Shown: piece after piece, positions 1-64,000 of the stretch
How positions within the stretch are numbered: the first letter of the stretch is position 1
Layout of the letters: each line of letters begins with the position of its first letter
Assembly: GCA_951812795.1 (NCBI GenBank)
Contig: OX638325.1
Location: 186,001-250,000 of the forward strand
DNA: 64,000 nucleotides
Direction: 5' to 3'
From: an uncultured Dehalococcoidia bacterium
Lineage (GTDB): Bacteria > Chloroflexota > Dehalococcoidia > Lucifugimonadales > Lucifugimonadaceae
The notes under the pieces: model-generated
Database searches by the model: none
The model's input: the letters and a program-made list of their open reading frames with translations, nothing else
What the model was told of the DNA's origin: nothing
Program-made: the position numbers and the translations under genes

Positions 1-2
1 AT

Positions 3-653
3 ATTGACGGTCAATCACGACCGCGCGCCGGTACGAATGCCCCACAAAATGTCGTATCTGGGTCCTACGACCGCGAACGGCCCGTTCGAGTAATTTCTGC
101 ACCCCAGTACGATGCATTCGACGACGATGCGAAGTCGAAGTTTTTCGCAACGGCATTCACGATCAGCAACCTAACCGACCGCCAAGGCGCCAGATTGGAC
201 GGTACGTCGATTCCCGCGATCGATGGCAAGCACGATATTGTGTCGGATCCCGCGTACATGGGTGCAATCCAAGTTCCATCGGATTGCAAACCGATCGTGC
301 TGTTGGCCGATCGTCAACCGACGGGAGGATACGCAAAGATCGCTTCGGTTATTGGCCCCGATTTGCCGAAAGTGGTCCAACGCACGCCCGGCTCTGAGAT
401 TGCGTTTGAACTCGTCGGTATCGAGGAGGCCCAAGAATTGGCGCGTGGATTCCAGAAATCGATCTACCGAGCACCATTGGTCAAACCGGCAAGAATTTTC
501 TCCTCGGATCTCGAAGTCGGTGGCAAAACCTACAATGTTCAGATAGTGCGTCCAACGACAATTGAGGAAGCGATGGTTGCCGACGGCATCATCTATGCCG
601 ACATCCGCGACCACGCGGAGGTCGCAGTAACGGTTGAAGGGTCGCACGAATAA
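3..653 (+). CDS. pxpC: 5-oxoprolinase subunit C / biotin-dependent carboxyltransferase (KipA-PxpC family), 5' truncated by window edge
   Basis: The reading frame is open from the first bases of the window, so the start lies outside it. About 216 residues remain. The C-terminal part has the family pattern: a VRVISAPQYD stretch, then DRQGARLDG, a VPSD segment and LLADRQPTGGYAKIASVI, as in KipA/PxpC and allophanate hydrolase subunit 2. Known members act with PxpA/PxpB in ATP-dependent 5-oxoproline cleavage, or as the carboxyltransferase half of urea amidolyase. PxpA and PxpB would be expected upstream, outside the window. It lies 82 bp before genes for decarboxylase subunits that also work on biotin, so a role in that biotin enzyme is possible but only inferred. 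Confidence 0.85.
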   Translation: MDGQSRPRAGTNAPQNVVSGSYDRERPVRVISAPQYDAFDDDAKSKFFATAFTISNLTDRQGARLDGTSIPAIDGKHDIVSDPAYMGAIQVPSDCKPIVLLADRQPTGGYAKIASVIGPDLPKVVQRTPGSEIAFELVGIEEAQELARGFQKSIYRAPLVKPARIFSSDLEVGGKTYNVQIVRPTTIEEAMVADGIIYADIRDHAEVAVTVEGSHE

Positions 654-735
654 ACGGGCGAGATGAATGGCACCCACCATTAGGTGTTCTCGCGATTACA
701 GAAATGACCGAAACGCATAGCACGCGGAAATTGAA

Positions 736-1146
736 TTGGATTTCGAACCGATAATCGACGGGCTGTATGTCAGCGGCATCGGAATGGGTATGACGAGCGC
801 GGTCCTCGTCATTTTGGCGTTGTCAGTGCGCGGCATGGCGTTGTTCGACGCCTATTCGAAGCGGCGTGCGGCGGCGAAAATAGCAAGCGATGATATCGAT
901 ACTGAACCAGCCGACGATTCCGAGTCGTCAACCGCAGACGATCCTGATGAATCCGGGGCAGCTCGCGCGGCCGCGATAGCCGTCGCGATCGCGCTCTCGC
1001 AACGAGCCGAAACGACCGCCATGGCATCGAATGCAACTGCGAAGAGTATCGAAGTCGGTAAATCGTTCGACGCATGGTTGACCGAAGGTAGAGCTAGGCA
1101 ACGCTCAAACCGCGGCGTAGCGCGAGTCAGTAAGGCGTGGAAATGA
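736..1146 (+). CDS. Oxaloacetate/methylmalonyl-CoA decarboxylase gamma-like subunit
   Basis: A 136-residue protein with one N-terminal membrane segment (about residues 10-33: GIGMGMTSAVLVILALSVRG), then an acidic Ser/Asp/Glu-rich linker and a low-complexity Ala/Arg-rich tail. This is the architecture of OadG/MmdD-type gamma subunits, which anchor the soluble carboxyltransferase to the Na+-pumping beta subunit. Sequence recognition is weak, so the call leans on position: it is followed at once by a biotin carrier gene and a beta subunit. The start is TTG; no strong ribosome site is visible and an internal start is possible. Its TGA overlaps the next ATG (ATGA). Confidence 0.65.
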   Translation: MDFEPIIDGLYVSGIGMGMTSAVLVILALSVRGMALFDAYSKRRAAAKIASDDIDTEPADDSESSTADDPDESGAARAAAIAVAIALSQRAETTAMASNATAKSIEVGKSFDAWLTEGRARQRSNRGVARVSKAWK

Positions 1147-1592
1147 CGAACCGATACCGCATCACAGTGCAAGGTGTCACCTACGATGTCGAGGTCGGAG
1201 ACATCTCGTCGTCGCCAGTCGAAGTGACCGTAGACGGTGTTGGTTACGGAGTCGAGATCCCCGAAGCGCCTGATTCCCAATCGCCATCAGCGCGTCCATC
1301 GCGCGCTGAGCCAAGACCTACACCTCGTCGTCGCCCGGCAGAGCGGTCTCGACCGTCGATGTCGGGAGCTTCTGATTCCGAAGATGTTATTCGTGCACCG
1401 ATGCCGGGTCGGATCGTGCGTGTGAATGTTGCAACTGGCGACTCTGTCGCGCAAGGACAGGCGATCGCGGTACTCGAATCGATGAAGATGGAGAACACTA
1501 TCGCGGCCCCGAGGGACGGAGTTGTATCGCAAGTTCACGTTTCGGCCGATGAATCGGTTCAGCATGGACAATCGCTGGTGGAGCTCGAATAA
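1143..1592 (+). CDS. Biotin carboxyl carrier (biotinyl-domain) subunit of a decarboxylase
   Basis: A 149-residue protein. The N-terminal ~40 residues form a small beta-rich domain, residues 42-80 are a Pro/Arg/Ser linker, and the C-terminal 70 residues are a biotinyl/lipoyl domain with the biotin-attachment motif ESMKMEN (Lys about 115). The protein would carry CO2 between a carboxyltransferase and the membrane decarboxylase. The ATG at 1143 is preferred over the in-frame GTG at 1137 because it forms the usual 4-base ATGA overlap with the gamma gene. The alpha (carboxyltransferase) subunit expected in this complex is not in the window. Confidence 0.9.
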   Translation: MTNRYRITVQGVTYDVEVGDISSSPVEVTVDGVGYGVEIPEAPDSQSPSARPSRAEPRPTPRRRPAERSRPSMSGASDSEDVIRAPMPGRIVRVNVATGDSVAQGQAIAVLESMKMENTIAAPRDGVVSQVHVSADESVQHGQSLVELE

Positions 1593-1595
1593 GTT

Positions 1596-2801
1596 ATGTC
1601 CGGCGATGGCGTGCTAGACCAAATTTTCGTCGGTTTCGAAGCTATCGGTGAAGATCCTCGCATCGTCGCGATGTGGGTTATCGCCGCCGCACTCCTCTAC
1701 GTCGGTGTCGCCAAGCGCAAGGAACCATTGCTACTGGTTCCGATTTCGATGGGTATTCTCTTCGCAAATCTCCCGTTGGGTGAGTTCATTCGAGTAGGTG
1801 GTGAAGGCGAGCCGACTGGGGTACTGCGGACGTTCCAGACCGTCGGATTGCAGACGGACATCTTTCCCTTGCTGATCTTCTTGGGGGTGGGTGCGGCAAC
1901 AGATTTTTCGCCGATGCTGTCCAACCCGAAGACGTTGCTGTTGGGGGCCGGCGCGCAAGCAGGAGTGTTCTTCGCATTGATCGGCGCGTTGATCCTCGGT
2001 GCACTTGGATGGTTCGATTTCGGACTGCTCGAGGCGGCATCGATTGGAATAATCGGCGGTGCGGACGGTCCGACAACGATCTTCATCGCTACGCGGATGC
2101 GCGAGTTGGGACAAGCATTGCCGCACGTCGAAGTGCGTGACATTGTTGGTGCGACTGCGGTCGCGGCGTATTCGTATATGGCGCTAGTTCCAATAATCCA
2201 GCCTCCGTTGATCAAACTATTGACAACGAAAAACGAGCGTCAGATACGCATGGATTATCCAACCGAATCGGTATCGCGTAGGTCGTTGATCATCTTCCCC
2301 ATATTGACCACCCTAGTCGTCAGCGTCTTGGTACCGTCGGCCTCGCCATTGATTGGCATGCTGATGCTAGGCAATTTAATCAAAGTGTCCGGCGTCGTCC
2401 CTCGACTCGCGGATGTATCCGAAAATTCATTGATGAACGCAACGATTGTTATTCTCGGATTGTCAGTTGGTGCGACCATGCCGGGCTCAATCTTCCTGCA
2501 ACCCGAAACGCTCGGTATATTCGTTCTGGGGTTATTCGCTTTTGCGACGGCGACGATTACCGGTGTGCTTCTAGCGAAGTTGATGAATTTGGTTTCGAAA
2601 AGCAAAGTTAATCCGATGATCGGGGCCGCCGGCGTTTCGGCGGTGCCGATGGCCGCGCGGGTTGTCCAGAACATGGGTCAGGACGAAGACCCTGACAACT
2701 ACCTCTTGATGCACGCGATGGGCCCGAACGTCGCAGGCGTCATCGGCACCGCGACCGTTGCTGGTGTTCTAATCGCAGTTGTCCCGTCTCTCCTTGGTTG
2801 A
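1596..2801 (+). CDS. oadB: Sodium-translocating decarboxylase beta subunit (OadB/MmdB/GcdB family)
   Basis: 401 residues, highly hydrophobic with many membrane segments. It has the diagnostic conserved stretches GGADGPTTIFIATRM (about residue 150) and SAVPMAARVVQNMGQ followed by an MHAMGPNVAGVIG segment near the C terminus, which in known beta subunits surround the Na+ and carboxybiotin sites. The subunit decarboxylates carboxybiotin and exports Na+ across the inner membrane. It starts 3 bases after the biotin carrier stop, so gamma, carrier and beta form one transcription unit. Whether the substrate is oxaloacetate, methylmalonyl-CoA or another acid cannot be told without the alpha subunit. 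Confidence 0.93.
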   Translation: MSGDGVLDQIFVGFEAIGEDPRIVAMWVIAAALLYVGVAKRKEPLLLVPISMGILFANLPLGEFIRVGGEGEPTGVLRTFQTVGLQTDIFPLLIFLGVGAATDFSPMLSNPKTLLLGAGAQAGVFFALIGALILGALGWFDFGLLEAASIGIIGGADGPTTIFIATRMRELGQALPHVEVRDIVGATAVAAYSYMALVPIIQPPLIKLLTTKNERQIRMDYPTESVSRRSLIIFPILTTLVVSVLVPSASPLIGMLMLGNLIKVSGVVPRLADVSENSLMNATIVILGLSVGATMPGSIFLQPETLGIFVLGLFAFATATITGVLLAKLMNLVSKSKVNPMIGAAGVSAVPMAARVVQNMGQDEDPDNYLLMHAMGPNVAGVIGTATVAGVLIAVVPSLLG

Positions 2802-2891
2802 ATAGATTGCCGCCTGAACACACTGCGCGTGTAATATCGATTTTCGTAAGCGATTGCCCAAACTAAACCGCTGTTCCACGGAGAATCAACA

Positions 2892-3803
2892 ATGCCTGAC
2901 CTCACGATGCGAGGGGTTTACCCGATACTTTCGACGCCGTTTGATCAAAACGGAAACATCGTCTTTGACGATCTGGAGAACCAAGTCGATTGGATCGTTG
3001 ATCAAGGCGTCGATGGAGTTGGAATCGCGATGGCGAGCGAAGTCTTCAAGTTCACCGAACAGGAGCGGGACGCAGTTCTGAGATCGGTGGTCGACACTGC
3101 TAGCGGCCGCGTAAAGGTGGTGATGAATACCGGCGCTGAGGGTACGGATGCGACAATCTACTACTCCAAGAGAGCAGAGGAGTTAGGCGCTGATGCGTTG
3201 ATGATCCGTCCGACAAGTTACATCCCTACGACCGCTGCGGAGCACATCGAGTTCTTCGTCCGCATCGCGGATTCAGTCGGAATTCCGATATTCCTGCAGG
3301 ACCAGAGCACTGCGCAAGTTCCTCCCGCGATGGCTGTCGCCTGTGCGCGGCGTCACGAAAACCTTTGCTACATCAAGGTCGAAACGCCGCCTACAATCCC
3401 TCGCATGGCGGAAGCACAGAGCCTAACCATTGACGGTACCGACCTCGTGCTGTTCGGGGGAATGGGTGGCGCGTTCTTCTTGGAGGAATTGCGACGAGGG
3501 TCGGTTGGAACCATGCCTGGATCAACGCTGCCCGACAAGTTCGTTCAGATTTTGGAACTATGGGAATCGGGTGACCAGGCAGGGGCGCATGATGCGTTCG
3601 ACAGGTACGCATCCATCATCCGAACTTTGGCACAAGGTCAAGGCTTGGCGAACTGGATCTACAAACACATAATGTGGCGCCGCGGTGTTTTCAGCCGAGA
3701 CGGCATTTATGCCCGAGGTCCTTCACTGAGGCCCGACGCGGCGCACTTGCGAGAGGTCGATGACTTGCTCGACCGTGTTGGCTTGCTCGAAGTTACCGGT
3801 TAG
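2892..3803 (+). CDS. DapA/NanA-family (dihydrodipicolinate synthase-like) aldolase or lyase
   Basis: 303 residues with the TIM-barrel pattern of the DHDPS/N-acetylneuraminate lyase family: an N-terminal GVYPILSTPFD, a central (beta/alpha) core, and the Schiff-base lysine in CYIKVET (Lys about 162). The tyrosine that normally precedes the lysine by about 28 residues (ILYNVP in DapA) is replaced: here the text is IPIFLQDQST with Gln. The DapA GTTGE signature is also missing (AMASEVFKFT instead). It is therefore unlikely to be the lysine-pathway enzyme and more likely an aldolase or dehydratase acting on a sugar acid or other 2-oxo acid. It stands 90 bp after oadB and upstream of an exporter. 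Confidence 0.85.
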   Translation: MPDLTMRGVYPILSTPFDQNGNIVFDDLENQVDWIVDQGVDGVGIAMASEVFKFTEQERDAVLRSVVDTASGRVKVVMNTGAEGTDATIYYSKRAEELGADALMIRPTSYIPTTAAEHIEFFVRIADSVGIPIFLQDQSTAQVPPAMAVACARRHENLCYIKVETPPTIPRMAEAQSLTIDGTDLVLFGGMGGAFFLEELRRGSVGTMPGSTLPDKFVQILELWESGDQAGAHDAFDRYASIIRTLAQGQGLANWIYKHIMWRRGVFSRDGIYARGPSLRPDAAHLREVDDLLDRVGLLEVTG

Positions 3804-3817
3804 CTTGCGAAGCAAGC
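3803..3817 (+). terminator. Short hairpin at the end of the DapA-like gene
   Basis: A GCTTGC-GAA-GCAAGC hairpin starts at the last base of the stop codon. There is no U-tract behind it, so intrinsic termination is only possible, not shown. Confidence 0.25.
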
Positions 3818-3975
3818 GTCGAAAAGTTGAGGCATTCTCCCAAAAACAGATCACGATGCCTAAACGGCTTCGATTGCACCGTTGAGGCGACTGAAGAAAT
3901 CGCCGTCGGAAACTGTCGACGCCATGTCGCGTCGAATCAAACTACACACGAAAACAGTCAGCTTCGGGAGTCACG

Positions 3976-4830
3976 ATGGAAGTGATTCTCGGCACGACCA
4001 CCGATTTCCCAGTATGGGAGTTGGCTTTGATGGCCGCTATTTCGCTCGCCGTAGGATTGACCGGCGGCATCGTTGGCATCGCGCTGGGGGTGATTCGTCT
4101 CCCGATGTTGACATTGTTCGGCGTCGACCCGTTGATCGCGGCCGGAACAAATCTCATGATCAGCGTTATGGGATCTACCGTAGGCACGCTTGAGGCAGCT
4201 TTCGATCATCGCGTCGCACCGACCGTAGTGTTGGCTATGGGCGGTCCCGCCATGGTGGGGGCATTTATCGGCGGTTATTTCGCCAACGTGGTGCCGATCT
4301 GGATACTGTTGACCGCAGTTACGCTGCTGATGGGTTGGTCGGCGTTGTTCCTAATCGCTTGGTCGGTGCGCATCGTTCGAATTCGCCGGCGGTATCCGGC
4401 AGCTCGCCTACGGAAAGCCATGACGGGTGGTGGGAACGAAGACGAAATGCATCTTGACGCAAAACAGATCAGTCGGGAAGGCGCCGCTGGATTCACGATC
4501 GGTTTGATCGGTGGCGCGGTTGGTTTGGTTCTCGGAGTTTTGAGGATGCCGGCATTGTTGGCGATGAAGATGGACCCCCACAAAGCGGCAGGGACTAATC
4601 TGGCGATCACGGTGTTCGTCGGCATTTCCGGTTTCGTCGGTCACCTGTTACGGGGAAGTGTGGATTGGCACCTTATCGCGATCGTTGGGTTGCCCGGTGT
4701 GTTGGGAATGTTTATCGGCACGCGCATGGCTAACCGATTTGACGCCCCAGGATTGAGGCTTGTGGTCGGCGTCGTGTTGTTGCTCGTTGCACCGGCGGTC
4801 CTGTTCGGTGCTTTTCGCAACATAAACTGA
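3976..4830 (+). CDS. TauE/SafE (TSUP) family anion exporter
   Basis: 284 residues, predominantly hydrophobic, with two homologous halves each carrying the TauE/SafE pattern: GGIVGIALGVIRLPMLTLFG with AAGTNL in the first, and GGAVGLVLGVLRMPALL with KAAGTNLAI in the second. A hydrophilic loop at about residues 135-165 separates the halves. Family members export sulfite, sulfoacetate or related organic anions through the inner membrane. It lies 16 bp before prpB, so it may move a substrate or product of the downstream acid-degrading enzymes; this is inference from position. Confidence 0.88.
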   Translation: MEVILGTTTDFPVWELALMAAISLAVGLTGGIVGIALGVIRLPMLTLFGVDPLIAAGTNLMISVMGSTVGTLEAAFDHRVAPTVVLAMGGPAMVGAFIGGYFANVVPIWILLTAVTLLMGWSALFLIAWSVRIVRIRRRYPAARLRKAMTGGGNEDEMHLDAKQISREGAAGFTIGLIGGAVGLVLGVLRMPALLAMKMDPHKAAGTNLAITVFVGISGFVGHLLRGSVDWHLIAIVGLPGVLGMFIGTRMANRFDAPGLRLVVGVVLLLVAPAVLFGAFRNIN

Positions 4831-4846
4831 CTTCAAACCAACACGA

Positions 4847-5746
4847 ATGAGACTGGACCTGATGCGGAGCAACTTCCAAGACGCGATTGCGACGGAGAAA
4901 CCGTTGCAAATTGTGGGCGTGATCAATGCGTACGCGGCGATTCAGGCTAAAAACGCGGGATTCCGCGCAATCTACATTTCGGGAAGCGGTGTCGCGACGG
5001 CATCTTATGGTCTTCCCGACCTCGGGATGACAAGCATGACCGACGTTCTGACGGATGCGCTGAGGATTACTTCAGTTTGCGACTTGCCGTTGCTCGTCGA
5101 TTGTGACACCGGGTGGGGTGCAGCGTCATCAATCGCACGAACCGTCCGCGAAATGGAACGCGCCGGTGTAGCAGCGATTCACATCGAAGACCAGGTACAA
5201 GAAAAAAGGTGCGGCCATCTTCCAGGTAAGTTGGTTGTGGATGCAGATGAGATGTGCGACCGGATAAAGGCTGCTGCCGACGCTCGGACCGATCCTGACT
5301 TCATCATCATGGCCCGTACGGATGCTTTGGCAATGGAAGGTATGGAGAGTACGTTAGATAGGTGCAGTGCGTATGTGGAAAGCGGTGCAGACGCGATATT
5401 TGCCGAGGCGGTAACGGATCTGGATCAATACCGTGCGTTTGCTACCCGCACCGGCGTTCCGATCTTGGCAAATCTTACAGAGTTCGGCAAAACGCCCCCG
5501 TTCACAATCGACGAACTGCGGAGTGCCGACGTAGCAATGGCTCTGTATCCCTTATCGGCGTTTCGCGCGATGAGCCTTGCCGCCGAGAGCGTGTACGCTG
5601 AAATCAGAGGTGCGGGCACCCAGGAAAAAATCGTCGACAAGATGCAGACGCGTGAGCAACTCTACCAAAATATCGGCTACCGCGAATACGAGCGCAAAAT
5701 AAACGAACTGTTTTCTGCTCGAGATCAATCGGAATACATCACATGA
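4847..5746 (+). CDS. prpB: 2-Methylisocitrate lyase (PrpB; isocitrate lyase/PEP mutase superfamily)
   Basis: 299 residues. It shows the family hallmarks: IYISGSGVATASYGLPDLG near residue 42, the metal-binding DCDTGWG (about 85), the catalytic loop with EKRCGHLPGK (about 123), and IMARTDA near 152. PrpB cleaves 2-methylisocitrate to pyruvate and succinate in the last step of the 2-methylcitrate cycle for propionyl-CoA. The stop overlaps the prpC start by four bases (ATGA), so the two are translationally coupled. Related enzymes (2,3-dimethylmalate lyase, oxaloacetase) share the motifs, but the prpC and prpD neighbours favour PrpB. Confidence 0.92.
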   Translation: MRLDLMRSNFQDAIATEKPLQIVGVINAYAAIQAKNAGFRAIYISGSGVATASYGLPDLGMTSMTDVLTDALRITSVCDLPLLVDCDTGWGAASSIARTVREMERAGVAAIHIEDQVQEKRCGHLPGKLVVDADEMCDRIKAAADARTDPDFIIMARTDALAMEGMESTLDRCSAYVESGADAIFAEAVTDLDQYRAFATRTGVPILANLTEFGKTPPFTIDELRSADVAMALYPLSAFRAMSLAAESVYAEIRGAGTQEKIVDKMQTREQLYQNIGYREYERKINELFSARDQSEYIT

Positions 5747-6861
5747 CCATCATCGCAAAAGGATTGGCCGGGGTCACCGTAGGCGAAACCGCCATTTCCA
5801 CTGTGGGCAAAGCCGGCGCTGGACTGACATATCGCGGTTACAGCATCCAAGATTTGGCACGGTACGTAACTTACGAAGAGGTCGCGTATCTGCTGATCTA
5901 CGGCAAGCTCCCCAATGTCTCCGAATTAGATGCATACAACGATCGATTGGCCAAACTACGTGTGTTACCTCCAGCCGTATGCGAGATGCTGGAATCGTTG
6001 CCGATGTCAACGCACCCGATGGATGTTTTGCGGACTGGTGCTTCGATGATCGGTTCGCTGGAACCTGAAGGCGAGAACGGCAGAGGAGCGGCGTATGTGG
6101 CCGACCGCCTGATTGCCAGCATGACATCGATGTTGGGTTATTGGCACCGCTACGCGCATCGAAAGCAACGTGTGGATACACAATCCGATGAAACAGGATT
6201 AGCGGGACACTTCCTCAGATTGCTAACCGACTCGCCACCGATCGAAACGGCTAGGCGCACCCTCGATGCGATCTTTGTGCTTTACGCTGAACATGAATTC
6301 AACGCCTCGACGTTCACCGGGCGAGTTGTAACCAGCACGTTAGCCGACACCTATTCCGCCGTTGTCGCGGCAATTGGTGCTCTGCGCGGACCGTTACACG
6401 GCGGTGCAAACGAGGCGGCGATGGAGTTGATCGCTTCGTTCGAAACACCACAAGAAGCAGAAAAGTCGATCAAGCACATGCTCGATGCGCGCAGATTGAT
6501 CATGGGTTTCGGTCATCGCGTTTACAAGAACGGCGACCCACGATCGGACATCGTCAAGGATTTGGCGCGTCAACTGTCGTCCGAAACCGGTAACACGATG
6601 TATTTCGACATTTCAGAAAGCATCGAAAGCGTGATGATGCGCGAGAAGAGACTGCACCCCAACCTCGATTATTACTCGGCGACCGCGTACCATTTGTGCG
6701 GGATACCAACCGTGATGTTCACCCCGTTATTTGCCGTGAGCCGAACCTCTGGTTGGGTGGCGCACGTGATCGAACAACGAGACGACAACACCTTGATTCG
6801 TCCTAACGCCGACTATACCGGGCCACCAGCGCGAAAATTCGTCGAGTTGCAAGGGCGGTAA
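5743..6861 (+). CDS. prpC: 2-Methylcitrate synthase / citrate synthase family
   Basis: 372 residues, the usual length for bacterial PrpC. The N terminus (KGLAGVTVGETAISTVG, then LTYRGYSIQDLA) is typical of the short methylcitrate synthase group. Catalytic elements are present: His in PLHGGANEAAME, His in GFGHRVYKNGDPRSD, Asp in LDYYSATAYHLCGIPT, and the FTPLFAVSRTSGW segment. It condenses propionyl-CoA with oxaloacetate. It sits between prpB and prpD with 4-base and 1-base overlaps. A true citrate synthase role cannot be excluded by sequence alone, but the operon argues for the methylcitrate cycle. Confidence 0.92.
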   Translation: MTIIAKGLAGVTVGETAISTVGKAGAGLTYRGYSIQDLARYVTYEEVAYLLIYGKLPNVSELDAYNDRLAKLRVLPPAVCEMLESLPMSTHPMDVLRTGASMIGSLEPEGENGRGAAYVADRLIASMTSMLGYWHRYAHRKQRVDTQSDETGLAGHFLRLLTDSPPIETARRTLDAIFVLYAEHEFNASTFTGRVVTSTLADTYSAVVAAIGALRGPLHGGANEAAMELIASFETPQEAEKSIKHMLDARRLIMGFGHRVYKNGDPRSDIVKDLARQLSSETGNTMYFDISESIESVMMREKRLHPNLDYYSATAYHLCGIPTVMFTPLFAVSRTSGWVAHVIEQRDDNTLIRPNADYTGPPARKFVELQGR

Positions 6862-8306
6862 TGGCGACTCGCTACGACGATCTCATTGCCGAGATTGCGA
6901 CGTACGCGTGCCTAAAAGGTGAGATAGGCACCGACGACGCCTACGACACGGCGCGATTGGCTCTGATGGACTCGGTTGGTTGCGCGCTGTTGGCGCTGGG
7001 ATTCCCGGCGTGCAGCGATTTCATCACCTCGGACGATCCATCGTCCAACTTCCCAGGTGGTGTGCCGATTCCCGGCACCGCCTACACCAAAACGGCTTCA
7101 CAAGCGGCATTTGATATCACCACCGCGATCCGATGGCTGGATTTTAACGACACGTGGTTGGCGAACGAGTGGGGACACCCTTCGGATAATTTCGGTGCGA
7201 TACTTGCCGCGTCCGACAGTTTTGCCAGGACTCGCCAAACCGGATCCCGGATGCGTGAAGTGTTTGAACTCGCAATTCGTGCCTATGAGATTCAGGGCGT
7301 ATTGGCGCTCGACAACGCATTCAACCGAGTGGGAATTGATCATGTTCTACTCGTCAAGGTTGCGTCCGCGGCAGTGGCAGCCGCAGTTATTTCCAGCGGC
7401 GACGAGGAAATCGTTGCCTCAGCGGTTTCTCACGCTTGGCTCGACGCAACTCTTCGAACGTATCGACATGCACCGAATACGAACTCCCGCAAATCTTGGG
7501 CCGCGGGTGACGCTGCGTCGCGCGGATTGACGCTCGGATCGTTCGCTGCTCGCGGGATGACCGGTGTAAAGACCGCGTTGACGGCGCCGACGTACGGATT
7601 CCAAGACGTCTGGTTTGAAGGGCGATCGGTAACGCTGCAACGTGAATTGGCATCGTATGTCGTGGAAAACGTGCTCTTCAAGGTCAAGTACCCGGCCGAG
7701 TTTCACGGTCAAACCGCAGTCGAAGCCGCAGTCGCGCTTCACCCGCAGGTCGCTCACCGTTTACCTGACGTAGAAACCGTTGAAATCAAGACCCAAGATC
7801 CGGCGATTCGAATCATCGACAAGCGGGGCACGCTAAACAACCCCGCTGATCGGGACCACTGCATCCAATACATGACCGCAGTGGCTTTGATCAAAGGAAA
7901 CGTCACCTCCGATGACTACGAGGAGGGTGTGGCTCGTGATCCGCGCATCGACAGTTTGCGCGGAAAAATGGTTGTATCTGAACGTCGGAGTTATTCGAGG
8001 GAGTATCTCGACCCCGACCGGCGATCAATCGCGAACGCAATCCAAGTGCATTTCAATGACGGCGGCAGTACCGAGGAAATCGAGGTCCGATATCCGATCG
8101 GCCATCGAACGAGGCGACCCGAAGCGATCCCTTTGCTTGGTGCGAAATTCTTGGAAAACCTGCGTTCAACTTACGGTGACGGCGATTACTCAGCACGCGT
8201 TCAAGAACTATTTCGAGTTCCGGAATCGCTCGACGAAATGCCAGTGACTGACTTCATGGACGCTTTGGGAGCGATCCGTGCCACAGAAAGGAACGCATCC
8301 AATTGA
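6861..8306 (+). CDS. prpD: 2-Methylcitrate dehydratase (MmgE/PrpD family)
   Basis: 481 residues, matching the PrpD family in length and in the N-terminal pattern (DTARLALMDSVGCALLAL), RWLDFNDTW, the central SHAWLDATLRTYRHAP and KSWAAGDAASRG segment, and a C-terminal KYPAEFHGQTAVEAA region. PrpD dehydrates 2-methylcitrate to 2-methyl-cis-aconitate without an Fe-S cluster. The ATG shares one base with the prpC TAA. With prpB and prpC it covers three steps of the cycle; the aconitase step must be supplied from elsewhere. Confidence 0.92.
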   Translation: MATRYDDLIAEIATYACLKGEIGTDDAYDTARLALMDSVGCALLALGFPACSDFITSDDPSSNFPGGVPIPGTAYTKTASQAAFDITTAIRWLDFNDTWLANEWGHPSDNFGAILAASDSFARTRQTGSRMREVFELAIRAYEIQGVLALDNAFNRVGIDHVLLVKVASAAVAAAVISSGDEEIVASAVSHAWLDATLRTYRHAPNTNSRKSWAAGDAASRGLTLGSFAARGMTGVKTALTAPTYGFQDVWFEGRSVTLQRELASYVVENVLFKVKYPAEFHGQTAVEAAVALHPQVAHRLPDVETVEIKTQDPAIRIIDKRGTLNNPADRDHCIQYMTAVALIKGNVTSDDYEEGVARDPRIDSLRGKMVVSERRSYSREYLDPDRRSIANAIQVHFNDGGSTEEIEVRYPIGHRTRRPEAIPLLGAKFLENLRSTYGDGDYSARVQELFRVPESLDEMPVTDFMDALGAIRATERNASN

Positions 8307-9988
8307 CTGACAAGCTGACGGGCAGTGACCTGTTGAATCTCTCATTGCGTGCCGAAGGAGTAGACACTCTTTTTGGTATCGCCGGAGATCACATCCTCGA
8401 TATGCTTGACCGAATGGTCGACGAACCGTTTCGGATGATCGACACACGACACGAATCGGGTGCGGTTCACGCCGCCGATTCATATTCTCGAATCCTGAGG
8501 CGCGCCTCCGTCGCCCTCTCGACCACACCAGGACACGCCAACGCGGTGCCCGCATTAGCGAATGCGTTGCACTCCGAAGCTCCAGTGGTGAACATCGCGG
8601 GCAGCGCCGACTCGCCTAACCTTGGTCGTGGCGCGATGCAAGAGATCGATCAGGTTGGCATTGCGCGACCGGTTACGAAGGGTGCATGGGAAGTGCCGTC
8701 GCCGGAACGCATCCCGGAGTTCGTCGCTCTCGCCTTTCGAACCGCTTTGAGCGGTCGGCAAGGCCCCGTTCACTTGACTATCCCGCACGATTATCAATCT
8801 GCAACGGTTGACGCCGCCGATTTCGAGCGCTACGCTCCTCGGGAATACAGTTCGCCGACTCGGGTATTGGCCGATCCTGAGCGAGTCCGGCAGGCAATAA
8901 AGTTGCTCAACTCTGCGGAACGCCCTTTGATTTTTTCCGGATCTTCGGCTGGAGCGACCGCAGACCCCGAAGTTGTGCGATGCCTAGTCGAGACTACACG
9001 CGCTCCATTCGTGTCAGAGGATTCTGCACGCGCACTGATTCCTGATTCGCATCCTTACAGCTTCGGATTGGGGTACCTACCGTTAAACCGCGCGGCGCAA
9101 ATGGTGCGGGATGCTGATGTCGTATTGATGCTTGGCAAACGACTGGATTACACGCTGGGTTTCGGTGGCTCGCCGCCATTTAACGCGAATGTGAAAACCA
9201 TCGTTGTCGACCCGTCACCGGCGCAGATCGGCCGCGCTCGTTCAGCGGAAATATCGATTCTTGGGGATCTAGGACCGGTTTGCGATCAGTTGAATGCCGA
9301 GGCGGAGCGATTGACTTGGGAAGAGCGGACCGATTGGATATCGTCCCTGCGACGCACGCATGATGAGTGGTTGGCGGAGTTGTACGAATTGGCGCAATCA
9401 CCTGAGCCGATGCACCCGATGTATGTAAGCGAGGTGGTTCAGCGGTACCTCGACGATGACGCCCATATTACGTTTGACGGCGGAGATTATTGCCACTTCC
9501 TACGTGCGTCGATTCCGCGCGAGCGACCTTTCAGGTTTCACAACGTTTCGAGTTTTGGCATGATCGGCGTGGGTATCGCGTACGGCCTCGGTGCCCAAGC
9601 GGCATTGCCCGACAAGCAATGCGTCGTGGCCACCGGCGACGGTTCATTCGGTTTCAACGGAATGGAACTTGACACAATGGTGCGCCACAATCTACCGGTC
9701 AAGATACTGTTGGGCAACAACTCGATCTGGGGAATCGACTGGCAGATCCAAAAGGGCATCTACGGACGGCCGGTCTGGACCGACTTGGCACCGGGAACGC
9801 GGTACGACCTGGTCGCCAAGGGTTTGGGCGCCTATGGCGAGAACGTGACGAGCGCAGAACAGTTGGAACCAGCCATAAAACGGGCATTCGACTACAACGG
9901 GCCAGCTTTGCTCAACATTGAGGTCGGGCAGATAATCAGTCCTGTGGCTGAAGCCGCCATCGACCGCAAAATGGGTTCGCACGGATAG
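8303..9988 (+). CDS. Thiamine diphosphate-dependent enzyme (acetolactate synthase/oxalyl-CoA decarboxylase-like)
   Basis: 561 residues with the three-domain TPP layout: N-terminal Pyr domain with the activating glutamate in TRHESGAVHAAD (Glu about 51), a central domain (about 190-330), and a C-terminal PP domain with the Mg-TPP motif starting GDGSFGFNG and ending in LLGNN. The start is TTG, overlapping the prpD stop by four bases, with AAAGGA about 9 bases upstream. Family members decarboxylate or ligate 2-oxo acids. Coupling to prpD suggests use of pyruvate or another 2-oxo acid linked to the methylcitrate cycle, but the substrate is unknown. I do not call it IlvB: no small subunit follows. 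Confidence 0.88.
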   Translation: MTDKLTGSDLLNLSLRAEGVDTLFGIAGDHILDMLDRMVDEPFRMIDTRHESGAVHAADSYSRILRRASVALSTTPGHANAVPALANALHSEAPVVNIAGSADSPNLGRGAMQEIDQVGIARPVTKGAWEVPSPERIPEFVALAFRTALSGRQGPVHLTIPHDYQSATVDAADFERYAPREYSSPTRVLADPERVRQAIKLLNSAERPLIFSGSSAGATADPEVVRCLVETTRAPFVSEDSARALIPDSHPYSFGLGYLPLNRAAQMVRDADVVLMLGKRLDYTLGFGGSPPFNANVKTIVVDPSPAQIGRARSAEISILGDLGPVCDQLNAEAERLTWEERTDWISSLRRTHDEWLAELYELAQSPEPMHPMYVSEVVQRYLDDDAHITFDGGDYCHFLRASIPRERPFRFHNVSSFGMIGVGIAYGLGAQAALPDKQCVVATGDGSFGFNGMELDTMVRHNLPVKILLGNNSIWGIDWQIQKGIYGRPVWTDLAPGTRYDLVAKGLGAYGENVTSAEQLEPAIKRAFDYNGPALLNIEVGQIISPVAEAAIDRKMGSHG

Positions 9989-10019
9989 GTGTCGGGATCA
10001 CGACCATGGAGATTCAAAA

Positions 10020-10418
10020 ATGACAACCGAAGTTGACAAGACGCGGGCACCGGATGGAGGAGCCGGGTATTTCGACCCAGATTACGTAGAGCGCAGAGAG
10101 TTGTTGCCGGGTGTGACGGCTCGACTAATCTGGGGGGAGCGGGTGATGATGGGCATCATCGACATCGTACCGGACGCGATCGTCCCCTGGCACTCGCACC
10201 CTCATGAGCAATGCGGGCGAGTACTCGAAGGATCCGCGTGGTTCGAGCTAGAAGGGCACGACAAAGCGAGGTTGGTGGCCGGGGAACACTATGTCATCCC
10301 GGGCAACGTACCGCATCAGGTTACGGCTACCGAGGAAGGTTGCGTGGCCCTCGACATCTGGTCGCCCATCCGTCAGGAATACATCTCTGAGGACATCGGG
10401 TTTTTCGCCACCGATTGA
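10020..10418 (+). CDS. Cupin-domain protein
   Basis: 132 residues forming a single cupin barrel. Motif 1 reads WHSHPHEQCGRVLEG, with two His and one Glu as likely metal ligands, and motif 2 reads VIPGNVPHQV with the fourth ligand His. Small single-domain cupins bind a metal and act as isomerases, dioxygenases or stress and metabolite-binding proteins; none can be chosen here. It follows the TPP enzyme by 31 bp on the same strand, so it is probably the last gene of the prp transcription unit. Confidence 0.85.
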   Translation: MTTEVDKTRAPDGGAGYFDPDYVERRELLPGVTARLIWGERVMMGIIDIVPDAIVPWHSHPHEQCGRVLEGSAWFELEGHDKARLVAGEHYVIPGNVPHQVTATEEGCVALDIWSPIRQEYISEDIGFFATD

Positions 10419-10496
10419 GGCGTTTTTCAAAGTTTCAGACAATAAACCGCGTCCGAACGTCAACGATAGCGACGAGCGGACGCAGATTACGTCATT

Positions 10497-10510
10497 GCGA
10501 CCGAAGTCGC
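10497..10510 (-). terminator. UUCG-tetraloop hairpin after sodN
   Basis: On the minus strand, 11 bases past the sodN stop, GCGAC-TTCG-GTCGC forms a stable 5-bp stem with a UUCG loop. No U-run follows. A second inverted repeat (GCGTCCG at 10449-10455, CGGACGC at 10477-10483) lies between the convergent cupin and sodN genes and may help to separate them. Confidence 0.4.
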
Positions 10511-10520
10511 TACGACCGGC

Positions 10521-10949
10521 TTACTGCTTGGTCTCCCAGAAGATATTGCCGATCTCTTCGAGTGCCGCTTTGAAAGCTTCGGCAGCTTCCATGTCAATGT
10601 TCTGCTTGACCTGACTGCCGAGCTTGCACGCGTTCCACACGAGTTCGTGAAGGTTGGGGTGCTTCTCCAAATGCTCGGGTTTGAAGTAATCAGTCCAGAT
10701 TATTAGGATGTCGTCCTTCGCCTTTGTGGCGTGCTCTTCCTTGGCGGCAACGTAACGAATAAGACTGTTACGCGCGCCGAGGGTCGATACGTCTTCCGAT
10801 TCGAGTATCAACTCGGTCATGCGGATGCACGTCTGAGCAGCTTGGATCGCGTCATGCGGGTCGTAGATACCGCACGGAATGTCACAGTGTGCGTGTGCAA
10901 CGCCGAAGGGTGACAGTCGGTCGGCTAATCTTTTGACACTTCCTAGCAT
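10521..10949 (-). CDS. sodN: Nickel superoxide dismutase precursor
   Basis: The 142-residue precursor starts at the ATG at 10949, which has AAAGGAA 7 bases upstream; longer in-frame extension lacks such a site. Residues 1-20 are a short basic leader ending in VAHA, and the mature protein begins HCDIPCGIYDP, the Ni-hook of SodN: His1, Cys2 and Cys6 bind Ni. The rest is the expected four-helix bundle with a conserved YFKPEHLEKHPNLHELVW region. Mature length (122) is close to known SodN. It removes superoxide without iron or manganese. The processing protease gene sodX is divergent, 99 bp away. Confidence 0.95.
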   Translation of the reverse strand: MLGSVKRLADRLSPFGVAHAHCDIPCGIYDPHDAIQAAQTCIRMTELILESEDVSTLGARNSLIRYVAAKEEHATKAKDDILIIWTDYFKPEHLEKHPNLHELVWNACKLGSQVKQNIDMEAAEAFKAALEEIGNIFWETKQ

Positions 10950-10970
10950 TTTTCGGTTCCTTTCATACTT

Positions 10971-10989
10971 CCGCGAGGCATTGTCGCGG
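10971..10989. promoter_or_regulatory. Inverted repeat between sodN and sodX
   Basis: CCGCGA-N7-TCGCGG is a perfect 6-bp inverted repeat in the 99-bp divergent intergenic region, 22 bases upstream of the sodN ATG. A nickel-responsive or redox repressor could bind here; it does not match the TTGCA-type Nur box that I know. As RNA it would also form a hairpin in the sodN leader. Confidence 0.4.
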
Positions 10990-11048
10990 ATAGGTTGGGT
11001 GATAGTCGAATACGGGTCGATTATCCACTTCAAGAATAGACTAACCCG

Positions 11049-11540
11049 ATGATCGCTAGCGTCAAAAGGATATTACAAAGCGTCGGAGCGTTACCCGGTG
11101 CTGTAGTTGAGCGTTTGACCAGCAAGTGGGTAATTGTAGAAGGGCACTCGATGCATCCCACACTCCTAGATGGACAGCCCGTACGAGTTAGCCGCAGAGC
11201 CTATCGGATCGCCTCGCCTCAGCGATGGGATGTCGCGTTTTTCGAACACCCTCGTCGCGACCGCTTTTGGGAGACCAAAAGAGTTATCGGCCTACCCGGC
11301 GAGTCCGTGGTTTTGGAAAACGGGCGGCTTTACGTCGATGGTATCGAAATCGATGAACCATTCATTTTCGGTGTGCAACCGCGCGTCAACCGACAATGGC
11401 AATTGCAGGATAACGAGTACATCTTGTTTGGCGACAACCGGAGACGTTCTACCGACAGTCGGGAGTTTGGACCCGTTCCCCGCGATCGCATCGCAGGTAG
11501 GGTCGTTGTGCCGGAAAGTGATTCCTTCGGCAATCAATAA
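11049..11540 (+). CDS. sodX: Nickel-type superoxide dismutase maturation protease (S26 signal peptidase-like)
   Basis: 163 residues with the S26 fold: nucleophile Ser in EGHSMHPTL (about Ser34), general-base Lys in ETKRVIGLPGE (about Lys77), and the box GDNRRRSTDSREFGPV near residue 130. It is shorter than LepB and lacks an obvious N-terminal membrane anchor, like SodX proteins that trim the SodN leader to expose His1. The divergent position next to sodN makes this assignment firm. Start ATG at 11049. Confidence 0.9.
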   Translation: MIASVKRILQSVGALPGAVVERLTSKWVIVEGHSMHPTLLDGQPVRVSRRAYRIASPQRWDVAFFEHPRRDRFWETKRVIGLPGESVVLENGRLYVDGIEIDEPFIFGVQPRVNRQWQLQDNEYILFGDNRRRSTDSREFGPVPRDRIAGRVVVPESDSFGNQ

Positions 11541-11574
11541 CCGGTGGTCGGGAGTCTGATCGTGTTTAGCCGAA

Positions 11575-12009
11575 TCACGCAGATTCTGTCGACATCTCTC
11601 GTATCAGGGCATTGACTCTTCGGGCAATCTCGTGGATCAAAGCGACGATCTCTTCGTCATCGGCCATCTCGGAGGGATCGGGCATATCCCAATCATCGAA
11701 ATCCGAGAATTTGATAGCCGGACATGCTTCAGCGTCTACGTTGCAACCCAAGGTGACAATTCGCGGCTCGGAAGCGAGCATCGAGTCTGTCAAAAGTTTC
11801 GGTGCCTCGTTGGTGGTGTCAAGATTGAATGATTCCAGAACGCGCTTAACCGATGGGTTGACCTGTTCGCCGGGGATCGTTCCCGCAGATTCAGACCGCA
11901 GGCCTAAACCAAGTCTGGTTGCATTGTCGTTGAATAGCACCTTGGCTGCCACACTCCGACCGGCGTTGTGAACGCAGACGAAGAGAACATCGATTCGGTC
12001 GTCACTCAT
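11575..12009 (-). CDS. arsC: Arsenate reductase, low-molecular-weight phosphatase (ArsC) family
   Basis: 144 residues. The phosphatase loop CVHNAGRS (Cys12 to Arg18, CX5R) is at the N terminus, followed by SAGTIPGEQVNPSVKRVL and a C-terminal TLGCNVDAEACPAI with two Cys that would complete a thioredoxin-type disulfide relay, then DWDMPDP. This fits thioredoxin-coupled ArsC, reducing arsenate to arsenite. GAGGAG stands 7 bases before the ATG. The start overlaps the end of the aquaporin gene by 8 bases, so arsenite made here could leave through the channel. Confidence 0.9.
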   Translation of the reverse strand: MSDDRIDVLFVCVHNAGRSVAAKVLFNDNATRLGLGLRSESAGTIPGEQVNPSVKRVLESFNLDTTNEAPKLLTDSMLASEPRIVTLGCNVDAEACPAIKFSDFDDWDMPDPSEMADDEEIVALIHEIARRVNALIREMSTESA

Positions 12010-12880
12010 ATCGGCTCCTCACGACTTCTTCAAGTTCTTTGTTGTTGCCTGGTAATCCGGTTTCGATAACCAGCTTGTAGATCAACGCTCCGATCGGAGC
12101 ACCCACGAGCGGTCCCACGATGTAAACCCAGAACCCGCCTTCTGGCCCAGGAATTGCGATTTCACCCCAACCAGCAAGGGCTGCTACGATCCGCGGCCCG
12201 AAATCGCGCGCCGGGTTCCAACCCGCTTGAGTGATCGGCGCGAACAGGCTAATCAACGCGGCAACTGTGAAGCCGATGAAAAACGGCGCCATTCCATTCG
12301 TCGGGATGCCAGCATTGCGCCGTTCGGTGAGGGCGAAAATGACCATCGCCAAAATAGCGGTGCCGAAGGCCTCTACCGCGAACGCATGGAACGGCGATAT
12401 GGATAGCGAATCGAACATTGCCGGATTCGGAAAGTACTCGCCGAACGCCATCGCCGATTTCTGGCTTCCTTCAGCGCCCCTGACGATTCCATTGTCAGAT
12501 TCGAACTGATCGATGAAGGGATTGAAGAGAATCAACACCACAATTCCGGCAAGGACTGCACCGAGCAACTGTGAGCCCCAGTAGGCAAAAAGGCGATCTA
12601 GCGGGAATTGGTCGCGGCGAAATATGACGAACGCGAGACTGACTGCTGGATTTAGGTGCGCACCTGAAACTGCACCACTAACGTATATCGCAATTGTCAC
12701 ACCGAAGCCCCAAACCGCAGCCACTTGCCACAACCCAATCTGTGCGCCGGTGTAGACTGCGGCCGCGACGGAACCAGTGCCGAATAGGACCAATATGAAG
12801 GTTCCCAGTGTCTCGCCCATGCAGGCATTCAACAATCGGGTCTTCTTGGGTGGGTCTGAATTCACCTTGACGAGGCTCAT
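12002..12880 (-). CDS. MIP-family channel (aquaglyceroporin, probable arsenite channel AqpS type)
   Basis: 292 residues, six membrane segments, with both half-helix motifs: GAHLNPAVSLAF in the first half and GWNPARDFGPR in the second. The Asp after the second NPAR is the glycerol-facilitator type. It is translationally coupled to hemB upstream (TGATG at 12878-12882) and to arsC downstream. GGGAA precedes the ATG at 12880; an in-frame ATG at 12901 has no such site. Pairing of MIP and ArsC is known from the Sinorhizobium meliloti aqpS-arsC arrangement, where arsenite leaves by downhill flow. A glycerol role remains possible. Confidence 0.85.
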   Translation of the reverse strand: MSLVKVNSDPPKKTRLLNACMGETLGTFILVLFGTGSVAAAVYTGAQIGLWQVAAVWGFGVTIAIYVSGAVSGAHLNPAVSLAFVIFRRDQFPLDRLFAYWGSQLLGAVLAGIVVLILFNPFIDQFESDNGIVRGAEGSQKSAMAFGEYFPNPAMFDSLSISPFHAFAVEAFGTAILAMVIFALTERRNAGIPTNGMAPFFIGFTVAALISLFAPITQAGWNPARDFGPRIVAALAGWGEIAIPGPEGGFWVYIVGPLVGAPIGALIYKLVIETGLPGNNKELEEVVRSRYE

Positions 12881-13878
12881 CAGCGAATTCCCTTGATCCA
12901 TCGCGCTGCATCGATGGCGAAATAGCTGATGATGGCGTCGGCACCAGCCCGTTTGATGCTTAGCAAGACTTCCAGAACCGTGTTCTCAAGATCAATCCAT
13001 CCCTTCGATGCCGCCGCATGAATCATCGAATATTCGCCGCTCACGTTGTAGGCGTACAGCGGGTGTTCTGGGAATCGGAAACTCGCAGCGGCGATCACAT
13101 CGAGATAAGAAAGGGCCGGTTTGACCATGATGAAGTCCGCGCCTTCAGCAATGTCGGCTTCGATTTCCTGCATCGCCTCTTCATGTTGGCTCGACGCCAT
13201 TTGGTAGGTGCGCCGATCGCCGAAACTCGGAGCAGAATCCGCGGCGTCTCGGAACGGGCCGTAGAAGGCCGAGGCATACTTCGCCGAGTATCCCAAGATC
13301 TTTACGCTTTCGTGGCCAGCATCATCGAGCGCGGCTCTAATCGCCGACACCTGTCCATCCATCATTGCCGACGGTGCCACCACGTTGGCGCCGGCATCGG
13401 CGTGAGATACCGCAGTATGCGCCAGCAAATCCAAAGTCGCGTCGTTGTCCACTTCGCCACTGGCGGTTAGTTGGCCACAGTGTCCGTGGTCGGTGTACTC
13501 GCACATGCATACGTCGGTGATCGTCTCGGCTTCAGGCAATTGCGCTCTGAACTCGGCGACGGTACGTTGAACCGCTTCGATTGGGGACCAAGCACGCGTG
13601 CCCGTCGCGTCTTTTTCGTCAGGTATGCCGAAGAAAAGGAAACGATTGACATCGGCGAGCATGGCAATTTCCGCTTCACGCATCGCTTCATCGGTCGACA
13701 TTCGGGCGATTCCCGGCATCGACGGCACGGGTTCGCGCCGGTTGACACCGTTGATGACGAACATTGGGTAAACGAATTCCGAACCGACGAGCTGCGTCTC
13801 CGCGTTTGACGCACGCACATCAGCACTCGACCGCAAAGGACGAAAACGTCGGAATTCGGGGAGGGCGGAGGATGACAT
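12880..13878 (-). CDS. hemB: Delta-aminolevulinic acid dehydratase (porphobilinogen synthase)
   Basis: 332 residues, full length. It contains the Zn-binding cysteine cluster CMCEYTDHGHCG (about residue 119), the first Schiff-base lysine region GYSAKYASAFYGPFR (about 195), and the second in FIMVKPALSYLD (about 250), then YNVSGEYSMI. It condenses two 5-aminolevulinate molecules to porphobilinogen. It is the fifth gene of the heme operon, 5 bases after cobA-hemD and sharing one base with the aquaporin ATG. The Cys-rich site shows it is the zinc type. Confidence 0.95.
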   Translation of the reverse strand: MSSSALPEFRRFRPLRSSADVRASNAETQLVGSEFVYPMFVINGVNRREPVPSMPGIARMSTDEAMREAEIAMLADVNRFLFFGIPDEKDATGTRAWSPIEAVQRTVAEFRAQLPEAETITDVCMCEYTDHGHCGQLTASGEVDNDATLDLLAHTAVSHADAGANVVAPSAMMDGQVSAIRAALDDAGHESVKILGYSAKYASAFYGPFRDAADSAPSFGDRRTYQMASSQHEEAMQEIEADIAEGADFIMVKPALSYLDVIAAASFRFPEHPLYAYNVSGEYSMIHAAASKGWIDLENTVLEVLLSIKRAGADAIISYFAIDAARWIKGIR

Positions 13879-13883
13879 TACTT

Positions 13884-15407
13884 TCAGGCGCGGTCTTGGA
13901 AATAGGTTGCCAAAGCTGAGACCATTCCCGGGATTGTTTGCTGTTCAGGAACGATGTCCACCCGAACCCCGAGAGACGTCGCCGTTTCAGTTGTTACCGG
14001 TCCCATGCAGACTACAACCCCATTGTTAATTCCAGTTACCTCTCCAGAGAGGAGGCCAACCAGGTTCTTGACTGTAGATGAGCTGGTGAACGTAACCACA
14101 TCGATTCCGACGTCGAAAGCTTTTCGTGCCATCTCCGCGGAATCCTCAGCGGTTACGGTCCGGTAAGCCGCGACTTCGGCCACATTCGCTCCGAGCTGGC
14201 GCAATCCGCGAGGCAGCGTATCTCGCCCTATATCAGATCTGAACACGACGGCAGTTTTTGGCGCTAAGTCACGGGCGCGAAACGCCTCCACCAACCCATC
14301 AGCCGTAAACGTGTCCGGCGTAAGGTCAGCGACGATGCCGTGCGACCTCAAAGCCGCGACCGTCGCAGGACCGACTGCGGCGAGTTTATTGCGTGCGAAC
14401 GCACGCGCGTCCGAACCCTTGGCATAAATGTGTTCCAACACTTGGTTCACCCCGTTCGGACTAGCAAACGCTACCCACTCAGCCTCCTCCAAATTTGCCA
14501 AAGCCGCGTCAAGTTCCGTTGTGTCTCTGAGGGGCGCTGATTTAATCACCGGGCATTCGACGACATCCGCACCGTAAGACGTCAATCCCCGTGCCAACCT
14601 GCTAGCTTGGCTGCGCGCACGCGTGACCAGTATGCGCTTGCCGAAAAGAGGAAGATTGTCGAACCAAGCGATGCGGTCTCGCAGGTCAACAACTCGGCCG
14701 ATGACCAGTGCTATCGGAGCGGTCAATTCGGTATCGGCCACCTTGGCTTCGATGTCGCTCAGCGTACCGGTTACCGTTCGTTGCATCGCGGAGGTGCCGC
14801 GTTGGATAGCCGCTACGGGTTCGTTTGGAGAGCGACCAAAGCCGATTAATCGAGATGCAATCTCGCCGATCCTAGTAGCGCCCATCAAAACTACGACGGT
14901 CCCGTTGGTCTTCGCGACTGGTTCCCAGTCGACACTAGTCCCAGAAGTGCCGGTGGTGCGTTCGCTGCCCGTGACGATGGTCACGGATGAGGCGACGCCG
15001 CGATGCGTTACCGGGATACCGCTGTAAGCTGCGGCTCCGATGGCTGAACTAACGCCCGGAACCACCTCGAACCGAACACCGGCTCCAGCAAGTGCCAATG
15101 CCTCTTCGCCGCCACGACCAAATACGAATGGGTCTCCACCTTTGAGCCGACAGACAGCTTTTCCGTGCTGCGCTCGATCGATCAACAATTCGTTAATTTC
15201 GGTTTGCGTTAGCGCCACGGCTCCGGGAGCTTTGGCGGCAGAGATCAACTCAGCATCTTTTCGAGCCTCGCGAAGGAGTTCGCTGGAAGCCAAACGGTCG
15301 TATACGACCACGTCTGCTTTGCGTAGCGCTTCAAGACCCTTGACGGTTACTAATCCGGGATCGCCGGGTCCCGCACCAACTAGCTGGACGGTGCCCTTTT
15401 TCGTCAT
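13884..15407 (-). CDS. cobA-hemD: Bifunctional uroporphyrinogen-III C-methyltransferase / uroporphyrinogen-III synthase
   Basis: 507 residues in two fused domains. Residues 1-245 are a SUMT: VQLVGAGPGDPGLVTVKG, RLKGGDPFVFGRGGEE, and VVPGVSSAIGAAAYSGIP are the standard SAM-binding signatures. Residues 255-507 are a HemD-like synthase, starting LFGKRILVTRARSQA and containing VAFASPNGV, AAVGPATVAALRSHG and VTFTSSSTVKNL. The protein would close hydroxymethylbilane to uroporphyrinogen III and methylate it to precorrin-2. Such fusions are common in Firmicutes and Chloroflexota. The ATG shares one base with the hemC stop (TAATG). Confidence 0.94.
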   Translation of the reverse strand: MTKKGTVQLVGAGPGDPGLVTVKGLEALRKADVVVYDRLASSELLREARKDAELISAAKAPGAVALTQTEINELLIDRAQHGKAVCRLKGGDPFVFGRGGEEALALAGAGVRFEVVPGVSSAIGAAAYSGIPVTHRGVASSVTIVTGSERTTGTSGTSVDWEPVAKTNGTVVVLMGATRIGEIASRLIGFGRSPNEPVAAIQRGTSAMQRTVTGTLSDIEAKVADTELTAPIALVIGRVVDLRDRIAWFDNLPLFGKRILVTRARSQASRLARGLTSYGADVVECPVIKSAPLRDTTELDAALANLEEAEWVAFASPNGVNQVLEHIYAKGSDARAFARNKLAAVGPATVAALRSHGIVADLTPDTFTADGLVEAFRARDLAPKTAVVFRSDIGRDTLPRGLRQLGANVAEVAAYRTVTAEDSAEMARKAFDVGIDVVTFTSSSTVKNLVGLLSGEVTGINNGVVVCMGPVTTETATSLGVRVDIVPEQQTIPGMVSALATYFQDRA

Positions 15408-16354
15408 TATGCGCTCGAGACGGCTGACAGTTGAGGCAACAATTCAAGCGCGCCTTGGTTGATGAGATTGTCGGCGACGCGCTTGCCAAGCTCGATGCCG
15501 TCTCGGATATCGGACGATTCGCGGTGGCGGACGATCTGCGTACCTGACGGTTCGGACACGAACGCGGCCAGAGTTATCGTGTCGTCGTCGATCCGAGCAT
15601 GTGCACCGATGGGCGCGCTACATCCACCTCCAATGTGAGCCAAAAATGCCCGCTCCGAATCTACGCTGACACGCGTCTCGGCGTGTTCGATCGCCGAACA
15701 CAATCCACTTGACAAATCGTCTTCCGCACGAGTTTGGAGCGCCAATGCACCTTGGCCGGGCGCGGCGACGAACGACATACATCCTAGGTATTCAGATATG
15801 CGGTCTGACACACCGAGTCGTTTCAGTCCCGCCGCGGCCAATACGAGGGCATCAATCACCGAATCTTCGTCGTCAAGCATCGCCAGTCGCGTGGTGACGT
15901 TCCCACGGATCGGTTTCAGAATCACATCTCCACGCTCGGCATTGATCAAAGCGCGCCTTCGGGCACTTCCGGTACCGACGATTGCGGCTTTAGGAAGGTC
16001 GTTCAACCCAACGCCGAGTTTGCTGACCACGACATCACGGGGGTCTTCACGATATGGCACACCAGATATGACTAGGCCATCGGCGATTTGCGAGGGGAGA
16101 TCTTTTAGGCTGTGCACCGCAATGTCGATCTCGCCTTCGAGTAAGGCGGCCTCGATCTCTTTCACGAATACGCCGACCCCGATCTCAGTTACCGCTACAT
16201 CCGGGCGGAAATCACCACTCGTCTTAATGCAGACGCGCTCAATCTCGATGTCGTCGAACCGTTCGGTCAATGCCTTCGCGACCTCGTCGGCCTGAGCGAT
16301 CGCGAGGCGACTGTTGCGACAACCTAAGACGATTTTTCGTGCGGCAAAAGTCAT
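15407..16354 (-). CDS. hemC: Hydroxymethylbilane synthase (porphobilinogen deaminase)
   Basis: 315 residues, normal length. It has the N-terminal CRNSRLAIAQADEV, VHSLKDLPSQ (with the catalytic Asp region nearby), GTGSARRRAL, and the dipyrromethane cofactor Cys in HIGGGCSAPIGAHA (about 240). It links four porphobilinogens into the linear tetrapyrrole used by HemD in the next gene. It is third in the operon, 11 bases after sirC. Confidence 0.95.
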   Translation of the reverse strand: MTFAARKIVLGCRNSRLAIAQADEVAKALTERFDDIEIERVCIKTSGDFRPDVAVTEIGVGVFVKEIEAALLEGEIDIAVHSLKDLPSQIADGLVISGVPYREDPRDVVVSKLGVGLNDLPKAAIVGTGSARRRALINAERGDVILKPIRGNVTTRLAMLDDEDSVIDALVLAAAGLKRLGVSDRISEYLGCMSFVAAPGQGALALQTRAEDDLSSGLCSAIEHAETRVSVDSERAFLAHIGGGCSAPIGAHARIDDDTITLAAFVSEPSGTQIVRHRESSDIRDGIELGKRVADNLINQGALELLPQLSAVSSA

Positions 16355-16365
16355 GTAATGGCATT

Positions 16366-17037
16366 TTATGCCTGACGGTTGAGCGCTGCGCGTTCTTCGA
16401 GGGCATCGACTAACATGCCACGCGCCGCGTCAGAGTTGCCGTCCCGGAATGCGCTCAACATCCGGTCTGTAATTGATTCTGCCCAGTCGTCGGGGGTCAC
16501 CGGCAATTCACGGGATCTGACGTCTTTCCGGACATCTGCGAGCATCGGACCCATGTCCGCCCACTGCAAGCAGCGGCAATACTCGTGATCCGATATTCGC
16601 TCGCGAAGCCGACGCGCTAGTGCCGGACTGGTTCCGGCGGTGGACACGGCCACCGTAACGTCTTGTCGTTGGATCAACGCCGGCGCAATAAAAGTGCACA
16701 ACGGAGTGACGTCCATGACATTGAGGAGGATATTTCGCTCCGCGGCTTCTTGAGATATGGCCTCGTTGGTCGCTGTATCGGAGGTGTCAGCGACGATCAC
16801 CACCCATGCTCCGGCCAAATCACCCGGTTCGTACTTTCGTCTCACCCAATCAATCTGCCCCGATGCCGCCATATTCGCAAGATTGTCCGACGTACCGTCT
16901 TCTGGACTGAACAGGGTAACGTTGGCGCCGCAATCGACGAGGTACTTGACCTTTCGTTCCCCTTCCTGGGGGTCACCGCCAAACACTAAGCAGCGACGGT
17001 TTTTGACGTCAACGAATACTCCGTAGTAGCGAGGCAT
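16366..17037 (-). CDS. sirC: Precorrin-2 dehydrogenase / siroheme synthase N-terminal (Met8/SirC-like)
   Basis: 223 residues. The N terminus YYGVFVDVKNRRCLVFGGDPQEGERKVKYL, given here as its first part YYGVFVDVKNRRCLVFGG, is the Rossmann NAD site of the CysG N-terminal domain; the middle has VVIVADTSDTATNEAI, then LLNVMDVTPLCTFIAPAL and a VAVSTAGTSPALARRLRERI segment. It oxidises precorrin-2 to sirohydrochlorin and may also insert iron. The SUMT domain found in CysG is on a separate gene here. Together with the following gene product it leads to siroheme, the substrate of AhbAB encoded just upstream. Confidence 0.9.
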   Translation of the reverse strand: MPRYYGVFVDVKNRRCLVFGGDPQEGERKVKYLVDCGANVTLFSPEDGTSDNLANMAASGQIDWVRRKYEPGDLAGAWVVIVADTSDTATNEAISQEAAERNILLNVMDVTPLCTFIAPALIQRQDVTVAVSTAGTSPALARRLRERISDHEYCRCLQWADMGPMLADVRKDVRSRELPVTPDDWAESITDRMLSAFRDGNSDAARGMLVDALEERAALNRQA

Positions 17038-17042
17038 GAGAA

Positions 17043-18155
17043 CTACCCAATCGCAGCGACCGCGGCGCGTTCGACGTCGATATTGTCATCGACGAAATAG
17101 CGCACCCGCGTCTTTTTGTACTCTCGGTGACTGTAGAGGAGTTGATAATCAGTTAATTCAGTTTCGCCCGCGATCTCAAATGCAATGTCTTCGCACTCGT
17201 CACGGGTGACGGCATGAATCATCGTGAAATGTGAGAATCGCCAGTCGTCGTACCTTGGGCGTTCGTAGCAGTGAGTGATCGCAGGATGCTTTGCCATTTT
17301 CTGACCAACTTCTATGGAACGAACTTCGGGTACGTTCCAAACCACCATCGCGTTGGCCGAAAAACCTGCCCGGCGATGGTGGAGCACCGCAGCATAACGG
17401 CGCATCAACCTTCGGTTGACCATCTCGTCGGCTTTGGCGAATAACTCTGGGACACTGAGTCCCAACCGTTCGGCCATTGCGTCAAATGGACGGGACTCCA
17501 GCGGCAAATCTTCTTGGAATTCACGAACAAACTCGATGTCGAAATCGCTCAAATTCTCGTCAGCGACAGGCACGCCGTTCGATGTCGTCCCGTTTTCCCC
17601 GCTATGAGCGAGCTTGGCGTCCGGTACGAAGTACTCCGTGGCGTTGGACACGTTTTTGACCATGTCGAAATTCACGCCGATCTTGAAAAATCGGATCGTC
17701 GGTAGGAGGCGCGCCGTTTCCGCACCGGATAGTTTGGTTAGTTTTTCGACCTCCGCGCCAATGTCTTTACCGGGCGGTAGAGCTAACGTGAACCAAAGAT
17801 TGAATTCGCCGTTTCGGGCGTAGTTGTGGCTGATGCCGGGATGGGCATTCAGAATCTGCGCACCGCGGTCTAAGCAGTCATCGGCGAAACGCATCGCCAC
17901 CAAAGTTGACGTATAGCCCAATCGTCGAGTATCGAAAATCGCGCCGATTTGTCGAACCACGTTTTTGCGTTTCAACTCACGCACACGATCGATCACTTCT
18001 GATTCGGCCAGGCCGCAACGATCGCCGATATCCTGAAATGGTTCAGGGACGAGCCGGAAATCCGACTGCAAGATGTTCATCACCTCGCGGTCGACCATGT
18101 CGAATTCGTCGCGCTTCAAGGTAGGCACTCGTGTGAGAGTTGGATTACAGCCCAA
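17043..18155 (-). CDS. ahbAB: Fused siroheme decarboxylase AhbA-AhbB (Lrp/AsnC-like, NirDL-type)
   Basis: About 370 residues made of two homologous halves, each an N-terminal winged helix plus an AsnC-like alpha/beta domain. Half 1 (about 15-170) has DREVMNILQSDFRLVPEPF, then VVRQIGAIFDTRRLGYTSTL and HPGISHNYARNGEFNLWFT. Half 2 (about 205-355) has ESRPFDAMAERLGLS, MRRYAAVLHHRRAGFSANAM, and HPAITHCYERPRYDDWRFS. These are the marks of siroheme decarboxylase, which makes 12,18-didecarboxysiroheme for heme (or heme d1). In sulfate reducers the two subunits are separate genes. The first codon is uncertain: the longest frame starts with TTG, and internal TTG, GTG or ATG starts at 18125-18098 are possible. 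First gene of the heme operon. Confidence 0.88.
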   Translation of the reverse strand: MGCNPTLTRVPTLKRDEFDMVDREVMNILQSDFRLVPEPFQDIGDRCGLAESEVIDRVRELKRKNVVRQIGAIFDTRRLGYTSTLVAMRFADDCLDRGAQILNAHPGISHNYARNGEFNLWFTLALPPGKDIGAEVEKLTKLSGAETARLLPTIRFFKIGVNFDMVKNVSNATEYFVPDAKLAHSGENGTTSNGVPVADENLSDFDIEFVREFQEDLPLESRPFDAMAERLGLSVPELFAKADEMVNRRLMRRYAAVLHHRRAGFSANAMVVWNVPEVRSIEVGQKMAKHPAITHCYERPRYDDWRFSHFTMIHAVTRDECEDIAFEIAGETELTDYQLLYSHREYKKTRVRYFVDDNIDVERAAVAAIG

Positions 18156-18230
18156 AACTGGACTGAATCCCGATTATATCGTGTTCGAATCCGACGACCC
18201 ATGCCAAAACGCCAAGGGCAAATTGACCGT

Positions 18231-19580
18231 TTACGTGGAAAGTCGTTTCAGCGCCAAATCGGCCGCTAAACGACCGCTCTTTACGGCGCCTTCCATAGTC
18301 GCTGGTAGACCGGTATTGGTCCAATCGCCGGCAATGTGAAGGCCCGCGATGTCGACATCTGCATCAAGCCGATGGTCCTGCGAACTGGGGTTCACTTTTA
18401 TCGTCGCTTCGAGCGTCTTGACCACCGCGGAGTTGATTAATTTATTGCCGGGCGCGGCCCGAAAGGCACGTTGCATCGCCGACGATATACGCTCAAGGAC
18501 CTCCTCTTTTCTCAAACTCGCCCAAGAATCGGCTCCGCTCAAGGAAACCACGATGTGCTGAGGCCCGTCGCTTGACCGATCCCGAATGACAGAATCGTTG
18601 AAGACCCACTGCAATCCGAGGTCGAGAAAAGCCATTACCGGCACGGACATCACTGGTTTTTCGTACCAAAGATGGACGGCGACGATAGGGGAGTAGTCGA
18701 GCGTGGTCAGCGAATTCTTGACCGCGTCAAATGTTGCATCAGACGACGGAAGGACGCTGTTGAGGGCGTTTGGCGCCAATGCCGAAATGACATTACCAGA
18801 CCGCAATGTTTCGTCGTCAGACAAGCCGACCTCGAACTGCCCTGATTCGCAACGAGCAACGGAGATGACGCGCGTGTTGGTTATCAATTCCGTACCCCGC
18901 GACCCTAAGAATTCTGTTGCCGGGGTACCAATTAGTGACGACAATCCCATCTTCGGATAGCCAATCGCCGCATCGCGGACGCTACCTAACAACGCAGACC
19001 GCGTGAATTGGAGCCCATCGAGTGCGGTTACCTCATCGATAGCGCAGTTGAAGACCGGCAATATGAAGAGGGACCAGAAACGCTCGATCGCTACGCTGGA
19101 CTGGCCCTGAGAGGAAAGCCAATGGCCGAACGACATGGTACGCAGTCGTTTGCTCTCATTGCGGCTAATCAGATTCAACTTGATTTTGAATAGGAGACGA
19201 ATAATCGAGATTCGGTTCGACAGTCGGAGGTGACGGTAGTTGAGTAAAGCGGCTGCATTGCCGAAGACGCGGCTCGCCCGAAGGTTGGAAGTAATACCGT
19301 TCATCGACACCGGGACATCGAGAGTGGGGCGAAGATCCATTTGATCTCTCGTGCCCAGATCTTCCAAGAGATCTAGGAATTGGTGGCAGACGCCAAGTAT
19401 GACGTGTTGGCCATTGTCGATCTCCTCGCCACTGATTCGATCCACGAACGAGAATGCTCGACCACCTAAGAAGGGGCGTCGTTCGATCAAGGTGGGCTTG
19501 ATGCCACGTTTTAGCAAGTGAACGGCGGCTGCGATACCGGCGATGCCACCACCAAGGATTATGACGTCGCGGTCGCTCAA
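18231..19580 (-). CDS. hpnE: Hydroxysqualene dehydroxylase
   Basis: 449 residues, an FAD-dependent amine-oxidase-fold protein: N-terminal dinucleotide site DVIILGGGIAGIAAAVHLL, then ERRPFLGGRAFSF and DNGQHVILG, and a C-terminal HIAGDWTNTGLPATMEGAVK FAD segment. HpnE reduces hydroxysqualene to squalene, the last of the three HpnC/D/E steps. The start is TTG, overlapping the hpnD stop by four bases (TTGA). It is the last gene of the squalene cluster; a cyclase is not present in the window. Confidence 0.9.
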   Translation of the reverse strand: MSDRDVIILGGGIAGIAAAVHLLKRGIKPTLIERRPFLGGRAFSFVDRISGEEIDNGQHVILGVCHQFLDLLEDLGTRDQMDLRPTLDVPVSMNGITSNLRASRVFGNAAALLNYRHLRLSNRISIIRLLFKIKLNLISRNESKRLRTMSFGHWLSSQGQSSVAIERFWSLFILPVFNCAIDEVTALDGLQFTRSALLGSVRDAAIGYPKMGLSSLIGTPATEFLGSRGTELITNTRVISVARCESGQFEVGLSDDETLRSGNVISALAPNALNSVLPSSDATFDAVKNSLTTLDYSPIVAVHLWYEKPVMSVPVMAFLDLGLQWVFNDSVIRDRSSDGPQHIVVSLSGADSWASLRKEEVLERISSAMQRAFRAAPGNKLINSAVVKTLEATIKVNPSSQDHRLDADVDIAGLHIAGDWTNTGLPATMEGAVKSGRLAADLALKRLST

Positions 19581-20479
19581 TTCCCGTCCCGCTGATCATT
19601 GCGACCAACCGTACGCCACGCACCTCGCCAAGCGACGCCGAGGGTCATCGAAAGTTTCTCCGATGTTGATAGACTGACCCGGTTGGACAATATGTCAGCG
19701 TCTTCCTCGCCGATCTTGTCCAATATCCGCGAGTAGAACCCGCTCATCAACTCGAGGCATTGTCTGCCGCGCGTGGCCAATGGGATCACTCGTTCTCCGC
19801 GTTCGTAATAGCCGCGGGCGCGATCAACCTGGAAACGCAACAATCTTCTGAAATTGGCGCTGGACGTGTCGAGAGCGAATTCGGTCTCAGACACACCAAA
19901 CTCTCGCAGCTCATCGCGGGGCAGATACACCCTGCCATTGCGGTAGTCTTCGCGAATATCGCGGAGTATGTTCGTCAACTGAAACGCGATCCCTAGATCG
20001 TTAGCGTATTTGAGGGCAATTGGTGATTGATGACCGAAAATGCTGATGCAAATGAGCCCGACCGAGCTCGCGACGCGCCGACAGTAGACACTGAGTTCGT
20101 CGAATGTCTCATACCGATCCGTACCAATGTCCATCCTGCAACCATCAATCACATCGACGAAATACTGTTTGTCCAAGTCGAAACGTTCCATTGCGTGTTC
20201 AACGGCAACAAAAATCGGATCGTCTCCGTAACTCGTGACCGTTCGATTGTCCAGCGCAGCCTGCACCAGATCCAGTTCGGTCGCCGGATCCCGACCCGAA
20301 GCAGGTTCGTCCACAATGTCGTCGCACAGACGGCAGAATGCGTATGTGGCGAAGATTGCGCGTCGCAGTTCATTCGGAAGCGCCAAAAATCCAATGTAGA
20401 AGTTTGAGCTTGACGAACGAGTTATCCGAGCGCACTCACGATACGCGGTTTCGATCCTGTTGTCCATCACTTCTGCCAT
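19577..20479 (-). CDS. hpnD: Presqualene diphosphate synthase (trans-isoprenyl diphosphate synthase, HpnD)
   Basis: 300 residues. It has both Asp-rich motifs of squalene/phytoene synthases: AFCRLCDDIVDEP (about residue 50) and QLTNILRDIREDYRNGRVYLP (shown in part, DIREDYRNGRVYLP; about 165). HpnD joins two farnesyl diphosphates to presqualene diphosphate. The ATG at 20479 lies 10 bases after the hpnC stop; the longer frame to 20557 would overlap hpnC by 68 bases and is not preferred. Phytoene synthase is an alternative, but the HpnC-HpnE context argues against it. Confidence 0.88.
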   Translation of the reverse strand: MAEVMDNRIETAYRECARITRSSSSNFYIGFLALPNELRRAIFATYAFCRLCDDIVDEPASGRDPATELDLVQAALDNRTVTSYGDDPIFVAVEHAMERFDLDKQYFVDVIDGCRMDIGTDRYETFDELSVYCRRVASSVGLICISIFGHQSPIALKYANDLGIAFQLTNILRDIREDYRNGRVYLPRDELREFGVSETEFALDTSSANFRRLLRFQVDRARGYYERGERVIPLATRGRQCLELMSGFYSRILDKIGEEDADILSNRVSLSTSEKLSMTLGVAWRGAWRTVGRNDQRDGN

Positions 20480-20489
20480 GCCACATCGA

Positions 20490-21428
20490 CTATGCCGATC
20501 CCAATCGACGCTCAGAGTTGCTAAGGAACGAGTCAGCTGACACAGGGGTGAGCCCAATCAACTTCCTCGCGACGATGCTCAGCATGATCCGAACTTTCTT
20601 AGCTCGCGATACCGTCGGCCGGACCGTGAGCGTATCGTAGTCCAACTGCTCGATCGCGTCCAGTACGGACAGTCCCCCAGCGGTGATGGCGGAGAATTCC
20701 AGCCGGAAATCACGTTCGAGGTGTTCATAGAGGCCATAACCGTCTCGAAATAAATCGCGAGTGCGCTCGACTTGGAACTTCATCAATTGGCGATACTGAG
20801 GGGTGGGTTCGCGATCTCCGATGGTTGATTCGTCAACACCAAAAGTAGACATGTCAGACTGGGGAATGTAGATTCGGCCTTTAAGATAATCGCGCCAGAC
20901 ATCCTGCCAGAAATTCGCAAGTTGCAACGCAATGCAGGTATGATCCGACAGCGCTGCCATCTGTTCCGAGAAATATCCGTACAGGTAGAGAACCAGGTGA
21001 CCGACGGGTGTCGCGGAATGGGTGCAGTATTCAACCAACGCATGGTAATCCGAGTACCGTCTATCCCTCTGGTCACGCCGATTCGCTTCGATTAATCGCA
21101 GGAAAGGCTCGGGCGGGATAGCGAATTCTTCGATAGTCTGCCTCAACGCTTGAAACCACACCAGATTTGGGTTGCCTTGGTAGCAGAGCATCAATTCATG
21201 TTCCCACCGATCGAGCAGTTCCAATCGATCATCATCGACCTCATCCCCAAGGTCGTCGACCAACCGACAAAACGCGTACACCGAGTAGAAATGCGGTCGC
21301 AGACTTGCTTTGATGAATCTGCTGCCGACGTTGAAGTTTTCGTAGCTCGTGCCGGCCAAATTCCGGCAGGCATCAAAGGCGGCTGCGACGTCCCTCGCGT
21401 TGCCAGTGAAATGTACTGTAGCGTCCAT
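20490..21428 (-). CDS. hpnC: Hydroxysqualene synthase (HpnC)
   Basis: 312 residues of the squalene/phytoene synthase family: ENFNVGSRFIKASLRPHFY, the first Asp-rich motif AFCRLVDDLGDEVDDD (about 52), and the second LANFWQDVWRDYLKGRIYIP (about 165). The NFNVGS opening and WQDVWRDY form are typical of HpnC, which converts presqualene diphosphate to hydroxysqualene. It follows the polyprenyl synthase gene by 30 bp. Confidence 0.9.
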   Translation of the reverse strand: MDATVHFTGNARDVAAAFDACRNLAGTSYENFNVGSRFIKASLRPHFYSVYAFCRLVDDLGDEVDDDRLELLDRWEHELMLCYQGNPNLVWFQALRQTIEEFAIPPEPFLRLIEANRRDQRDRRYSDYHALVEYCTHSATPVGHLVLYLYGYFSEQMAALSDHTCIALQLANFWQDVWRDYLKGRIYIPQSDMSTFGVDESTIGDREPTPQYRQLMKFQVERTRDLFRDGYGLYEHLERDFRLEFSAITAGGLSVLDAIEQLDYDTLTVRPTVSRAKKVRIMLSIVARKLIGLTPVSADSFLSNSERRLGSA

Positions 21429-21458
21429 GACAGTAACGTCTAACGAGATAGATTAGCC

Positions 21459-22511
21459 CTAAGCACTTCGTTCGACTAGGAAGTCGCCAAGTTCACGGAA
21501 GTCCGTGTTGACACTTGTGCCCAGATCTAATTCGTCGATGATTTGTTCAGCCTCCGACCAATGGTTCGCCGACATTGAATCACAAAATTCGTAGGTGCCG
21601 ATCGAATCCATAATCTCGAGCACCGTCTCCACATCGTGGCCGGTTAGGTCGGTCTTCTGGTAAATGCTCTGAATCTGATTAGCCGCCGCTCCCCGCGCCG
21701 AACTAAGCGCGTGTACGGCTGGCAGTGATTTTTTCTTGTTGTAGATATCGCCGCAAACTGGTTTCCCGGTTTCATCGGAACCCCACACCCCGAGCATGTC
21801 ATCTCGGATCTGAAATAACCGACCGAATTGGTATCCAACCCTTCGCAAGCCATCAGAGATACGCTCATCCGACCTACCGTTGGCGGCAACCAGCCCGCCA
21901 ACGTGAAGACTGGCCTCGATCAACGCCCCGGTTTTACGTGCGATCATGGCTAGATATTCGTCGATCGTCACTTCGGCTCGGCTCTCGAATGATATGTCGA
22001 GATGTTGCCCTTCGATCATCGACAAGTACGCTTCTACAATCAATCGCTGGGCTAGGATCGAGGTCGGCAGATCGACGCCAAATTCCAACATCTCGCGTGC
22101 AGCACGATCCGCGACCTTGAGCATCGAATTGCCTGACACGATGGCCATCGGTTCGCCCCAGACCACCCACATCGTCGGACGGTGGTGCCTGAAGCGATCT
22201 TGGTCTTCGATATCGTCGTGTACCAACGAAAAATTATGGACGTATTCAAGGGCGATCGCCGCGGGCAGGGCGTATTCAATCTCACCGCCTACAGCTTCAG
22301 CTCCGAGTAGAGCGATGGTAGGCCTAAGGCGTTTGCCCTCCGTGGCAACCAAATCTGATCCGTCTTTGTCAGCCCAACCCATGTGATACCGGTGGGTCGC
22401 GGATATCTCGGTCGCGTAACCTCGTAATTCGGCGCGTAGGGCGCGATCGATCACCGATTGGTAACGAGCGAAAAACGATGGCAATTGAGTTCGTTCAGCT
22501 AATGCGGGCAT
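21459..22511 (-). CDS. Polyprenyl (probably farnesyl/geranylgeranyl) diphosphate synthase
   Basis: 350 residues from the ATG at 22511. It has GKRLRPTIALLGAEAVGG, the first Asp-rich motif in SLVHDDIEDQDRFRHHRPT, and the second in QIRDDMLGVWG followed by GDIYNKKKSLPAVHAL. It elongates allylic diphosphates with IPP. Standing directly upstream of hpnC-hpnD-hpnE, it most likely supplies farnesyl diphosphate; product length cannot be read reliably from the residues before the first motif. The longer frame to 22598 has no better start. Confidence 0.9.
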   Translation of the reverse strand: MPALAERTQLPSFFARYQSVIDRALRAELRGYATEISATHRYHMGWADKDGSDLVATEGKRLRPTIALLGAEAVGGEIEYALPAAIALEYVHNFSLVHDDIEDQDRFRHHRPTMWVVWGEPMAIVSGNSMLKVADRAAREMLEFGVDLPTSILAQRLIVEAYLSMIEGQHLDISFESRAEVTIDEYLAMIARKTGALIEASLHVGGLVAANGRSDERISDGLRRVGYQFGRLFQIRDDMLGVWGSDETGKPVCGDIYNKKKSLPAVHALSSARGAAANQIQSIYQKTDLTGHDVETVLEIMDSIGTYEFCDSMSANHWSEAEQIIDELDLGTSVNTDFRELGDFLVERSA

Positions 22512-22602
22512 GATGTGTTCACAAATGATACGCAATGTCAATGCTAAGCATCCGTGCCAGCGGTCACCCGCTAATCGAGCATTCGACACGATCACCAAAC
22601 GC

Positions 22603-22634
22603 GACTACGCCCCGCGGTCCCGCGGAGCGTAGTC
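22603..22634 (-). terminator. Strong hairpin downstream of hsp20
   Basis: GACTACGC pairs with GCGTAGTC, and after one C/A mismatch an inner CCGCG pairs with CGCGG around a 4-base loop, giving a 13-bp interrupted stem. It is 26 bases past the hsp20 stop on the minus strand. The downstream side has only a short T stretch, so it may work as terminator or as a 3' stabiliser. Confidence 0.55.
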
Positions 22635-22659
22635 AAGTGAATCTGACCTACCGCACTTA

Positions 22660-23085
22660 TCATGCGGCTATAGGCAGTCTCTTCGGTTGCTCAGATTCAC
22701 TCTTCGGCAGCTCGATCTTGAGAATTCCGTTTTTGTACGACGTAGTCGCGGCGTCGATGTCGACACCTTCCGGAATCCTGAGCGCGCGATAGAAACTCCC
22801 AGAACGACGCTCTCGAACCAAATACGTACCGTGTTCTTGCGTTTCTTCGCTCTGGTTCTTGGCGACTATTCTTAGGACGCCGTCGTCAACCGTGACGTCG
22901 ATCTTCTCCGGATCGAATCCCGGGAGTGACGCCTCGATCGTGTAACGATCCTCGTTGTGGGCCACATCCAATCCGAGTTTCAACGGCACATCGAGGTTCA
23001 GCCTCGATGGCGTTACGCTGCCTCGAAAATCGAATGGGAATACGGCGGCGCGGTGGAATGGGCTCCAACGTGTCAGTGCTGTCAT
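22660..23085 (-). CDS. Small heat-shock protein (Hsp20/alpha-crystallin family)
   Basis: 141 residues. A short N-terminal arm is followed by the alpha-crystallin domain (about 38-130) with YTIEASLPGFDPEKIDVTVDD, RSGSFYRALRIPEGVDI, and YKNGILKIELPKSE, then a C-terminal KRLPI resembling the I-X-I oligomerisation motif. It is an ATP-independent holdase in the cytoplasm. AAAAGGAG precedes the ATG by 8 bases. A near-consensus promoter and a palindrome lie upstream, and clpC is transcribed divergently, which links the two as a stress-response pair. Confidence 0.95.
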   Translation of the reverse strand: MTALTRWSPFHRAAVFPFDFRGSVTPSRLNLDVPLKLGLDVAHNEDRYTIEASLPGFDPEKIDVTVDDGVLRIVAKNQSEETQEHGTYLVRERRSGSFYRALRIPEGVDIDAATTSYKNGILKIELPKSESEQPKRLPIAA

Positions 23086-23109
23086 CTAGCAATCTCCTTT
23101 TCAGACATC

Positions 23110-23130
23110 GTGAGCATCGCAGTTGCTCAC
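23110..23130. promoter_or_regulatory. Palindrome at the hsp20 transcript start (candidate stress operator)
   Basis: GTGAGCA-N7-TGCTCAC is a perfect 7-bp inverted repeat, placed just after the expected hsp20 transcription start, where CIRCE and HAIR operators usually sit. The spacing (7+7+7) matches HAIR, but the half-site differs from both HAIR (CTTGAGT) and CIRCE (TTAGCACTC). As RNA it would be a hairpin close to the 5' end. Confidence 0.55.
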
Positions 23131-23139
23131 ATGAGATAG

Positions 23140-23168
23140 ATATTACAACTGGATACGCATCGTGTCAA
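23140..23168 (-). promoter_or_regulatory. Sigma-70-type promoter of hsp20
   Basis: On the minus strand TTGACA (23168-23163) and TAATAT (23145-23140) are separated by exactly 17 bases. Expected start is near 23133, about 48 bases before the ATG. On the other strand a TACAAT at 23187-23192 could be the -10 box of the divergent clpC. Confidence 0.7.
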
Positions 23169-23269
23169 GTTTTATCGTTGGCGTGATACAATTACCATTA
23201 AGACACGCATCACATCAAGCCGCTCTTGCACCGTCGTCGGTGCGAGCGCGTATTACACCAGGGAACCTG

Positions 23270-25642
23270 ATGACTATTTCACCCGAAAACTTCACGCACG
23301 GAGCAAGAGCGGCGATCGATGCCGCCGTTCAACTGATGTTGCAACGCAAAAACGTCCAGCTAGACGTTGAGCACATCCTTTTCGCGATGACGGACAGCGC
23401 TGAAAGCCCGGTGCGCCAGATCCTCGATTTTCTTGAGGTCGACACCGAAGAGTTGCGGACCGACTTGATGCATCTCATCGACGCTAAACCGCAAGGTATT
23501 GGCCAACAGGTTGGACGTCAAAGGCAGATATACATCACGCCGAGGGCGCAGAACGCGATGAGCAAAGCTCAAACGATCCAGCGCAAAACCTTCCGCGACG
23601 ACTTGATGAGCATGGATCATCTGATGATCGCAATCGTGGAAGAAGCGGACGGCGAACTAGCCAAGGTGCTAGCGAAGCACCGCATCACTGCGGAACGAGT
23701 GTACGTCGCGGACCACCAGGTGCGGGGCGCCGCGCGGGTCACTACTCCGGATGCTGAACAGGCGTACGGTGTGCTGCGCAAGTACACAACCGATTTGACG
23801 AATCTAGCTCGCGAAGGCAAGCTTGACCCGATCGTCGGTCGCGACTACGAGATCCGTAGAGTCATGCAAACCCTCACCCGACGTACCAAGAACAACCCGG
23901 CACTGATCGGTGACGCTGGTGTGGGAAAGACTGCCATCATCGAAGGGTTAGCCCAGAAGATCGACGAAGGCGATGTCCCAACGATGCTATTGGGCAAGCG
24001 AGTATTGGCCTTGAGCATCGGCGTCTTGTTGGCAGGCGCGAAGTTCCGCGGTGAATTCGAAGAGCGATTGAAGTCGGTCATCGATGAAGCTCAAGCGTCG
24101 GCGGGTGAGATCATCCTCTTTGTTGATGAGCTCCATTCGGTCGTCGGTGCTGGGACGGGCAGCGAGGGTTCGCTTGACGCGGCCAACATGATGAAACCGG
24201 CACTCGCGCGTGGTGAACTTCAAGTCGTCGGCGCCACAACCCCGGAGGAGTACCGACGATTCATCGAAAAGGATGCCGCACTCGAACGCAGATTCACACC
24301 AATATGGGTCGAGGAGCCTGACGCGGAGTCTGCGGTTGAGATGTTGAATGCGATTCGAGGCAATTATGAGTCACACCACAACGTTGAACTGACCGATTCC
24401 GCACTCCGGGCCGCAGCCCGGTTGAGTGACCGCTATATCACCGATAGACAACTCCCCGACAAGGCTGTAGACCTCATCGATGAAGCGGCTGCCAAGGCTC
24501 GGATCGAACGCGCCCCGGCAGTGGCTATCGATGATCAAAACAGCACGACAGACGCGGCGCCTCTCGTAATCGACGAAAAGGACATCGCAGCGCTAATTGC
24601 AGAGAGGATCGGCGTCCCACTGGACCAACTGGTTGAAGAGGAGGTCGAAAAACTCCTCAAACTCGAAGAGCGGCTCCACGAACGCGTGATCGGGCAAGAT
24701 GTGGCAGTCAAGACCTTGGCAGACGCGGTACGTCGAGGCAGAATGGGATTGAAAGATGCGAATCGCCCGACGGGTGTTTTCCTGTTCATGGGACCGACTG
24801 GGGTCGGCAAGACCGAACTGGCTAAAGCACTGGCAGAGTTCATGTTCGACGATCCTAACCATATGATCAGGCTAGACATGTCGGAATATGAGGAACGTCA
24901 CTCAATTTCTCGAATGATCGGTGCTCCACCGGGATATATCGGTTACGATGATGCGGGTCAGTTGACAGAAGCTGTGAGACGTCGGCCTTATTCTGTCGTA
25001 TTGCTTGACGAAATTGAGAAGGCTCACCCCAGCGTTTACGACAGCATGCTACAGATCTTCGACGACGGCAGATTGACGGATGGTCATGGTCGCACGGTCG
25101 ATTTCACCAACACGATCATCATCATGACCAGCAACTTAGGAACGGCTGACCGTAATCGTGGAGGTTTGGGTTTTACCACTGATTCCGATGAAGGAAGACG
25201 CAATGAGTTTGATTCGCCTGGCATGACGCATCGTCACCAACAGGCATTGAGATCGCGGTTCGCACCGGAGTTCCTTAACCGAATCGACGACATTGTTGTG
25301 TTTGACGCGCTTGGACGAGGCGAAATCGATCAAATCGTGCGCAAATTCATCCGGCAGGTTGAGCAGCGGTTAGAAGACCGCGATATTTCGATTGAACTCA
25401 CCGATGCCGCTGAAAGGTGGATCGCTGAGCGCGGATATGACACGTGGATGGGAGCCCGTCCCATGTCAAGGGCGATTCAACGTTACATCGAATCGCCCTT
25501 GGCATTGGCACTGCTAAATGGTGAAGTAAGCGATGGCGTTCATGTCGTCATCGATGTTGATGACGGACAGGTCGTATTCAACCGAGATGGGGTCAGAGAA
25601 TTCACGACTAAGACAGAATCCGCACTGGCTGAGGCCAGCTGA
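23270..25642 (+). CDS. clpC: ATP-dependent Clp protease ATP-binding subunit, ClpC type
   Basis: 790 residues from the ATG at 23270 (GGGAA 5 bases upstream); the open frame continues upstream without a better start. Order of domains: Clp-N double repeat (1-150), AAA+ module 1 with Walker A GDAGVGKT and LFVDELHSVVGAG, a short linker, AAA+ module 2 with Walker A GPTGVGKTELAKAL and LLDEIEKAHPSV, and a C-terminal D2-small domain. The long coiled-coil M-domain of ClpB is missing. A GGLGF loop in module 2 resembles the ClpP-docking tripeptide, so it probably unfolds proteins for ClpP. Divergent to hsp20. No zinc finger is seen, unlike ClpA-type or ClpE-type variants. Confidence 0.92.
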   Translation: MTISPENFTHGARAAIDAAVQLMLQRKNVQLDVEHILFAMTDSAESPVRQILDFLEVDTEELRTDLMHLIDAKPQGIGQQVGRQRQIYITPRAQNAMSKAQTIQRKTFRDDLMSMDHLMIAIVEEADGELAKVLAKHRITAERVYVADHQVRGAARVTTPDAEQAYGVLRKYTTDLTNLAREGKLDPIVGRDYEIRRVMQTLTRRTKNNPALIGDAGVGKTAIIEGLAQKIDEGDVPTMLLGKRVLALSIGVLLAGAKFRGEFEERLKSVIDEAQASAGEIILFVDELHSVVGAGTGSEGSLDAANMMKPALARGELQVVGATTPEEYRRFIEKDAALERRFTPIWVEEPDAESAVEMLNAIRGNYESHHNVELTDSALRAAARLSDRYITDRQLPDKAVDLIDEAAAKARIERAPAVAIDDQNSTTDAAPLVIDEKDIAALIAERIGVPLDQLVEEEVEKLLKLEERLHERVIGQDVAVKTLADAVRRGRMGLKDANRPTGVFLFMGPTGVGKTELAKALAEFMFDDPNHMIRLDMSEYEERHSISRMIGAPPGYIGYDDAGQLTEAVRRRPYSVVLLDEIEKAHPSVYDSMLQIFDDGRLTDGHGRTVDFTNTIIIMTSNLGTADRNRGGLGFTTDSDEGRRNEFDSPGMTHRHQQALRSRFAPEFLNRIDDIVVFDALGRGEIDQIVRKFIRQVEQRLEDRDISIELTDAAERWIAERGYDTWMGARPMSRAIQRYIESPLALALLNGEVSDGVHVVIDVDDGQVVFNRDGVREFTTKTESALAEAS

Positions 25643-25713
25643 GCGTTAGAATCGAGACAAGACTTGAACCGAAAGAACCCTTTACAAACCTCGGCTCAAG
25701 TTAACTCGGTTTG

Positions 25714-26388
25714 ATGCCGTCAGACGACCAACTTTACCCCGACGATACGGTCGCCCGACGCAGCAATGCCAATCGTTTGTCTCCTACCCGTCTGACCGAG
25801 GTTGTCCTCGGTTATCTCGCCAGAAATCCGAAATGGGTCCAGATCGGAATCTGGTCAGTTGTTCTCGGTTCCACCGCGGCTGGCATCGGGCTGTGGATCG
25901 GTGACTATCTCGATATCACCGACGTCGGGTATCTCGCGACCTTTTACCTCAACCTAGTCGGGGCAGCCACGATCATTCTGCCATTGCCGGGCGTATTGGC
26001 CGCGTGCGTTGCTGCCGAACCGTCCTTGGGGCTCCATCCAATTATTATCGGGCTCGTCGGCGCAGCAGGTGCGACGCTGGGGGAAACGACCGCTTACCTA
26101 GCTGGATTCGCGGGTCAAAATGCGGCGATGAAATTCCGATGGTACCCTCGCATTCACGATTTAATGGAACGCAACGGAGCGGTGACCCTCTTTGCGGTTT
26201 CGCTGATACCAACCCCGTTTTTCGACCTCGCCGGGATTGCAGCAGGAGCGCTCCTCTACCCGTATCGGAAGTTCCTGATCTACGTTTTCGCCGGCAAATT
26301 GATTCGTTTGGTCATCATGGCGTACGCGTGCCGTTCGGGTATCGAGTGGTTGAGAGACATATTCGAACTAAACATGCCGATAGGATAG
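25714..26388 (+). CDS. VTT-domain (DedA/SNARE-associated) membrane protein
   Basis: 224 residues with a hydrophilic N-terminal 40 residues and then five or so hydrophobic segments. The pattern LVGAAGATLGETTAYLAGFAG followed by a loop and SLIPTPFFDLAGIAAGALLYPYRKFL is the VTT/YqaA-like signature (Gly-rich reentrant helix plus an Arg/Pro region). DedA relatives flip polyprenyl phosphate or phospholipids. TTG at 25711 is directly followed by ATG at 25714; the ATG is used here. No operon partner is clear. Confidence 0.8.
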   Translation: MPSDDQLYPDDTVARRSNANRLSPTRLTEVVLGYLARNPKWVQIGIWSVVLGSTAAGIGLWIGDYLDITDVGYLATFYLNLVGAATIILPLPGVLAACVAAEPSLGLHPIIIGLVGAAGATLGETTAYLAGFAGQNAAMKFRWYPRIHDLMERNGAVTLFAVSLIPTPFFDLAGIAAGALLYPYRKFLIYVFAGKLIRLVIMAYACRSGIEWLRDIFELNMPIG

Positions 26389-26456
26389 TTGTTCAACGAT
26401 CTTCAACCAAGACCGTCTTCTCGGCGGTCCTGTAGTTCTTAATCCCAGCTGTAGCG

Positions 26457-27656
26457 ATGTCCGCCTCAATCGCACCCGATGTTCCAAGCCCACTCGGCGA
26501 CTTGTCGATCATCCTCGTAGCGGCAGGTCGATCATCTCGGATGGAAGGAGTCGACAAGCTGTTTTTGTCGATCGATGGACGGCCGGTGCTTTGGCACTCA
26601 TTGGCGGTATTTGAAGCGTGCGAATTGGTGAACACGGTCATCGTTGTGTCCCATCCATCGAGAATCCGCGAGTTTCGTGAGAGCATCGCCAACAGCGGAT
26701 TTTCGAAGCCATGTCAGATAGTCGCGGGAGGGGACCGTCGTCAGGATTCGGTGCGCAAGGGTATCGAAGAACTCCGCCGGATCAACGACGAATCGACATT
26801 TATCGCCGTACACGATGCGGCTCGACCATTCATCGACGCAGCCATGTTGAATCGTGGTGTCTTCGCGGCTGGACGCGTCGGTGCAGTCATCCCGGTTGTC
26901 CCACTCAAGGACACCATTAAACGAGTTTCAAACGGACTGGTCGTAGATACTCCGCGGCGAGATGAGTTGTATTCCGTGCAAACCCCCCAAGTATTCAGAT
27001 CCGAGATCCTCCAAGCAGCCCATGAAACCGTCGATGAAGACGTTACTGACGATGCGTCGATGGTTGAAATCGCGGGCGGTTTGGTAGGAACCTTCGAAGG
27101 GTCGTACAAGAACATCAAGATTACGACTCAGTCCGATATTCCAATCGCTCATACGATCGCAGTGGGGCAAGAACCCTCATTGAAGTTTCGCTCGGGAATC
27201 GGATTCGACGGTCATCGGCTCGTCGAAGGTGGCCCGTTGAAGATTGGCGGTTCGGAGATCGACTTCGAGATGCATCTCCAAGGACATTCAGATGGTGACG
27301 TGTTGATGCATGCGGTAGCGAGTGGGATTTTGGGCGCATCTGGTCTTGGCGATCTCGGTGGGAATTTCCCTTCTGACGATCCCAAATACGCCGGGTTCGA
27401 TAGCGCGCGATTCATTCGCGAAGCGACGATCCGAGTCGCGTCTCTAGGATGGCGCGTAGACCACGTCGACACGATGGTGATCGCTCAACGCCCCAGATTG
27501 GCGGTCCACGCACCGGCGTTCGAGTCGAACATCGCGCAAGCAATCGGTATCGAAATTGAACGCGTTAACGTAAAGATCACTTCGACCGACGAGGTAGGTG
27601 CCATCGGTAAAGGTGAAGGCATCGCGTCTCAAGCAATCGTGACCTTAGTTCGATAG
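26457..27656 (+). CDS. ispDF: Bifunctional IspD/IspF (MEP cytidylyltransferase / ME-cPP synthase)
   Basis: 399 residues with two enzymes of the MEP isoprenoid pathway fused. Residues 15-235 are IspD: LSIILVAAGRSSRMEGVDK (CTP-binding loop), VHDAARPFI and PLKDTIKRV, VQTPQVF, and TDDASMVE. Residues 243-399 are IspF: GIGFDGHRLVEGGPLKIGG, HSDGDVLMHAV (metal-binding His/Asp), LGDLGGNFPSDDP, and KITSTDEVGAIGKGEGI. They catalyse steps 3 and 5 of the pathway. The fusion is known from alpha- and epsilon-proteobacteria. It precedes cysS by 62 bp. Confidence 0.95.
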   Translation: MSASIAPDVPSPLGDLSIILVAAGRSSRMEGVDKLFLSIDGRPVLWHSLAVFEACELVNTVIVVSHPSRIREFRESIANSGFSKPCQIVAGGDRRQDSVRKGIEELRRINDESTFIAVHDAARPFIDAAMLNRGVFAAGRVGAVIPVVPLKDTIKRVSNGLVVDTPRRDELYSVQTPQVFRSEILQAAHETVDEDVTDDASMVEIAGGLVGTFEGSYKNIKITTQSDIPIAHTIAVGQEPSLKFRSGIGFDGHRLVEGGPLKIGGSEIDFEMHLQGHSDGDVLMHAVASGILGASGLGDLGGNFPSDDPKYAGFDSARFIREATIRVASLGWRVDHVDTMVIAQRPRLAVHAPAFESNIAQAIGIEIERVNVKITSTDEVGAIGKGEGIASQAIVTLVR

Positions 27657-27718
27657 CCAACGGCACTAGTAGAATCTTTCGCGACAAACCTCGATAGCCC
27701 GATCCCGATTGCCTGATC

Positions 27719-29086
27719 ATGCTGCTCTACAATACGCTCACTCGCCAGAAAGAAGAGTTCAAACAGATTTCCGACCCGGTGCGAATGTACGTGTGCGGGG
27801 TTACCACGTACGACGAACCGCATTTGGGGCACGCGTTGTCGTCCATGATCTTTGAGGTTATGCAGTCGTACATGCAATACCGCGGGATCAACGTCAAACG
27901 AGTTCAAAACTTCACCGATGTCGACGACAAGATAATCGATCGCGCGGCCGAGAATGGCATCGATTGGTTCGCATTGACGCAAGAGCACGTCGACTCATTC
28001 TTCGAGGCCATGGACGGACTCAACGTAAAAAGGGCGGATCACTATCCCCGCGTCTCTGAAGAGATGGACTCAATAATCGATCTGATTGGAGAACTGGTCG
28101 ATTTAGGCGCCGCATACGAAGCCGGCGGTTCCGTTTATTACCGAGTTCGTCGCGACGAAGACTACGGGAAATTGAGCGGACGAACAATCGACGGTATGGC
28201 TGAATTGGCGAGGTTAGAACCAGATCTATTGAAGGAAAATCCCGAGGATTTCGCACTCTGGAAAGCGTGGAAACCGGGCGAACCATCGTGGGAAAGCCCG
28301 TGGGGTCCGGGTAGGCCGGGTTGGCACATCGAATGCAGCGCGATGGCGCGTCGGTACCTGGGTGACCAAGTGGACATCCACGGAGGCGGATTAGATCTAG
28401 TGTTCCCGCATCACGAAAACGAGGTCGCACAGTCTGAATCAGCTACTGGAGTGGTTCCGTTCGCGCGTTTCTGGGTGCACAACGGTTTGTTGAGGATGGG
28501 CGGTGATGAAAAGATGTCGAAATCGCTCGGCAACTTTGTGACGGTGCGCGACGCGCTCAAGTCATATTCAACGGATGCCATTCGGATGTGGATTTTCCAG
28601 AGTCACTACCGTAGCCCAGCGACCTACGATGTCGAGAATCTCGTAGCTGCTGAACGCTCGGTCCGAAGGTTGAGGCAAGCGGCCAACGCTGAGAACGCTG
28701 GTGCTGGTAGCGGCGAATCGTACGACGGGGAACACATCAAAGAACGTTTCATCGCGGCGATGGACGATGATTTGAACACACCGCGGGCTCTGGCTGCCGT
28801 ATTCGATCTAGCCCGTGAGATTTTCACCCATCAAGCGAATGGTGCCGACATCGCGGAAGGTCAGGCCGTGTTGAGGGAGTTGGTCGGCGTGTTGGGATTG
28901 ACGCTTGAAGAACCTGCTATCGAAGACGCACCAGATTCGTCGGAGATTGACGCCTTGATCGCTAAGCGTCAGGAAGCGCGCCAGCAACGGGACTTTAGTA
29001 CCGCTGACGCGATTCGCGATCAGTTACTCGACATGGGCATTGAGATTTCCGACACTCCCCAAGGAACGTCTTGGCGAAGGGCGTGA
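27719..29086 (+). CDS. cysS: Cysteinyl-tRNA synthetase
   Basis: 455 residues. Class I signatures: HLGH in DEPHLGHAL (HIGH box), [12 protein letters not shown], the zinc-ligand region [13 protein letters not shown] and [12 protein letters not shown], and the KMSKSLGN box (about 260). The anticodon-binding domain and a short C-terminal helical region follow. It charges tRNA-Cys. An IspDF-CysS order is also common in other bacteria. Confidence 0.96.
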
Positions 29087-29104
29087 CGGCAGTCGATCAG
29101 TTCA

Positions 29105-29314
29105 TCAACTGAATCGGACGTTGGCAATTGCGACGGCCACGAATATCACTGTCAGAACGATCGTAGACCGGAAAAGCAGTTTTTCGACGCCGCGGCGGAC
29201 GTGGAACGTGCTCTCGGCCTGACCGAATACGGAAGGATTGTTGCCGCGTGCCTGCAACAGCAGAATCACGATCAGCACGATGGCGATGACGAGGAGCGCA
29301 ATTTGGAACCACAT
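29105..29314 (-). CDS. secG: Preprotein translocase subunit SecG
   Basis: 69 residues with two membrane helices (about 3-19 and 48-66) separated by the conserved cytosolic loop LLQARGNNPSVFGQ followed by a Gly-Val-Glu-Lys segment. Helices and loop match SecG, the small accessory subunit of SecYEG. It is convergent with cysS (18 bp apart) and lies downstream of gatB on the same strand. Confidence 0.88.
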   Translation of the reverse strand: MWFQIALLVIAIVLIVILLLQARGNNPSVFGQAESTFHVRRGVEKLLFRSTIVLTVIFVAVAIANVRFS

Positions 29315-29366
29315 GTCTACAAGGTTAATTCAGCGCGGCGCCACATCAGCAACTTCGCCACTCAGA

Positions 29367-30848
29367 TTACTGTTCCATTGCCTCACCAAGTAACTGCATC
29401 ACCGCCTGTGCGTCAGCTCGACCGCGCGTTGCTTTCATAACCTGCCCCATCAAGAAACGTATCGCCGTCGTCTTGCCTGACCGGTAGTCGGCTACCGCGT
29501 CCTCATTGTTCGCCAATACTTCTTGGATTATTGGCGTCAACTCGTCGGCATCGCCAACCGCGGCCAAACCAAGTCTTTGGATAACTTCATCGGGATCAGC
29601 GCCATTGTCGAACATTTCGCCGAACACGCGTTTGGCTGAGTTGTTGTTGATCTCGCGTTTTTGGAACTTTCTCACGAGCACTGCCAACGACGAAGGTTTG
29701 ACGCGGGTCTCTTTGATCGAACCAACATCGTGTTCATGCATCATTCGGGCCATTTCGCCATTCAACCAGTTTGCGGTCTCTTTGGCGAAGTCGGCTTGTT
29801 CACTGTCTGATCCACCGGCTACGGAATCCATTACGGTTTCGAAGTATTCAGCGGAATTCCGGTCGTCTACAATGAGCGATGCGTCGTAATCCGACAAACC
29901 CCAACGGTCCTTGAATCTCTTTTTCTTAGCGAGTGGCAGCTCCGGCATCTCAGATTTGATTTGAGACACCCAATTGCGTTCGATTTGGAGCGGAGGGATA
30001 TCCGGTTCCGGGAAGTATCGATAGTCGTGGGCGTCTTCCTTCGAACGTTGGGCAACGGTTACCTTCTCACCATCCATCCATCCTCGCGTCTCTTGTACGA
30101 TCTTTTCCCCACGTTCGATGGCAGCGACCTGACGTTTTATCTCGTACTCGATCGCTTCGCAGACCGCTCGTACCCGATTCATGTTCTTGACTTCGACTTT
30201 TTCGCCTAGCGTGGATGAACCAACTGGTCTGACGCTTACATTGGCGTCACATCTGAAAGACCCTTCCTCCATATTCGCCGTCCCAACACCCAAGTAACGG
30301 ATGATCGCCTGCAACGAAGTGATGTATGCCTCGACCTGCTCAGTGTTTCGCATGTCTGGTTCAGTGACGATCTCCATGAGCGGCACCCCGGCGCGATTGA
30401 TGTCCAACAAAGAGTGCATCACTCCGCCGGTAGGGGAGTCGATGTGAATCAGTCGCGCCACGTCTTCTTCCATGTGCACTCGGTTGATCCCAACCCGACA
30501 CGGTACGTCGGTCGGCAATTCAAGCCAGCCTTCAGTGCAAATCGGTTCGTCGAACTGGGATATCTGGTAGCCCTTCATCAAGTCCGGGTAGGTGTATTGT
30601 TTGCGGTCGAACTTTGTAACCTCTGCGATATCGCAATTCAGCGCAAGACCGATTTCAATCGCCGATTCGACGGCACGCTTGTTAACTACCGGCAATGTAC
30701 CTGGCAACGCCATAGATACCGGATCCACCAAGGTGTTCGGCGGCGCCTTTTGGTAGCCAGCACCGGACCACGAGAACATCTTGCTCTTCGTGTTGAGTTG
30801 CACGTGGGTCTCAAGACCGATTACCGCTTCAAACTCAGTTGTTGTCAT
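29367..30848 (-). CDS. gatB: Aspartyl/glutamyl-tRNA amidotransferase subunit B
   Basis: About 493 residues from the ATG at 30848 (GGAA 8-10 bases upstream); ATGs at 30857 and 30872 are also possible. It has the GatB opening FEAVIGLETHVQL, LPGTLPVVNKRAVE, KGYQISQFDEPI, NRVHMEEDVARLIH, INRAGVPLMEIVTEPDMR, and the C-terminal YqeY-like tail ending MKATRGRADAQAVMQLL. It recognises misacylated Glu-tRNA(Gln) or Asp-tRNA(Asn) for amidation by GatA, which, like GatC, is not in the window. Presence suggests an indirect Gln- or Asn-tRNA route. Confidence 0.95.
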   Translation of the reverse strand: MTTTEFEAVIGLETHVQLNTKSKMFSWSGAGYQKAPPNTLVDPVSMALPGTLPVVNKRAVESAIEIGLALNCDIAEVTKFDRKQYTYPDLMKGYQISQFDEPICTEGWLELPTDVPCRVGINRVHMEEDVARLIHIDSPTGGVMHSLLDINRAGVPLMEIVTEPDMRNTEQVEAYITSLQAIIRYLGVGTANMEEGSFRCDANVSVRPVGSSTLGEKVEVKNMNRVRAVCEAIEYEIKRQVAAIERGEKIVQETRGWMDGEKVTVAQRSKEDAHDYRYFPEPDIPPLQIERNWVSQIKSEMPELPLAKKKRFKDRWGLSDYDASLIVDDRNSAEYFETVMDSVAGGSDSEQADFAKETANWLNGEMARMMHEHDVGSIKETRVKPSSLAVLVRKFQKREINNNSAKRVFGEMFDNGADPDEVIQRLGLAAVGDADELTPIIQEVLANNEDAVADYRSGKTTAIRFLMGQVMKATRGRADAQAVMQLLGEAMEQ

Positions 30849-30919
30849 TGCGCTCATTCCGAATTTCGCCATTGCTCTATATTTTATAACACACGTTCGA
30901 AGCTGCGTTCCGACGCGAA

Positions 30920-31615
30920 TCACCATGCTTCTGGACCGATCAAAGGTACGAAAACGCAGTCCAAGCCGTAATTCACTTCTGAATCGTCTTCGGTTTTCAC
31001 GACGGTGACAAGCCGTTGCCGTTTGAGTTGACCGACCGGGATCACTAAGCGGCCGCCCGTTTTCAGTTGGCCGACTAGGGAATCGGGGATCGCCGGCGCA
31101 CTCGCACCTACGATGATCGCGTCGTATGGTCCGGATTGCGGAAGGCCAAGAACATCATCGGAAGCTTGGATGACGGTTACGTTGTGGTATCCCAATCGCT
31201 CGAGTCTCGAACGGGCAGCGTTGGCGAGCGACGAGATACGTTCGAGGGTGATCACCTTTTCGGCCAACAGCGATAAGATCGCCGCTTGGTAACCCGAACC
31301 GCAGCCGATATCGAGAACGAGACCTCCTTGTGCCGGGATCTTTAACTCCGACACCATGTGGGCGACGAGGCTCGGTTGCGAGATGGTTTGCTCAAAGCCA
31401 ATTGATAGGGCCCGATCATCCTGCGCGCATTGGCGATCGCGCGACATGACGAATTCTTCCCGCGGCACCCGCAACACGGCATCGACAACCCTGGGATCGA
31501 GTTCGCGTCGGGCCAACAGTGCACCTTCCAATGCCGTCCGCTCAAGTCCGGCGTCCGTAGGTAGCGTCGGCTTCCTGATGCGAGACAGTCGATCTTTGAT
31601 CTGGTTGAGTACCAC
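30920..31615 (-). CDS. pcm: Protein-L-isoaspartate O-methyltransferase
   Basis: 231 residues. The N-terminal part has VPREEFV and FEQTISQPSLVAHMV, then the SAM site VLDIGCGSGYQAAILS, ERISSLANAARSRLERLGY, YDAIIVGASAPAIPDSLV and GGRLVIPVG. The enzyme methylates isoaspartyl residues of aged proteins for repair. Start is GTG at 31615. It is upstream of gatB on the same strand with a 71-bp gap. Confidence 0.9.
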   Translation of the reverse strand: MVLNQIKDRLSRIRKPTLPTDAGLERTALEGALLARRELDPRVVDAVLRVPREEFVMSRDRQCAQDDRALSIGFEQTISQPSLVAHMVSELKIPAQGGLVLDIGCGSGYQAAILSLLAEKVITLERISSLANAARSRLERLGYHNVTVIQASDDVLGLPQSGPYDAIIVGASAPAIPDSLVGQLKTGGRLVIPVGQLKRQRLVTVVKTEDDSEVNYGLDCVFVPLIGPEAW

Positions 31616-31966
31616 GTCTAAAACTTCGGACGCTACCCGTATCCATAACCCTGGTGCAATTTCCGTTTCTTACTGAATGAAGAATACACAGGTAGGATAG
31701 CGTTTCATTAAATAGTGCGCAAATCAGGTAAGGAATTGGAATTGGCGCTAGCAATCAGGGGTTTTCGCCCTTCTAAGGCTGATATCAAGGCGATGTCACC
31801 GAAACGAGCACTGCTTTGCTACTGGTAAAATTAAAGACGTGAAGCAATCAACAGCCGACGTAGCAACGATGGTCGGCTCGAACTGTTCCGAAATCGGGTT
31901 GCGATCTTTGGCGGCCCAACCGCCGCCGCAACGACTTACAAGCGGACGCAGAAACTGGGAGGCCAG
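31616..31966. other. Intergenic region between pcm (-) and sufB (+)
   Basis: 351 bp without a convincing gene. It must hold divergent promoters for pcm and the suf operon. A short frame (31840-31971, GTG start, 43 codons) runs into the sufB start but resembles nothing I know. The 3' end carries GGGAGG 5 bases before the sufB TTG. I could not assign an IscR or SufR operator. Confidence 0.5.
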
Positions 31967-33436
31967 TTGACTACTCAGGAAAGACTAACTATCTCGCGCG
32001 AATCCCAGCTCGAAGACTCGGGCTACAAATGGGGTTTTACGACTGACATCGAGATGGAGATGGCACCCAAGGGTGTAAATGCTGACATCGTGCGTCTCAT
32101 CTCCGGGAAGAAAGACGAACCTGAATGGATGCTTGAGTGGCGGTTAAAGGCCTTCGAATACTGGAACGGTCTGCAACTTCAGGATGCTGAGCCGCGTTGG
32201 GCGAAGTTACGTTACCCCGAGATCGACTACCAAGACATCTACTACTACGCAGCGCCAAAGTCTCAGGATGATGCACCTAAGAGCTTGGACGAGGTGGATC
32301 CTGAGATGCTTGAGACTTTCGATAAGCTCGGGATCCCGTTGCACGAACGCGAACGCCTGGCCGGCGTGGCAGTCGACGCCGTTTTCGACTCGGTATCGGT
32401 AGCTACCACATACGCTGACCAACTCGAGGAACGCGGGATCATCTTCTGCTCATTCACAGAAGCGGTCCAAAAACATCCCGAGTTGGTTCAGAAGTATCTG
32501 GGGTCCGTGGTTCCGTACACCGATAACTTCTTCGCCGCGCTCAACTCTGCCGTTTTCTCCGACGGCTCATTCGTGTACATCCCTCCAGGCGTCCGTTGCC
32601 CGATCGAGTTGATGACCTACTTCCGAATCAACACCGAAGGCACCGGTCAATTCGAACGAACACTAATCGTCGCCGACGAGGGCGCATACGTTAGTTACCT
32701 TGAAGGCTGTACTGCACCGATCCGACGAACCAGTCAGTTACACGCTGCGGTGGTCGAATTGGTGTCGCTCGACCGCGGCGAAATCAAGTACTCGACGATC
32801 CAGAACTGGTACCCGGGAACTAAAGACGGCCAAGGCGGTGTCTACAACTTCGTAACCAAACGAGGGATTACTGGGAACGACGCCAAGATCTCGTGGACAC
32901 AGGTCGAAACTGGTTCCGCGATCACTTGGAAATATCCGTCGGTCATTCTGCGGGGCGACAATTCGGTCGGTGAGTTCTACTCGGTCGCGTTAGCCAATAA
33001 CTACCAACAGGCCGACACTGGCACGAAGATGATCCACATCGGCAAGAACACGAAGTCGACTATCGTGTCAAAGGGAATTTCGGCCGGTCACGGTGAAAAC
33101 ACCTACCGCGGCGGGGTAAAGATATTGCCCGGCGCTGAGAACGCTACGAACCACACGCAATGTGACTCGCTGTTGGTCGGCGATCAGTGCGGCGCTCACA
33201 CGGTCCCATACATCGAAGTGCGTAATCCCACGGCGAGACTGGAGCATGAAGCGAGCACTTCGAAAGTAAGCGATGAACAGCTTTTCTATCTCATGGCACG
33301 CGGGATCTCCGAAGAAGATGCTCACCACATGATCATCACGGGATGGAGCCGCGACGTCATCAATGAATTGCCATTCGAATTCGCGCTTGAAGCCGGTCAA
33401 TTGCTCAAGGTAAGTCTTGAAGGCGCGGTCGGATAA
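31967..33436 (+). CDS. sufB: Fe-S cluster assembly protein SufB
   Basis: 489 residues, close to the usual 460-490. Landmarks: [83 protein letters not shown], and [12 protein letters not shown], with [20 protein letters not shown] near residue 390. SufB carries the sulfur/cluster site of the SufBC2D scaffold. The start is TTG with a good GGGAGG site. First gene of the sufB-C-D-U run. Confidence 0.97.
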
Positions 33437-33508
33437 TCTAACCCGTCCGATCAAACGACGGGAACGTGAACTACAACCCACACCGGGTCACATCGTACGA
33501 GAGAGCGA

Positions 33509-34261
33509 ATGCTGAAGATTGAAAATTTGCACGCCGTCGTAACTGACAGCGAGGAAGAAATACTGAAGGGGATCGACCTAGAGGTGAACCCGGGGGAGGT
33601 GCACGCCATCATGGGACCGAATGGCAGCGGCAAGAGCACGCTCGCCAACGTCCTCATGGGCAAACCCTCATATTCGGTCACCGACGGCGACATCACGGTC
33701 GACGGCGATAGCATCGTCGAACTGATGCCCGATGCCCGAGCCCACCTAGGAATGTTCCTAGCAATGCAGTACCCGTCAGAGGTGCCGGGAGTTCGCCCGT
33801 GGCAGTTCCTGAAAGCGGCCAAAGACGCGATCGACGTTGCGAATGGACAGTCCAAGATGTCCGTACGGGCATTCTCGAGACTCTTCGATGAAAAGGTTAC
33901 CGAATCCGGTATTAATCCCGATTTGATCAAGCGGTCACTAAACGAGGGTTTCTCCGGAGGCGAAAAAAAGCGCAATGAAATGCTCCAGATGCAGGTGCTC
34001 GCACCACGGATCGCAATCATGGACGAAACCGATTCCGGCCTCGATATCGATGCGCTCCAAGCCGTCGCAGATGGCGTGAACAAAATGCGTTCGCCGGATC
34101 GCAGCTTTGTGATCGTCACACATTATCAGCGACTGCTGCACTACGTGAAGCCGGATGTCGTCCACATTCTTGTCAACGGGAAGATCGTGGAGACGGGCGG
34201 AGCTATGTTGGCTGAGAAGATCGAAGCCACCGGGTACCGCGACTATCTAGCGGTTCGATGA
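33509..34261 (+). CDS. sufC: Fe-S cluster assembly ATPase SufC
   Basis: 250 residues, ABC-type ATPase: Walker A GPNGSGKSTLAN, signature FSGGEKKRNEMLQM, Walker B APRIAIMDETDSGLDIDAL, and the H-loop VIVTHYQRLL. The SGGEKKRNE form is diagnostic for SufC. It powers rearrangement of the SufBC2D scaffold and is 72 bp after sufB. Confidence 0.97.
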   Translation: MLKIENLHAVVTDSEEEILKGIDLEVNPGEVHAIMGPNGSGKSTLANVLMGKPSYSVTDGDITVDGDSIVELMPDARAHLGMFLAMQYPSEVPGVRPWQFLKAAKDAIDVANGQSKMSVRAFSRLFDEKVTESGINPDLIKRSLNEGFSGGEKKRNEMLQMQVLAPRIAIMDETDSGLDIDALQAVADGVNKMRSPDRSFVIVTHYQRLLHYVKPDVVHILVNGKIVETGGAMLAEKIEATGYRDYLAVR

Positions 34262-34283
34262 AGCAGGGAAGCGAAGAGATTTC

Positions 34284-35645
34284 ATGACCCTCAATGTCGT
34301 AGAAATCCCGACAAACGTCGTTCGGCACCTAGATCTTTACCGTCAGGATTGGGATAATTTCGTAGCCGCCCAAGCCAGCAACGGCGTAGCAACTAATCCA
34401 GTCAACGAGTTCAGAAATGTAGGTTGGCGCGAGTTCGAAAGAGTCGGATTCCCGATCCACCGACGGGGAAACGAGCTCTGGAAGTATACCGACCTGAGGG
34501 GCATCGATCGTGCGGAGTTTCGATCCGGTTCGCGGTCGAAAACATTTGATCGCAACGAACTTGCCGCCAAGATTCCGCTTCCGTCTGAATGGCAGAATCT
34601 AGTATTCGTTGATGGTAGGTTAGATCGATCTCATTCGGATTCTGTTGGACAGCAAGCAGGAGTCCGATTTGATTCGGTTTCGAGTTTTGCCGATTTAGGC
34701 AAATTGGCGCAGTGCGCAGACAACGCATTTGTTTCGCTGAACTCCGCTTTCCTCGATGACGGCATCTTCGTCGATGTAGATGCCGGGGGATTTGCGAATA
34801 AGCCGATACACCTGGTATTCGTAACAACTGAGTTCGACGACGGGCATCGGGCAGTTTACCCGCGAGTCGCAGCCTCAATCGGTTCTGGCGCCGAAGCGAT
34901 GCTGATTGAAACCCACGTATCAATTTCCGATGCCGCACACTTGTCGGCACCCGTCGTTGAGATCTCGTTGGCTGATGACGCGTCGTTGAAGCATTACCGA
35001 GCGCAGCTAGACAACGAGAATTCGTACCATTTCGCAACCACTCGCGTCAAGCAATCGTCAGGTTCAAACTACCAGTCGTCATCTTTCTCCATAGGCTGCT
35101 CTATCGGGCGCAACGACGTTTTTACGCACTTGGCGGGTGAACACGCGGTGTCAACGCTTCACGGCGTCTATCTGACCACCAATCGGCAACACCAGGACAA
35201 CGAGATCAGCACTACCCATTTGGCGCCGCATTGCACGAGCGATCAGTACTACAAGGGCATACTGTCGGGACGTTCGCGAGCGGTGTTCAGCGGAAAGATC
35301 ACGGTGGAGCGCGGAGCACAGAAGACCGATGCGAGCCAGAAAGATCTGAACCTGCTACTTTCGCACGGTGCCGAGGTCGATACGAAGCCTTCGTTGGAGA
35401 TCTACGCTGACGACGTCAAGTGTGGCCACGGCGCAACGGCCGGATACGTGGATGAAGACACGCTTTTCTATTTGCAGTCGCGGGGCGTCGATTACGACAC
35501 CGCGCAGGCGATGTTGATTAGGGGTTTCGCGGCCGAGATCATCTCCGAGTTTGGCGATGATACATTGCGGGAGTTCCTCGAGAACCAACTCGACGAGTTG
35601 ATGCCCGTGTTGCAGATAGCTTCTGACACAATCGGAACTGCGTAA
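34284..35645 (+). CDS. sufD: Fe-S cluster assembly protein SufD
   Basis: 453 residues, SufB-like beta-helix protein. Typical stretches: WKYTDLRGIDRAEF, FVDGRLDRSHSD, SASAHLSAPVVEI-like SDAAHLSAPVVEISL, YQSSSFSIGCSIGRNDV, HCTSDQYYKGILSGRSRAVFSG (C-terminal part QYYKGILSGRSRAVFSG), and DVKCGHGATAGYVDEDTLFYL. It partners SufB and SufC. It is 22 bp after sufC. Confidence 0.95.
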   Translation: MTLNVVEIPTNVVRHLDLYRQDWDNFVAAQASNGVATNPVNEFRNVGWREFERVGFPIHRRGNELWKYTDLRGIDRAEFRSGSRSKTFDRNELAAKIPLPSEWQNLVFVDGRLDRSHSDSVGQQAGVRFDSVSSFADLGKLAQCADNAFVSLNSAFLDDGIFVDVDAGGFANKPIHLVFVTTEFDDGHRAVYPRVAASIGSGAEAMLIETHVSISDAAHLSAPVVEISLADDASLKHYRAQLDNENSYHFATTRVKQSSGSNYQSSSFSIGCSIGRNDVFTHLAGEHAVSTLHGVYLTTNRQHQDNEISTTHLAPHCTSDQYYKGILSGRSRAVFSGKITVERGAQKTDASQKDLNLLLSHGAEVDTKPSLEIYADDVKCGHGATAGYVDEDTLFYLQSRGVDYDTAQAMLIRGFAAEIISEFGDDTLREFLENQLDELMPVLQIASDTIGTA

Positions 35646-35725
35646 TCGCTGACGCAATCCGAGGCTAGAATAGTTGCACCGCGTTCAGGCGGAACGCGCG
35701 ACACTGTTTAAGGCGTAACCCACCG

Positions 35726-36190
35726 ATGCGCAGCGGGTTCGGACATCTCGACGAAGTCAATCGCTACATCGTTGAGGATCATTGTCGCAATCCCCGCAAC
35801 ACTGACCCGATTCCTTCTAACGACGCTGAGGCACGAATCGATAATCCGTTTTGCGGCGACGAGGTCTCGGTGCAACTCAAGTTTGAAGGGGATCGTGTGA
35901 CGAGAATCTCGGTTCAGGGTTCAGGTTGCGCGATCACGCAAGCATCGGCCTCGATAATGGGAGAAACGGTAGAGGGCAAGCATAGTTCGGAGATCATCGA
36001 CATCGCTTCCAACATTCGGTTGATGCTAACCAGAGGCGAGATACCGGAATCGATTGACGAGGATTCCCTTGGCGATGCCGTCGCATTGCGTGAAGTCTCC
36101 CGCTTTCCGATTCGCATCAAGTGTGCGTTGCTGGCGTGGGCAACGTTGGAAGACGCGATCCAGAGTTATAACGCGTCGAAGTTGGGTTAA
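35726..36190 (+). CDS. sufU: SufU/NifU-like Fe-S scaffold or sulfur-transfer protein
   Basis: 154 residues of the IscU-like fold: EDHCRNPRN, Cys in NPFCGDEV (about 47), Cys in GSGCAITQASASIM (about 72), and Cys in RIKCALLAW (about 133). The three Cys are the zinc/sulfur ligands of SufU. It accepts sulfur from SufS and passes it to SufBCD; sufS itself is not in the window. Between sufD and sufU lies a GCGTTC-N5-GAACGC inverted repeat without a U-tract. The stop overlaps the next, convergent gene by four bases (TTAA). Confidence 0.92.
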   Translation: MRSGFGHLDEVNRYIVEDHCRNPRNTDPIPSNDAEARIDNPFCGDEVSVQLKFEGDRVTRISVQGSGCAITQASASIMGETVEGKHSSEIIDIASNIRLMLTRGEIPESIDEDSLGDAVALREVSRFPIRIKCALLAWATLEDAIQSYNASKLG

Positions 36191-38190
36191 CCGCGCACGC
36201 GATCACCAAGCCACATACGGGCAAGCCAGAAAGAATCGGCCCGGAATGTGTTCGGCACGACGTTGTTCAAGTGCGACCACCATGACCAGTGGTAAACATT
36301 TGCAGCAGCGCGGAACAGGTGCGCTCCTCGGAATATCTCGCGTTGGATTTCTAGCAGCAACTCGCGTCTTGTCGCTGGGTTGTTCTCTGTGGCCTGTCGC
36401 TCGATCAATGCGTCTAATTCGGGTGAGGAATAGCCTGTGGTGTTTCGCAGTGAACCGGAATGATGAATGGCAAAGAGCATCGAAGTGACACTCGACTGCG
36501 GCGGTGGCGCACCGACGTAGATGTCGTAGTCGCGATCGAGCCATACCTCTTCACCGAATTGTCTGGTTGAGACAGGTTCCACCGCAACCGTAATTCCGAG
36601 TGATTGGACTGCGGAAGCGAGGGAATTTGCTGTGTCGATGTAGTCGTCGCCGAACTGACCGACGCGGATGGTGAAGTCGATTCCGCGCGGTATGCTGATA
36701 CCTTCCATTAGTTCCAACACCATTTTTCTGTCGTTGAAGCGTGAATCGATTTCCTCGGAGGGTAACAGCCAGTGGGGATCGTTCAGTGGCAAACCTGAGC
36801 TGATGAATGATTGACCATCGTGCAGGGTGTCAATAAGGGCGTTTGGGTCCCAGGAATAGAGGATTGCGTTTCGCAAGAAGTGGTGAACCAGGTAGCCACG
36901 TCTGGTGTTGAATGCGACCTCAATGCCGGCGGAAGCGTCGTGGCTGCGTGTCCAACGCAACTCAGGGAAGCGTTCGACCGCGTCGACGAGATCGTTTAAC
37001 GCTGGTTGGATGAGGTCCATTTGACCAGTGCGCAAGGATGTTGTTCGAGATGCTGCGTCTTCGATGATGGCGACGATGATGCCATCAAGCAACGGCAGTT
37101 CAGGGACGAAGTAATCTTGGTTGGCCTCGAACCGCATCGCGCCGGTCTCGAACACGGTCTGGATCCAAGGTCCAGTTCCGATAGTCGGACCCTCGATGAG
37201 ATCGCCATTCAGATTGACCGCTTCGGGCGAGACGATCGCCATTCTCGCATCGGCGAGTTTGTCGAATATCTCCGCATCCGGTAACGTCAACTCGATTTCA
37301 ACAGTGTCGTCGCTGACTGCTCGGACTTCGGCGACGGTGTTTACCAGTGGCGAGTTAGCGAATGTTGGGTCAGTCAAGCGGTTGATGCTAAACGCGACAT
37401 CCGTAGCGGTTAGGTCTCTGCCGAGACCGGGGTTTGTATCCTGCCAAGCGACATTAGGTCGCAGCTTGATGGAGAGCGTGGTGTCGTCCGCAAACTCCCA
37501 GCTCTCGCAGAGATCGCAGATGATCTCGTATGCCGAAGTGGAGGTGTTCGGATCGTATCTGCCGGACAGAGCGTCGGTACCACTGTGTGCTTCTCCGGGT
37601 GAATTCCATCGATAGCGGAACACACGGGAGTATGCGATGCCGGGGCCCCACGCGGCGAGGATAGGGGAGACCGATTTATGGATATCTTGGTGTGGAGGTG
37701 ACTGCGGAACTGCGACCTTGATTTCGCCGCCGCGCTGACCGCTCACGGGTGCGGGTGTGACGAATTTGGGGCCGATTGCGTTTGGTGTCGCCGTGATTTG
37801 GGGCGTGGGAACCGGGGTTGAAGTGGGAGGGATGGGTGTTGGCGGTTCAGGGGTAACGGTTGGTGTTGGTGTTATTGGTGTTGCTGTAGGCTCGGGCGTG
37901 GATGTAGGGTCGGTTGAGGTCGTTGTCGGCGGTTGAGACTCTGGTGTGACGGTTGGTGCGGAAACGGTTGCGGTTGGTTCAATTGGTTCGGGCGTGGCGG
38001 TGGGTTCAGGTGTGATTGTGGCCGTCGGTGTTGCGAATTGTTCGACTACCGTCGGCGTTGAGGTCGGTATTGATGTGGCGGTCGCTATGACGGTTTCCGT
38101 CGGTGTGGATTCCGTTTCGCTACAGCCGATTACGAGTACCAATCCGCAAATTGCTGCGACAATCCCGGTGCGCAGGATGGATCGGGACAT
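36187..38190 (-). CDS. ABC transporter substrate-binding lipoprotein, peptide/nickel (family 5) type
   Basis: 667 residues. A lipoprotein signal (SILRTGIVAAICGLVLVIGC, Cys23) is followed by a 120-residue Thr/Pro/Glu-rich linker full of TPEPTATP-like repeats, then the SBP_bac_5 domain: GGEIKVAVPQSPPHQDIHKSV, YEIICDLCESWEFADDTTL, LTATDVAFSINRLTDPTFANS, and a C-terminal ERQATENNPATRRELLLEIQ. It would sit on the outside of the membrane and bind oligopeptides or similar solutes. No permease or ATPase genes of that transporter are adjacent. ATG at 38190 overlaps the epimerase stop (TGATG). Confidence 0.88.
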   Translation of the reverse strand: MSRSILRTGIVAAICGLVLVIGCSETESTPTETVIATATSIPTSTPTVVEQFATPTATITPEPTATPEPIEPTATVSAPTVTPESQPPTTTSTDPTSTPEPTATPITPTPTVTPEPPTPIPPTSTPVPTPQITATPNAIGPKFVTPAPVSGQRGGEIKVAVPQSPPHQDIHKSVSPILAAWGPGIAYSRVFRYRWNSPGEAHSGTDALSGRYDPNTSTSAYEIICDLCESWEFADDTTLSIKLRPNVAWQDTNPGLGRDLTATDVAFSINRLTDPTFANSPLVNTVAEVRAVSDDTVEIELTLPDAEIFDKLADARMAIVSPEAVNLNGDLIEGPTIGTGPWIQTVFETGAMRFEANQDYFVPELPLLDGIIVAIIEDAASRTTSLRTGQMDLIQPALNDLVDAVERFPELRWTRSHDASAGIEVAFNTRRGYLVHHFLRNAILYSWDPNALIDTLHDGQSFISSGLPLNDPHWLLPSEEIDSRFNDRKMVLELMEGISIPRGIDFTIRVGQFGDDYIDTANSLASAVQSLGITVAVEPVSTRQFGEEVWLDRDYDIYVGAPPPQSSVTSMLFAIHHSGSLRNTTGYSSPELDALIERQATENNPATRRELLLEIQREIFRGAHLFRAAANVYHWSWWSHLNNVVPNTFRADSFWLARMWLGDRVRG

Positions 38191-39158
38191 CAAGAGGTCG
38201 CCTGCCTGAACCAATCGACGGTTTTCCAGATGCCGTCTTGAAATGATGTTTTGGCTTGCCAGCCGAGGTCGTTTTTGGCTGCAGTAACGTCGAGCCAGAT
38301 TTTCGGAATATCGCCGGCTCTGGGCGGTCCGTGTTCCGCCGGTTTGGCGGTCGGGATCAGTTCGGAAAGAACATCGTGTATCTCGTTAACGGATACGCCG
38401 TAACCGGTGCCGATGTTGTAAGGGCCTGGGAGATTGGAGTCGGCTAGGGTTAGGACGCCGTCGATGAAGTCTGAGAGGTAGATATAGTCTCGCTGGTCGT
38501 TGCCATCGCCGAAGATGGTTATTTGCCGACCTTCGAGCATTGCTTGGGTGAAGATTGCGATCACTCCGGCCTCTCCGTCGGGGTTTTGGCGCGGGCCATA
38601 GACGTTTGCGGGACGGACGATGGTGTAGTTGAGGTCGTATAGATGGCCGTAGACGCGGAGGTAGTTTTCCATGGCGAGTTTGGAGGCGCCGTATGGTGAT
38701 AGCGGTTTGGCCGCGATCGATTCGCTGGCGGGGAGGGCAGAAGGATCGAGGTCGCCGTAGATTGCACCTCCAGTGGAGAACAAGATGAAACGCGGTCGAT
38801 GGTGGAGATGTCTGATGGGTTCTAGGAGATTTAATGTGCCGTTGACGTTGATGTTGACGTCGGTCAAGGGTTCTCGCGCTGAGATTGCGACTGAGGTCTG
38901 GGCTGCTAGGTGGTAAATTGATTTGGGATTTAGGTCATTGATGAGGTCGTGGATGTCGGGGTTGCAGATGTCTTGGTTGATAAGGGTGGCGTCGGGATGG
39001 AGGTATTGGGTGTTTGAGGTTGACCCATTGTCGATGACGGTGACGTGTTCGCCGCGGTCGATAAGGGCGTCGACGAGGTGGGTGCCGATGAAACCTGCTC
39101 CGCCGGTCACCAAAACGGTTTCGGGCGCGGGTTGTTGTGGCGTGTTGGATTTGCTCAT
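38190..39158 (-). CDS. NAD-dependent sugar epimerase/dehydratase (UDP-glucose 4-epimerase-like, extended SDR)
   Basis: 322 residues. The Rossmann NAD motif VLVTGGAGFIGTHLVDALI is at residue 15, VIDNGSTSN follows, and YGASKLAMENYLRVYG carries the catalytic Tyr/Lys pair (YxxxK). Further family marks are RPANVYGPRQNPDGEAG, FGDGNQRDYI-like FGDGNDQRDYIYLSDFIDG, and YNIGTG. It likely interconverts nucleotide sugars for surface polysaccharide, but the exact substrate is unknown. It is coupled to the downstream lipoprotein gene by a 1-base overlap. Confidence 0.9.
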   Translation of the reverse strand: MSKSNTPQQPAPETVLVTGGAGFIGTHLVDALIDRGEHVTVIDNGSTSNTQYLHPDATLINQDICNPDIHDLINDLNPKSIYHLAAQTSVAISAREPLTDVNINVNGTLNLLEPIRHLHHRPRFILFSTGGAIYGDLDPSALPASESIAAKPLSPYGASKLAMENYLRVYGHLYDLNYTIVRPANVYGPRQNPDGEAGVIAIFTQAMLEGRQITIFGDGNDQRDYIYLSDFIDGVLTLADSNLPGPYNIGTGYGVSVNEIHDVLSELIPTAKPAEHGPPRAGDIPKIWLDVTAAKNDLGWQAKTSFQDGIWKTVDWFRQATS

Positions 39159-39345
39159 AAGGGAGGGACGAGGTCGTCGGTTGTCTGTTAGCTAAACGGA
39201 AGTTTTGAGTTAGTGGTTTCAGGAGGTTTGACCTTCAATTATGCGTTAGCGGATGGGTCAAACTTTGGGCGCGTGTGGGCAGGTTGACAGTAAGGGGATA
39301 GAATTGGCAGGCGTTAACTGGTGAACGAACTTGGAGATTGTATCG

Positions 39346-40233
39346 ATGCCCGACATTAGATTGATTGCTTCCCGCCATTCGGCTTTTTACAGTCCGTTGA
39401 TCTCGATGATCGCCGGCGGTTTCCTTGAGAAGGAAGGCCTTTCGGCGACATATGCACCGGCGGCCGCGGGTCAGAACTCGGTGATTGAGGTCGCTGAGGG
39501 CAGGGCGGATGTTGGGCAATCGGCGGTTTCGGGGAGTTGGAGCGCACTCGATGCTGGTGAGAAACCGCCCGTAGCGCATTTCGCTCAGATCAACGCTTTT
39601 GATGGGTTCATCGTTGCGGCGCGTGAGCCGGATGCGGATTTCCGGTGGGAGAAGCTACTCGATGCGAAGTTCTTGTATGTGCATGGTGGTCAGCCGGAGG
39701 CGATGTTGCGTTACGGGTTGCACCGGGTAGGCATTGACCTTTCGGACATCGAGGGTATCGAGTCGTCTGGTGGCGATGAGATGATGGAGCAGTGGCGCAA
39801 CGGCGAAGGTGACTATTTCCACGAGCAGGGCGCGTTTCCGCAGCAGTTGGAGCATGAGGGTGTTGGGCACATTGTTGGTTCTATAGGAGAGATCGTGGGA
39901 CCGACGGCTTTTAGCAGCTTGGTTGGTCGATGGGATTGGATTGGGTCGGACGAGTCGAAGGCGGTGACGCGGGCTTACCGGGCCTCTCGTGAGTGGGTGA
40001 ATACGGCGGACCCTATGGAGGTTGCTGAGGCTGAGGAGCCGTTCTTCCCGGGGATCGCAGTAAAGGCGACGGCTGCGGCAGTCGGTTACTACCAGAAGTT
40101 GGGAAACTGGGACGGGGACATAGCGATACCGACTGATCTATATGAGTCGGCGCTGGACGTGTTCGAGCACTCTGGGATGGTGGGTTCGCGGCATTCGTAT
40201 GAGGATGTTGTTGTGGCGCCTCCGGGGATGTGA
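39346..40233 (+). CDS. NMT1/THI5-like solute-binding family protein
   Basis: 295 residues from the ATG at 39346 (GGAG 9 bases upstream). It resembles ABC substrate-binding proteins of the NMT1/THI5 and SsuA type: IRLIASRHSAFYSPLISMIAGGFLEKEGL (first part), AAAGQNSVIEVAEGRADVGQSAVSGSW, and a C-terminal PFFPGIAVKATAAAVGYYQKLG. There is no signal peptide, so it may act in the cytoplasm, for instance in synthesis of a pyrimidine-like compound, or its export signal is atypical. No transporter partner is adjacent. Confidence 0.75.
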   Translation: MPDIRLIASRHSAFYSPLISMIAGGFLEKEGLSATYAPAAAGQNSVIEVAEGRADVGQSAVSGSWSALDAGEKPPVAHFAQINAFDGFIVAAREPDADFRWEKLLDAKFLYVHGGQPEAMLRYGLHRVGIDLSDIEGIESSGGDEMMEQWRNGEGDYFHEQGAFPQQLEHEGVGHIVGSIGEIVGPTAFSSLVGRWDWIGSDESKAVTRAYRASREWVNTADPMEVAEAEEPFFPGIAVKATAAAVGYYQKLGNWDGDIAIPTDLYESALDVFEHSGMVGSRHSYEDVVVAPPGM

Positions 40234-40235
40234 TT

Positions 40236-40268
40236 GTTTGAACTATGATGTGAATGATTTGAATGATG
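40236..40268 (+). repeat. GAACTA(G)GATG-type repeat, copy 1
   Basis: TTTGAACTATGATGTGAATG with GATTTGAATGATGGG following. It resembles copies at 41118 and 48398 and a repeat type I remember from many unrelated bacterial genomes. Confidence 0.6.
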
Positions 40269-40691
40269 GGCTGTTGCGTTGTTTGGGTACTGCGGTGACG
40301 CTGGGGGTTGGTTGTTGTTTTGGGGACGCGTTTAATTGAAGGTGGGTGTGTGCCTCCTTTGTGCTCCCTTTGAGCGGGGGCGGGTTGGTTATGGTTCCTT
40401 TTCAGAGAAAGGGAACGGGTTTTGGTTTTTGAGCTTGCTTCGATTTTGGAAGCGTTGCTCGGTGGGACATCGCCGCTTTGCTGCGAGATGTTGGACTGCC
40501 GACTTCCCTCGTCCGGTCACTGCCCGCGTCGCCAGACCGCGGGCCCTCTCGGCGACCAATCTGTTGAGTCGCGTCGCCGATCATCGGGTAGTTTTGCACA
40601 TCCTCGTGCCGTAGCCGCGGCCCCGCAGCGAGTGGGGCCCGACGTCTGCCGAATCCACGACCGTTTATCTGGCCCTTGGCTTGACATTGGT

Positions 40692-40770
40692 GGCCTCCCC
40701 CTAACCCCCTCCTGAAGGAGGGGGGACAGGTACTTGCCGTGCTCCTGGAGGAGGGGGGACAGGTGCTTGT
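40692..40770. repeat. Family A palindrome (GGAGGGG type), one full and one partial copy
   Basis: The full copy (40692-40726) reads CCTCCCCCTAACCCCCTCC then a TGAA loop and GGAGGGGGG. A partial copy (CCTGGAGGAGGGGGG plus ACAGGTGCTTG) follows at 40744-40770. Confidence 0.8.
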
Positions 40771-41117
40771 CGTCTTGGGGGAGGTCATGAATGTCTTGCT
40801 GGCTCGTGTTGCCGGGGGTGCATTAGTCCCCGGCGACCAGAACTTGTTACTTCGATCGCTTCGAACGGAACCGCTAGACCTTGCGCCCGTCTCAAGATTG
40901 GGCGAGGGGCGTCGCTGCTGGTCGTTTCTGCGCGCGGACGGGTCCGGGTTACCTTTGCAGGACCCCGTGTCCCCGTTTTGTGTTCCTTGCGTTTCCACGA
41001 TCTGACGCTTTGTCCCTTCGGTCTTTCGGCTAGATTGGTGTCCGCACTCGTCAGGGCGGCGATGTCTTTTGAATTCATTTTTAATAATACCACGGATGTA
41101 ACGGTTGTCAAGTGGTT

Positions 41118-41162
41118 GTTTGAACTAGGATGTGAGGGATTGGGAAGGATTTTAAGGATGGG
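41118..41162 (+). repeat. GAACTAGGATG-type repeat, copy 2
   Basis: TTTGAACTAGGATGTGAGGG followed by ATTGGGAAGGATTTTAAGG. Same family as copy 1 and the copy at 48398. Confidence 0.65.
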
Positions 41163-41239
41163 TGTTGTGGGAGGGGGTGTTGCGGTGATGGTGGGTGGAT
41201 GCATGTTGGGGTGATCCGCGCCCCTTGGCCGCCCGGTTG

Positions 41240-41279
41240 CCCTCACCCTAGCTCTCTCCCGCCTAGCGGGAGAGGGGAC
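41240..41279. repeat. Family B palindrome (CTCTCCCGC/GCGGGAGAG), copy 1
   Basis: A CTCACCCTAG leader and CTCTCCCGC-CTA-GCGGGAGAG hairpin. Further copies at 43596-43635 and 53170-53211 share the upstream GGCCGCCCCGGTTGCC-like leader. Confidence 0.85.
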
Positions 41280-41326
41280 GGTTGTTGGGAGAGAGAGAGG
41301 GTGCTTCTGCGCCTGCGGGGTGTTGA

Positions 41327-41476
41327 GATTCCTCGCTGCGCTCGGAATGACATGGATCAGGCTCGGAATGACAAGGGTCGCGTTGGGCATTACGTGGATC
41401 GCGTTGGGAATGACGTGGATCGCGAATGGGCATGTACGTGGATCGCGATTGGGATGACGCGGATTGGGATTGGGAT
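41327..41476. repeat. CHSERSEES-type repeat with degenerate tandem GGAATGACGTGGATCGCG units
   Basis: Starts with ATTCCTCGCTGCGCTCGGAA, whose complement encodes the well-known artefact peptide CHSERSEES, and runs into about seven imperfect units of about 20 bp (GGAATGACGTGGATCGCGTT and variants). A second copy lies at 42143-42225. Confidence 0.8.
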
Positions 41477-41477
41477 T

Positions 41478-41744
41478 TTAGCGATATGCTCGGTCGCGGC
41501 GGACTACCTTGAGTACTAGCACTCGCAAAACTTCGTCTTGGATTTCACAGATGACTCGATAATCTCCGACTCGGTAACGCCACCAGCCGCGTAGCGGCCC
41601 AGATAGCGCCGTACCCAACTGCCTTGGGTTTTCCGAATCGGCGACTCGCTGGCGCATGTAGTCAATGATTCGTCGTGTGGTAGGCCTATCGAGTTTGCGG
41701 AGTTCGGATCTGGCGGATCTGGTGTACTCAATCGTCCAAGCCAA
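41478..41744 (-). CDS. RelE/ParE-family toxin
   Basis: 88 residues with the RelE fold pattern: TIEYTRSARSELRKLDRPTT, then a helix, LSGPLRGWWRYRVGDYRVICEI (LRGWWRYRVGDYRVICEI), and LRVLVLKVVRRDRAYR. Such toxins cleave mRNA on the ribosome. The start is TTG (AAGG 7 bases before it), inside the 3' end of the antitoxin gene, a 17-base overlap that keeps the two in step. It stops directly beside a repeat array. Confidence 0.88.
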   Translation of the reverse strand: MAWTIEYTRSARSELRKLDRPTTRRIIDYMRQRVADSENPRQLGTALSGPLRGWWRYRVGDYRVICEIQDEVLRVLVLKVVRRDRAYR

Positions 41745-41955
41745 GGTCTCGCCTTATTTCCTCTTCGGAGAAGACTTCTTCCTCGCCTTTGCGGACGCGC
41801 TCCGAGATTTCTGCGGCGAGGTAGTAGTCCTCGATGTCATCGATGCTTCGTTCGATCATCTCGCGGATGTAGAAGGCTTTCGTGCGGCGCGTCTTTGATG
41901 CGAGGTTGTCGAGTCGACGCTCGGTTTCGGGTTGCAGTCGAATGGAGGTAGGCAT
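41728..41955 (-). CDS. RelB/DinJ-like ribbon-helix-helix antitoxin
   Basis: 75 residues from the ATG at 41955. The N terminus MPTSIRLQPETERRLDNLAS is a ribbon-helix-helix DNA-binding domain, followed by KAFYIREMIERSIDDIEDYY and an acidic C terminus likely to wrap the toxin. An in-frame ATG at 41991 would place the start over the promoter and is not preferred; the still longer frame runs through repeat DNA. It is cotranscribed with the RelE-like toxin and probably binds the palindrome just upstream. Confidence 0.85.
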   Translation of the reverse strand: MPTSIRLQPETERRLDNLASKTRRTKAFYIREMIERSIDDIEDYYLAAEISERVRKGEEEVFSEEEIRRDLGLDD

Positions 41956-41975
41956 ATAGGGCTCTGCATTCTGGA

Positions 41976-41998
41976 CGATACGTGTATTCATTGTATCG
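41976..41998 (-). promoter_or_regulatory. Operator/promoter of the RelBE-like pair
   Basis: CGATAC-N11-GTATCG, a perfect 6-bp inverted repeat 21-43 bases upstream of the antitoxin ATG. It overlaps a minus-strand -10-like TACAAT, with TTCAGA 18 bases upstream as a weak -35. This is the layout expected for autorepression by an RHH antitoxin. Confidence 0.6.
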
Positions 41999-42468
41999 GC
42001 CGTGGGCCTGTCGTCTGAACCGCGGATTGCGCGGGTTTTCGCGGATCGGCTAGGATGGGTTGTTGTTTGTTGGGGGTATTGCGTTGATGTCGGGGTTGGG
42101 TGTTTGGGTGTGGCGTGGGTTTTTCGCGTGATGGGTTGTTGGGATTCTTCGCTGCGCTCGGAATGACAAGGGTCGCGTTGGGAATGACATGAATTGGGAT
42201 CGGGATGACGTGGATCGCGTTGGGGGCTGTGCACAACCTCACTTACGACGGATTCACGGTCAGATCACGTGCGCCTCCCGTTGCCCCGCCCCTCTGGATG
42301 GGCGTTCCGCCCGCTGAAGCGCCGGCTTTCGCCGGAATGACGGTGGTTATGCACAGAACCCGTTGGGGTTGACTGGGGGTTGTTGGCCATCCCTTGCGTT
42401 CGCTTCGCTGACCCCCTCTGAATCTCCCCCTGAAGGGGGAGGGTATTAGGAGTGCGCGGGGTGCGGAA
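41999..42468. other. Repeat-rich intergenic region upstream of the toxin-antitoxin pair
   Basis: No gene. It holds a CHSERSEES-type repeat (42143-42225), a CGCCGGCTTTCGCCGG hairpin repeat (about 42314-42343) and a CCTCCCCCTGAAGGGGGAGG-like palindrome (about 42411-42443). Confidence 0.7.
42143..42225. repeat. CHSERSEES-type repeat, copy 2
   Basis: TCTTCGCTGCGCTCGGAATG followed by ACAAGGGTCGCGTTGGGAAT and two further degenerate units. Same family as 41327-41476. Confidence 0.75.
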
Positions 42469-43494
42469 CTAGCGGGATATTTCGTGGACGATGTTGATGA
42501 GGGGTTGGTTGCGGGTTAGGCGGTCTAGGTTTTGGGCTACGGTTTGGGCTCGGCGGGTGGCGGTGCCGTTGGTGGCGCCGGAGTGGTGGGGGACCATGAT
42601 GATGTTGTCTAGTTCCCAGAAGGGTTGGTCGGATGGACGGGGTGCGTCGGTGGGGGATTCGGGGTATTGGTACCAGGTGTCGATTGCGGCTCCGGCGATG
42701 GTGCGGTTTTTCAGGGCGTTGTAGAGGGCGGTTTCTTCGATGATGTGTCCGCGTGCGGGGTTGATTATGTAGGCGGTGGGTTTCATCAGTCCGAGTTCGT
42801 GGGTGCCGATCAATCCGTGAGTTGTTGGGCCTAGAGGAGTGGAGATTAGGACGAAGTCGGAGTTTGCGAGGACGTGTTCGCGGGCGGAATTGCCGCCTCC
42901 GATGTAGTTTGCGCCGTATAGTTCGCCTTCGGCTGTGTCGGCTCTTCCGGCGGCGATGACGGGCATTTCGTAGGCTTGGGCGAGTTTGGCGACGCGGCGT
43001 CCGATGGCGCCGAAGCCGATGATGCCGAAGGTTCGACCCATGAGTTCGCGGTAGGAGCCGTGTCTGCCGGGCCACATCTCCCATGATCCGGCGCGGAATG
43101 TGCGTTCGGATTTGAACAGTTCGTGGTCGAGGGCTACGGCTACTGCCATGACCCACTCGGCGATGGGTGCTTCGTGGTGGTAGGCGTTGGCGACGATGCA
43201 GCCTTCAGGGACGGCTTCGGGGTCGATGCGGTCGTATCCGGCGGCCGGGATGAGGATCGCGCCGAGGGAGTCGGCTGCTGCGCCCATTTCTTTGGTGAAG
43301 TCGGTGCCGATGAATACGTTGGCGCCGCGAAGGGATTCGGATGAGGGTTTGTTGTCGATGAACTTGGTGTAGATCCACTCGACGGGCTCGGTTACGGGGA
43401 AGGGTGGGACTTCGACTTGACCTCCCCCTAACCCCCTCCTGGAGGAGGGGGAAATTCGAGGGCGGTTAACCAGTACGCGGAGTTTGGAGGGCAT
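42469..43494 (-). CDS. D-2-hydroxyacid dehydrogenase, NAD-binding (with in-frame repeat insertion)
   Basis: 341 residues. The substrate domain includes LIPAAGYDRIDPEAVPEGC; the NAD domain has FGIIGFGAIGRRVAKLA, the catalytic Arg in INPARGHIIEETAL, a family-type IDTWYQYPES and the catalytic His in VPHHSGAT. It oxidises or reduces 2-hydroxy/2-oxo acids. Residues about 14-26 (SPSSRRGLGGGQ) are encoded by a family A palindromic repeat (43420-43451) lying in frame between beta strand 1 and the next segment. Ser/Gly-rich and polar, it would form a surface loop. No clear ribosome site is visible before the ATG at 43494. Confidence 0.88.
   Translation of the reverse strand: MPSKLRVLVNRPRISPSSRRGLGGGQVEVPPFPVTEPVEWIYTKFIDNKPSSESLRGANVFIGTDFTKEMGAAADSLGAILIPAAGYDRIDPEAVPEGCIVANAYHHEAPIAEWVMAVAVALDHELFKSERTFRAGSWEMWPGRHGSYRELMGRTFGIIGFGAIGRRVAKLAQAYEMPVIAAGRADTAEGELYGANYIGGGNSAREHVLANSDFVLISTPLGPTTHGLIGTHELGLMKPTAYIINPARGHIIEETALYNALKNRTIAGAAIDTWYQYPESPTDAPRPSDQPFWELDNIIMVPHHSGATNGTATRRAQTVAQNLDRLTRNQPLINIVHEISR
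43420..43451. repeat. Family A palindrome inside the D-2-hydroxyacid dehydrogenase gene
   Basis: CCTCCCCCTAACCCCCTCCT and GGAGGAGGGGG match the intergenic family A units closely and keep the reading frame open (no stop, 13 codons or so). Confidence 0.85.
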
Positions 43495-43595
43495 GGGATG
43501 GGCCGTAGGAAAAGAGGCGGGTGTTTGGGAGAGGTTTTTGGTTGACGGTTGCGTGGTGGAAGTTTACCTTGCTCCGCCCTTTTGGCCACCCCGGT

Positions 43596-43635
43596 TGCCC
43601 TCACCCTAGCCCTCTCCCGCCGAGCGGGAGAGGGG
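43596..43635. repeat. Family B palindrome, copy 2
   Basis: TTGCCCTCACCCTAGCCC followed by CTCTCCCGC-CGA-GCGGGAGAG. Confidence 0.85.
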
Positions 43636-43716
43636 ATAAATCGGTGGTTGATTCGACTGGTAAAGCGTAATGAATTTGAGTGGTTTTGAGGGGGATCTAT
43701 TTGCGGCAAACCAAAA

Positions 43717-43936
43717 GGCGACCGCAAGCGTAGCCCCTACGGTTGGGTTGTTGTGGACCGTGTGGGTTTTGCCGCGAACGAGGCGAGGGCGACCACAAGG
43801 GTCGCCCCTACAGTTGGGGTCCGAGCGGGAGGGAATCCCTAGAAGTCGGGTTGGCCGGAGGGCCAGTTACAGTTGTCGGGTGGCCAGACGTTTCTTATAC
43901 GGGAATGGTAAGGGCGACCACAAGGGTCGCCCCTAC
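43717..43936. repeat. Family D repeats (GGGCGACC...GGTCGCCC), three copies
   Basis: The core GGGCGACCACAAGGGTCGCC pairs with itself (GGGCGACC / GGTCGCCC) and is followed by CCTACNGTT. Copies 2 and 3 are 125 bp apart as part of a tandem duplication; copy 1 is more diverged (GCGACCGCAAGCGTAGCC). Confidence 0.8.
43839..43893 (-). pseudogene. Duplicated 3' end of the ABM-domain gene
   Basis: On the minus strand the frame reads NVWPPDNCNWPSGQPDF and stop, nearly the same as the last 17 residues of the neighbouring gene (NVWPPDNFNWSSGQPDF and stop), 120 bp away. Each copy is preceded on the plus strand by a family D repeat, so a unit of about 120-125 bp was duplicated in tandem. It is a gene remnant, not a gene. 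Confidence 0.8.
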
Positions 43937-43958
43937 GGCTGAAGTCCGACGGGAAACC

Positions 43959-44678
43959 CTAGAAGTCGGGTTGGCCTGAGGACCAGTTGAAGTTGTCGGG
44001 CGGCCAGACGTTTCGGCCTCGGCGGGCACCCATGTTTCCGGCCATTGAGGCGTCTCGGCGTTCTTCGTCGTACCAGTCGGCTACTGTGTCGCGCCATTGT
44101 TTGATGTGGGGCGTTGCGACGTGGTAGTCGAATGCGGCGGCGTTTACGTAGACTTCGTAGAGGTATAGCTCAGTTGGGTCGTCGATGTTTTGGTAGACGT
44201 CGAAGCGTAGGCATCCGGGCTCTTCGTGGGTGGAGCCGATACCGTCGAGTGTGACTGCGTCGATGAAGTCGTCGACCTTGTCGGCTTGGACGTATTGTGG
44301 AGCGTGGATGACGTGGAGGGTGCCAGATTGGAATGCGGGGTCGTCGACGGCGCCGGGGCGATAGGCGTCCCAGTCGGCGGGTCCGGCGGGGTAGACAGAT
44401 CGGCAGAATGAGACTTCAGGCGGCTCAGCGAACATGTCGGCGGATGCATCGCGCCACTGGTGGAAGTGGTACGCCATCGTGTGGTACTGGAACGCGGCTT
44501 CGTCTTCGTAGACCTCGCAGAAGGCGAACTTTGTGGGGTCTTCGTCGTCTTGGATAATGTCGAAGCGATAGCAGTTGGGCTCGCCGAGAACGGAGCCTAC
44601 GCCGTCGCCGATAGAGGCTTCAATGAAGTCGTCGATGCGGTCATCTTTGACCTTTAGACGTACCATGAGGATGTACAT
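43959..44678 (-). CDS. Tandem antibiotic-biosynthesis-monooxygenase (ABM) domain protein
   Basis: 239 residues from the ATG at 44678, which has AGGAGA 6 bases upstream. Two ferredoxin-fold ABM domains follow each other: residues 1-100 (RLKVKDDRIDDFIEASIGDG, EPNCYRFDIIQDDEDPTKF, YHFHQWRDASADMF) and 115-205 (YVQADKVDDFIDAV, EPGCLRFDVYQNIDDPTEL, HIKQWRDTVADWY). Such proteins are cofactor-free monooxygenases or heme-degrading or quorum-related enzymes; the function here is unknown. The open frame continues upstream through an array of repeats to 45170, which is an artefact. A duplicate of its 3' end lies downstream. Confidence 0.85.
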   Translation of the reverse strand: MYILMVRLKVKDDRIDDFIEASIGDGVGSVLGEPNCYRFDIIQDDEDPTKFAFCEVYEDEAAFQYHTMAYHFHQWRDASADMFAEPPEVSFCRSVYPAGPADWDAYRPGAVDDPAFQSGTLHVIHAPQYVQADKVDDFIDAVTLDGIGSTHEEPGCLRFDVYQNIDDPTELYLYEVYVNAAAFDYHVATPHIKQWRDTVADWYDEERRDASMAGNMGARRGRNVWPPDNFNWSSGQPDF

Positions 44679-44772
44679 TTGGTTCTCCTGATTGTTGGGT
44701 GGGCTTTGATTGCCGTTATGGAGTATATCGCGGGGATTGAAAATCACCCCTCCTTGAGGGGGATTTTGGCGC
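44679..44772. other. Short spacer between the ABM gene and the family A array
   Basis: No gene seen; the family A/B2 array begins at 44773 and continues to 45153. Confidence 0.6.
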
Positions 44773-45153
44773 GGCCTCCCCCTAGCCCCCTCCTGAAGGA
44801 GGGGGATTTTGGTGCGGCCTCCGGCTGGTCGACCGCTGGAGGGGTGGGGGGGGGTGGCGTGGCCTCCCCCTAGCCCCCTCCTGAGGGAGGGGGGAATTGT
44901 GGTTTGGCCTCCGGCTGGTCGGCTGCTGGAGGGGGGGTTGGCGTGGCCTCCCCCTAGCCCCCTCCTGAAGGAGGGGGGATTTGTGGTTTGGCCTCCGGCT
45001 GGTCGGCTGCTGGAGGAGGGGATTTTGGCGTGGCCTCCCCCTAACCCCCTCCTGAAGGAGGGGGAATTGTGGTTTGGCCTCCGGCTGGTCGACTGCTGGA
45101 GGAGGGTATTTTGGTGCGGCCTCCCCCTTGCCCCTTCCTGGAGGAAGGGGGAT
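44773..45153. repeat. Tandem array 1: five family A palindromes alternating with a second repeat, period about 86 bp
   Basis: Family A units begin at 44773, 44861, 44945, 45032 and 45118, spacings 88, 84, 87 and 86 bp. Each is GGCCTCCCCCTAGCCCCCTC then CTGA(A/G)GGAGGGGG. Between them lies a second unit, GTTTGGCCTCCGGCTGGTCG followed by (G/A)(C/T)TGCTGGAGGAGGG, repeated four times. The frames are open through the whole array, which produces long spurious reading frames. It ends 59 bp before the DUF559 gene. Confidence 0.9.
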
Positions 45154-45211
45154 TTTTGGGGGATTGCCATTTTGGTTGGATGGATTTGTTGATGGGGTGT
45201 ATGGTGTACGT

Positions 45212-45574
45212 ATGTACTTCAAGACTCGTAAGCAATATCTTCGTGCTAAGTCGATGCGCCAATCTCCTACGGATGCGGAGAGGTTGGTTTGGGAGCATCT
45301 TCGGGCTAGGCGGTTGGATGGTTATAAATTTCGTCGGCAGATGCCGATTGATGGGTTTATCGTCGATTTTGCGTGTTTCAGGTCGAAGCTTGTCGTTGAG
45401 TTTGATGGTGGTCAGCACATGGAGCGAATGGTGCATGATGAGTTTCGGACGGCGGTGATCACTCGGAATGGTTACGAGGTTTTGCGTTTTTGGAATGGTG
45501 AGGTTTTCGAGAATCTTGAGGGTGTTTTGGAGACGATTCTTGTTCATTTGCAACGGAAGGGAGGGGAGCGGTGA
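45212..45574 (+). CDS. DUF559 (Vsr-like, PD-(D/E)xK fold) endonuclease-like protein
   Basis: 120 residues from the ATG at 45212. Features of DUF559: the N-terminal basic helix region TRKQYLRAKSMRQSPTDAE, LVWEHLRARRLDGYKFRRQMP, the core GFIVDFACFRSKLVVEFDGGQH containing the acidic active-site residues (VDF ... VEFDGGQH), and NGYEVLRFWNGEVFENLEGVLETIL. Such proteins are thought to be nucleases related to very-short-patch repair enzymes, sometimes with methyltransferases, but none is near. It stands alone between two palindromic repeat arrays. A longer frame upstream is translated repeat and is not used. Confidence 0.88.
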   Translation: MYFKTRKQYLRAKSMRQSPTDAERLVWEHLRARRLDGYKFRRQMPIDGFIVDFACFRSKLVVEFDGGQHMERMVHDEFRTAVITRNGYEVLRFWNGEVFENLEGVLETILVHLQRKGGER

Positions 45575-45597
45575 TTTGGGGGCATGGCTTTTGCGGT

Positions 45598-46035
45598 GGC
45601 CTCCCCCTAGCCCCCTCCTGAAGGAGGGGGATTTTTCGTTCCCATGTTCTCCGTCTGAAGGCGAGGGGGATTTTTCGTTGCGCTAACGGTCGTTGCGAGT
45701 TGCGGTGGCCTCCCCCTGGCCCCCTCCTGAAGGAGGGGTGATGGAGGCGCTGGCGGCTGCTGACGGAGGGTGATTTGGGTAGCTGGTGGGCGTCTTGGCG
45801 GTCGTGGCGAGTTGCGGTGGCCTCCCCCTAACCCCCTTCTGAAGGAGGGGGGACTATTCGTTGCCATGGTCTCCGTCTGAAGGAGGGGTATTTTTCGTTG
45901 CGCTGGCGGTCGTTGTTAGTTGCGGTGGCCTCCCCCTGGCCCCCTCCTGAAGGAGGGGGGACTATTCGTTGCCATGGTCTCCGTCTGAAGGAGGGGGGTT
46001 ATTCGTTCCCATGGGCTCTGTCTGAAGGTGGGGGA
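45598..46035. repeat. Tandem array 2: four family A palindromes in units of about 110 bp
   Basis: Family A units begin at 45598, 45707, 45819 and 45927, spacings 109, 112 and 108 bp. The rest of each unit is a conserved block with CCATGGTCTCCGTCTGAAGG, GGGG(T)ATTTTTCGTTGCGC, and TGGCGGTCGTTG(T/C). The last unit decays to a TCTGAAGGTGGGGG end. The array starts 24 bp after the DUF559 stop. No gene is seen between 45575 and 46061. Confidence 0.9.
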
Positions 46036-46061
46036 ATAGCATTACGCCGACAGGATGAAGC

Positions 46062-46814
46062 CTATCCCCGCCCGATGTAGAGCTGCTGGTTGGGGATGAC
46101 GATGGCTTCTAGCATGTTGACGTCGGCTGGTAGCGTTGCCATTAGGAGGGCGGTTCGGGCTATGTTTTCTACGTCCATCATGGGTTCGGGGCCTTCGTCT
46201 CGGCCGGAGCCGGATCGGGCGTCGGCTCGGCGTTCGACCATGGTGTTGCCGGGGTGGAGTGCGGAGACCGAGATGTTGATGTCACGGCCTTCGATGGCGG
46301 CGGATTGGGTGAGGCCCCAGACGGCGTGTTTCGACGTGGTGTAGGCGGCGGCGGAGTGTCGGGAACGCTGGGCGGCGATGGAGCCGATGTTGATGATGCG
46401 CCCGCCGCCTTGGGGCCGCATGATTTTGAAGGCTTGTTTGGTGCAGTAGAACATTCCGGTGACGTTGGTGTTCATCACGCGGAGCCATTTTTCCGAGGAG
46501 AGGGTTTCGATGGGGTCGCCTTCGACGGAGCCTGAGTTGTTGACTAGGATGTCGAGTCGTCCATGGGCTTCCATGACGGATTGGAAGACCGATTCAACGC
46601 TCGGTTCGTCGGTAACGTCCATGGATAGAGGAGTGACCTCGGTTCCAGATTCGGCAGAGAGTTCGTCCGCAGTTGCTTGCAATCGATCCATGTTGCGGGC
46701 GGCGATGGTGACGTTTGCGCCGTTGTTTGCGAAGATGCGGGCGATGCCTTTGCCGATGCCGGTGCCACCGCCGGTGACGAGTGCGATTTTGCCTTCTAGT
46801 GATTCAGTGCTCAA
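46062..46814 (-). CDS. Short-chain dehydrogenase/reductase (classical SDR)
   Basis: 250 residues from the TTG at 46814, which has GGAGGA 6 bases upstream. It shows the cofactor site ALVTGGGTGIGKGIARIFA, DILVNNSGSVEG (NNSG in place of the usual NNAG), IINIGSIAAQRSRHSAAAYTTSKHAV with the catalytic Ser-Tyr-Lys (YTTSK), and a C-terminal MLEAIVIPNQQLY. It reduces or oxidises an unknown alcohol or ketone. The longer frame to 47792 is a shadow of the MFS gene. It is the downstream neighbour of the MFS gene (20 bp). Confidence 0.92.
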   Translation of the reverse strand: MSTESLEGKIALVTGGGTGIGKGIARIFANNGANVTIAARNMDRLQATADELSAESGTEVTPLSMDVTDEPSVESVFQSVMEAHGRLDILVNNSGSVEGDPIETLSSEKWLRVMNTNVTGMFYCTKQAFKIMRPQGGGRIINIGSIAAQRSRHSAAAYTTSKHAVWGLTQSAAIEGRDINISVSALHPGNTMVERRADARSGSGRDEGPEPMMDVENIARTALLMATLPADVNMLEAIVIPNQQLYIGRG

Positions 46815-46834
46815 GGGTTGTCCTCCGAATTTCG

Positions 46835-48337
46835 CTACGTTTGCTGGGTTTCGTTTTTTCCGGGTTTCGTCAGGAAAGAAGTGATGAGGGCTAAGGCTAC
46901 TATGCCAGTCGCGGCGAGGTACGCGTATCTCCAACCGTCCATGAATGCAGAGCCAGCCTCGGGTGTGTGCTCGAGTTCGCCTAGAGGGATGTTGTAGCCG
47001 CGAGCGATCATTACGCCAGCGATGATTGCGGTGATGACGGCTTGGCCGGAGACGTTTCCGAGGTTGCGGGTGAGGTTGATGATTGCGCTGACAAGTCCGT
47101 ATGTGGATCGGGGAACCGAGCCCATGGTTGCGCTGGCGTTGGGTGCGGACCATGCACCCATTGCTAGGCCGTTGATGAGGACGACAACGGCGATGTAAAA
47201 GAGGTTCGAGGTGTCGTTCAGGGTTGCGAGTGCGATGCCGGTGAGGACTAGGAAGAAGAAACCACCCATCATGAATGGTCGGACGCCGTATCGGTCGGAG
47301 AGTCGACCGAAGACTTGCGCACCGATGCCCATACCGATGGCCATCATGAGCATTACGCCGGAGGCGAGGATTTCGGGCCAACCGCGGAATGCGACGAGGT
47401 AGATCGGTAGGACGAACAGTGTGGCAGATGAGCGCATGAATGCGAGGTATCGAGTGATGATGGAGTATTTGAAGACGCTGATTTTGAAGAGTCGGAGGTC
47501 TACCATCGGGTGTGGTGTTTTGAGTTGCCACCATACGAATACGATGAGCGTTGAGATGCCGACGAATGCGCCGGTGATGATAATCGGTGAGCCCCAAGCG
47601 AGGGCGAATGGGTTGGTGATGGTAAGGATGATGATTGCGGTTGCGACGGCGGAGAGGGCAGCTCCGAGCCAGTCGTAGGGAGGTCGTTTTTCGCCGGAGA
47701 AAGAGCCGATGCGTTCGTCTTTGAGGATGTACAGGCCCCAGAAGAATGCGACGGTGGTGGGGATTGCCATGAAGATAAAAAGGGCTTGCCACGGCAGGAA
47801 TTGGAGAGTGACGCCTGAAACGACGGTCCCAGCCGCGCCACCGATGGCGACGGCGGTGGTTTGGCTTCCGAGTGCTTTACCGCGTTCGTTTTCGGGGAAG
47901 ACCGACGTGGTGATGGCGGTGGAGACGGATTGTCCCATCGAACTTCCGATGGACATGATGACGCGGGTAACGATGAGGAATGTGAGACTGGTAGCGAAAG
48001 CGCAGGCGATGGCGCCCCCGCCGAAGAGGACCATACCGATGAGGTGGAACTTCTTACGTCCGATCATGTCGGCCACTTTGCCGAGAGGGACCATTAAGGA
48101 ACTGATGGTGAGGGATTGTGCGATGACGAGGAGGGATGCTTCTTTGAAGGTGATTCCGAAATCTTCGGCGATGGCGGGTAGAGCAAGGAAGATGATGCTG
48201 AAGCTCATCACCATCGTGACGAGGGAAAGTCCGACGGCCATGAATGCGCGCCACTTGTACCAAGCGTTTTCGGGTGCGCCGGGATCCCAAACAGGCGGGT
48301 TAGCCGCGGGTTGCTGGATGGTCTGGGTGTCTGCCAT
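46835..48337 (-). CDS. MFS transporter, EmrB/QacA (DHA2) type
   Basis: 500 residues with 12-14 hydrophobic segments. MFS motif A appears as GKVADMIGRKKFHLIGMVL between TM2 and TM3, and again more weakly as GRLSDRYGVRPF in the second half. SMGQSVSTAITTSVFPENERGKAL and WQALFIFMAIPTTVAFFWGL are typical of the 14-TM drug/proton antiporter group. It probably expels an organic compound across the inner membrane. SDR gene follows it immediately, suggesting a joint role. A palindrome stands 10-23 bases upstream of the ATG. Confidence 0.9.
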   Translation of the reverse strand: MADTQTIQQPAANPPVWDPGAPENAWYKWRAFMAVGLSLVTMVMSFSIIFLALPAIAEDFGITFKEASLLVIAQSLTISSLMVPLGKVADMIGRKKFHLIGMVLFGGGAIACAFATSLTFLIVTRVIMSIGSSMGQSVSTAITTSVFPENERGKALGSQTTAVAIGGAAGTVVSGVTLQFLPWQALFIFMAIPTTVAFFWGLYILKDERIGSFSGEKRPPYDWLGAALSAVATAIIILTITNPFALAWGSPIIITGAFVGISTLIVFVWWQLKTPHPMVDLRLFKISVFKYSIITRYLAFMRSSATLFVLPIYLVAFRGWPEILASGVMLMMAIGMGIGAQVFGRLSDRYGVRPFMMGGFFFLVLTGIALATLNDTSNLFYIAVVVLINGLAMGAWSAPNASATMGSVPRSTYGLVSAIINLTRNLGNVSGQAVITAIIAGVMIARGYNIPLGELEHTPEAGSAFMDGWRYAYLAATGIVALALITSFLTKPGKNETQQT

Positions 48338-48346
48338 TAGGGATGC

Positions 48347-48360
48347 GACGCACGTGCGTC
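48347..48360. promoter_or_regulatory. Perfect 14-bp palindrome before the MFS gene
   Basis: GACGCACGTGCGTC lies 10-23 bases before the MFS ATG (48337). It could be an operator, or part of a repeat unit continuing AGCGAAGGAATGACAC. Confidence 0.35.
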
Positions 48361-48397
48361 AGCGAAGGAATGACACTAGAGTATAGCGAAGTGGGTT

Positions 48398-48472
48398 ATT
48401 GAACTAGGATGCGGGTGGAGGATGTGGACCCCCTTTGTCCTTCGGACATTTCCCCCGCAAAGCGGGGGAAAC
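48398..48472. repeat. GAACTAGGATG-type repeat and family C palindrome
   Basis: TATTGAACTAGGATGCGGGT (48398-48417) is followed by a family C copy at 48429-48472: CCCCCTTTGTCCTTCGGACA then TTTCCCCCGC-AAA-GCGGGGGAAA. The rest of 48338-48568 contains a degenerate GC-rich palindrome and no gene. Confidence 0.8.
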
Positions 48473-48568
48473 CCTGCTGCCCCGTGCATCCCCCGCTCAA
48501 TTCGCTGCGCTCATTCGCGCCCCCTTGTATTGTGTCCTCTTTTTTGGGCGAAGGGGGCGTGATGGGTG

Positions 48569-49309
48569 TTAGTGCACGTCCATGCGTTTTAGGCGCCAGA
48601 TGGTGGCTATGTTGGAGAGGATGATTACGGTTAGCAGGGCGATGATGGCGTATTCGATGGGGGGTAGTTGGTTGGAGCCGGATATGGGGGCGTCGATGAG
48701 GGTTGAGTTGAGTTCTTGCATTATCGATAGGGTGTTGCCGCTGATGCTGACGTATTTCAGGCCGGGTATTGCGGATGAGATGAGTGCCTCGAAGCCGAAG
48801 ACGTAGACGATTCCGAAGACGACGGCTCGTGTCGTGAGGGTGCCCACGAAAGCGAACAAAGAGACGAAGGCGATGGATCCGATGAGTATGCCGAAGGCTC
48901 CGACGATAGCGGCAGAGTAGGCGTCGTCTTGGATTACAAGAAGTACGGAGACAAAGGTGGTGATGGCCAATGGGATGGCGACGATGAATACAGCCGCGAG
49001 CATCTTTGGTATCGAGATTTGCCATCGGGCGATAGGGGAGAGCATGAGGTTTGTGAGAGTTCGGTCTTCGATTTCGTCGGCGAAGACTGGTGCAGCGACT
49101 ATGAGTGCGATGAGGGGCAGTCCGGTGTTGAAGATCAGTCGTTGGATGAAACCTTGGGTTGAGTCGGCGTCCCATTCGATGTTGAGGATTTCGCTGACGA
49201 TGGCGATGACGAGTGGGATCGCGGCGAGTATCAGCAGAACCGCGACGCGGCGAATCGAGATCGATTGCCGGATTGCGAGGATGAAGATTGTTTCTGCGAT
49301 GGTGCCCAT
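48569..49309 (-). CDS. ABC-2 type exporter permease (second pair)
   Basis: 246 residues with six hydrophobic segments: a start near RQSISIRRVAVLLILAAIPLVI, an EIEDRTLTNLMLSPIARWQI loop, and a LNSTLIDAPISG loop before the last helix. This is the ABC2_membrane fold (NatB-like or YhfE-like). It pairs with the ATPase encoded upstream at 49434-50384, from which a family C repeat separates it. The substrate is unknown. Confidence 0.82.
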   Translation of the reverse strand: MGTIAETIFILAIRQSISIRRVAVLLILAAIPLVIAIVSEILNIEWDADSTQGFIQRLIFNTGLPLIALIVAAPVFADEIEDRTLTNLMLSPIARWQISIPKMLAAVFIVAIPLAITTFVSVLLVIQDDAYSAAIVGAFGILIGSIAFVSLFAFVGTLTTRAVVFGIVYVFGFEALISSAIPGLKYVSISGNTLSIMQELNSTLIDAPISGSNQLPPIEYAIIALLTVIILSNIATIWRLKRMDVH

Positions 49310-49366
49310 TAGTGTTCTTTGCGAAACTCTAGTCTAGGTAATTTCTCTTTGATCAAGCGGCAACAG

Positions 49367-49410
49367 CCCCCTTTGTCCTTCGGACATTTCCCCCGCCGAG
49401 CGGGGGAAAA
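49367..49410. repeat. Family C palindrome inside the ABC exporter gene run
   Basis: CCCCCTTTGTCCTTCGGACA followed by TTTCCCCCGC-CGA-GCGGGGGAAAA. It sits in the 124-bp gap between the second ATPase and its permease; it might act as a partial terminator or mRNA-processing site. Confidence 0.85.
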
Positions 49411-49433
49411 CCTAGGTTAGTAATTGCACTCCA

Positions 49434-50384
49434 TCAGCCTTCGACTAGATATGAGAAGACGCTCTCAAGGGAGTCGTCGATTGGTTGGATTCGGGTTAGT
49501 CGGACGTTGTTGCGTTGCGCGAGCACTGGCAAGTCGAGTTGGAGGACGGCGACGTTGGTAGTTAGTACGACGATTGAACCGTCGGGATCGAACTGGATCG
49601 ATTGAACGGCAGGTTGTTTGGCGAGTTCGCCGCCGAGTTGCTTGGGATCGGAGCACTCGATCTTAACGTGATAGGGACGGTCGTCGAGGGCGGCGCGGAT
49701 GGCGTGGAAATCGCCTTGCGCGGCGAGTTTACCGTTCACGACAAGAACGACGCTGTCGCTGACGTCTTCGACCTCCTCCAATATGTGGGATGAGATGATC
49801 ACGGAGCGCCCTTCGTCGGCGGTCTGATGGAGGATTTCTTGGAAGCGGATGCGTTGAGTCGGATCGGCTCCGTTGAGCGGTTCATCGAGGATAAGGAGTT
49901 CGGGGTCTCCAACGAGGGCCGCGGCGAGTCGGATGCGCTGGCGCATGCCGCGGGAGTATGTGGATATCGTTCGATCGAGGGCGAAGGACATGTCGACGCG
50001 TTCGATAGCGTTCCGGAGGTGACTCTCTTCGCGGCGTAGGTCCTTGAGCCTTGCGGATAGGCGAACGAATTCTAGGCCGGTCATGAATTCGTATGCCGAC
50101 TCGTTCTCGGTCATGATTCCGATGCGTTTGTAGACGTTATGGTCGGTGCGCGGGTCGGTATCTAGGAGCCGCACTGTGCCTTCGGAGGGGGAGTGGAGTC
50201 CGCAGATCATGCGTAAGAGGGTGGTTTTGCCGGCTCCGTTGGGTCCGAGTAGGCCGGTGATTCCGGAGTCGATGTTGAGGGTGACGTCTGAGACTGCGAC
50301 GACGTTGCCGAACCATTTTGAGACGGATTTTAGGGAGACGATGTAGTCGTCGTTAGTTTGAGATGTGGTGGTGACCGTCTGCAT
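49434..50384 (-). CDS. ABC exporter ATP-binding protein (second pair)
   Basis: 316 residues: Walker A LGPNGAGKTTLLRMICG (about 52), Q-loop region IGIMTENESAYEFMTG, signature YSRGMRQRIRLAAALVG (about 150), Walker B LLILDEPLNGADPTQR, and the H-loop VIISSHILEEVE. A C-terminal domain of about 100 residues follows, as in CcmA/YhaQ-type exporters. It starts 4 bases after the upstream permease stop and probably works with the permease at 48569-49309. Confidence 0.92.
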   Translation of the reverse strand: MQTVTTTSQTNDDYIVSLKSVSKWFGNVVAVSDVTLNIDSGITGLLGPNGAGKTTLLRMICGLHSPSEGTVRLLDTDPRTDHNVYKRIGIMTENESAYEFMTGLEFVRLSARLKDLRREESHLRNAIERVDMSFALDRTISTYSRGMRQRIRLAAALVGDPELLILDEPLNGADPTQRIRFQEILHQTADEGRSVIISSHILEEVEDVSDSVVLVVNGKLAAQGDFHAIRAALDDRPYHVKIECSDPKQLGGELAKQPAVQSIQFDPDGSIVVLTTNVAVLQLDLPVLAQRNNVRLTRIQPIDDSLESVFSYLVEG

Positions 50385-50388
50385 GTGG

Positions 50389-51306
50389 CTATCTTTGTGC
50401 CTGGTAGAAGCGCCATGTTGCGGCGATTGATCCGCCGGTTAGAAGGATCATCCACGCGATTGGGACGGCGATGTTGAGGTCGTACGCTTCGGCGTAGGTG
50501 TCGAAGAATATGGATGGGACGACGTTGGATGAGAGGTCGATCAGTCCGACGAGGTTGATCAATTCGGCTACGGTGTCTGAAGGGTTGAAGATCGAGATTA
50601 TTCCAGGTGCGATGGATGCGATCATGATGACGCCGATGATGATTAGGGTTGCGATCATGCGGCGGTCAGTCATGGAGCTGATGGCGATGGTGAATGAAGT
50701 TGTGAAGATGGCGAAGACGATGCCATTGCCGATAAATCGGGGTATGTTCAGCCAGTTGTCTTGGGCATGGCCGAGTGAATCTGCGACGCCAAATAAGAGC
50801 CCGATCCAGTATGTGATGTGTGGCAGGATGGAGGCGAGAAGGAGAAGGATGAAGAGAGCGCACCATCTTGCTCCTAGGTAGTCGAACAAGGTGATGGGTC
50901 GGACGAAGTAGAGATGTATGACGCGGTTTCGCCGATCTGGGCATACGAGTTCGGGGCCGACGAATGCGGCGAATATGAGGATCATGAATGAGATTACGGC
51001 CGTCAGTTCGAGATGGCCTGGCAAGTCGACGGGTAACCCGTTTTCGGTTTCGTCGACGTCGAAGCCGATTTGTTCGAAAAATGCGCCGATGGCGGCGAAG
51101 ACGAGGCCGGTGGCGATGGTTGGGGATAGGACTAGCCAGGGGAGGAATTTGGCCCATCCTCCGCGTCCGATCCCCATGCCGTTTTTGACGCTGTCCCATA
51201 GCATGGTTTTCCAGGCTCGGCTGCGACCCTCGCGTTCGCCAGCGTAGGACTGGTAACCGATGTCGAAGACGGTTCCGGTGCGTTCGGGTTGTTGGTCGGA
51301 GGTCAC
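50389..51306 (-). CDS. ABC-2 type exporter permease (first pair)
   Basis: 305 residues. About 50 polar residues (FDIGYQSYAGEREGRSRAWK) precede six hydrophobic segments including FLPWLVLSPTIATGLVFAAIGAF, FVGPELVCPDRRNRVIHLYFVRPITLFDYLGARWCAL, given as PDRRNRVIHLYFVRPI, and VPIAWMILLTGGSIAATWRFY. It is an ABC2 exporter permease paired with the ATPase encoded just upstream. Start is GTG, 3 bases after that gene's stop. Confidence 0.82.
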   Translation of the reverse strand: MTSDQQPERTGTVFDIGYQSYAGEREGRSRAWKTMLWDSVKNGMGIGRGGWAKFLPWLVLSPTIATGLVFAAIGAFFEQIGFDVDETENGLPVDLPGHLELTAVISFMILIFAAFVGPELVCPDRRNRVIHLYFVRPITLFDYLGARWCALFILLLLASILPHITYWIGLLFGVADSLGHAQDNWLNIPRFIGNGIVFAIFTTSFTIAISSMTDRRMIATLIIIGVIMIASIAPGIISIFNPSDTVAELINLVGLIDLSSNVVPSIFFDTYAEAYDLNIAVPIAWMILLTGGSIAATWRFYQAQR

Positions 51307-51309
51307 GGG

Positions 51310-52221
51310 TTAGTTGGTGCGGAAGAGGTCGATTAGTGCTCGCTGGCGTGGGCCCATGCGTACGATTCTGGCTTCGGATGCAACGAGGGCGTCGCGGACG
51401 GCGTCGAATTTCGCTCCATCGACATCGGGTATCGATATCGAGACGCCTTCGGAAGTGTGTTCCACGTTGCGGGTAGTTAGTTCGGTGGTGAATTGGTCGC
51501 GGTTGTTGGCAACTTCGACGTAGATGATTTCGGTTTCTTCTGTCAGGGATGCGACATCAGAGGCTTCTTTGACGCGTCCGAGGTCGAGTAGGACGATGTT
51601 GTCGCATGTTCGCTCGACGTCTTGCATGAGGTGAGTTGAGAGGACGACGCTGATGCCGAATTCTCGAGCGATACGACGGATCAAGTTCAGCATCTCGGTG
51701 CGACCTGTGGGGTCGAGGCCGGCGGTCGGCTCGTCGAGGAGGATTAGCACGGGGTCATGAACGAGGGCTTGCGCGAGTTTGACGCGTTGTTTCATTCCGG
51801 TCGAATAGCCGCCGATGGGACGATAACGCTCTTCGAAGAGGCCGACGTGGCGGAGGGTGTCGGCGGCGAGTGCGCGGGAGCGTGATGGGGGGATGCCGCT
51901 GACTTCGGCCATGTGGGTCAGGAAGTTTGCGGCCGACTGGTTAGGGGGTAGACAGTCGTGTTCGGGCATGTAACCGAGGCGGGATCGTGCATAGGGGTCT
52001 CGAGTATCGTCGCCCATTACGAGTGCGGAGCCGGACGTGGCAGAGGTGAGTCCGAGGAAGATACGGATGGCGGTCGATTTTCCGGCGCCGTTGGGACCTA
52101 GCAGGCCGGTGATGCCGGGGCCGACGGTGAATGATGCCGCGTCGAGGGCTTGGACGTTGCCGTAGAGTTTGGTGAGGTCGCGCGCCTCTAGGAGTGGAGT
52201 ACTAGAATTCGAAACGGCCAT
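51310..52221 (-). CDS. ABC exporter ATP-binding protein (first pair)
   Basis: 303 residues: LLEARDLTKLYGNVQALD, Walker A LGPNGAGKSTAIRIFLGL (about 43), Q-loop LGYMPEHDCLP, signature YSTGMKQRVKLAQALVHDP (about 140), Walker B LILLDEPTAGLDPTG, and the H-loop VVLSTHLMQDVE. It is the first gene of a four-gene run: ATPase 1, permease 1, ATPase 2, permease 2. An exporter such as the NatAB or Ccm type is likely. Confidence 0.93.
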   Translation of the reverse strand: MAVSNSSTPLLEARDLTKLYGNVQALDAASFTVGPGITGLLGPNGAGKSTAIRIFLGLTSATSGSALVMGDDTRDPYARSRLGYMPEHDCLPPNQSAANFLTHMAEVSGIPPSRSRALAADTLRHVGLFEERYRPIGGYSTGMKQRVKLAQALVHDPVLILLDEPTAGLDPTGRTEMLNLIRRIAREFGISVVLSTHLMQDVERTCDNIVLLDLGRVKEASDVASLTEETEIIYVEVANNRDQFTTELTTRNVEHTSEGVSISIPDVDGAKFDAVRDALVASEARIVRMGPRQRALIDLFRTN

Positions 52222-52299
52222 TGTCGAATGTTAGTTTCAGTCGTGGAAAAAGTATCGTGTTGGGTAGATTTGGGGAGCGGTACCGCAGTCGCCGTTCTA

Positions 52300-53133
52300 C
52301 TAGACGTCCAGTCGGTAAAAGTCGATGGCAGTTTCACCGAAAACGTAGTCTGATTGTTCTTGGGGAAGGTTCTTGAGCATTTCGCGGACGGAGTTGGCCC
52401 AATTGGGGTAGGTTGTGCCTTGGGTTGAGACGGGCCAGTCGGAGCCGAACATCAGGCGGTCGACGCCGAACATGCCGATGACGTGATGGACGTACGGTAG
52501 GAGGTCGTCGTTGGTCCAGTTCTCCATGTCCGCTTCGGTGGTCATGCCGGAAATTTTGCAGCGCATGCCGTTGATCGATGCGACGTCGCGGAGGCGGGTG
52601 AGCCAAGGTTCGACTTCACCCTCTTTGATGTTGGGTTTGGCGATGTGGTCGATAACGGCGCGGAGGTCTGGGACGTGCTCCATGATGCGGGGCACGAAGG
52701 GGAGGTTCCAAGGGCGGACTAGGAAGTCGTAGCAGAGACCACGTCGTTCGACTTCTTTGAGGCCTTGGATGGGAGCGTCTCCGGCGAGCCATCCGTGGTC
52801 CTCATCCATCTCCCAGAGGTGGCGAACGCCTTTGAAGTTTGTGCTTTGCTGGAGATCGTCGAGGATTTCGCCGACGTTGGGTTCGCTGAGGTCGACCCAT
52901 CCCACGACTCCGGCGACGAAGTCGTTGTTCTCAGCGATTTCGAGGCACCATTTGGTTTCTTCGACGGAGGCGTGCGCTTGAACGATGACGGTCTTATCGA
53001 CTCCGGCTTCTGCGAGTAAGGGGCGCAGTTCATGAGGTCCGTAATTGACCCGCAACGGACTGCCTTCGGGCATCCAATCGTAGGGTCGGAGGTCTAGGTC
53101 CCAGAAGTGGTGGTGGCTATCGACTACGGTCAT
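52300..53133 (-). CDS. Amidohydrolase_2 / L-fuconolactonase-like metal-dependent hydrolase
   Basis: 277 residues with the TIM-barrel metallohydrolase pattern: VVDSHHHFWDLDLRPYDWM with the HxH metal ligands (about 6-8), VVGWVDLSEPN, FKGVRHLWEMDEDHGWL, AVIDHIAKPNIKEGE with a ligand His, and the C-terminal metal ligand in LMFGSDWPVSTQG (Asp). L-fucono-1,5-lactonase and 4-sulfomuconolactonase share this layout; the exact substrate cannot be read. Start ATG at 53133. Confidence 0.88.
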   Translation of the reverse strand: MTVVDSHHHFWDLDLRPYDWMPEGSPLRVNYGPHELRPLLAEAGVDKTVIVQAHASVEETKWCLEIAENNDFVAGVVGWVDLSEPNVGEILDDLQQSTNFKGVRHLWEMDEDHGWLAGDAPIQGLKEVERRGLCYDFLVRPWNLPFVPRIMEHVPDLRAVIDHIAKPNIKEGEVEPWLTRLRDVASINGMRCKISGMTTEADMENWTNDDLLPYVHHVIGMFGVDRLMFGSDWPVSTQGTTYPNWANSVREMLKNLPQEQSDYVFGETAIDFYRLDV

Positions 53134-53169
53134 GGTTTGATTGTGTTGGCCCCCCTTGGGCCGCCCCGG

Positions 53170-53211
53170 TTGCCCTCATCCTAGCCCTCTCCCGCTCAGC
53201 GGGAGAGGGGA
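53170..53211. repeat. Family B palindrome, copy 3
   Basis: TTGCCCTCATCCTAGCCC followed by CTCTCCCGC-TCA-GCGGGAGAG, with the same GGGCCGCCCCGG leader as the other copies. Confidence 0.85.
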
Positions 53212-53289
53212 TCCTTGCGGGTGGATGAGTTGTTGGCGTGGCGCTTCGTACGTTTCTCCGACACGCGGGGATATGCCCCGCTATATTTC

Positions 53290-53474
53290 GGACATTTCCC
53301 CGTCTCGTGCGAGTGTGCCCCCTTTGTCCCCCGTATCGGAGTACGGGGCAGGCCCCGGACATTTCCCCCGTCTCGTGCGAGTGTGCCCCCTTTGTCCTTC
53401 GGACATTTCCCCGGCTCTTGCAAGTGTGCCCCCTTTGTCCTTCGGACATTTCCCCCGTGAACGGGGGAAACATG
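53290..53474. repeat. Family C array (GGACATTTCCCC units)
   Basis: GGACATTTCCCC occurs at 53290, 53357, 53401 and 53443 (spacings 67, 44 and 42). Each of the first three is followed by a variable segment such as GTCTCGTGCGAGTGTGCCCC and CCTTTGTCC; the last ends in CCCCCGT-GAA-CGGGGGAAA. It fills the 345-bp gap 53134-53478 together with the family B copy; no gene is there. Confidence 0.85.
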
Positions 53475-53478
53475 ATGG

Positions 53479-54201
53479 TTATCGGGCGATGGTTCCGATG
53501 GCGGGTTCGCCTCGGATTGCGGTGCCGTGGCTGCCGGCGAAGTTGGCGTCGGCGAACCAGAGGACACCGTCTTTGGAGGAAAAGCCGTGGATAAACGGGT
53601 CTTCAGGCCCCATCGTGATGCGGTCCATCTCGGCACCAGACTCTTTGTTGTAGAGGACTACGACATTGTCGGTAGTGTGTGCGCACCAGATTCCGTCGTC
53701 GCCTTCCAAGGCGAGGCCGTGCAGGCGCTCGAGCTCGACCTCGAACATGTGAACAACCTTGAAGTCGTCAGACGGGTCGACGAGGTAGATTGCTTTGGGG
53801 TTGAATGCAGTAACCCAGAGCAGGCTCTGGTCGTGGTCCCACTCGATGCCGTGGATGCCGCCGCCGTCTGGGGTGCGCCATCGGTCGACGGTTTCGCCGG
53901 TGTCCATATCGCACTTGACGACGTAGCCGAGGTGGGTGTCGGTGCTTCGGTAGGGGCGGGAGACGGTGGTGCCGTTGGAACCGGTCCAGATGTGTCCATC
54001 TCCGACGGTGATGCCGGAGCCGTTCTCAGTGCCGGTGTACACCGTACGGAGGACGTTGCCGCCTTCGTCGATCACATAGACGTTGTCCGTGAGTTGGTCC
54101 ATCACGAATAGCTGGTCGTTGTACCACTGCAGGCCGTTCGGCATTTCACATGGAGATGGGATGGTTGTTCCCACCATCGATTTCGTCGCTGTCATCGTCA
54201 T
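53479..54201 (-). CDS. Beta-propeller (SMP-30/NHL-like) protein
   Basis: 240 residues of repeated blades: PNGLQWYNDQLFVMDQLTDNVYVID, GNVLRTVYTGTENGSGITVGDG, IHGIEWDHDQSLLWVTAFNPKAIYLVD, LHGLALEGDDGIWCAHTTDNVVVL, and HGFSSKDGVLWFADANFAG, each given only in short parts. The blade pattern (G-hydrophobic-x-W ... V-D) resembles SMP-30 or NHL propellers. There is no signal peptide, so it is probably cytoplasmic. GGAGCG stands 6 bases before the ATG. Six or fewer blades fit in 240 residues, fewer than a full WD40 ring. Confidence 0.8.
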   Translation of the reverse strand: MTMTATKSMVGTTIPSPCEMPNGLQWYNDQLFVMDQLTDNVYVIDEGGNVLRTVYTGTENGSGITVGDGHIWTGSNGTTVSRPYRSTDTHLGYVVKCDMDTGETVDRWRTPDGGGIHGIEWDHDQSLLWVTAFNPKAIYLVDPSDDFKVVHMFEVELERLHGLALEGDDGIWCAHTTDNVVVLYNKESGAEMDRITMGPEDPFIHGFSSKDGVLWFADANFAGSHGTAIRGEPAIGTIAR

Positions 54202-54348
54202 ATTTGACGCTCCAATCGCAATGTTGTTTTGCTCAATCCTAGTGCAAGTAGTTTAACTTGAAAGCATCTCCGGCGCGCCATTTGAGGCAATCGATCTCGG
54301 ATTGCCGCAGGGTGTCACGGCGACAATAGAAAAGACGGAGACGGGGTG

Positions 54349-54357
54349 TGTTAGAAT
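54349..54357 (+). promoter_or_regulatory. Extended -10 promoter of the NYN gene
   Basis: TGTTAGAAT is an extended -10 (TGnTAGAAT) without a clear -35. Expected start is near 54364, giving a leader of about 200 nt before the ATG at 54564. Confidence 0.45.
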
Positions 54358-54371
54358 AGTTGTGCGTGAGA

Positions 54372-54480
54372 GTAGGCGAAACTAAAGACCCGATTCAACG
54401 GGCAATCTACCTAAACCACCGGTTTAACCGAACCCTCCTGACGCCTACGGAGAAGATGCTTGGATGCTGTGCAGCTGTCC
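54372..54480 (+). ncRNA. Possible structured 5' leader of the NYN-domain gene
   Basis: A closing helix GTAGGCG (54372-54378) / CGCCTAC (54442-54448) encloses CCCG-ATTCAA-CGGG (54389-54402) and a hairpin AAACC-ACC-GGTTT (54413-54425), the latter overlapping an alternative CGG/CCG (54420-54430). Outside it GGAtGCTG pairs with CAGCtgTCC (54462-54480). It resembles no class I know. The rest of 54202-54563 has no gene; a 61-codon TTG frame at 54360 starts before the likely transcript start and is not accepted. Confidence 0.4.
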
Positions 54481-54563
54481 AATCGAGACGGCGATCATAC
54501 AACCTGAGACATACATCGAATAACAGGGAGAGGCGGTTGAAATGATGATAAGGAAACAATCGC

Positions 54564-55556
54564 ATGCAAAATCAAGGTCACGGTAATGGAGCAGGCCGTC
54601 GAGTGATGATATTTATCGACGGCAGCAACCTCTACCACGTACTTAAACAGAACACCGATAAACAAAATCTCGACTACAAGAAATTCTCAGAAAAGCTCTC
54701 CGGGGATCGGGAGCTAATCCGGACCTATTACTACAACATTCGTCAGGAATCGCCTGACAACCCGAGTTTGGCCGAGTCGCAGGACCGGTTTTTGAACGCT
54801 CTTTACGAGACCGACTATCTGGAAGTGAAACTGGGTATTTGGAAGCAGCGGGGCAACACGATGGTGGAGAAGGGCGTCGATGTCATGATTGCCGCAGATC
54901 TCATCGCACACGCTTACGAAGACCATTACGACACGGCGATCTTGGTGAGCGGCGATGCTGATTTCTATCCGGCGTTGCAGGTGGTGAAGGACACGGGTAA
55001 ACAGGTCGAGGTTGCGGCATTTGATTCGAATCTTTCCTCAGAGGCGGCGCGGTTTTCGGATGTATTGATCAAGTTCGAACGTAGCTACTTCGACGATCTT
55101 TGGATGTCTTCGAGCCAGAAAAACAGCAATATGCGGGCTGCGGAGAAGCGGAGGTCGGTGACCGATGAAGCGGCTTCACCGAATGGTGAGGATAAGGGTG
55201 CGTCACGAGGGCAGACGAACAATCGACGCCCGTTCACGGAACGATACGCTGATCGCCGGAACGCGTACAACGCTGCATCGTCGCGCAATGGTCATACCAC
55301 TACGAAAGCGCCTAACCGAGTCCGACGTACGGAGACCCGCCGGAGTCTATCTTCGGTTCTCGACAGCAACGCCAAGCCTGCGAGTCGTACAGAGCGGCGT
55401 GGACTGGCGACCGCATCCCGGCAACGAGGCTCGCAGATAGACAAGCGATCAAAGTCTGCATCAGACTCACCGAGCACAAACGGCAGAACCTCCGGGCCAC
55501 GCAGTAAAGATCGACGGAAGTCGTGGATTTCGCGGATGCTGAATTCCCGATCCTAG
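54564..55556 (+). CDS. NYN-domain (LabA/DUF88-like) protein with long basic tail
   Basis: 330 residues. Residues 12-175 form a NYN ribonuclease-like domain: VMIFIDGSNLYHVL with the first conserved Asp, EKGVDVMIAADLIAHAYEDHYDTAIL with two more Asp, and VSGDADFYPALQVVKDTGKQVEVAA. The last ~150 residues are low-complexity, rich in Arg, Ser, Lys and Thr, and probably disordered and RNA-binding. NYN proteins are Mg-dependent nucleases acting on RNA. AAGGAAA stands before the ATG, 9 bases away. It is convergent with the next gene (8 bp). Confidence 0.85.
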   Translation: MQNQGHGNGAGRRVMIFIDGSNLYHVLKQNTDKQNLDYKKFSEKLSGDRELIRTYYYNIRQESPDNPSLAESQDRFLNALYETDYLEVKLGIWKQRGNTMVEKGVDVMIAADLIAHAYEDHYDTAILVSGDADFYPALQVVKDTGKQVEVAAFDSNLSSEAARFSDVLIKFERSYFDDLWMSSSQKNSNMRAAEKRRSVTDEAASPNGEDKGASRGQTNNRRPFTERYADRRNAYNAASSRNGHTTTKAPNRVRRTETRRSLSSVLDSNAKPASRTERRGLATASRQRGSQIDKRSKSASDSPSTNGRTSGPRSKDRRKSWISRMLNSRS

Positions 55557-55564
55557 CCGGGTTT

Positions 55565-56569
55565 CTACCAATCGGCATCCACGATATTGCTATCGTCTTC
55601 GTAGATGCGTTGTTGAGAGCCGGACTTGAAGTCCAAGGTGAAGAGATGATTCTTGCCGTCGACTTCCGAGCGGAAGAGGATCTGCTTCCCGTTTAGAGAC
55701 CAAATCGGGTTGGAATCGGGGACGCGGTTTTGGGTTAGACGTCGAGTCTTTTTGTCGTCGGTATCGATGGAGTAAATCTCGGCATTGCCGTCGCGTTCTG
55801 AGAGATATACGATGTCGCGCCCGTTTGGTGCCCACTCGAATTCGGTTTCGTTTCCGTCGTCATCGGTCAGTGCAGAGGCAGAGCTTGGGCCGTCTCCGGT
55901 GTCGACAACCAACGTATAGATTTCGGTTGAATCGTCGGATTGTGTCCGCGCGAATGCGACCCGTCGGCCGTCTAAGGAAAATCTCGGACGGGAGTCTGGG
56001 TAGTCCGTGAGTTGGACTTCGTTGACGCCATTTACCGAACGCATGTAGATACCATCACCGCCGTCGACGCTGATGCGCATCACGATCCACTCGTTGTCAC
56101 CCGACCAATTTCCGAGTTCGACGTTTCCGGCCGGTTCGGTGATGAGCAAGGTGGTTTTGTCATCGTCGAAATCGTAAACGAAGACTTCGGTGTTGTCAGA
56201 AGAATCGGTTTGGTACGCGATCTTGCGCGAGTCGGGGGACCAGAAATACTTGGATACGCTGTTCGGCGCGTCGGGCACCCGAGTATCATCCTCGGTGGAT
56301 CGGTCCCAAATCTTCAACTGTCCGGTGCCGTTCGACACGTCGGCTAAGAAAGCGATGCTTCGTTGGTTAGGAGACCATACCGGGTCCTCGACTGCCTCAT
56401 TGACTATTTTCGAAGTTTCGCCGTTGGTTTCGAGCAGAAAAAGCTGGTTGTCTTCCTCTTCCAATACGAAGGCAATTTCGTAGCTTAGACCGTCGCCTCC
56501 GCAGGCGTAGGTTGCGATGAGGGTGGCAGTCGCGATGGCGGTGAGGACGGTTGCTTTGGCGAAATTCAT
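55565..56569 (-). CDS. TolB-like (WD40-like PD40) lipoprotein
   Basis: 334 residues from the ATG at 56569. A lipoprotein signal ends in LIATYAC (Cys23) and the mature part carries at least six WD40-like PD40 blades: VWSPNQRSIAFLAD, FWSPDSRKIAYQTDSS, NWSGDNEWIVMRIS, RFSLDGRRVAFARTQSD, EWAPNGRDIVYLSERDG, and IWSLNGKQILFRSEVDG. TolB-like propellers act in the cell envelope, often as binding or signalling proteins. The frame continues upstream to 56689 but without signal. No other Tol genes are near. Confidence 0.88.
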   Translation of the reverse strand: MNFAKATVLTAIATATLIATYACGGDGLSYEIAFVLEEEDNQLFLLETNGETSKIVNEAVEDPVWSPNQRSIAFLADVSNGTGQLKIWDRSTEDDTRVPDAPNSVSKYFWSPDSRKIAYQTDSSDNTEVFVYDFDDDKTTLLITEPAGNVELGNWSGDNEWIVMRISVDGGDGIYMRSVNGVNEVQLTDYPDSRPRFSLDGRRVAFARTQSDDSTEIYTLVVDTGDGPSSASALTDDDGNETEFEWAPNGRDIVYLSERDGNAEIYSIDTDDKKTRRLTQNRVPDSNPIWSLNGKQILFRSEVDGKNHLFTLDFKSGSQQRIYEDDSNIVDADW

Positions 56570-56736
56570 ATTGAGTTCGGATGACGTTGTTGATGCGACG
56601 GAACCAGACGTGTGAGAACAGAAAACTGTGGGTTCCTTTACGCGATTTTCGGCAATTTCGTTTGATTGTTTCAAGTGATGCAGATGCATCTAAAATCGCA
56701 ATACGTGCTGATTACCTGCCAGACTGAGAGATATCG

Positions 56737-57909
56737 ATGAAATTCGCGTTCTTTATGATGCCGTTGCATACGCCCAACGAGAATCCATCTCTGGCGTTCG
56801 AACGCGACATCGACATGATCAACTATGCCGAGAAACTGGGATTCGACGAGTATTTCATCGGTGAGCATCATTCTGCGGCCTGGGAAAACATGCCGACCCC
56901 TGAATTAGTGCTAGCCAAGGCATCGGCAACTGCGACGCGGATCACGCTGGGCACGGGCGTAGTGTCGCTCCCGTTTCATCACCCGTTCCATGTCGCAGAA
57001 CGCTTCGCGTTCCTAGACCATCTAACCCGAGGTAGAACGGTACTCGGCGTCGGGCCTAGCGGTTTGCCCACAGATCCTCAGCGGTTCAAGATTCCTCCTA
57101 AGGACTTGAATGCGATGATGCGGGAATCCACCGACATCATTGTGAAGCTGCTGGAGTCGCCCGATCCGATATCGTATGACGGGAAGTACTGGACGATTGA
57201 CGAGATGGCGCTCCAGTTGCGCTCGTATCAGCAGCCGAGGCTCAAATTAGCGACGCCGTCGGCCGGTAGCAAACGCTCACTGGACTTCGTGGCTCAGTAC
57301 GAGATGATGATGTTTTCGATTGCGGGGAGTGGTCCGCCAGATGCGGTGCCATTGGCGCGGCAATGGGACGAGGTGGTTGACGCGTCTGCGAAGTACGGTA
57401 CGTCGCCGAACAAGGACGACTGGCGCGTCGTGACCTACATTCACTTGGCAGACACCCGCGAAGAAGCGTTCGAGCAAGCCCGACACGGGGCAGTGCGTGA
57501 CGTGCACAACTATTTTTACACGATCAACACGCCGCGAAGTTGGTTGATTCGTCCGGACCAGAACCCGGCCGATCTGACGTTTGAGGAGATTGTGGGCAAG
57601 CGGCGCTGGATCATCGGAACGCCTGACGATGCGATCGAGCAAATCGAAGAGATTGTCGAAGAAGCTGGCGGCATTGGCGGCTTAATGCTGACGACACACG
57701 AATGGATGCCGATGAGGCACGTTATGTACTCACAAGAGTTGTTTGCCCGGTACGTGATGCCGAGGTTCAGAGGGCATACGGCGGACTTGGAACGGGAATG
57801 GGAGCGTACGAAGCAGGATCGCGCCCACGGTCGGATACCGAACATTACTGGACCAAACGACGGAACGCTGAACGATGGTAAGAAGAGCAATACGTTCGTG
57901 AAGGTTTGA
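56737..57909 (+). CDS. LLM-class flavin-dependent oxidoreductase (luciferase-like)
   Basis: 390 residues with the luciferase-like TIM barrel: KFAFFMMPLHTPNENPSL, YAEKLGFDEYFIGEHHSAAWENMPTPELVLA (EHH start), ITLGTGVVSLPFHHPFHVAER, and a GVGPSGLPTDPQRF stretch. The C-terminal third includes WIIGTPDDAIEQIEE. It uses a reduced flavin to oxidise an unknown substrate such as an alkane, aromatic or sulfonate. Such enzymes are plentiful in SAR202-like genomes. It is divergent from the lipoprotein gene (167 bp apart). Confidence 0.9.
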   Translation: MKFAFFMMPLHTPNENPSLAFERDIDMINYAEKLGFDEYFIGEHHSAAWENMPTPELVLAKASATATRITLGTGVVSLPFHHPFHVAERFAFLDHLTRGRTVLGVGPSGLPTDPQRFKIPPKDLNAMMRESTDIIVKLLESPDPISYDGKYWTIDEMALQLRSYQQPRLKLATPSAGSKRSLDFVAQYEMMMFSIAGSGPPDAVPLARQWDEVVDASAKYGTSPNKDDWRVVTYIHLADTREEAFEQARHGAVRDVHNYFYTINTPRSWLIRPDQNPADLTFEEIVGKRRWIIGTPDDAIEQIEEIVEEAGGIGGLMLTTHEWMPMRHVMYSQELFARYVMPRFRGHTADLEREWERTKQDRAHGRIPNITGPNDGTLNDGKKSNTFVKV

Positions 57910-57976
57910 CGATTCCTGGGAATACGAAATGTGTCGCGTCGCTGAACCCGTGGTGAAACTGCCACTGGGTTCACAT

Positions 57977-58375
57977 TTACAATTCCCTTGCACCAGGCAG
58001 GTTGCCCATTTTTTTGTCGAGAGTCAAGGTTTCGTAGCCGGATTCTGAATAGCCGTCCACGATTAAATGGTCGACGAGCCCAGCGCCGCGTGCGGTCTGC
58101 AATAACCTCATGATCCGGGAACCGCTCAACGGTCGAATCAAACCCGAACGGAAAATGTTCAGTATTTCGTTCCGAGCTTCGGCTCTCGTTGCGCCGTAGT
58201 GGTGTTGGACCGCGACGTACGCTTCTCCGATGGCTTGATTCGAAGCGACGATTTCACCGTTTTGATTTTCAACGATGTCGGTCAAAACGGCAACGCAACG
58301 TCGATATTCGTCGAGCGAATCGCGCGACATCAGTCTGACGAGCACCGACGTATCAATCCCGTAACGACGAATCAT
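57977..58375 (-). CDS. PIN-domain toxin (VapC-like)
   Basis: 132 residues with the PIN pattern: YGIDTSVLVRLM with the first Asp (about 8), VASNQAIGEAYVAVQHHYG with the conserved Glu (about 51), and GLVDHLIVDGYSESGYETLTLDKKM with the later Asp residues. It is probably a Mg-dependent RNase toxin. It starts 23 bases inside the end of the AbrB-like gene, a coupled arrangement. It stands between the LLM gene and the M20 peptidase. Confidence 0.88.
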   Translation of the reverse strand: MIRRYGIDTSVLVRLMSRDSLDEYRRCVAVLTDIVENQNGEIVASNQAIGEAYVAVQHHYGATRAEARNEILNIFRSGLIRPLSGSRIMRLLQTARGAGLVDHLIVDGYSESGYETLTLDKKMGNLPGAREL

Positions 58376-58595
58376 AAGTGCCTTCCCTGAACTTACGAAT
58401 ATCGAATGGTTCCTGACCTGGTTTGATCAAGTGATGTAACCCACCGAGCAACGACAGATCTATGCGCCGGGGACGTAAAACGTAACCTTCTTCGGTTTCT
58501 CGAAGTTCGATTTGGTCGCCGGGTTCGACTCCAAGGGACTCCAAAACGTGTTTTGGGAACGTAGCTTGACGCTTGGATGTGATTTTGATGTACAT
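58353..58595 (-). CDS. AbrB/SpoVT-family antitoxin (VapB-like)
   Basis: 80 residues from the ATG at 58595, which has AGGAGT 8 bases upstream. The N-terminal swapped-hairpin domain MYIKITSKRQATFPKHVLES with GVEPGDQIELRETEEGYVLRPR is typical of AbrB/MazE-like DNA-binding antitoxins. The C-terminal 35 residues should bind the PIN toxin. The longer frame to 58649 has no such site. It probably represses its own promoter. Confidence 0.87.
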   Translation of the reverse strand: MYIKITSKRQATFPKHVLESLGVEPGDQIELRETEEGYVLRPRRIDLSLLGGLHHLIKPGQEPFDIRKFREGTYDSSLRD

Positions 58596-58764
58596 TGAAT
58601 TACTCCTTACTGAATTGTACCGATAGTAAGGCGGCGAATCAACTGACATTCGGTTCGTAGAGTTTTAGCTGGGAAGCGAAAAATGGTTGCCAGCGCTTCA
58701 ATTTTCTATCCGAACAACGTAATTTGTTAGGTTGTTGATGCAAGAACACCACGGAAACCCAAAC

Positions 58765-60126
58765 ATGACAACACTCGAACAACTCCTCGAAGAGGTCGAT
58801 GCCTCTGCCGCTGAAATCGTTGAGCTCGAGCGGCAGATGATTCAGATACCGACTGTCAACACGGGTCAGATGCCAACGGGCGACGAAACGCCGCTCGCCG
58901 AATTCATCCGCGACTGGTTCCATGGCGAAGGAATCACCGACACCCAGATACTAGCCCGTGACCCCGAACGTGGAAACATCATCGCCGTCTATCCGGGTAG
59001 CGAAGCCCGTTGCCGCCTGATGTTCATGTCTCATACCGATGTCGTACCGGTCGAAGACTACTCCAAGTGGTCGTGGGAACCCTTCGGCGCGGAGGTTTCC
59101 GGTGGCAGGATCTACGGCCGGGGCGCATCGGACTGCAAAGCGTTGTTGACCGCCCAAGTGATGGCGATGGCGATCCTTAAACGCAACAACGTGCGACTAA
59201 AACACGGCCTCCGTCTGGTCAGCGGCGCCGACGAGGAACATGGCGGCCGATGGGGCTTCGGATGGTTGGCTGACAACCACCCTGAGTCTTTGGAGTGCGA
59301 TTTTGCGGTCAATGAAGGCGGCGGAACACCCGTTGAGCAGGGCGGAGCGCTGTCCTACCTCCTAGGCACCGGCGAAAAAGGACGGCTCGAGATCAAGATC
59401 ACCCTCCTCGGAGAAAGCGCCCACGCCTCGGTGCCTTGGCAAGGTATCAACGCCTCCGAAAGACTTTGGCGAGTACTCCAACGGATCGAAAACTACGAAC
59501 CCGAAGTCAACACTTCATTACCGATATTCGACTATCTCAACCTTTTCGGCATCGAGGAGCGCCCGACACCCGACAACATCGAACGGATCCTAGGCGACCT
59601 CGAAGACAACTCACCGAGACTGAGTTCCATGCTCAGAGCGCTGTCGCGAATGGTTTGGACGCCAACGATGATCAGCGGTGGCATTAAGTCGAATAGCGTC
59701 CCAGAAAACATCACTGTCACCTGCGACGTCCGAACTTTGCCTTTCCAGACCGAGGAATACGTCCACAGCGAGATCGAAAAGACCATCGGCGATGTGGAAG
59801 GCGTTTCGTTCGAGATCGACTATATGTCGGTGCCGAACTCATCCCCGTTCGAAACCGACTTGGCCGAAGCCATTAAACGAGCCCAAGCCTTGGCGGTATC
59901 GAGAGATGACATCCAGTGGATACCAGCCGTCAGCAACGGCTTCACCGATTCGAGGTTCACGCGCAACCTCGGCATCATCACTTACGGTTTCGCCGGAACG
60001 CATCCCGACGACGATCCGATGCTGTCACGGGCGCATGGAACCGATGAGTCGGTGGGTATCGAGTCGTTGATCAGTGGTACGAAGTGCATGATCGCGCTGG
60101 CGTGGGATCTGTGTGAGGCACAGTAA
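58765..60126 (+). CDS. M20 family metallopeptidase (ArgE/DapE/CPG2-like)
   Basis: 453 residues. The catalytic core has MFMSHTDVVPVEDYSKW (metal-binding His and Asp), GRGASDCKALLTAQVMAM, and LVSGADEEHGGRWG with the catalytic Glu pair, followed by a dimerisation domain and a C-terminal metal His region FAGTHPDDD. It hydrolyses an amide bond of an N-acylated amino acid or small peptide. The ATG at 58765 (GGAA 9 bases upstream) is chosen; TTG 58732 and ATG 58738 are in-frame alternatives. It is followed by the AlkD gene 4 bp on. Confidence 0.88.
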   Translation: MTTLEQLLEEVDASAAEIVELERQMIQIPTVNTGQMPTGDETPLAEFIRDWFHGEGITDTQILARDPERGNIIAVYPGSEARCRLMFMSHTDVVPVEDYSKWSWEPFGAEVSGGRIYGRGASDCKALLTAQVMAMAILKRNNVRLKHGLRLVSGADEEHGGRWGFGWLADNHPESLECDFAVNEGGGTPVEQGGALSYLLGTGEKGRLEIKITLLGESAHASVPWQGINASERLWRVLQRIENYEPEVNTSLPIFDYLNLFGIEERPTPDNIERILGDLEDNSPRLSSMLRALSRMVWTPTMISGGIKSNSVPENITVTCDVRTLPFQTEEYVHSEIEKTIGDVEGVSFEIDYMSVPNSSPFETDLAEAIKRAQALAVSRDDIQWIPAVSNGFTDSRFTRNLGIITYGFAGTHPDDDPMLSRAHGTDESVGIESLISGTKCMIALAWDLCEAQ

Positions 60127-60130
60127 TTTG

Positions 60131-60880
60131 ATGGCGATGGACGTGGTTGCGGTTGCTGACGAGTTGGCGATCGAGATGAAGGCCGCGGGATCGGAAGATC
60201 GCGCGGTGAATGAAAAACGTTATCTGAAGTCCGAGATCCAGCATTACGGCGTTAACGTGCCGACGATAAGGAAGTCGGCACGCCGCTTCGCCCGCGAGCG
60301 CAACTCCTTAACCAAACCCGACTTGATCGGTTTAACAGACGAATTGTGGGACCGTGATGTTTATGAGCTACGGAAGTTGGCCGTGAACATTCTTGCGGCG
60401 CGGATTCAGGTTTTTTGCGTGGACGATGTCGGGTTTGTCGAAGGGTTGCTGCGTCGGTCACATACTTGGGCGCTGGTCGACGATCTGGCGACCAATGTTG
60501 TTGCGCCGATGATCTTGTGTGCATCAGAAGCCGAACGCGTTCGTGCGAGGTGGTCTGAGGATGCCGATTTTTGGGTGCGCCGAACGGCAATGCTCGCGCT
60601 GTTGCCACGATTGCGGCGCGGGCGCGACGACTGGGAGGAGTTTGCCGGGTACGCCGATACGATGTTTGATGAAGAGGAGTTTTTCATCAGGAAAGCGATC
60701 GGTTGGGTGTTGCGGGAGGTGTCGAAGCATTCGCCGGATTTGGTGTTTGAATGGATGAAACCGCGAGCGGCGATGGCCTCGTCGGTCACGTTTCGCGAGG
60801 CAGTGAAATATCTTTCTGAAGATCAGCGTTCGCGGCTTACTGAACTCAGGAAGGCGTCGGCGCGGAGGACACGAAGTTGA
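60131..60880 (+). CDS. DNA alkylation repair protein (AlkD-like HEAT-repeat glycosylase)
   Basis: 249 residues from the ATG at 60131; a GTG at 60113 inside the M20 gene is a longer alternative. Features: YLKSEIQHYGVNVPTIRKSARRF, LTDELWDRDVYELRKLAVNILA, LVDDLATNVVAPMIL, FWVRRTAMLALLPRLRRGRDDW, and EEFFIRKAIGWVLREVSKHSP. Together they match AlkD, which flips no base but removes bulky cationic alkyl adducts by an all-helical HEAT fold. Its TGA overlaps the sulfatase TTG by three bases. Confidence 0.85.
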   Translation: MAMDVVAVADELAIEMKAAGSEDRAVNEKRYLKSEIQHYGVNVPTIRKSARRFARERNSLTKPDLIGLTDELWDRDVYELRKLAVNILAARIQVFCVDDVGFVEGLLRRSHTWALVDDLATNVVAPMILCASEAERVRARWSEDADFWVRRTAMLALLPRLRRGRDDWEEFAGYADTMFDEEEFFIRKAIGWVLREVSKHSPDLVFEWMKPRAAMASSVTFREAVKYLSEDQRSRLTELRKASARRTRS

Positions 60881-62607
60881 AACGTCCAAACGTTCTTTTC
60901 ATCATGGCTGACCAGTTGAAATGGTCGGCGTTGCGGATGTACTCCGAGATCGGAATTCCGACGCCGTCATTGGAGCGGTTGGCTGCGCGTGGCGTTATGT
61001 ACCGGAACGCAGTGACTCCGCACCCTCTGTGTGTCCCGGCGCGCACATCGGTCATGACTGGGCGGTATCCGCACTCGACCGGATGTCGACGGAACGAGAC
61101 ACTGATGCCGGACACCGAGACGCATGCTTTCCAGATCTGGCGCGATGCGGGTTACACGAACGGGCTGATCGGGAAGAACCACTGCTTTGTCGATTTAGAT
61201 GTTTTCGATGTCTACTGCGATATGTCACACGGGGGTTTGCCGAAAGGAGATTACCAGGGATCGGAACCGAATACGAAGGGCATGGATTGGGTACGACCGG
61301 TTGAATCGATCAACAAGGCGCACGAGGGACGAACGCAACTCAACGAAAATCCCCAAAGTCCCACGATCGCGTACGCCGTCACCGACTACCTGCTCGAGGA
61401 CTACGGTTCTAACGTCATCACGGCCCAAACCGAAGCGTTTCTAGACAGAATTGCCGATGACGACAAGTTCGGCCGCGACCGACCCGAAGACAGCGGTGAT
61501 CGACCATTCGCACTCTGGGTTTCCTATCCGGACCCCCACGAACCTCGCGAAGCACCGCGCCAATACGTGGACATGTTCCCGCCGGAAAAAATCGCTCTAC
61601 CTCCGACCAGACGAGGAGAGTTCGATAAGGATGGCGGTGTCGAACATCTCGACGATGGTCCGTATCCACCGAGTGGCGAGGTCAGTCCCGCGCCGGAGGT
61701 CAATCGGGTGCTGTACGCGATGTTAGGAATGAATGATGACAGTGAGGAGGACATCCGAAATCTGGTTTCGGTGCACCATGCGATGACCCGAATGGTCGAC
61801 GATGGTATCGGCCGGATTCTCGATAAATTGGAAGAGCTGGACATGCTGGAAGACACGATCATCGTTTTCACTGCTGACCACGGCGACTTCATGGCCGAGC
61901 ACAACATGTCGGTTAAGGGCGGCGTGTTTTATGACTGTTTGACGCGAGTTCCGTTGATTGTGTCGTTTCCCAAAGGTGGGGTGCCTAGCGGGGCGATTGA
62001 CGAATCGATGGCGAACACCGTTGATATTCTGCCGACGCTGCTTGAGTTGCAGGGTTTGGCGACATTTGAAGGGATTCATGACGGGTGGGTCGGTGCGAGT
62101 TCGGACGAGGATTCACAGGATGAATCGACGACGCTGGGTGGTAATGGAACGGTTCGAAATGAGTTGCTCCGTCGGATACAAGGTAAGCCCCTTCCTAACG
62201 CAACTGGGGCGGAGCCGCGAATCGCTGCGTTCTCAGAATACGGCGCGGGTGGACCACCAGTGACAATGTCGCAACTCGACGAATGCGAAAAGCCCTGGGG
62301 TTATCGAACTCTCATTGCAACCTTGTGGGGTAGGGAGGCTCAGGGTCGGCGGAAGATGGTCCGGACGGTTGAGTGGAAATATGTGACGGATCCGATGGCG
62401 CAAGGCGCGGGTAGTGGCGATGTTGCAGATCCTGAGGATGAGCTGTACGACTTGGTGAATGATCCTTGGGAGCTTTACAACGTGGCACATGATCCCAAGA
62501 ACGTCAAGGTCGTTTCGGAGATGCGGCGGTTACTGGCGGACTGGATGATTTCGACGGAGGATCCTGAACCGGTGGCATTACCGCAGTCGATTGGGCGCTC
62601 CCGGTAA
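60877..62607 (+). CDS. Arylsulfatase-type sulfatase (formylglycine-dependent)
   Basis: 576 residues. N-terminal metal site VLFIMADQLKW, then the sulfatase signature LCVPARTSVMTGRYPHSTG, in which Cys52 (CxPxR) would be converted to formylglycine, and the second metal site VFTADHGDFMAEH (about 330). No signal peptide is seen, so it is likely cytoplasmic unless atypical. It releases sulfate from an organic ester or, less likely, a phosphonate. TTG at 60877 with GGAGGAC 7 bases upstream, coupled to the AlkD gene. A formylglycine-generating enzyme is not in the window. Confidence 0.93.
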   Translation: MKRPNVLFIMADQLKWSALRMYSEIGIPTPSLERLAARGVMYRNAVTPHPLCVPARTSVMTGRYPHSTGCRRNETLMPDTETHAFQIWRDAGYTNGLIGKNHCFVDLDVFDVYCDMSHGGLPKGDYQGSEPNTKGMDWVRPVESINKAHEGRTQLNENPQSPTIAYAVTDYLLEDYGSNVITAQTEAFLDRIADDDKFGRDRPEDSGDRPFALWVSYPDPHEPREAPRQYVDMFPPEKIALPPTRRGEFDKDGGVEHLDDGPYPPSGEVSPAPEVNRVLYAMLGMNDDSEEDIRNLVSVHHAMTRMVDDGIGRILDKLEELDMLEDTIIVFTADHGDFMAEHNMSVKGGVFYDCLTRVPLIVSFPKGGVPSGAIDESMANTVDILPTLLELQGLATFEGIHDGWVGASSDEDSQDESTTLGGNGTVRNELLRRIQGKPLPNATGAEPRIAAFSEYGAGGPPVTMSQLDECEKPWGYRTLIATLWGREAQGRRKMVRTVEWKYVTDPMAQGAGSGDVADPEDELYDLVNDPWELYNVAHDPKNVKVVSEMRRLLADWMISTEDPEPVALPQSIGRSR

Positions 62608-62620
62608 ACCGGAGCAGCTT

Positions 62621-63745
62621 TCAGAAGATGCCTTTGGGTTCTACGCCGAGGTAGAACTGACCGACGGTGTCGTAGTGGTCAGGTCGGCCTTGGATTTGTT
62701 GTCTGATGGCGTGGGCGTCTTGAAAACAGCGTTGAATGGTGTTGGTTTCGAAGATGGCGGTTGAACCGCATATGGTGTAGGCGGTGTTGACGATGTCGGC
62801 GGATGTCCGGATGGCGTGGGTGCCGGCGAGGCGGACTTTGATCCGATCCTCGGTCGGTAGCTTGTGATGCTCGACGACGGTCCGCCACATCTGGTTGGTG
62901 GCTTCGTCTAAGAAGGCGCGGGCAGAATTCCAAAACGCTTCGGCTTCGCCGATCATTCGCTGCGTGGTTTTATCGGCGCTAAGGATGTTGGCACCGCCTT
63001 GCTGGGTTTTGCGTTTTGTGAGGTCGATAGCGAAGTTCAATGCGGTTCGGGCCACGCCGAGCGCGACGTTGGCGAATCCCGATGCAAACATCGGTGTGGT
63101 GTGAATGACGTAGAGAGGTCCGGGTTCGCGTGATGGCTCGTTGAGACCGTAGGAGCGTTCGGTCGGGACGAAGAGGTCATCGTTGACGAAGCTTTGGCTC
63201 GCAGTGCCACGTAGGCCACCAACGAACCATTCGTCGATGACTTTCACTTGTGATTTGGGGATCAGGAAGGTTCGCATCTCGACCGGGTCCGACTCGTGGA
63301 CTGGTGCAAGTGCAGCTACCCATGTGGCGTGCGAGATACCACTGCTGAAGTCCCAGCGGCCGGTTAGACGATAGCCGCCCTCCGTTTTGATTGCTCTGGT
63401 GCCCGGCCGTGGAGGGCCATTGGTTACGACCGTAGTGGGGTCGCCCCATATCTCTTGGGCTGCGGATTCACTGACGCGAACTGCATTCGTGGAAAATACG
63501 TTGTTTTGATTCACGCACCAACCGACACTGGCGTCGATTTCGGCGAAGATACGAACGATTTTCAGGAACTCTGGGTGCTCGAGCTCGGAACCGCCGAGTG
63601 ATCGTGGCAACAGGAGACGGAAGAATCCGGCTTCAATCAGGGGGCGAACCACGTCCTCAGGGATGCGTCGTTCATTGTTGATGCGATCGACATGAGGAGC
63701 GACCGTCGATGCGAGGTCGTGGGCTCGCTGGATGAGTTCGGTCAA
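62621..63745 (-). CDS. Acyl-CoA dehydrogenase-like flavoprotein (group D monooxygenase type)
   Basis: 374 residues with the acyl-CoA dehydrogenase fold but lacking a clear catalytic Glu in the usual place: AGFFRLLLPRSLGGSELEHPEFLKI, ASVGWCVNQNNVFSTNAV, GGYRLTGRWDFSSGISHATWV, and a C-terminal helix bundle ending GSTAIFETNTIQRCFQDAHAI. This resembles FMN-dependent monooxygenases of the DszC/HpaB type as much as a dehydrogenase. It is convergent with the sulfatase (13 bp) and precedes the partial gene at the window end. Confidence 0.82.
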   Translation of the reverse strand: MTELIQRAHDLASTVAPHVDRINNERRIPEDVVRPLIEAGFFRLLLPRSLGGSELEHPEFLKIVRIFAEIDASVGWCVNQNNVFSTNAVRVSESAAQEIWGDPTTVVTNGPPRPGTRAIKTEGGYRLTGRWDFSSGISHATWVAALAPVHESDPVEMRTFLIPKSQVKVIDEWFVGGLRGTASQSFVNDDLFVPTERSYGLNEPSREPGPLYVIHTTPMFASGFANVALGVARTALNFAIDLTKRKTQQGGANILSADKTTQRMIGEAEAFWNSARAFLDEATNQMWRTVVEHHKLPTEDRIKVRLAGTHAIRTSADIVNTAYTICGSTAIFETNTIQRCFQDAHAIRQQIQGRPDHYDTVGQFYLGVEPKGIF

Positions 63746-63766
63746 ACGGGGTGCGTTGGAGTTGAG

Positions 63767-64000
63767 TTAAGACAGTTCGTCTGGGACGACGACGTCAGGT
63801 TCGAGTTCTAGGGGGTATCCGGGGAAGAAGTCCCGCCATGGTTCAAACTGCTCGACGAACTGCATGCCGTGGTCCATGGAGGGCAGTTGCTTGATTGCTC
63901 GCCCGGGGTCGTAGCCCATGGTTTTGGCGATTGCTTCGATGCCGCCGCGTCGGGTGTGACGTACTCCACCGACGTTGAAAAGATCGCCGTCGTCGTCTTC
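63767..64000 (-). CDS. Unidentified protein, C-terminal 77 residues (5' end outside the window)
   Basis: On the minus strand the frame is open from the window edge (EDDDGDLFNVGGVRHTRRGG) to the stop at 63767-63769, ending VVVPDELS. It includes IEAIAKTMGYDPGRAIKQL and FEPWRDFFPGYPLELEPD. It ends 21 bp before the start of the acyl-CoA dehydrogenase-like gene, on the same strand, so the two may be cotranscribed. I recognise no family in this piece. Confidence 0.65.
   Translation of the reverse strand, partial: EDDDGDLFNVGGVRHTRRGGIEAIAKTMGYDPGRAIKQLPSMDHGMQFVEQFEPWRDFFPGYPLELEPDVVVPDELS

Follow-up and report, generated by a model that had tools for sequence, protein, structure and literature searches.

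A fused AhbA-AhbB siroheme decarboxylase gene heading an early-heme operon in a Dehalococcoidia genome: probable entry into a hybrid route to heme

The ahbAB gene and its operon

The window, i.e., the whole stretch of 64,000 nucleotides analysed (C1:186001-250000), belongs to a Dehalococcoidia genome (G000) which is assembled as one contig of 2.61 Mb and is 94% complete. ahbAB is located at 17043-18155 on the minus strand and forms one open frame coding for 370 amino acids from a TTG start. An alternative in-frame TTG at 18119 gives a product of 358 amino acids, the length of AhbAB in the genus mates G002, G005, and G006, and is probably the true start. The initial annotation had described two Lrp-like halves fused in one gene; both are recognised above cut-off, residues 22-165 by the NCBIfam siroheme decarboxylase alpha model NF040708 (246 bits, cut-off 140) and residues 210-353 by the beta model NF040707 (240.8 bits, cut-off 125). 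Pfam finds the AsnC_trans_reg2 and NirdL-like_HTH domains twice each. Of the solved structures, 4CH7 comes closest, a NirD-like protein contained in a single chain (212 bits over residues 24-357); next are chains A and B of 4CZD from D. desulfuricans.

Across 20 aligned relatives, H110 and H314 do not vary and H295 hardly does, and the siroheme decarboxylase motifs HNYxR, NLWFT, HCYxRP, and MxH are retained; the protein was also aligned with 4CH7. Some of these positions are presumably essential for activity. In G045 (L086:3110-4132) proline replaces the otherwise conserved histidine of HCYxRP, which is either a real change or an assembly error. The two nearest named genes among the matches listed (81% identity) come from metagenome-assembled genomes (MAGs) labelled Dehalococcoidia and Chloroflexi. 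Judging by its sequence, AhbAB is an ordinary member of the known siroheme decarboxylase family and would thus convert the C12 and C18 acetates to methyls.

The AhbA-AhbB fusion itself is already known and not new. The same two Lrp-like halves make up Hydrogenobacter thermophilus NirDL (4CH7/4CZC) and D. desulfuricans AhbA/AhbB (4CZD/4UN1), and in 4CH7 they share one chain. PMC4835899 names the source organisms of the 4CH7 and 4CZD chains and describes 4CZC as one chain carrying both domains, and PMC11237513 reports fused ahbA-ahbB in 14 TACK lineages and most Euryarchaeota. The setting in G000 differs from both systems in the presence of HemQ and the absence of AhbC, AhbD, and NirJ.

ahbAB is followed on the minus strand by sirC (16366..17037), coding for a precorrin-2 dehydrogenase of the CysG N-terminal type (TIGR01470, 120 bits, cut-off 62) which may additionally insert iron, hemC (15407..16354, hydroxymethylbilane synthase; TIGR00212, 302 bits), a cobA-hemD fusion (13884..15407) coding for uroporphyrinogen-III methyltransferase and synthase (TIGR01469 (CobA), 284 bits; PF02602 (HEM4), 206 bits), and hemB (12880..13878, porphobilinogen synthase; NF006762, 441 bits, cut-off 297). 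The profile matches thus bear out all four genes which had been assigned to an operon headed by ahbAB. Intergenic gaps range from -1 to 11 bp. Most of the ahbAB loci examined in relatives show the same order, and this conservation of both fusion and gene order indicates that the arrangement is not due to chance. AhbC and AhbD are missing from the window, as had been stated, and hemA or hemL were not seen by eye among the window reading frames listed. Promoter and terminator scans returned sites no commoner than in shuffled sequences, and a look for repeats around the operon gave nothing notable.

Directly upstream of ahbAB and in the same direction (18231-22598, minus strand) lie hpnE (330 bits, above cut-off), HpnD-like and HpnC genes, and a polyprenyl-diphosphate synthase gene, whose best NCBIfam match, under cut-off, is an encapsulin-2 cargo prenyltransferase; this block is conserved beside ahbAB within the family. 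At its other end the operon continues, overlapping, into genes for a MIP channel and a low-molecular-weight phosphatase family protein, possibly ArsC-like (11575-12901, minus strand), which may form an arsenic-efflux pair carried along with the heme operon. A protein with an HCDIPCGIYDP motif, which we take to be a nickel superoxide dismutase, is encoded beside a signal-peptidase-like gene at 10521-11540, and relatives keep both genes in the vicinity of ahbAB (families F11 and F12). The frames at 40402-45170 are full of an SFRRGLGGG-like repeated peptide and, by their look, reflect translation of a short interspersed DNA repeat and not true genes.

Heme pathway genes in G000 and its relatives

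Ferrochelatase (PF00762) had no match in G000. The sole URO-D-domain protein was rejected as HemE: it scores 72 bits with the hemE model (cut-off 303) and is of the MtaA/CmuA methyltransferase type (NF004889, 264 bits; TIGR01463, 239 bits). The best genome-wide matches to the AhbC (TIGR04546) and AhbD (TIGR04545) models reach 42 and 60 bits, respectively, and both are MoaA. A radical-SAM search gave ten matches. Nine could be assigned, to MoaA, MiaB, MtaB, HemW, LipA, MqnC, MqnE, RlmN, and a DNA-repair-linked family, and the remaining one (L214) falls short of the Pfam cut-off and had no NCBIfam model match at the limit used. Neither the profile nor the radical-SAM searches of G000 found a NirJ-type protein. 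At the sensitivity used, G000 therefore shows no sign of a protoporphyrin branch or of the radical-SAM half of the Ahb route.

These results bear unevenly on the initial annotation, which had read the locus as making heme, or d1 heme, through siroheme, with ahbC and ahbD to be sought elsewhere in the genome and hemE and hemH expected to be absent. The protoporphyrin branch is indeed absent, lacking ferrochelatase and a true hemE, and a siroheme decarboxylase does lead the operon. The absence of AhbC and AhbD and the presence of HemQ speak against the route in that form, and the d1 alternative is not supported, as the searches of G000 gave no NirJ-type radical-SAM protein. Its remark that the route is not standard knowledge in this group is only partly true, since Chloroflexota are already said to mix enzymes of three heme routes in a review citing Kim et al. 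2021 (PMC10991733). Siroheme and heme biosynthesis have also been noted in SAR202 deep lineages, in a passage which gives no genes (PMC11245477).

HemQ/ChdC is encoded in G000 at C1:995764-996318 (PF06778, 164.6 bits), outside the window and about 790 kb from ahbAB. The protein has 226 amino acids and carries no fused second domain. Among solved structures its best matches are annotated as coproheme decarboxylases (77 bits), ahead of chlorite dismutases (53 bits). Y128, K132, and H151 align with Geobacillus HemQ, and we take them to be the catalytic tyrosine, the neighbouring lysine, and the proximal histidine. The NCBIfam cut-offs are not reached (HemQ_actino, 105 vs 235 bits; NF008913, 70 vs 253 bits), so this is a divergent member of the wider family. 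On sequence grounds it can be proposed to stand in for AhbD. In several families a NirA-like siroheme nitrite/sulfite reductase gene lies beside or near hemQ (L053:7288-9120 and relatives). It was rejected as the source of a missing enzyme: it occurs in genomes without AhbAB too and is a decayed remnant in G026 (C77:13229-13516), which keeps AhbAB and HemQ.

Co-occurrence was followed in 60 related genomes, most from the same family or order and all incomplete MAGs. AhbAB is present in 30 of them, with both halves in one frame in 29; G027, where the halves lie on two contigs, was counted, and G056 and G057, with weak Lrp-like matches of about 150-170 amino acids, were not. HemQ is likewise present in 30. 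Both proteins occur in 26 genomes, AhbAB alone in 4, HemQ alone in 4, and neither in 26 (Fisher p = 1.3e-8); per genus the corresponding counts are 13, 2, 3, and 17 (p = 3e-5), both tests ignoring relatedness. Among the HemQ-only genomes, G013 and G039 have ferrochelatase, G001 is 76% complete, and G056 has the weak AhbAB-like match. Among those with AhbAB only, G048 carries AhbC and an adjacent AhbD-like gene, G027 (61% complete) carries an AhbC-type gene, and completeness is 88% for G003 and 82% for G049. Ferrochelatase was found in 13 of the 60 genomes, never together with AhbAB.

AhbC-type genes were found in 12 of the 60 genomes (above 450 bits, none above the curated cut-off of 650 bits). 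Genomes with both AhbAB and HemQ have AhbC in 9 of 26 cases and lack it in 17, including G000. The AhbD family search covered G000; for relatives, a second and weaker match adjacent to AhbC was taken to indicate AhbD. One operon of G048 (L090), a genome without HemQ, combines ahbAB, sirC, hemA, AhbC and AhbD-like genes, hemC, and cobA-hemD.

A proposed route and its alternatives

We consider it probable, at roughly two chances in three, that AhbAB feeds a hybrid heme route with a siroheme head, a middle step not carried out by AhbC, and a HemQ tail. CobA would convert uroporphyrinogen III to precorrin-2 and SirC would carry it to sirohydrochlorin and siroheme, where iron would enter. AhbAB would then produce 12,18-didecarboxysiroheme, from which a non-AhbC-like and probably oxygen-tolerant enzyme would remove two acetates to give coproheme (iron-coproporphyrin III), the presumed substrate of HemQ/ChdC for the formation of heme b. 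These functions are established for the enzyme families and are assigned to the G000 proteins by homology. In anaerobes the conversion of didecarboxysiroheme to coproheme is performed by the radical-SAM enzyme AhbC. Three points are inferred here: a working pathway, an enzyme behind the missing step, and oxygen tolerance of that enzyme. The route is favoured by the model scores of AhbAB and its fused solved homolog, by the co-occurrence of AhbAB with HemQ and never with ferrochelatase, and by the many AhbAB genomes without AhbC; the scores of HemQ below the NCBIfam cut-offs and the distance of about 790 kb between hemQ and ahbAB count against it. The absent joining enzyme is both the weak point and the main interest of the hybrid route, as it points to an undiscovered heme-making step.

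Heme is evidently needed in these organisms, as cytochrome oxidase subunit I has matches in 59 of the 60 genomes (58 above cut-off). The need could also be served by import of heme or coproheme, AhbAB and HemQ being relics or used for salvage only. For this order such uptake is plausible, given that 15 of the 60 genomes (G007, G010, G022, G023, G031, G035, G041, G044, G046, G050, G051, G053, G055, G057, and G059) have no AhbAB, HemQ, AhbC-type gene, or ferrochelatase, and all of these except G023 have cytochrome oxidase subunit I. Such genomes possibly belong to heme auxotrophs or use yet another route. For G000 we consider this explanation unlikely, because AhbAB keeps its conserved residues across 20 relatives and its position at the head of the operon, and because AhbAB and HemQ are retained together.

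Less probable still is a complete Ahb pathway with AhbC and AhbD in the unassembled part of the genome. The 94% completeness of G000 and the 9 relatives combining AhbAB, HemQ, and AhbC leave some room for it. Against it, the genus, with seven genomes, is entirely without AhbC-type genes, and five genera contain AhbAB genomes both with and without AhbC. Moreover, the one-chromosome Dehalococcoidia records L143, L147, and L168 and the complete genome of Rubrobacter marinus have AhbAB and HemQ without AhbC.

Instead of an enzyme, AhbAB could be an Lrp/AsnC-type regulator that senses heme or siroheme and controls its own operon, given that its family is Lrp-like and that M. barkeri AhbAB binds heme, a regulatory role being considered in PMC3942049. 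We find this improbable in view of scores above the cut-offs of both enzyme models, intact siroheme decarboxylase motifs, and co-occurrence with HemQ. A NirDL-like role in heme d1 synthesis, suggested by membership in the same family and by a NirD-like protein being the nearest solved fused chain, is very improbable in a genome that has no NirJ-type radical-SAM protein and where HemQ co-occurs instead.

The hybrid route shares its parts with known systems. CobA, SirC, and AhbAB are common to G000 and the Ahb pathway of methanogens and sulfate reducers, whose AhbC and AhbD are absent from G000. HemQ/ChdC as the last enzyme is shared with the coproporphyrin-dependent pathway, from which G000 differs in lacking hemE and ferrochelatase and in the entry of iron, which would occur at siroheme. 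A further likeness is seen with Haloferax volcanii: according to PMC5746218, it has nirDL, nirGH, AhbC, AhbD, and PitA/ChdC, and thus shares with G000 siroheme decarboxylases, a ChdC-type last enzyme, and the lack of uroD, cgoX, and cpfC. Haloferax keeps AhbC and AhbD, both of which are absent from G000, and the HemQ of G000, as noted, has no second domain. The same paper assigns PitA to aerobic and AhbD to anaerobic growth, the authors allowing for an unknown coproheme source. Among haloarchaea, chdC is present in nearly all and ahbD in two thirds (PMC8305020).

AhbAB beyond the order and a HemQ-linked aldo/keto reductase

When named genomes were scanned with the AhbAB alignment, at least 585 confirmed relatives emerged, the best 80 of which were kept; these 80 include Chloroflexota, Thermoactinomycetaceae, Rubrobacter, Thaumarchaeota, Armatimonadetes, Nitrospirota, Elusimicrobia, Omnitrophota, and others. 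The wider set consists of 38 of those 80 loci (33 of the 36 in L169-L204 and 5 of the 44 in L125-L168). HemQ is present in 36 of its 38 genomes (not in G069 and G074), and AhbC above 400 bits in five (G067, G069, G070, G072, and G092). A 102-bit AhbC match in Rubrobacter marinus was rejected as a mycofactocin maturase. In ten Thaumarchaeota loci hemQ is part of the ahbAB/sirC/hemA/hemB cluster, and in one Elusimicrobia locus it comes directly 3' of ahbAB. In five Rubrobacter loci (L172, L186, L188, L189, and L191) ahbAB is directly followed by a gene for what appears by eye to be a TauE/SafE-like exporter-type membrane protein.

On a quick tree with long branches, built from 53 AhbAB proteins (27 from G000 and relatives, 26 from named-genome loci), the AhbC label changes 13 times, compared to 12.6 with shuffled labels. 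AhbC therefore comes and goes irrespective of AhbAB descent, a scatter partly raised by genes missing from incomplete genomes. The pathway around AhbAB, with a siroheme head, a HemQ tail, and no AhbC, would be a new variant, and this gene pattern recurs in several groups.

The surroundings of hemQ in the wider set offer a candidate for the middle step. A subfamily of aldo/keto reductases (AKR; PF00248, about 335 amino acids, with a common stretch around TKxGYD) adjoins HemQ in 19 of the 38 genomes, namely in 12 Thaumarchaeota, 5 Rubrobacteria or Actinobacteria, 1 proteobacterial MAG, and 1 Dehalococcoidia MAG (Dino_bin38), which represent about four lineages, not 19 independent cases. The AKR gene is directly upstream of hemQ in Rubrobacteria/Actinobacteria, and a DUF1802 gene separates the two in Thaumarchaeota where the locus was read through. 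In the Thaumarchaeota loci L175, L181, L184, L190, L192, L195, L200, L201, L203, and L204 this HemQ-DUF1802-AKR block stands beside ahbAB, sirC, hemA, and hemB; in ammonia-oxidizing archaea HemQ goes by the name of chlorite-dismutase-like protein. All 19 genomes are without AhbC; among the 33 of 36 HemQ genomes whose hemQ surroundings were considered (G076, G082, and G095 left out), the pair occurs in 19 of 29 without AhbC and in 0 of 4 with it.

The subfamily is absent from the 20 hemQ regions read in relatives of G000 and from the 1.269 Mb (48.6%) of G000 read, where seven AKRs score 92-141 bits vs at least 499 bits for subfamily members. An AKR gene beside ahbAB in G045 (L086:1921-2952) was set aside as an ordinary AKR without the subfamily signature. 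A plasmid search with the HemQ-linked AKR gave 1,683 records, all below 60% identity. No deacetylation of the didecarboxysiroheme type is known to us in the aldo/keto reductase superfamily. The open-licence literature searched contained no paper joining HemQ, aldo-keto reductase, and heme biosynthesis. We regard the HemQ-linked AKR as a lead for the conversion of didecarboxysiroheme to coproheme, an unproven candidate.

The siroheme route is usually described as an anaerobic way to heme. We tentatively suggest, with more doubt than confidence, that an oxygen-compatible form of it, comprising AhbAB, a non-radical-SAM deacetylase, and HemQ, may operate in Dehalococcoidia/SAR202, Rubrobacteria, and ammonia-oxidizing archaea. 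The deacetylase would be the HemQ-linked AKR in ammonia-oxidizing archaea, Rubrobacteria, the proteobacterial MAG, and the one Dehalococcoidia MAG, while other lineages, perhaps that of G000, would carry the AKR unlinked or use another enzyme. Candidates for the missing step are directly testable in a published E. coli assay in which, according to PMC3942049, no iron-coproporphyrin III was formed without Methanosarcina barkeri AhbC.

The finding bears on the aerobic coproheme source in Haloferax, left open in PMC5746218. It also bears on heme synthesis in ammonia-oxidizing archaea, described in a passage of PMC4010524 as lacking the two radical-SAM genes, with further screening called for, and on the role of their chlorite-dismutase-like proteins, called of unknown function in a passage of PMC10432482. 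If AhbAB and HemQ work together without AhbC, this would constitute a further layout of heme synthesis, with an undiscovered enzyme, in abundant marine prokaryotes.

Follow-up and report, generated by a model that had tools for sequence, protein, structure and literature searches.

The closest described counterpart of the arrangement reported here is the REPtron, in which a RAYT (TnpA_REP) tyrosine transposase is associated with GTAG-tagged REPs, the inverted doublets of which are known as REPINs (PMC3116915, PMC3733652, PMC8266576). The CGTC REPs have been reported without a dedicated transposase (PMC3733652), and many phyla carry dispersed G-rich palindromes for which no mover has been identified. 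The second group of proteins that is relevant here are the homing endonucleases: EDxHD and GIY-YIG are two of their six known families (PMC6083498), and a DUF559 gene has previously been assigned to the EDxHD family (PMC9403480). In Caulobacter, the DUF559 protein VsrA, which triggers an SOS response if its partner methylase is missing, has been read as a VSP (mismatch) repair enzyme that is able to damage DNA (PMC12907096), and the hotspots of intragenomic recombination in Legionella include DUF559-containing repeats and GIY-YIG genes (PMC12308824). In the open-access literature, which was the scope of the search, we found no prior report of a link between DUF559 and palindromes.

The window, i.e., the whole analyzed stretch of 64,000 nucleotides, belongs to a single-contig genome of 2.6 Mb and contains a small DUF559 gene that is located between two tandem arrays of one palindrome, denoted family A, along with solitary copies of the same element:

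45212..45574, + strand: DUF559 (PF04480) gene for a Vsr-like / EDxHD homing-type nuclease, 120 aa (Pfam, AlphaFold2 model, fold and profile match, active-site residues)
44757..45153, + strand: upstream array, five family A palindromes with the companion block GGCCTCCGGCTGGTCG..GCTGGAGG
45600..46034, + strand: downstream array, four family A palindromes with the companion block CCATGGTCTCCGTCTGAAGGAGGGG
40694..40725, + strand: solo (dispersed) family A element
43421..43451, + strand: solo (dispersed) family A element

The elements of the upstream array start at 44775, 44863, 44947, 45034 and 45120 (spacing 84-88 bp), and the last of these palindromes ends about 59 bp before the ATG of the DUF559 gene at 45212; those of the downstream array, which begins about 25 bp past the stop at 45574, start at 45600, 45709, 45821 and 45929 (spacing 108-112 bp). 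The two arrays share the family A palindrome, CCTCCCCCTAGCCCCCTCCTGAAGGAGGGGG, and differ in their companion blocks, so the layout proposed in an earlier note on this DNA, with five units before and four units after the gene at these distances and one palindrome next to two different companions, is borne out by the mapped elements. Throughout the genome, a 21-base degenerate family A pattern has 24 matches, nine of which are inside the two arrays, compared to 0 matches for the reversed control pattern, so the arrays are not a chance occurrence. Both arrays have the same (direct) orientation, unlike the inverted pair that is present at most DUF559 loci, which makes this expanded locus atypical; the gene could have been re-inserted into a tandem array or, alternatively, an inversion could have been followed by duplication.

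The protein encoded between the arrays matches PF04480 with E=1.8e-40 (137.6 bits versus a cut-off of 20.6, profile positions 2-108 of 109), in agreement with the original DUF559 assignment; at E<=0.001, the only other Pfam match, a weak one, is MTES_1575, and there is no match to Vsr (PF03852). The Vsr of this genome is a separate gene. For the AlphaFold2 model (pLDDT 90.6), the best match by both fold and profile is 3HRL, the DUF559 protein NGO0050 of N. gonorrhoeae, followed by I-Bth0305I (3R3P; profile E=3.7e-4, Foldseek probability 1.00, 20% identity) and, later, by Vsr; 1VSR is among the fold matches of the model, so the Vsr-like nuclease fold anticipated in the earlier note stands. The loss of nuclease residues among homologues, which the same note had raised as a counter-argument, is not what we observed: E23, E63 and D65 are retained in 63 of the 63 homologues, D52 and H69 in 62, and D76 in 61. 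By the model and these residues, the window protein has an EDxHD/Vsr-like homing-endonuclease fold with an intact active site.

The genome contains three DUF559 genes, none of which lacks neighbouring palindromes, and the palindrome family differs from gene to gene. The second gene (L001) has four copies of the palindrome GCCCTCACCCTAGCCCTCTCCCGC..GGGAGAGGGG (family B) on one side and a different palindrome on the other side, and the third one (L003) has a double hairpin, CAGGGTTTCCCCCGTTCACGGGGGAAATGTCCGAAGGACAAAGGGGGC (family C), on both sides. Because each of these genes comes with its own palindrome family, the single locus became a general question. Solo family B palindromes (CCCTCACCCTAGCYCTCTCCCGC..GGGAGAGGGG) are also present in the window at about 41239 and 43592, and tandem units CGGACATTTCCCCCGTCTCG..CCCCCTTTGTCCTT, which are similar to the family C element, at 53356-53458. 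The window further contains another palindromic repeat family, in the form of 120-bp tandem units around AGGGCGACCACAAGGGTCGCCCCTAC (43786-44014), and six copies of a 21-22-bp unit, GGAATGACGTGGATCGCGATTG (41344-41475), beside a small, antitoxin-like minus-strand ORF (41728-42234). A RAYT can be dismissed as the palindrome mover in this genome, in which no Y1/RAYT gene (Y1_Tnp match) was found.

The survey of DUF559 genes included 80 loci from named genomes of many phyla and 246 genomes drawn evenly from the class to which the window genome belongs. At each locus, the 300-bp upstream flank of the gene was aligned to the reverse complement of the downstream flank of equal length, with a score of at least 18 taken as positive. 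Matching inverted palindromes were found on both sides of 99 of the 147 small DUF559 genes (67%; 57/77 and 42/70 in the two subsets), compared to only 3 of the 677 other ORFs at the same loci (Fisher p=1.9e-86), and random positions reached this score in 0.1% of the cases. Against sides taken from other loci, the upstream/downstream pair of the gene itself ranked first in 33 of 57 cases and among the top three in 44. The ORF, random-position and mismatched-partner controls thus lead us to reject chance or composition as the source of the pairs. The positive loci come from Chloroflexota, Alpha-, Beta- and Gammaproteobacteria, Deltaproteobacteria, Nitrospirae, Planctomycetota, FCPU426, Rickettsiales, Legionella and a Gastranaerophilales bacterium. 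Four DUF559 hits were found in phage records.

The inverted-pair test is validated by the Y1 (RAYT-like) genes, known partners of REPs, which were used as the positive control and of which 14 of 17 have an inverted pair. In the same test, none of the 28 canonical Vsr genes of the same genomes was positive, and no large multidomain protein with a DUF559 domain scored above 14, with the exception of L210, which looks like a small DUF559 inside an accidental long frame. Hairpins of the purine/pyrimidine type (CCCTCTCCC..GGGAGAGGG) are present on both sides of 107 of the 154 DUF559 genes but are not found in this arrangement at any of the 25 small GIY-YIG genes, 27 Vsr genes, 16 Y1 genes or 1287 random positions. 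Therefore, the association is specific to the enzyme family and to the palindrome class. A general habit of small nuclease genes is rejected because Vsr genes lack inverted pairs and GIY-YIG genes are associated with palindromes of another class, and an effect of the DUF559 domain as such is rejected by the large carriers of this domain, which are devoid of the ends.

The window locus, then, exemplifies a pattern that extends far beyond it. The enrichment of family A beside DUF559 genes, which was envisaged in the earlier note, holds for palindromes in general but not for family A specifically, as each DUF559 lineage has its own palindrome, all of the same general build. A strong inverted pair is absent from one third of the small DUF559 genes. 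The homologues from N. gonorrhoeae (L226) and E. coli (L227) were examined and have no palindromic ends; perhaps, these genes have been domesticated.

Hairpins with GC-rich stems can terminate transcription, and palindromes are frequent in the intergenic DNA of the surveyed genomes, so one could imagine that DUF559 genes travel horizontally as cargo or persist best in palindrome-rich intergenic islands, with the hairpins serving as bidirectional terminators or insulators that the protein does not touch. Such a passive association is improbable, given that other ORFs at the same loci lack such inverted pairs almost without exception (3/677), that Vsr and GIY-YIG genes never have the purine/pyrimidine class on both sides, and that the two ends match in sequence, beyond the hairpin shape.

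The usual end consists of a C-rich arm, a short loop, a G-rich arm, a linker (often YTRGG) and a G-rich tail, e.g., TCCCTCTCCCGCTTGCGGGAGAGGG-CTA-GGGTGAGGGT; at some loci (Sphingopyxis, Bradyrhizobium, Afipia and the genus g58), the linker is a second hairpin. The tail points toward the gene in 86 of the 100 upstream ends. By inspection of the ends, no conserved GTAG tag was seen, and YTAGGG is frequent instead. When the upstream and downstream ends of a gene are compared, compensatory double changes are detected in 34 stem pairs (for instance, ACCTCCCCC..GGGGGAGGT versus AGCTCCCCC..GGGGGAGCT at L148) by a folding procedure that retains only the pairs possible in both ends and in which, consequently, broken pairs are not countable. 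Selection appears to act on the structure of the ends. Moreover, over 100 loci, protein identity correlates with end similarity (Mantel p=0.001): the mean end similarity is 0.78 for proteins that are 60-80% identical and 0.32-0.41 below 60%. Between different DUF559 genes of one genome, end similarity is 0.19-0.53, compared to a mean of 0.70 for the upstream and downstream ends of the same gene. Such pairing of proteins and ends would be expected from an enzyme and its cognate substrate, with a contribution from common host ancestry.

The Vsr site is CTWGG, and many of the tails contain the closely similar CTAGG. Together with the published interpretation of Caulobacter VsrA as a VSP-repair enzyme (PMC12907096), this motif would be compatible with DUF559 being a Vsr-like mismatch repair enzyme and with the palindromes being places that are protected or acted on, without any mobility. 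We consider this explanation very improbable: the true Vsr genes do not have such ends (0/28), and a repair function provides no reason for the inverted cognate ends or for the presence and absence of whole cassettes at orthologous sites.

The elements are also dispersed apart from the genes. In G228, sixteen solo elements conform to a sharp consensus of about 38 bp, and their flanking sequences are unrelated; eight of these elements are tail-facing inverted doublets, seven of which have 48-51 bp between the tails, a layout that is the same as that of the ends around the gene and is close to that of REPINs. A degenerate element pattern is present in 76 of the 246 genomes, the reversed pattern being almost absent, and genomes with a strong DUF559 hit contain 8.2 copies on average, versus 1.9 in those without one (raw means, uncorrected for phylogeny). 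Three element-rich genomes (G134, G242 and G288) have no detected DUF559 gene.

At two sites, those of G228 and G120, the gene is absent from otherwise identical sites in relatives. In G228, a 599-bp insert that consists of an end, the gene, the inverted end and one more element lies between two convergent genes, the stop codons of which overlap or nearly touch in the majority of the 14 congeneric sister genomes; the cassette is absent from all 14. At the site occupied in G120, the sister genomes G157 and G146 contain an inverted doublet that lacks the gene, G134, G211 and G103 one hairpin, G242, G200, G076 and G228 other palindromes, and G167 and G235 nothing similar. We did not recognise a target-site duplication at the G228 and G120 sites, the exact ends of the unit not being fixed. 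At the window site, G005 (L238) has the gene inverted relative to the window genome (G000) and flanked by the usual inverted ends, G006 has one element and another gene, and G002 has neither; at the site of the third gene, L003, the cassette recurs in G004, an inverted pair lacking the gene is present in G003, and G002 has one element. Comparisons of G000, G004 and G005 yielded no clean solo insertions. Among the Azospirillum megaplasmids, there is no empty site, the DUF559 locus being kept in 7 of 7 replicons, and no indels of solo elements were seen in 46 kb. Two loci display rearrangements of their own: in L238, the DUF559 3' end and its palindromic element are partially duplicated in tandem, and in L232 (Azospirillum argentinense MTCC4035 p1), the palindromic element next to the conserved DUF559 gene is interrupted by about 1.1 kb of inserted DNA that carries a transposase-like frame.

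These site states bear on the main rival explanation, namely, that the palindromes are old or were moved by other means, and that a free-standing DUF559 nuclease cuts the doublets and inserts between their halves by gene conversion, so that the palindrome is the target rather than the cargo. Gene-less inverted doublets at gene-bearing sites (G157/G146 versus G120; G003 versus G000) keep homing into palindromes alive, and the fold of I-Bth0305I and the position of the window gene inside a direct array are compatible with it as well. We nevertheless deem it unlikely because the two ends of the cassette comprise a pair that is specific to each protein lineage and because the G228 cassette came with its ends to a site that is free of palindromes in the sister genomes.

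We favor, at a probability of about 60%, the interpretation that the window locus belongs to a widespread REPtron-like unit that is based on an unrelated enzyme and unrelated palindromes and in which cutting by DUF559 and subsequent repair copy the cognate palindrome. The unit consists of a small DUF559 nuclease gene with a hairpin element on each side, most often as a mirror-image pair with the G-rich tails facing the gene, and the same elements are also scattered without the gene, singly, in inverted doublets or in tandem. In the most likely mechanism, the nuclease would recognise its own cognate element (the hairpin plus the tail) and nick or cut at the element, beside it, or at a target, whereupon repair would copy the element or the whole cassette into new intergenic sites and would also drive local tandem expansion, as in the arrays of the window. 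The idea of the earlier note that the DUF559 protein spreads or expands the palindromes thus agrees with the RAYT/REP-like architecture and with the states of the sites, which fit mobility; that mobilisation is carried out by the protein itself is the part that we infer.

Small GIY-YIG genes provide a parallel that is weaker than the DUF559 case and points to the same principle. An inverted pair with a score of at least 18 is present at 13 of the 45 such genes (L288-L310, L404-L423 and the loci of the window genome), and the CGTC-type palindrome GTCATTC..GAATC is found on both sides of 19 of the 45, compared to 4 of the 154 DUF559 genes. In the window genome, each of the three small GIY-YIG genes (L294, L408, L414) is bracketed by inverted CGTC-type palindromes. 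The palindrome families beside the Y1 genes of the same class (L348-L377) are unlike those of either DUF559 or GIY-YIG genes.

The inverted bracketing of DUF559 genes by dispersed repeats suggests that this enzyme spreads a class of palindromes without a known mover. A more general proposition, to which we would give even odds, is that the orphan palindromes of bacteria are moved by free-standing nucleases of the homing type, DUF559 for the purine/pyrimidine G-rich hairpins and small GIY-YIG for the CGTC-type REPs, in a new class of mobile DNA that is REPtron-like, independent in origin of RAYT transposases and present across many phyla. A specific partner enzyme makes the old question of how palindromic repeats spread directly testable and provides a genome-wide context for DUF559, in Pfam still a protein of unknown function. 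It also suggests that homing-type endonucleases have taken more than one route to a selfish existence in bacterial chromosomes.

Among the known systems, Vsr (PF03852) has a related fold, but the window protein has no Pfam Vsr match and Vsr genes have no palindromic ends. NGO0050 (PDB 3HRL) and YcjD are of the same DUF559 family as the window protein, but the N. gonorrhoeae and E. coli homologues lack inverted palindromic ends. The catalytic fold is the same as in I-Bth0305I (PDB 3R3P), except that here there is no intron or interrupted gene, and the DUF559 gene lies between dispersed palindromes. As in IS/MITE pairs, a gene-bearing unit with inverted ends coexists with gene-less derivatives elsewhere; unlike these, the DUF559 unit has no DDE, HUH or serine/tyrosine recombinase and no recognised target-site duplication, and its ends are hairpins that also occur singly. 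The unit is REPtron-like but is not a REPtron, since it has neither a Y1 transposase, of which the window genome is devoid altogether, nor a conserved GTAG: the enzyme is EDxHD/Vsr-like rather than a Y1 HUH transposase, and its palindromes form purine/pyrimidine hairpins that carry a G-rich tail. It has in common with REPtrons that inverted palindromes stand on both sides of a small DNA-processing gene (as seen at 99 of the 147 DUF559 genes, the window arrays themselves being direct), that these palindromes are also dispersed, in many cases in the form of inverted doublets, and that a genome contains several palindrome families with a separate gene for each.
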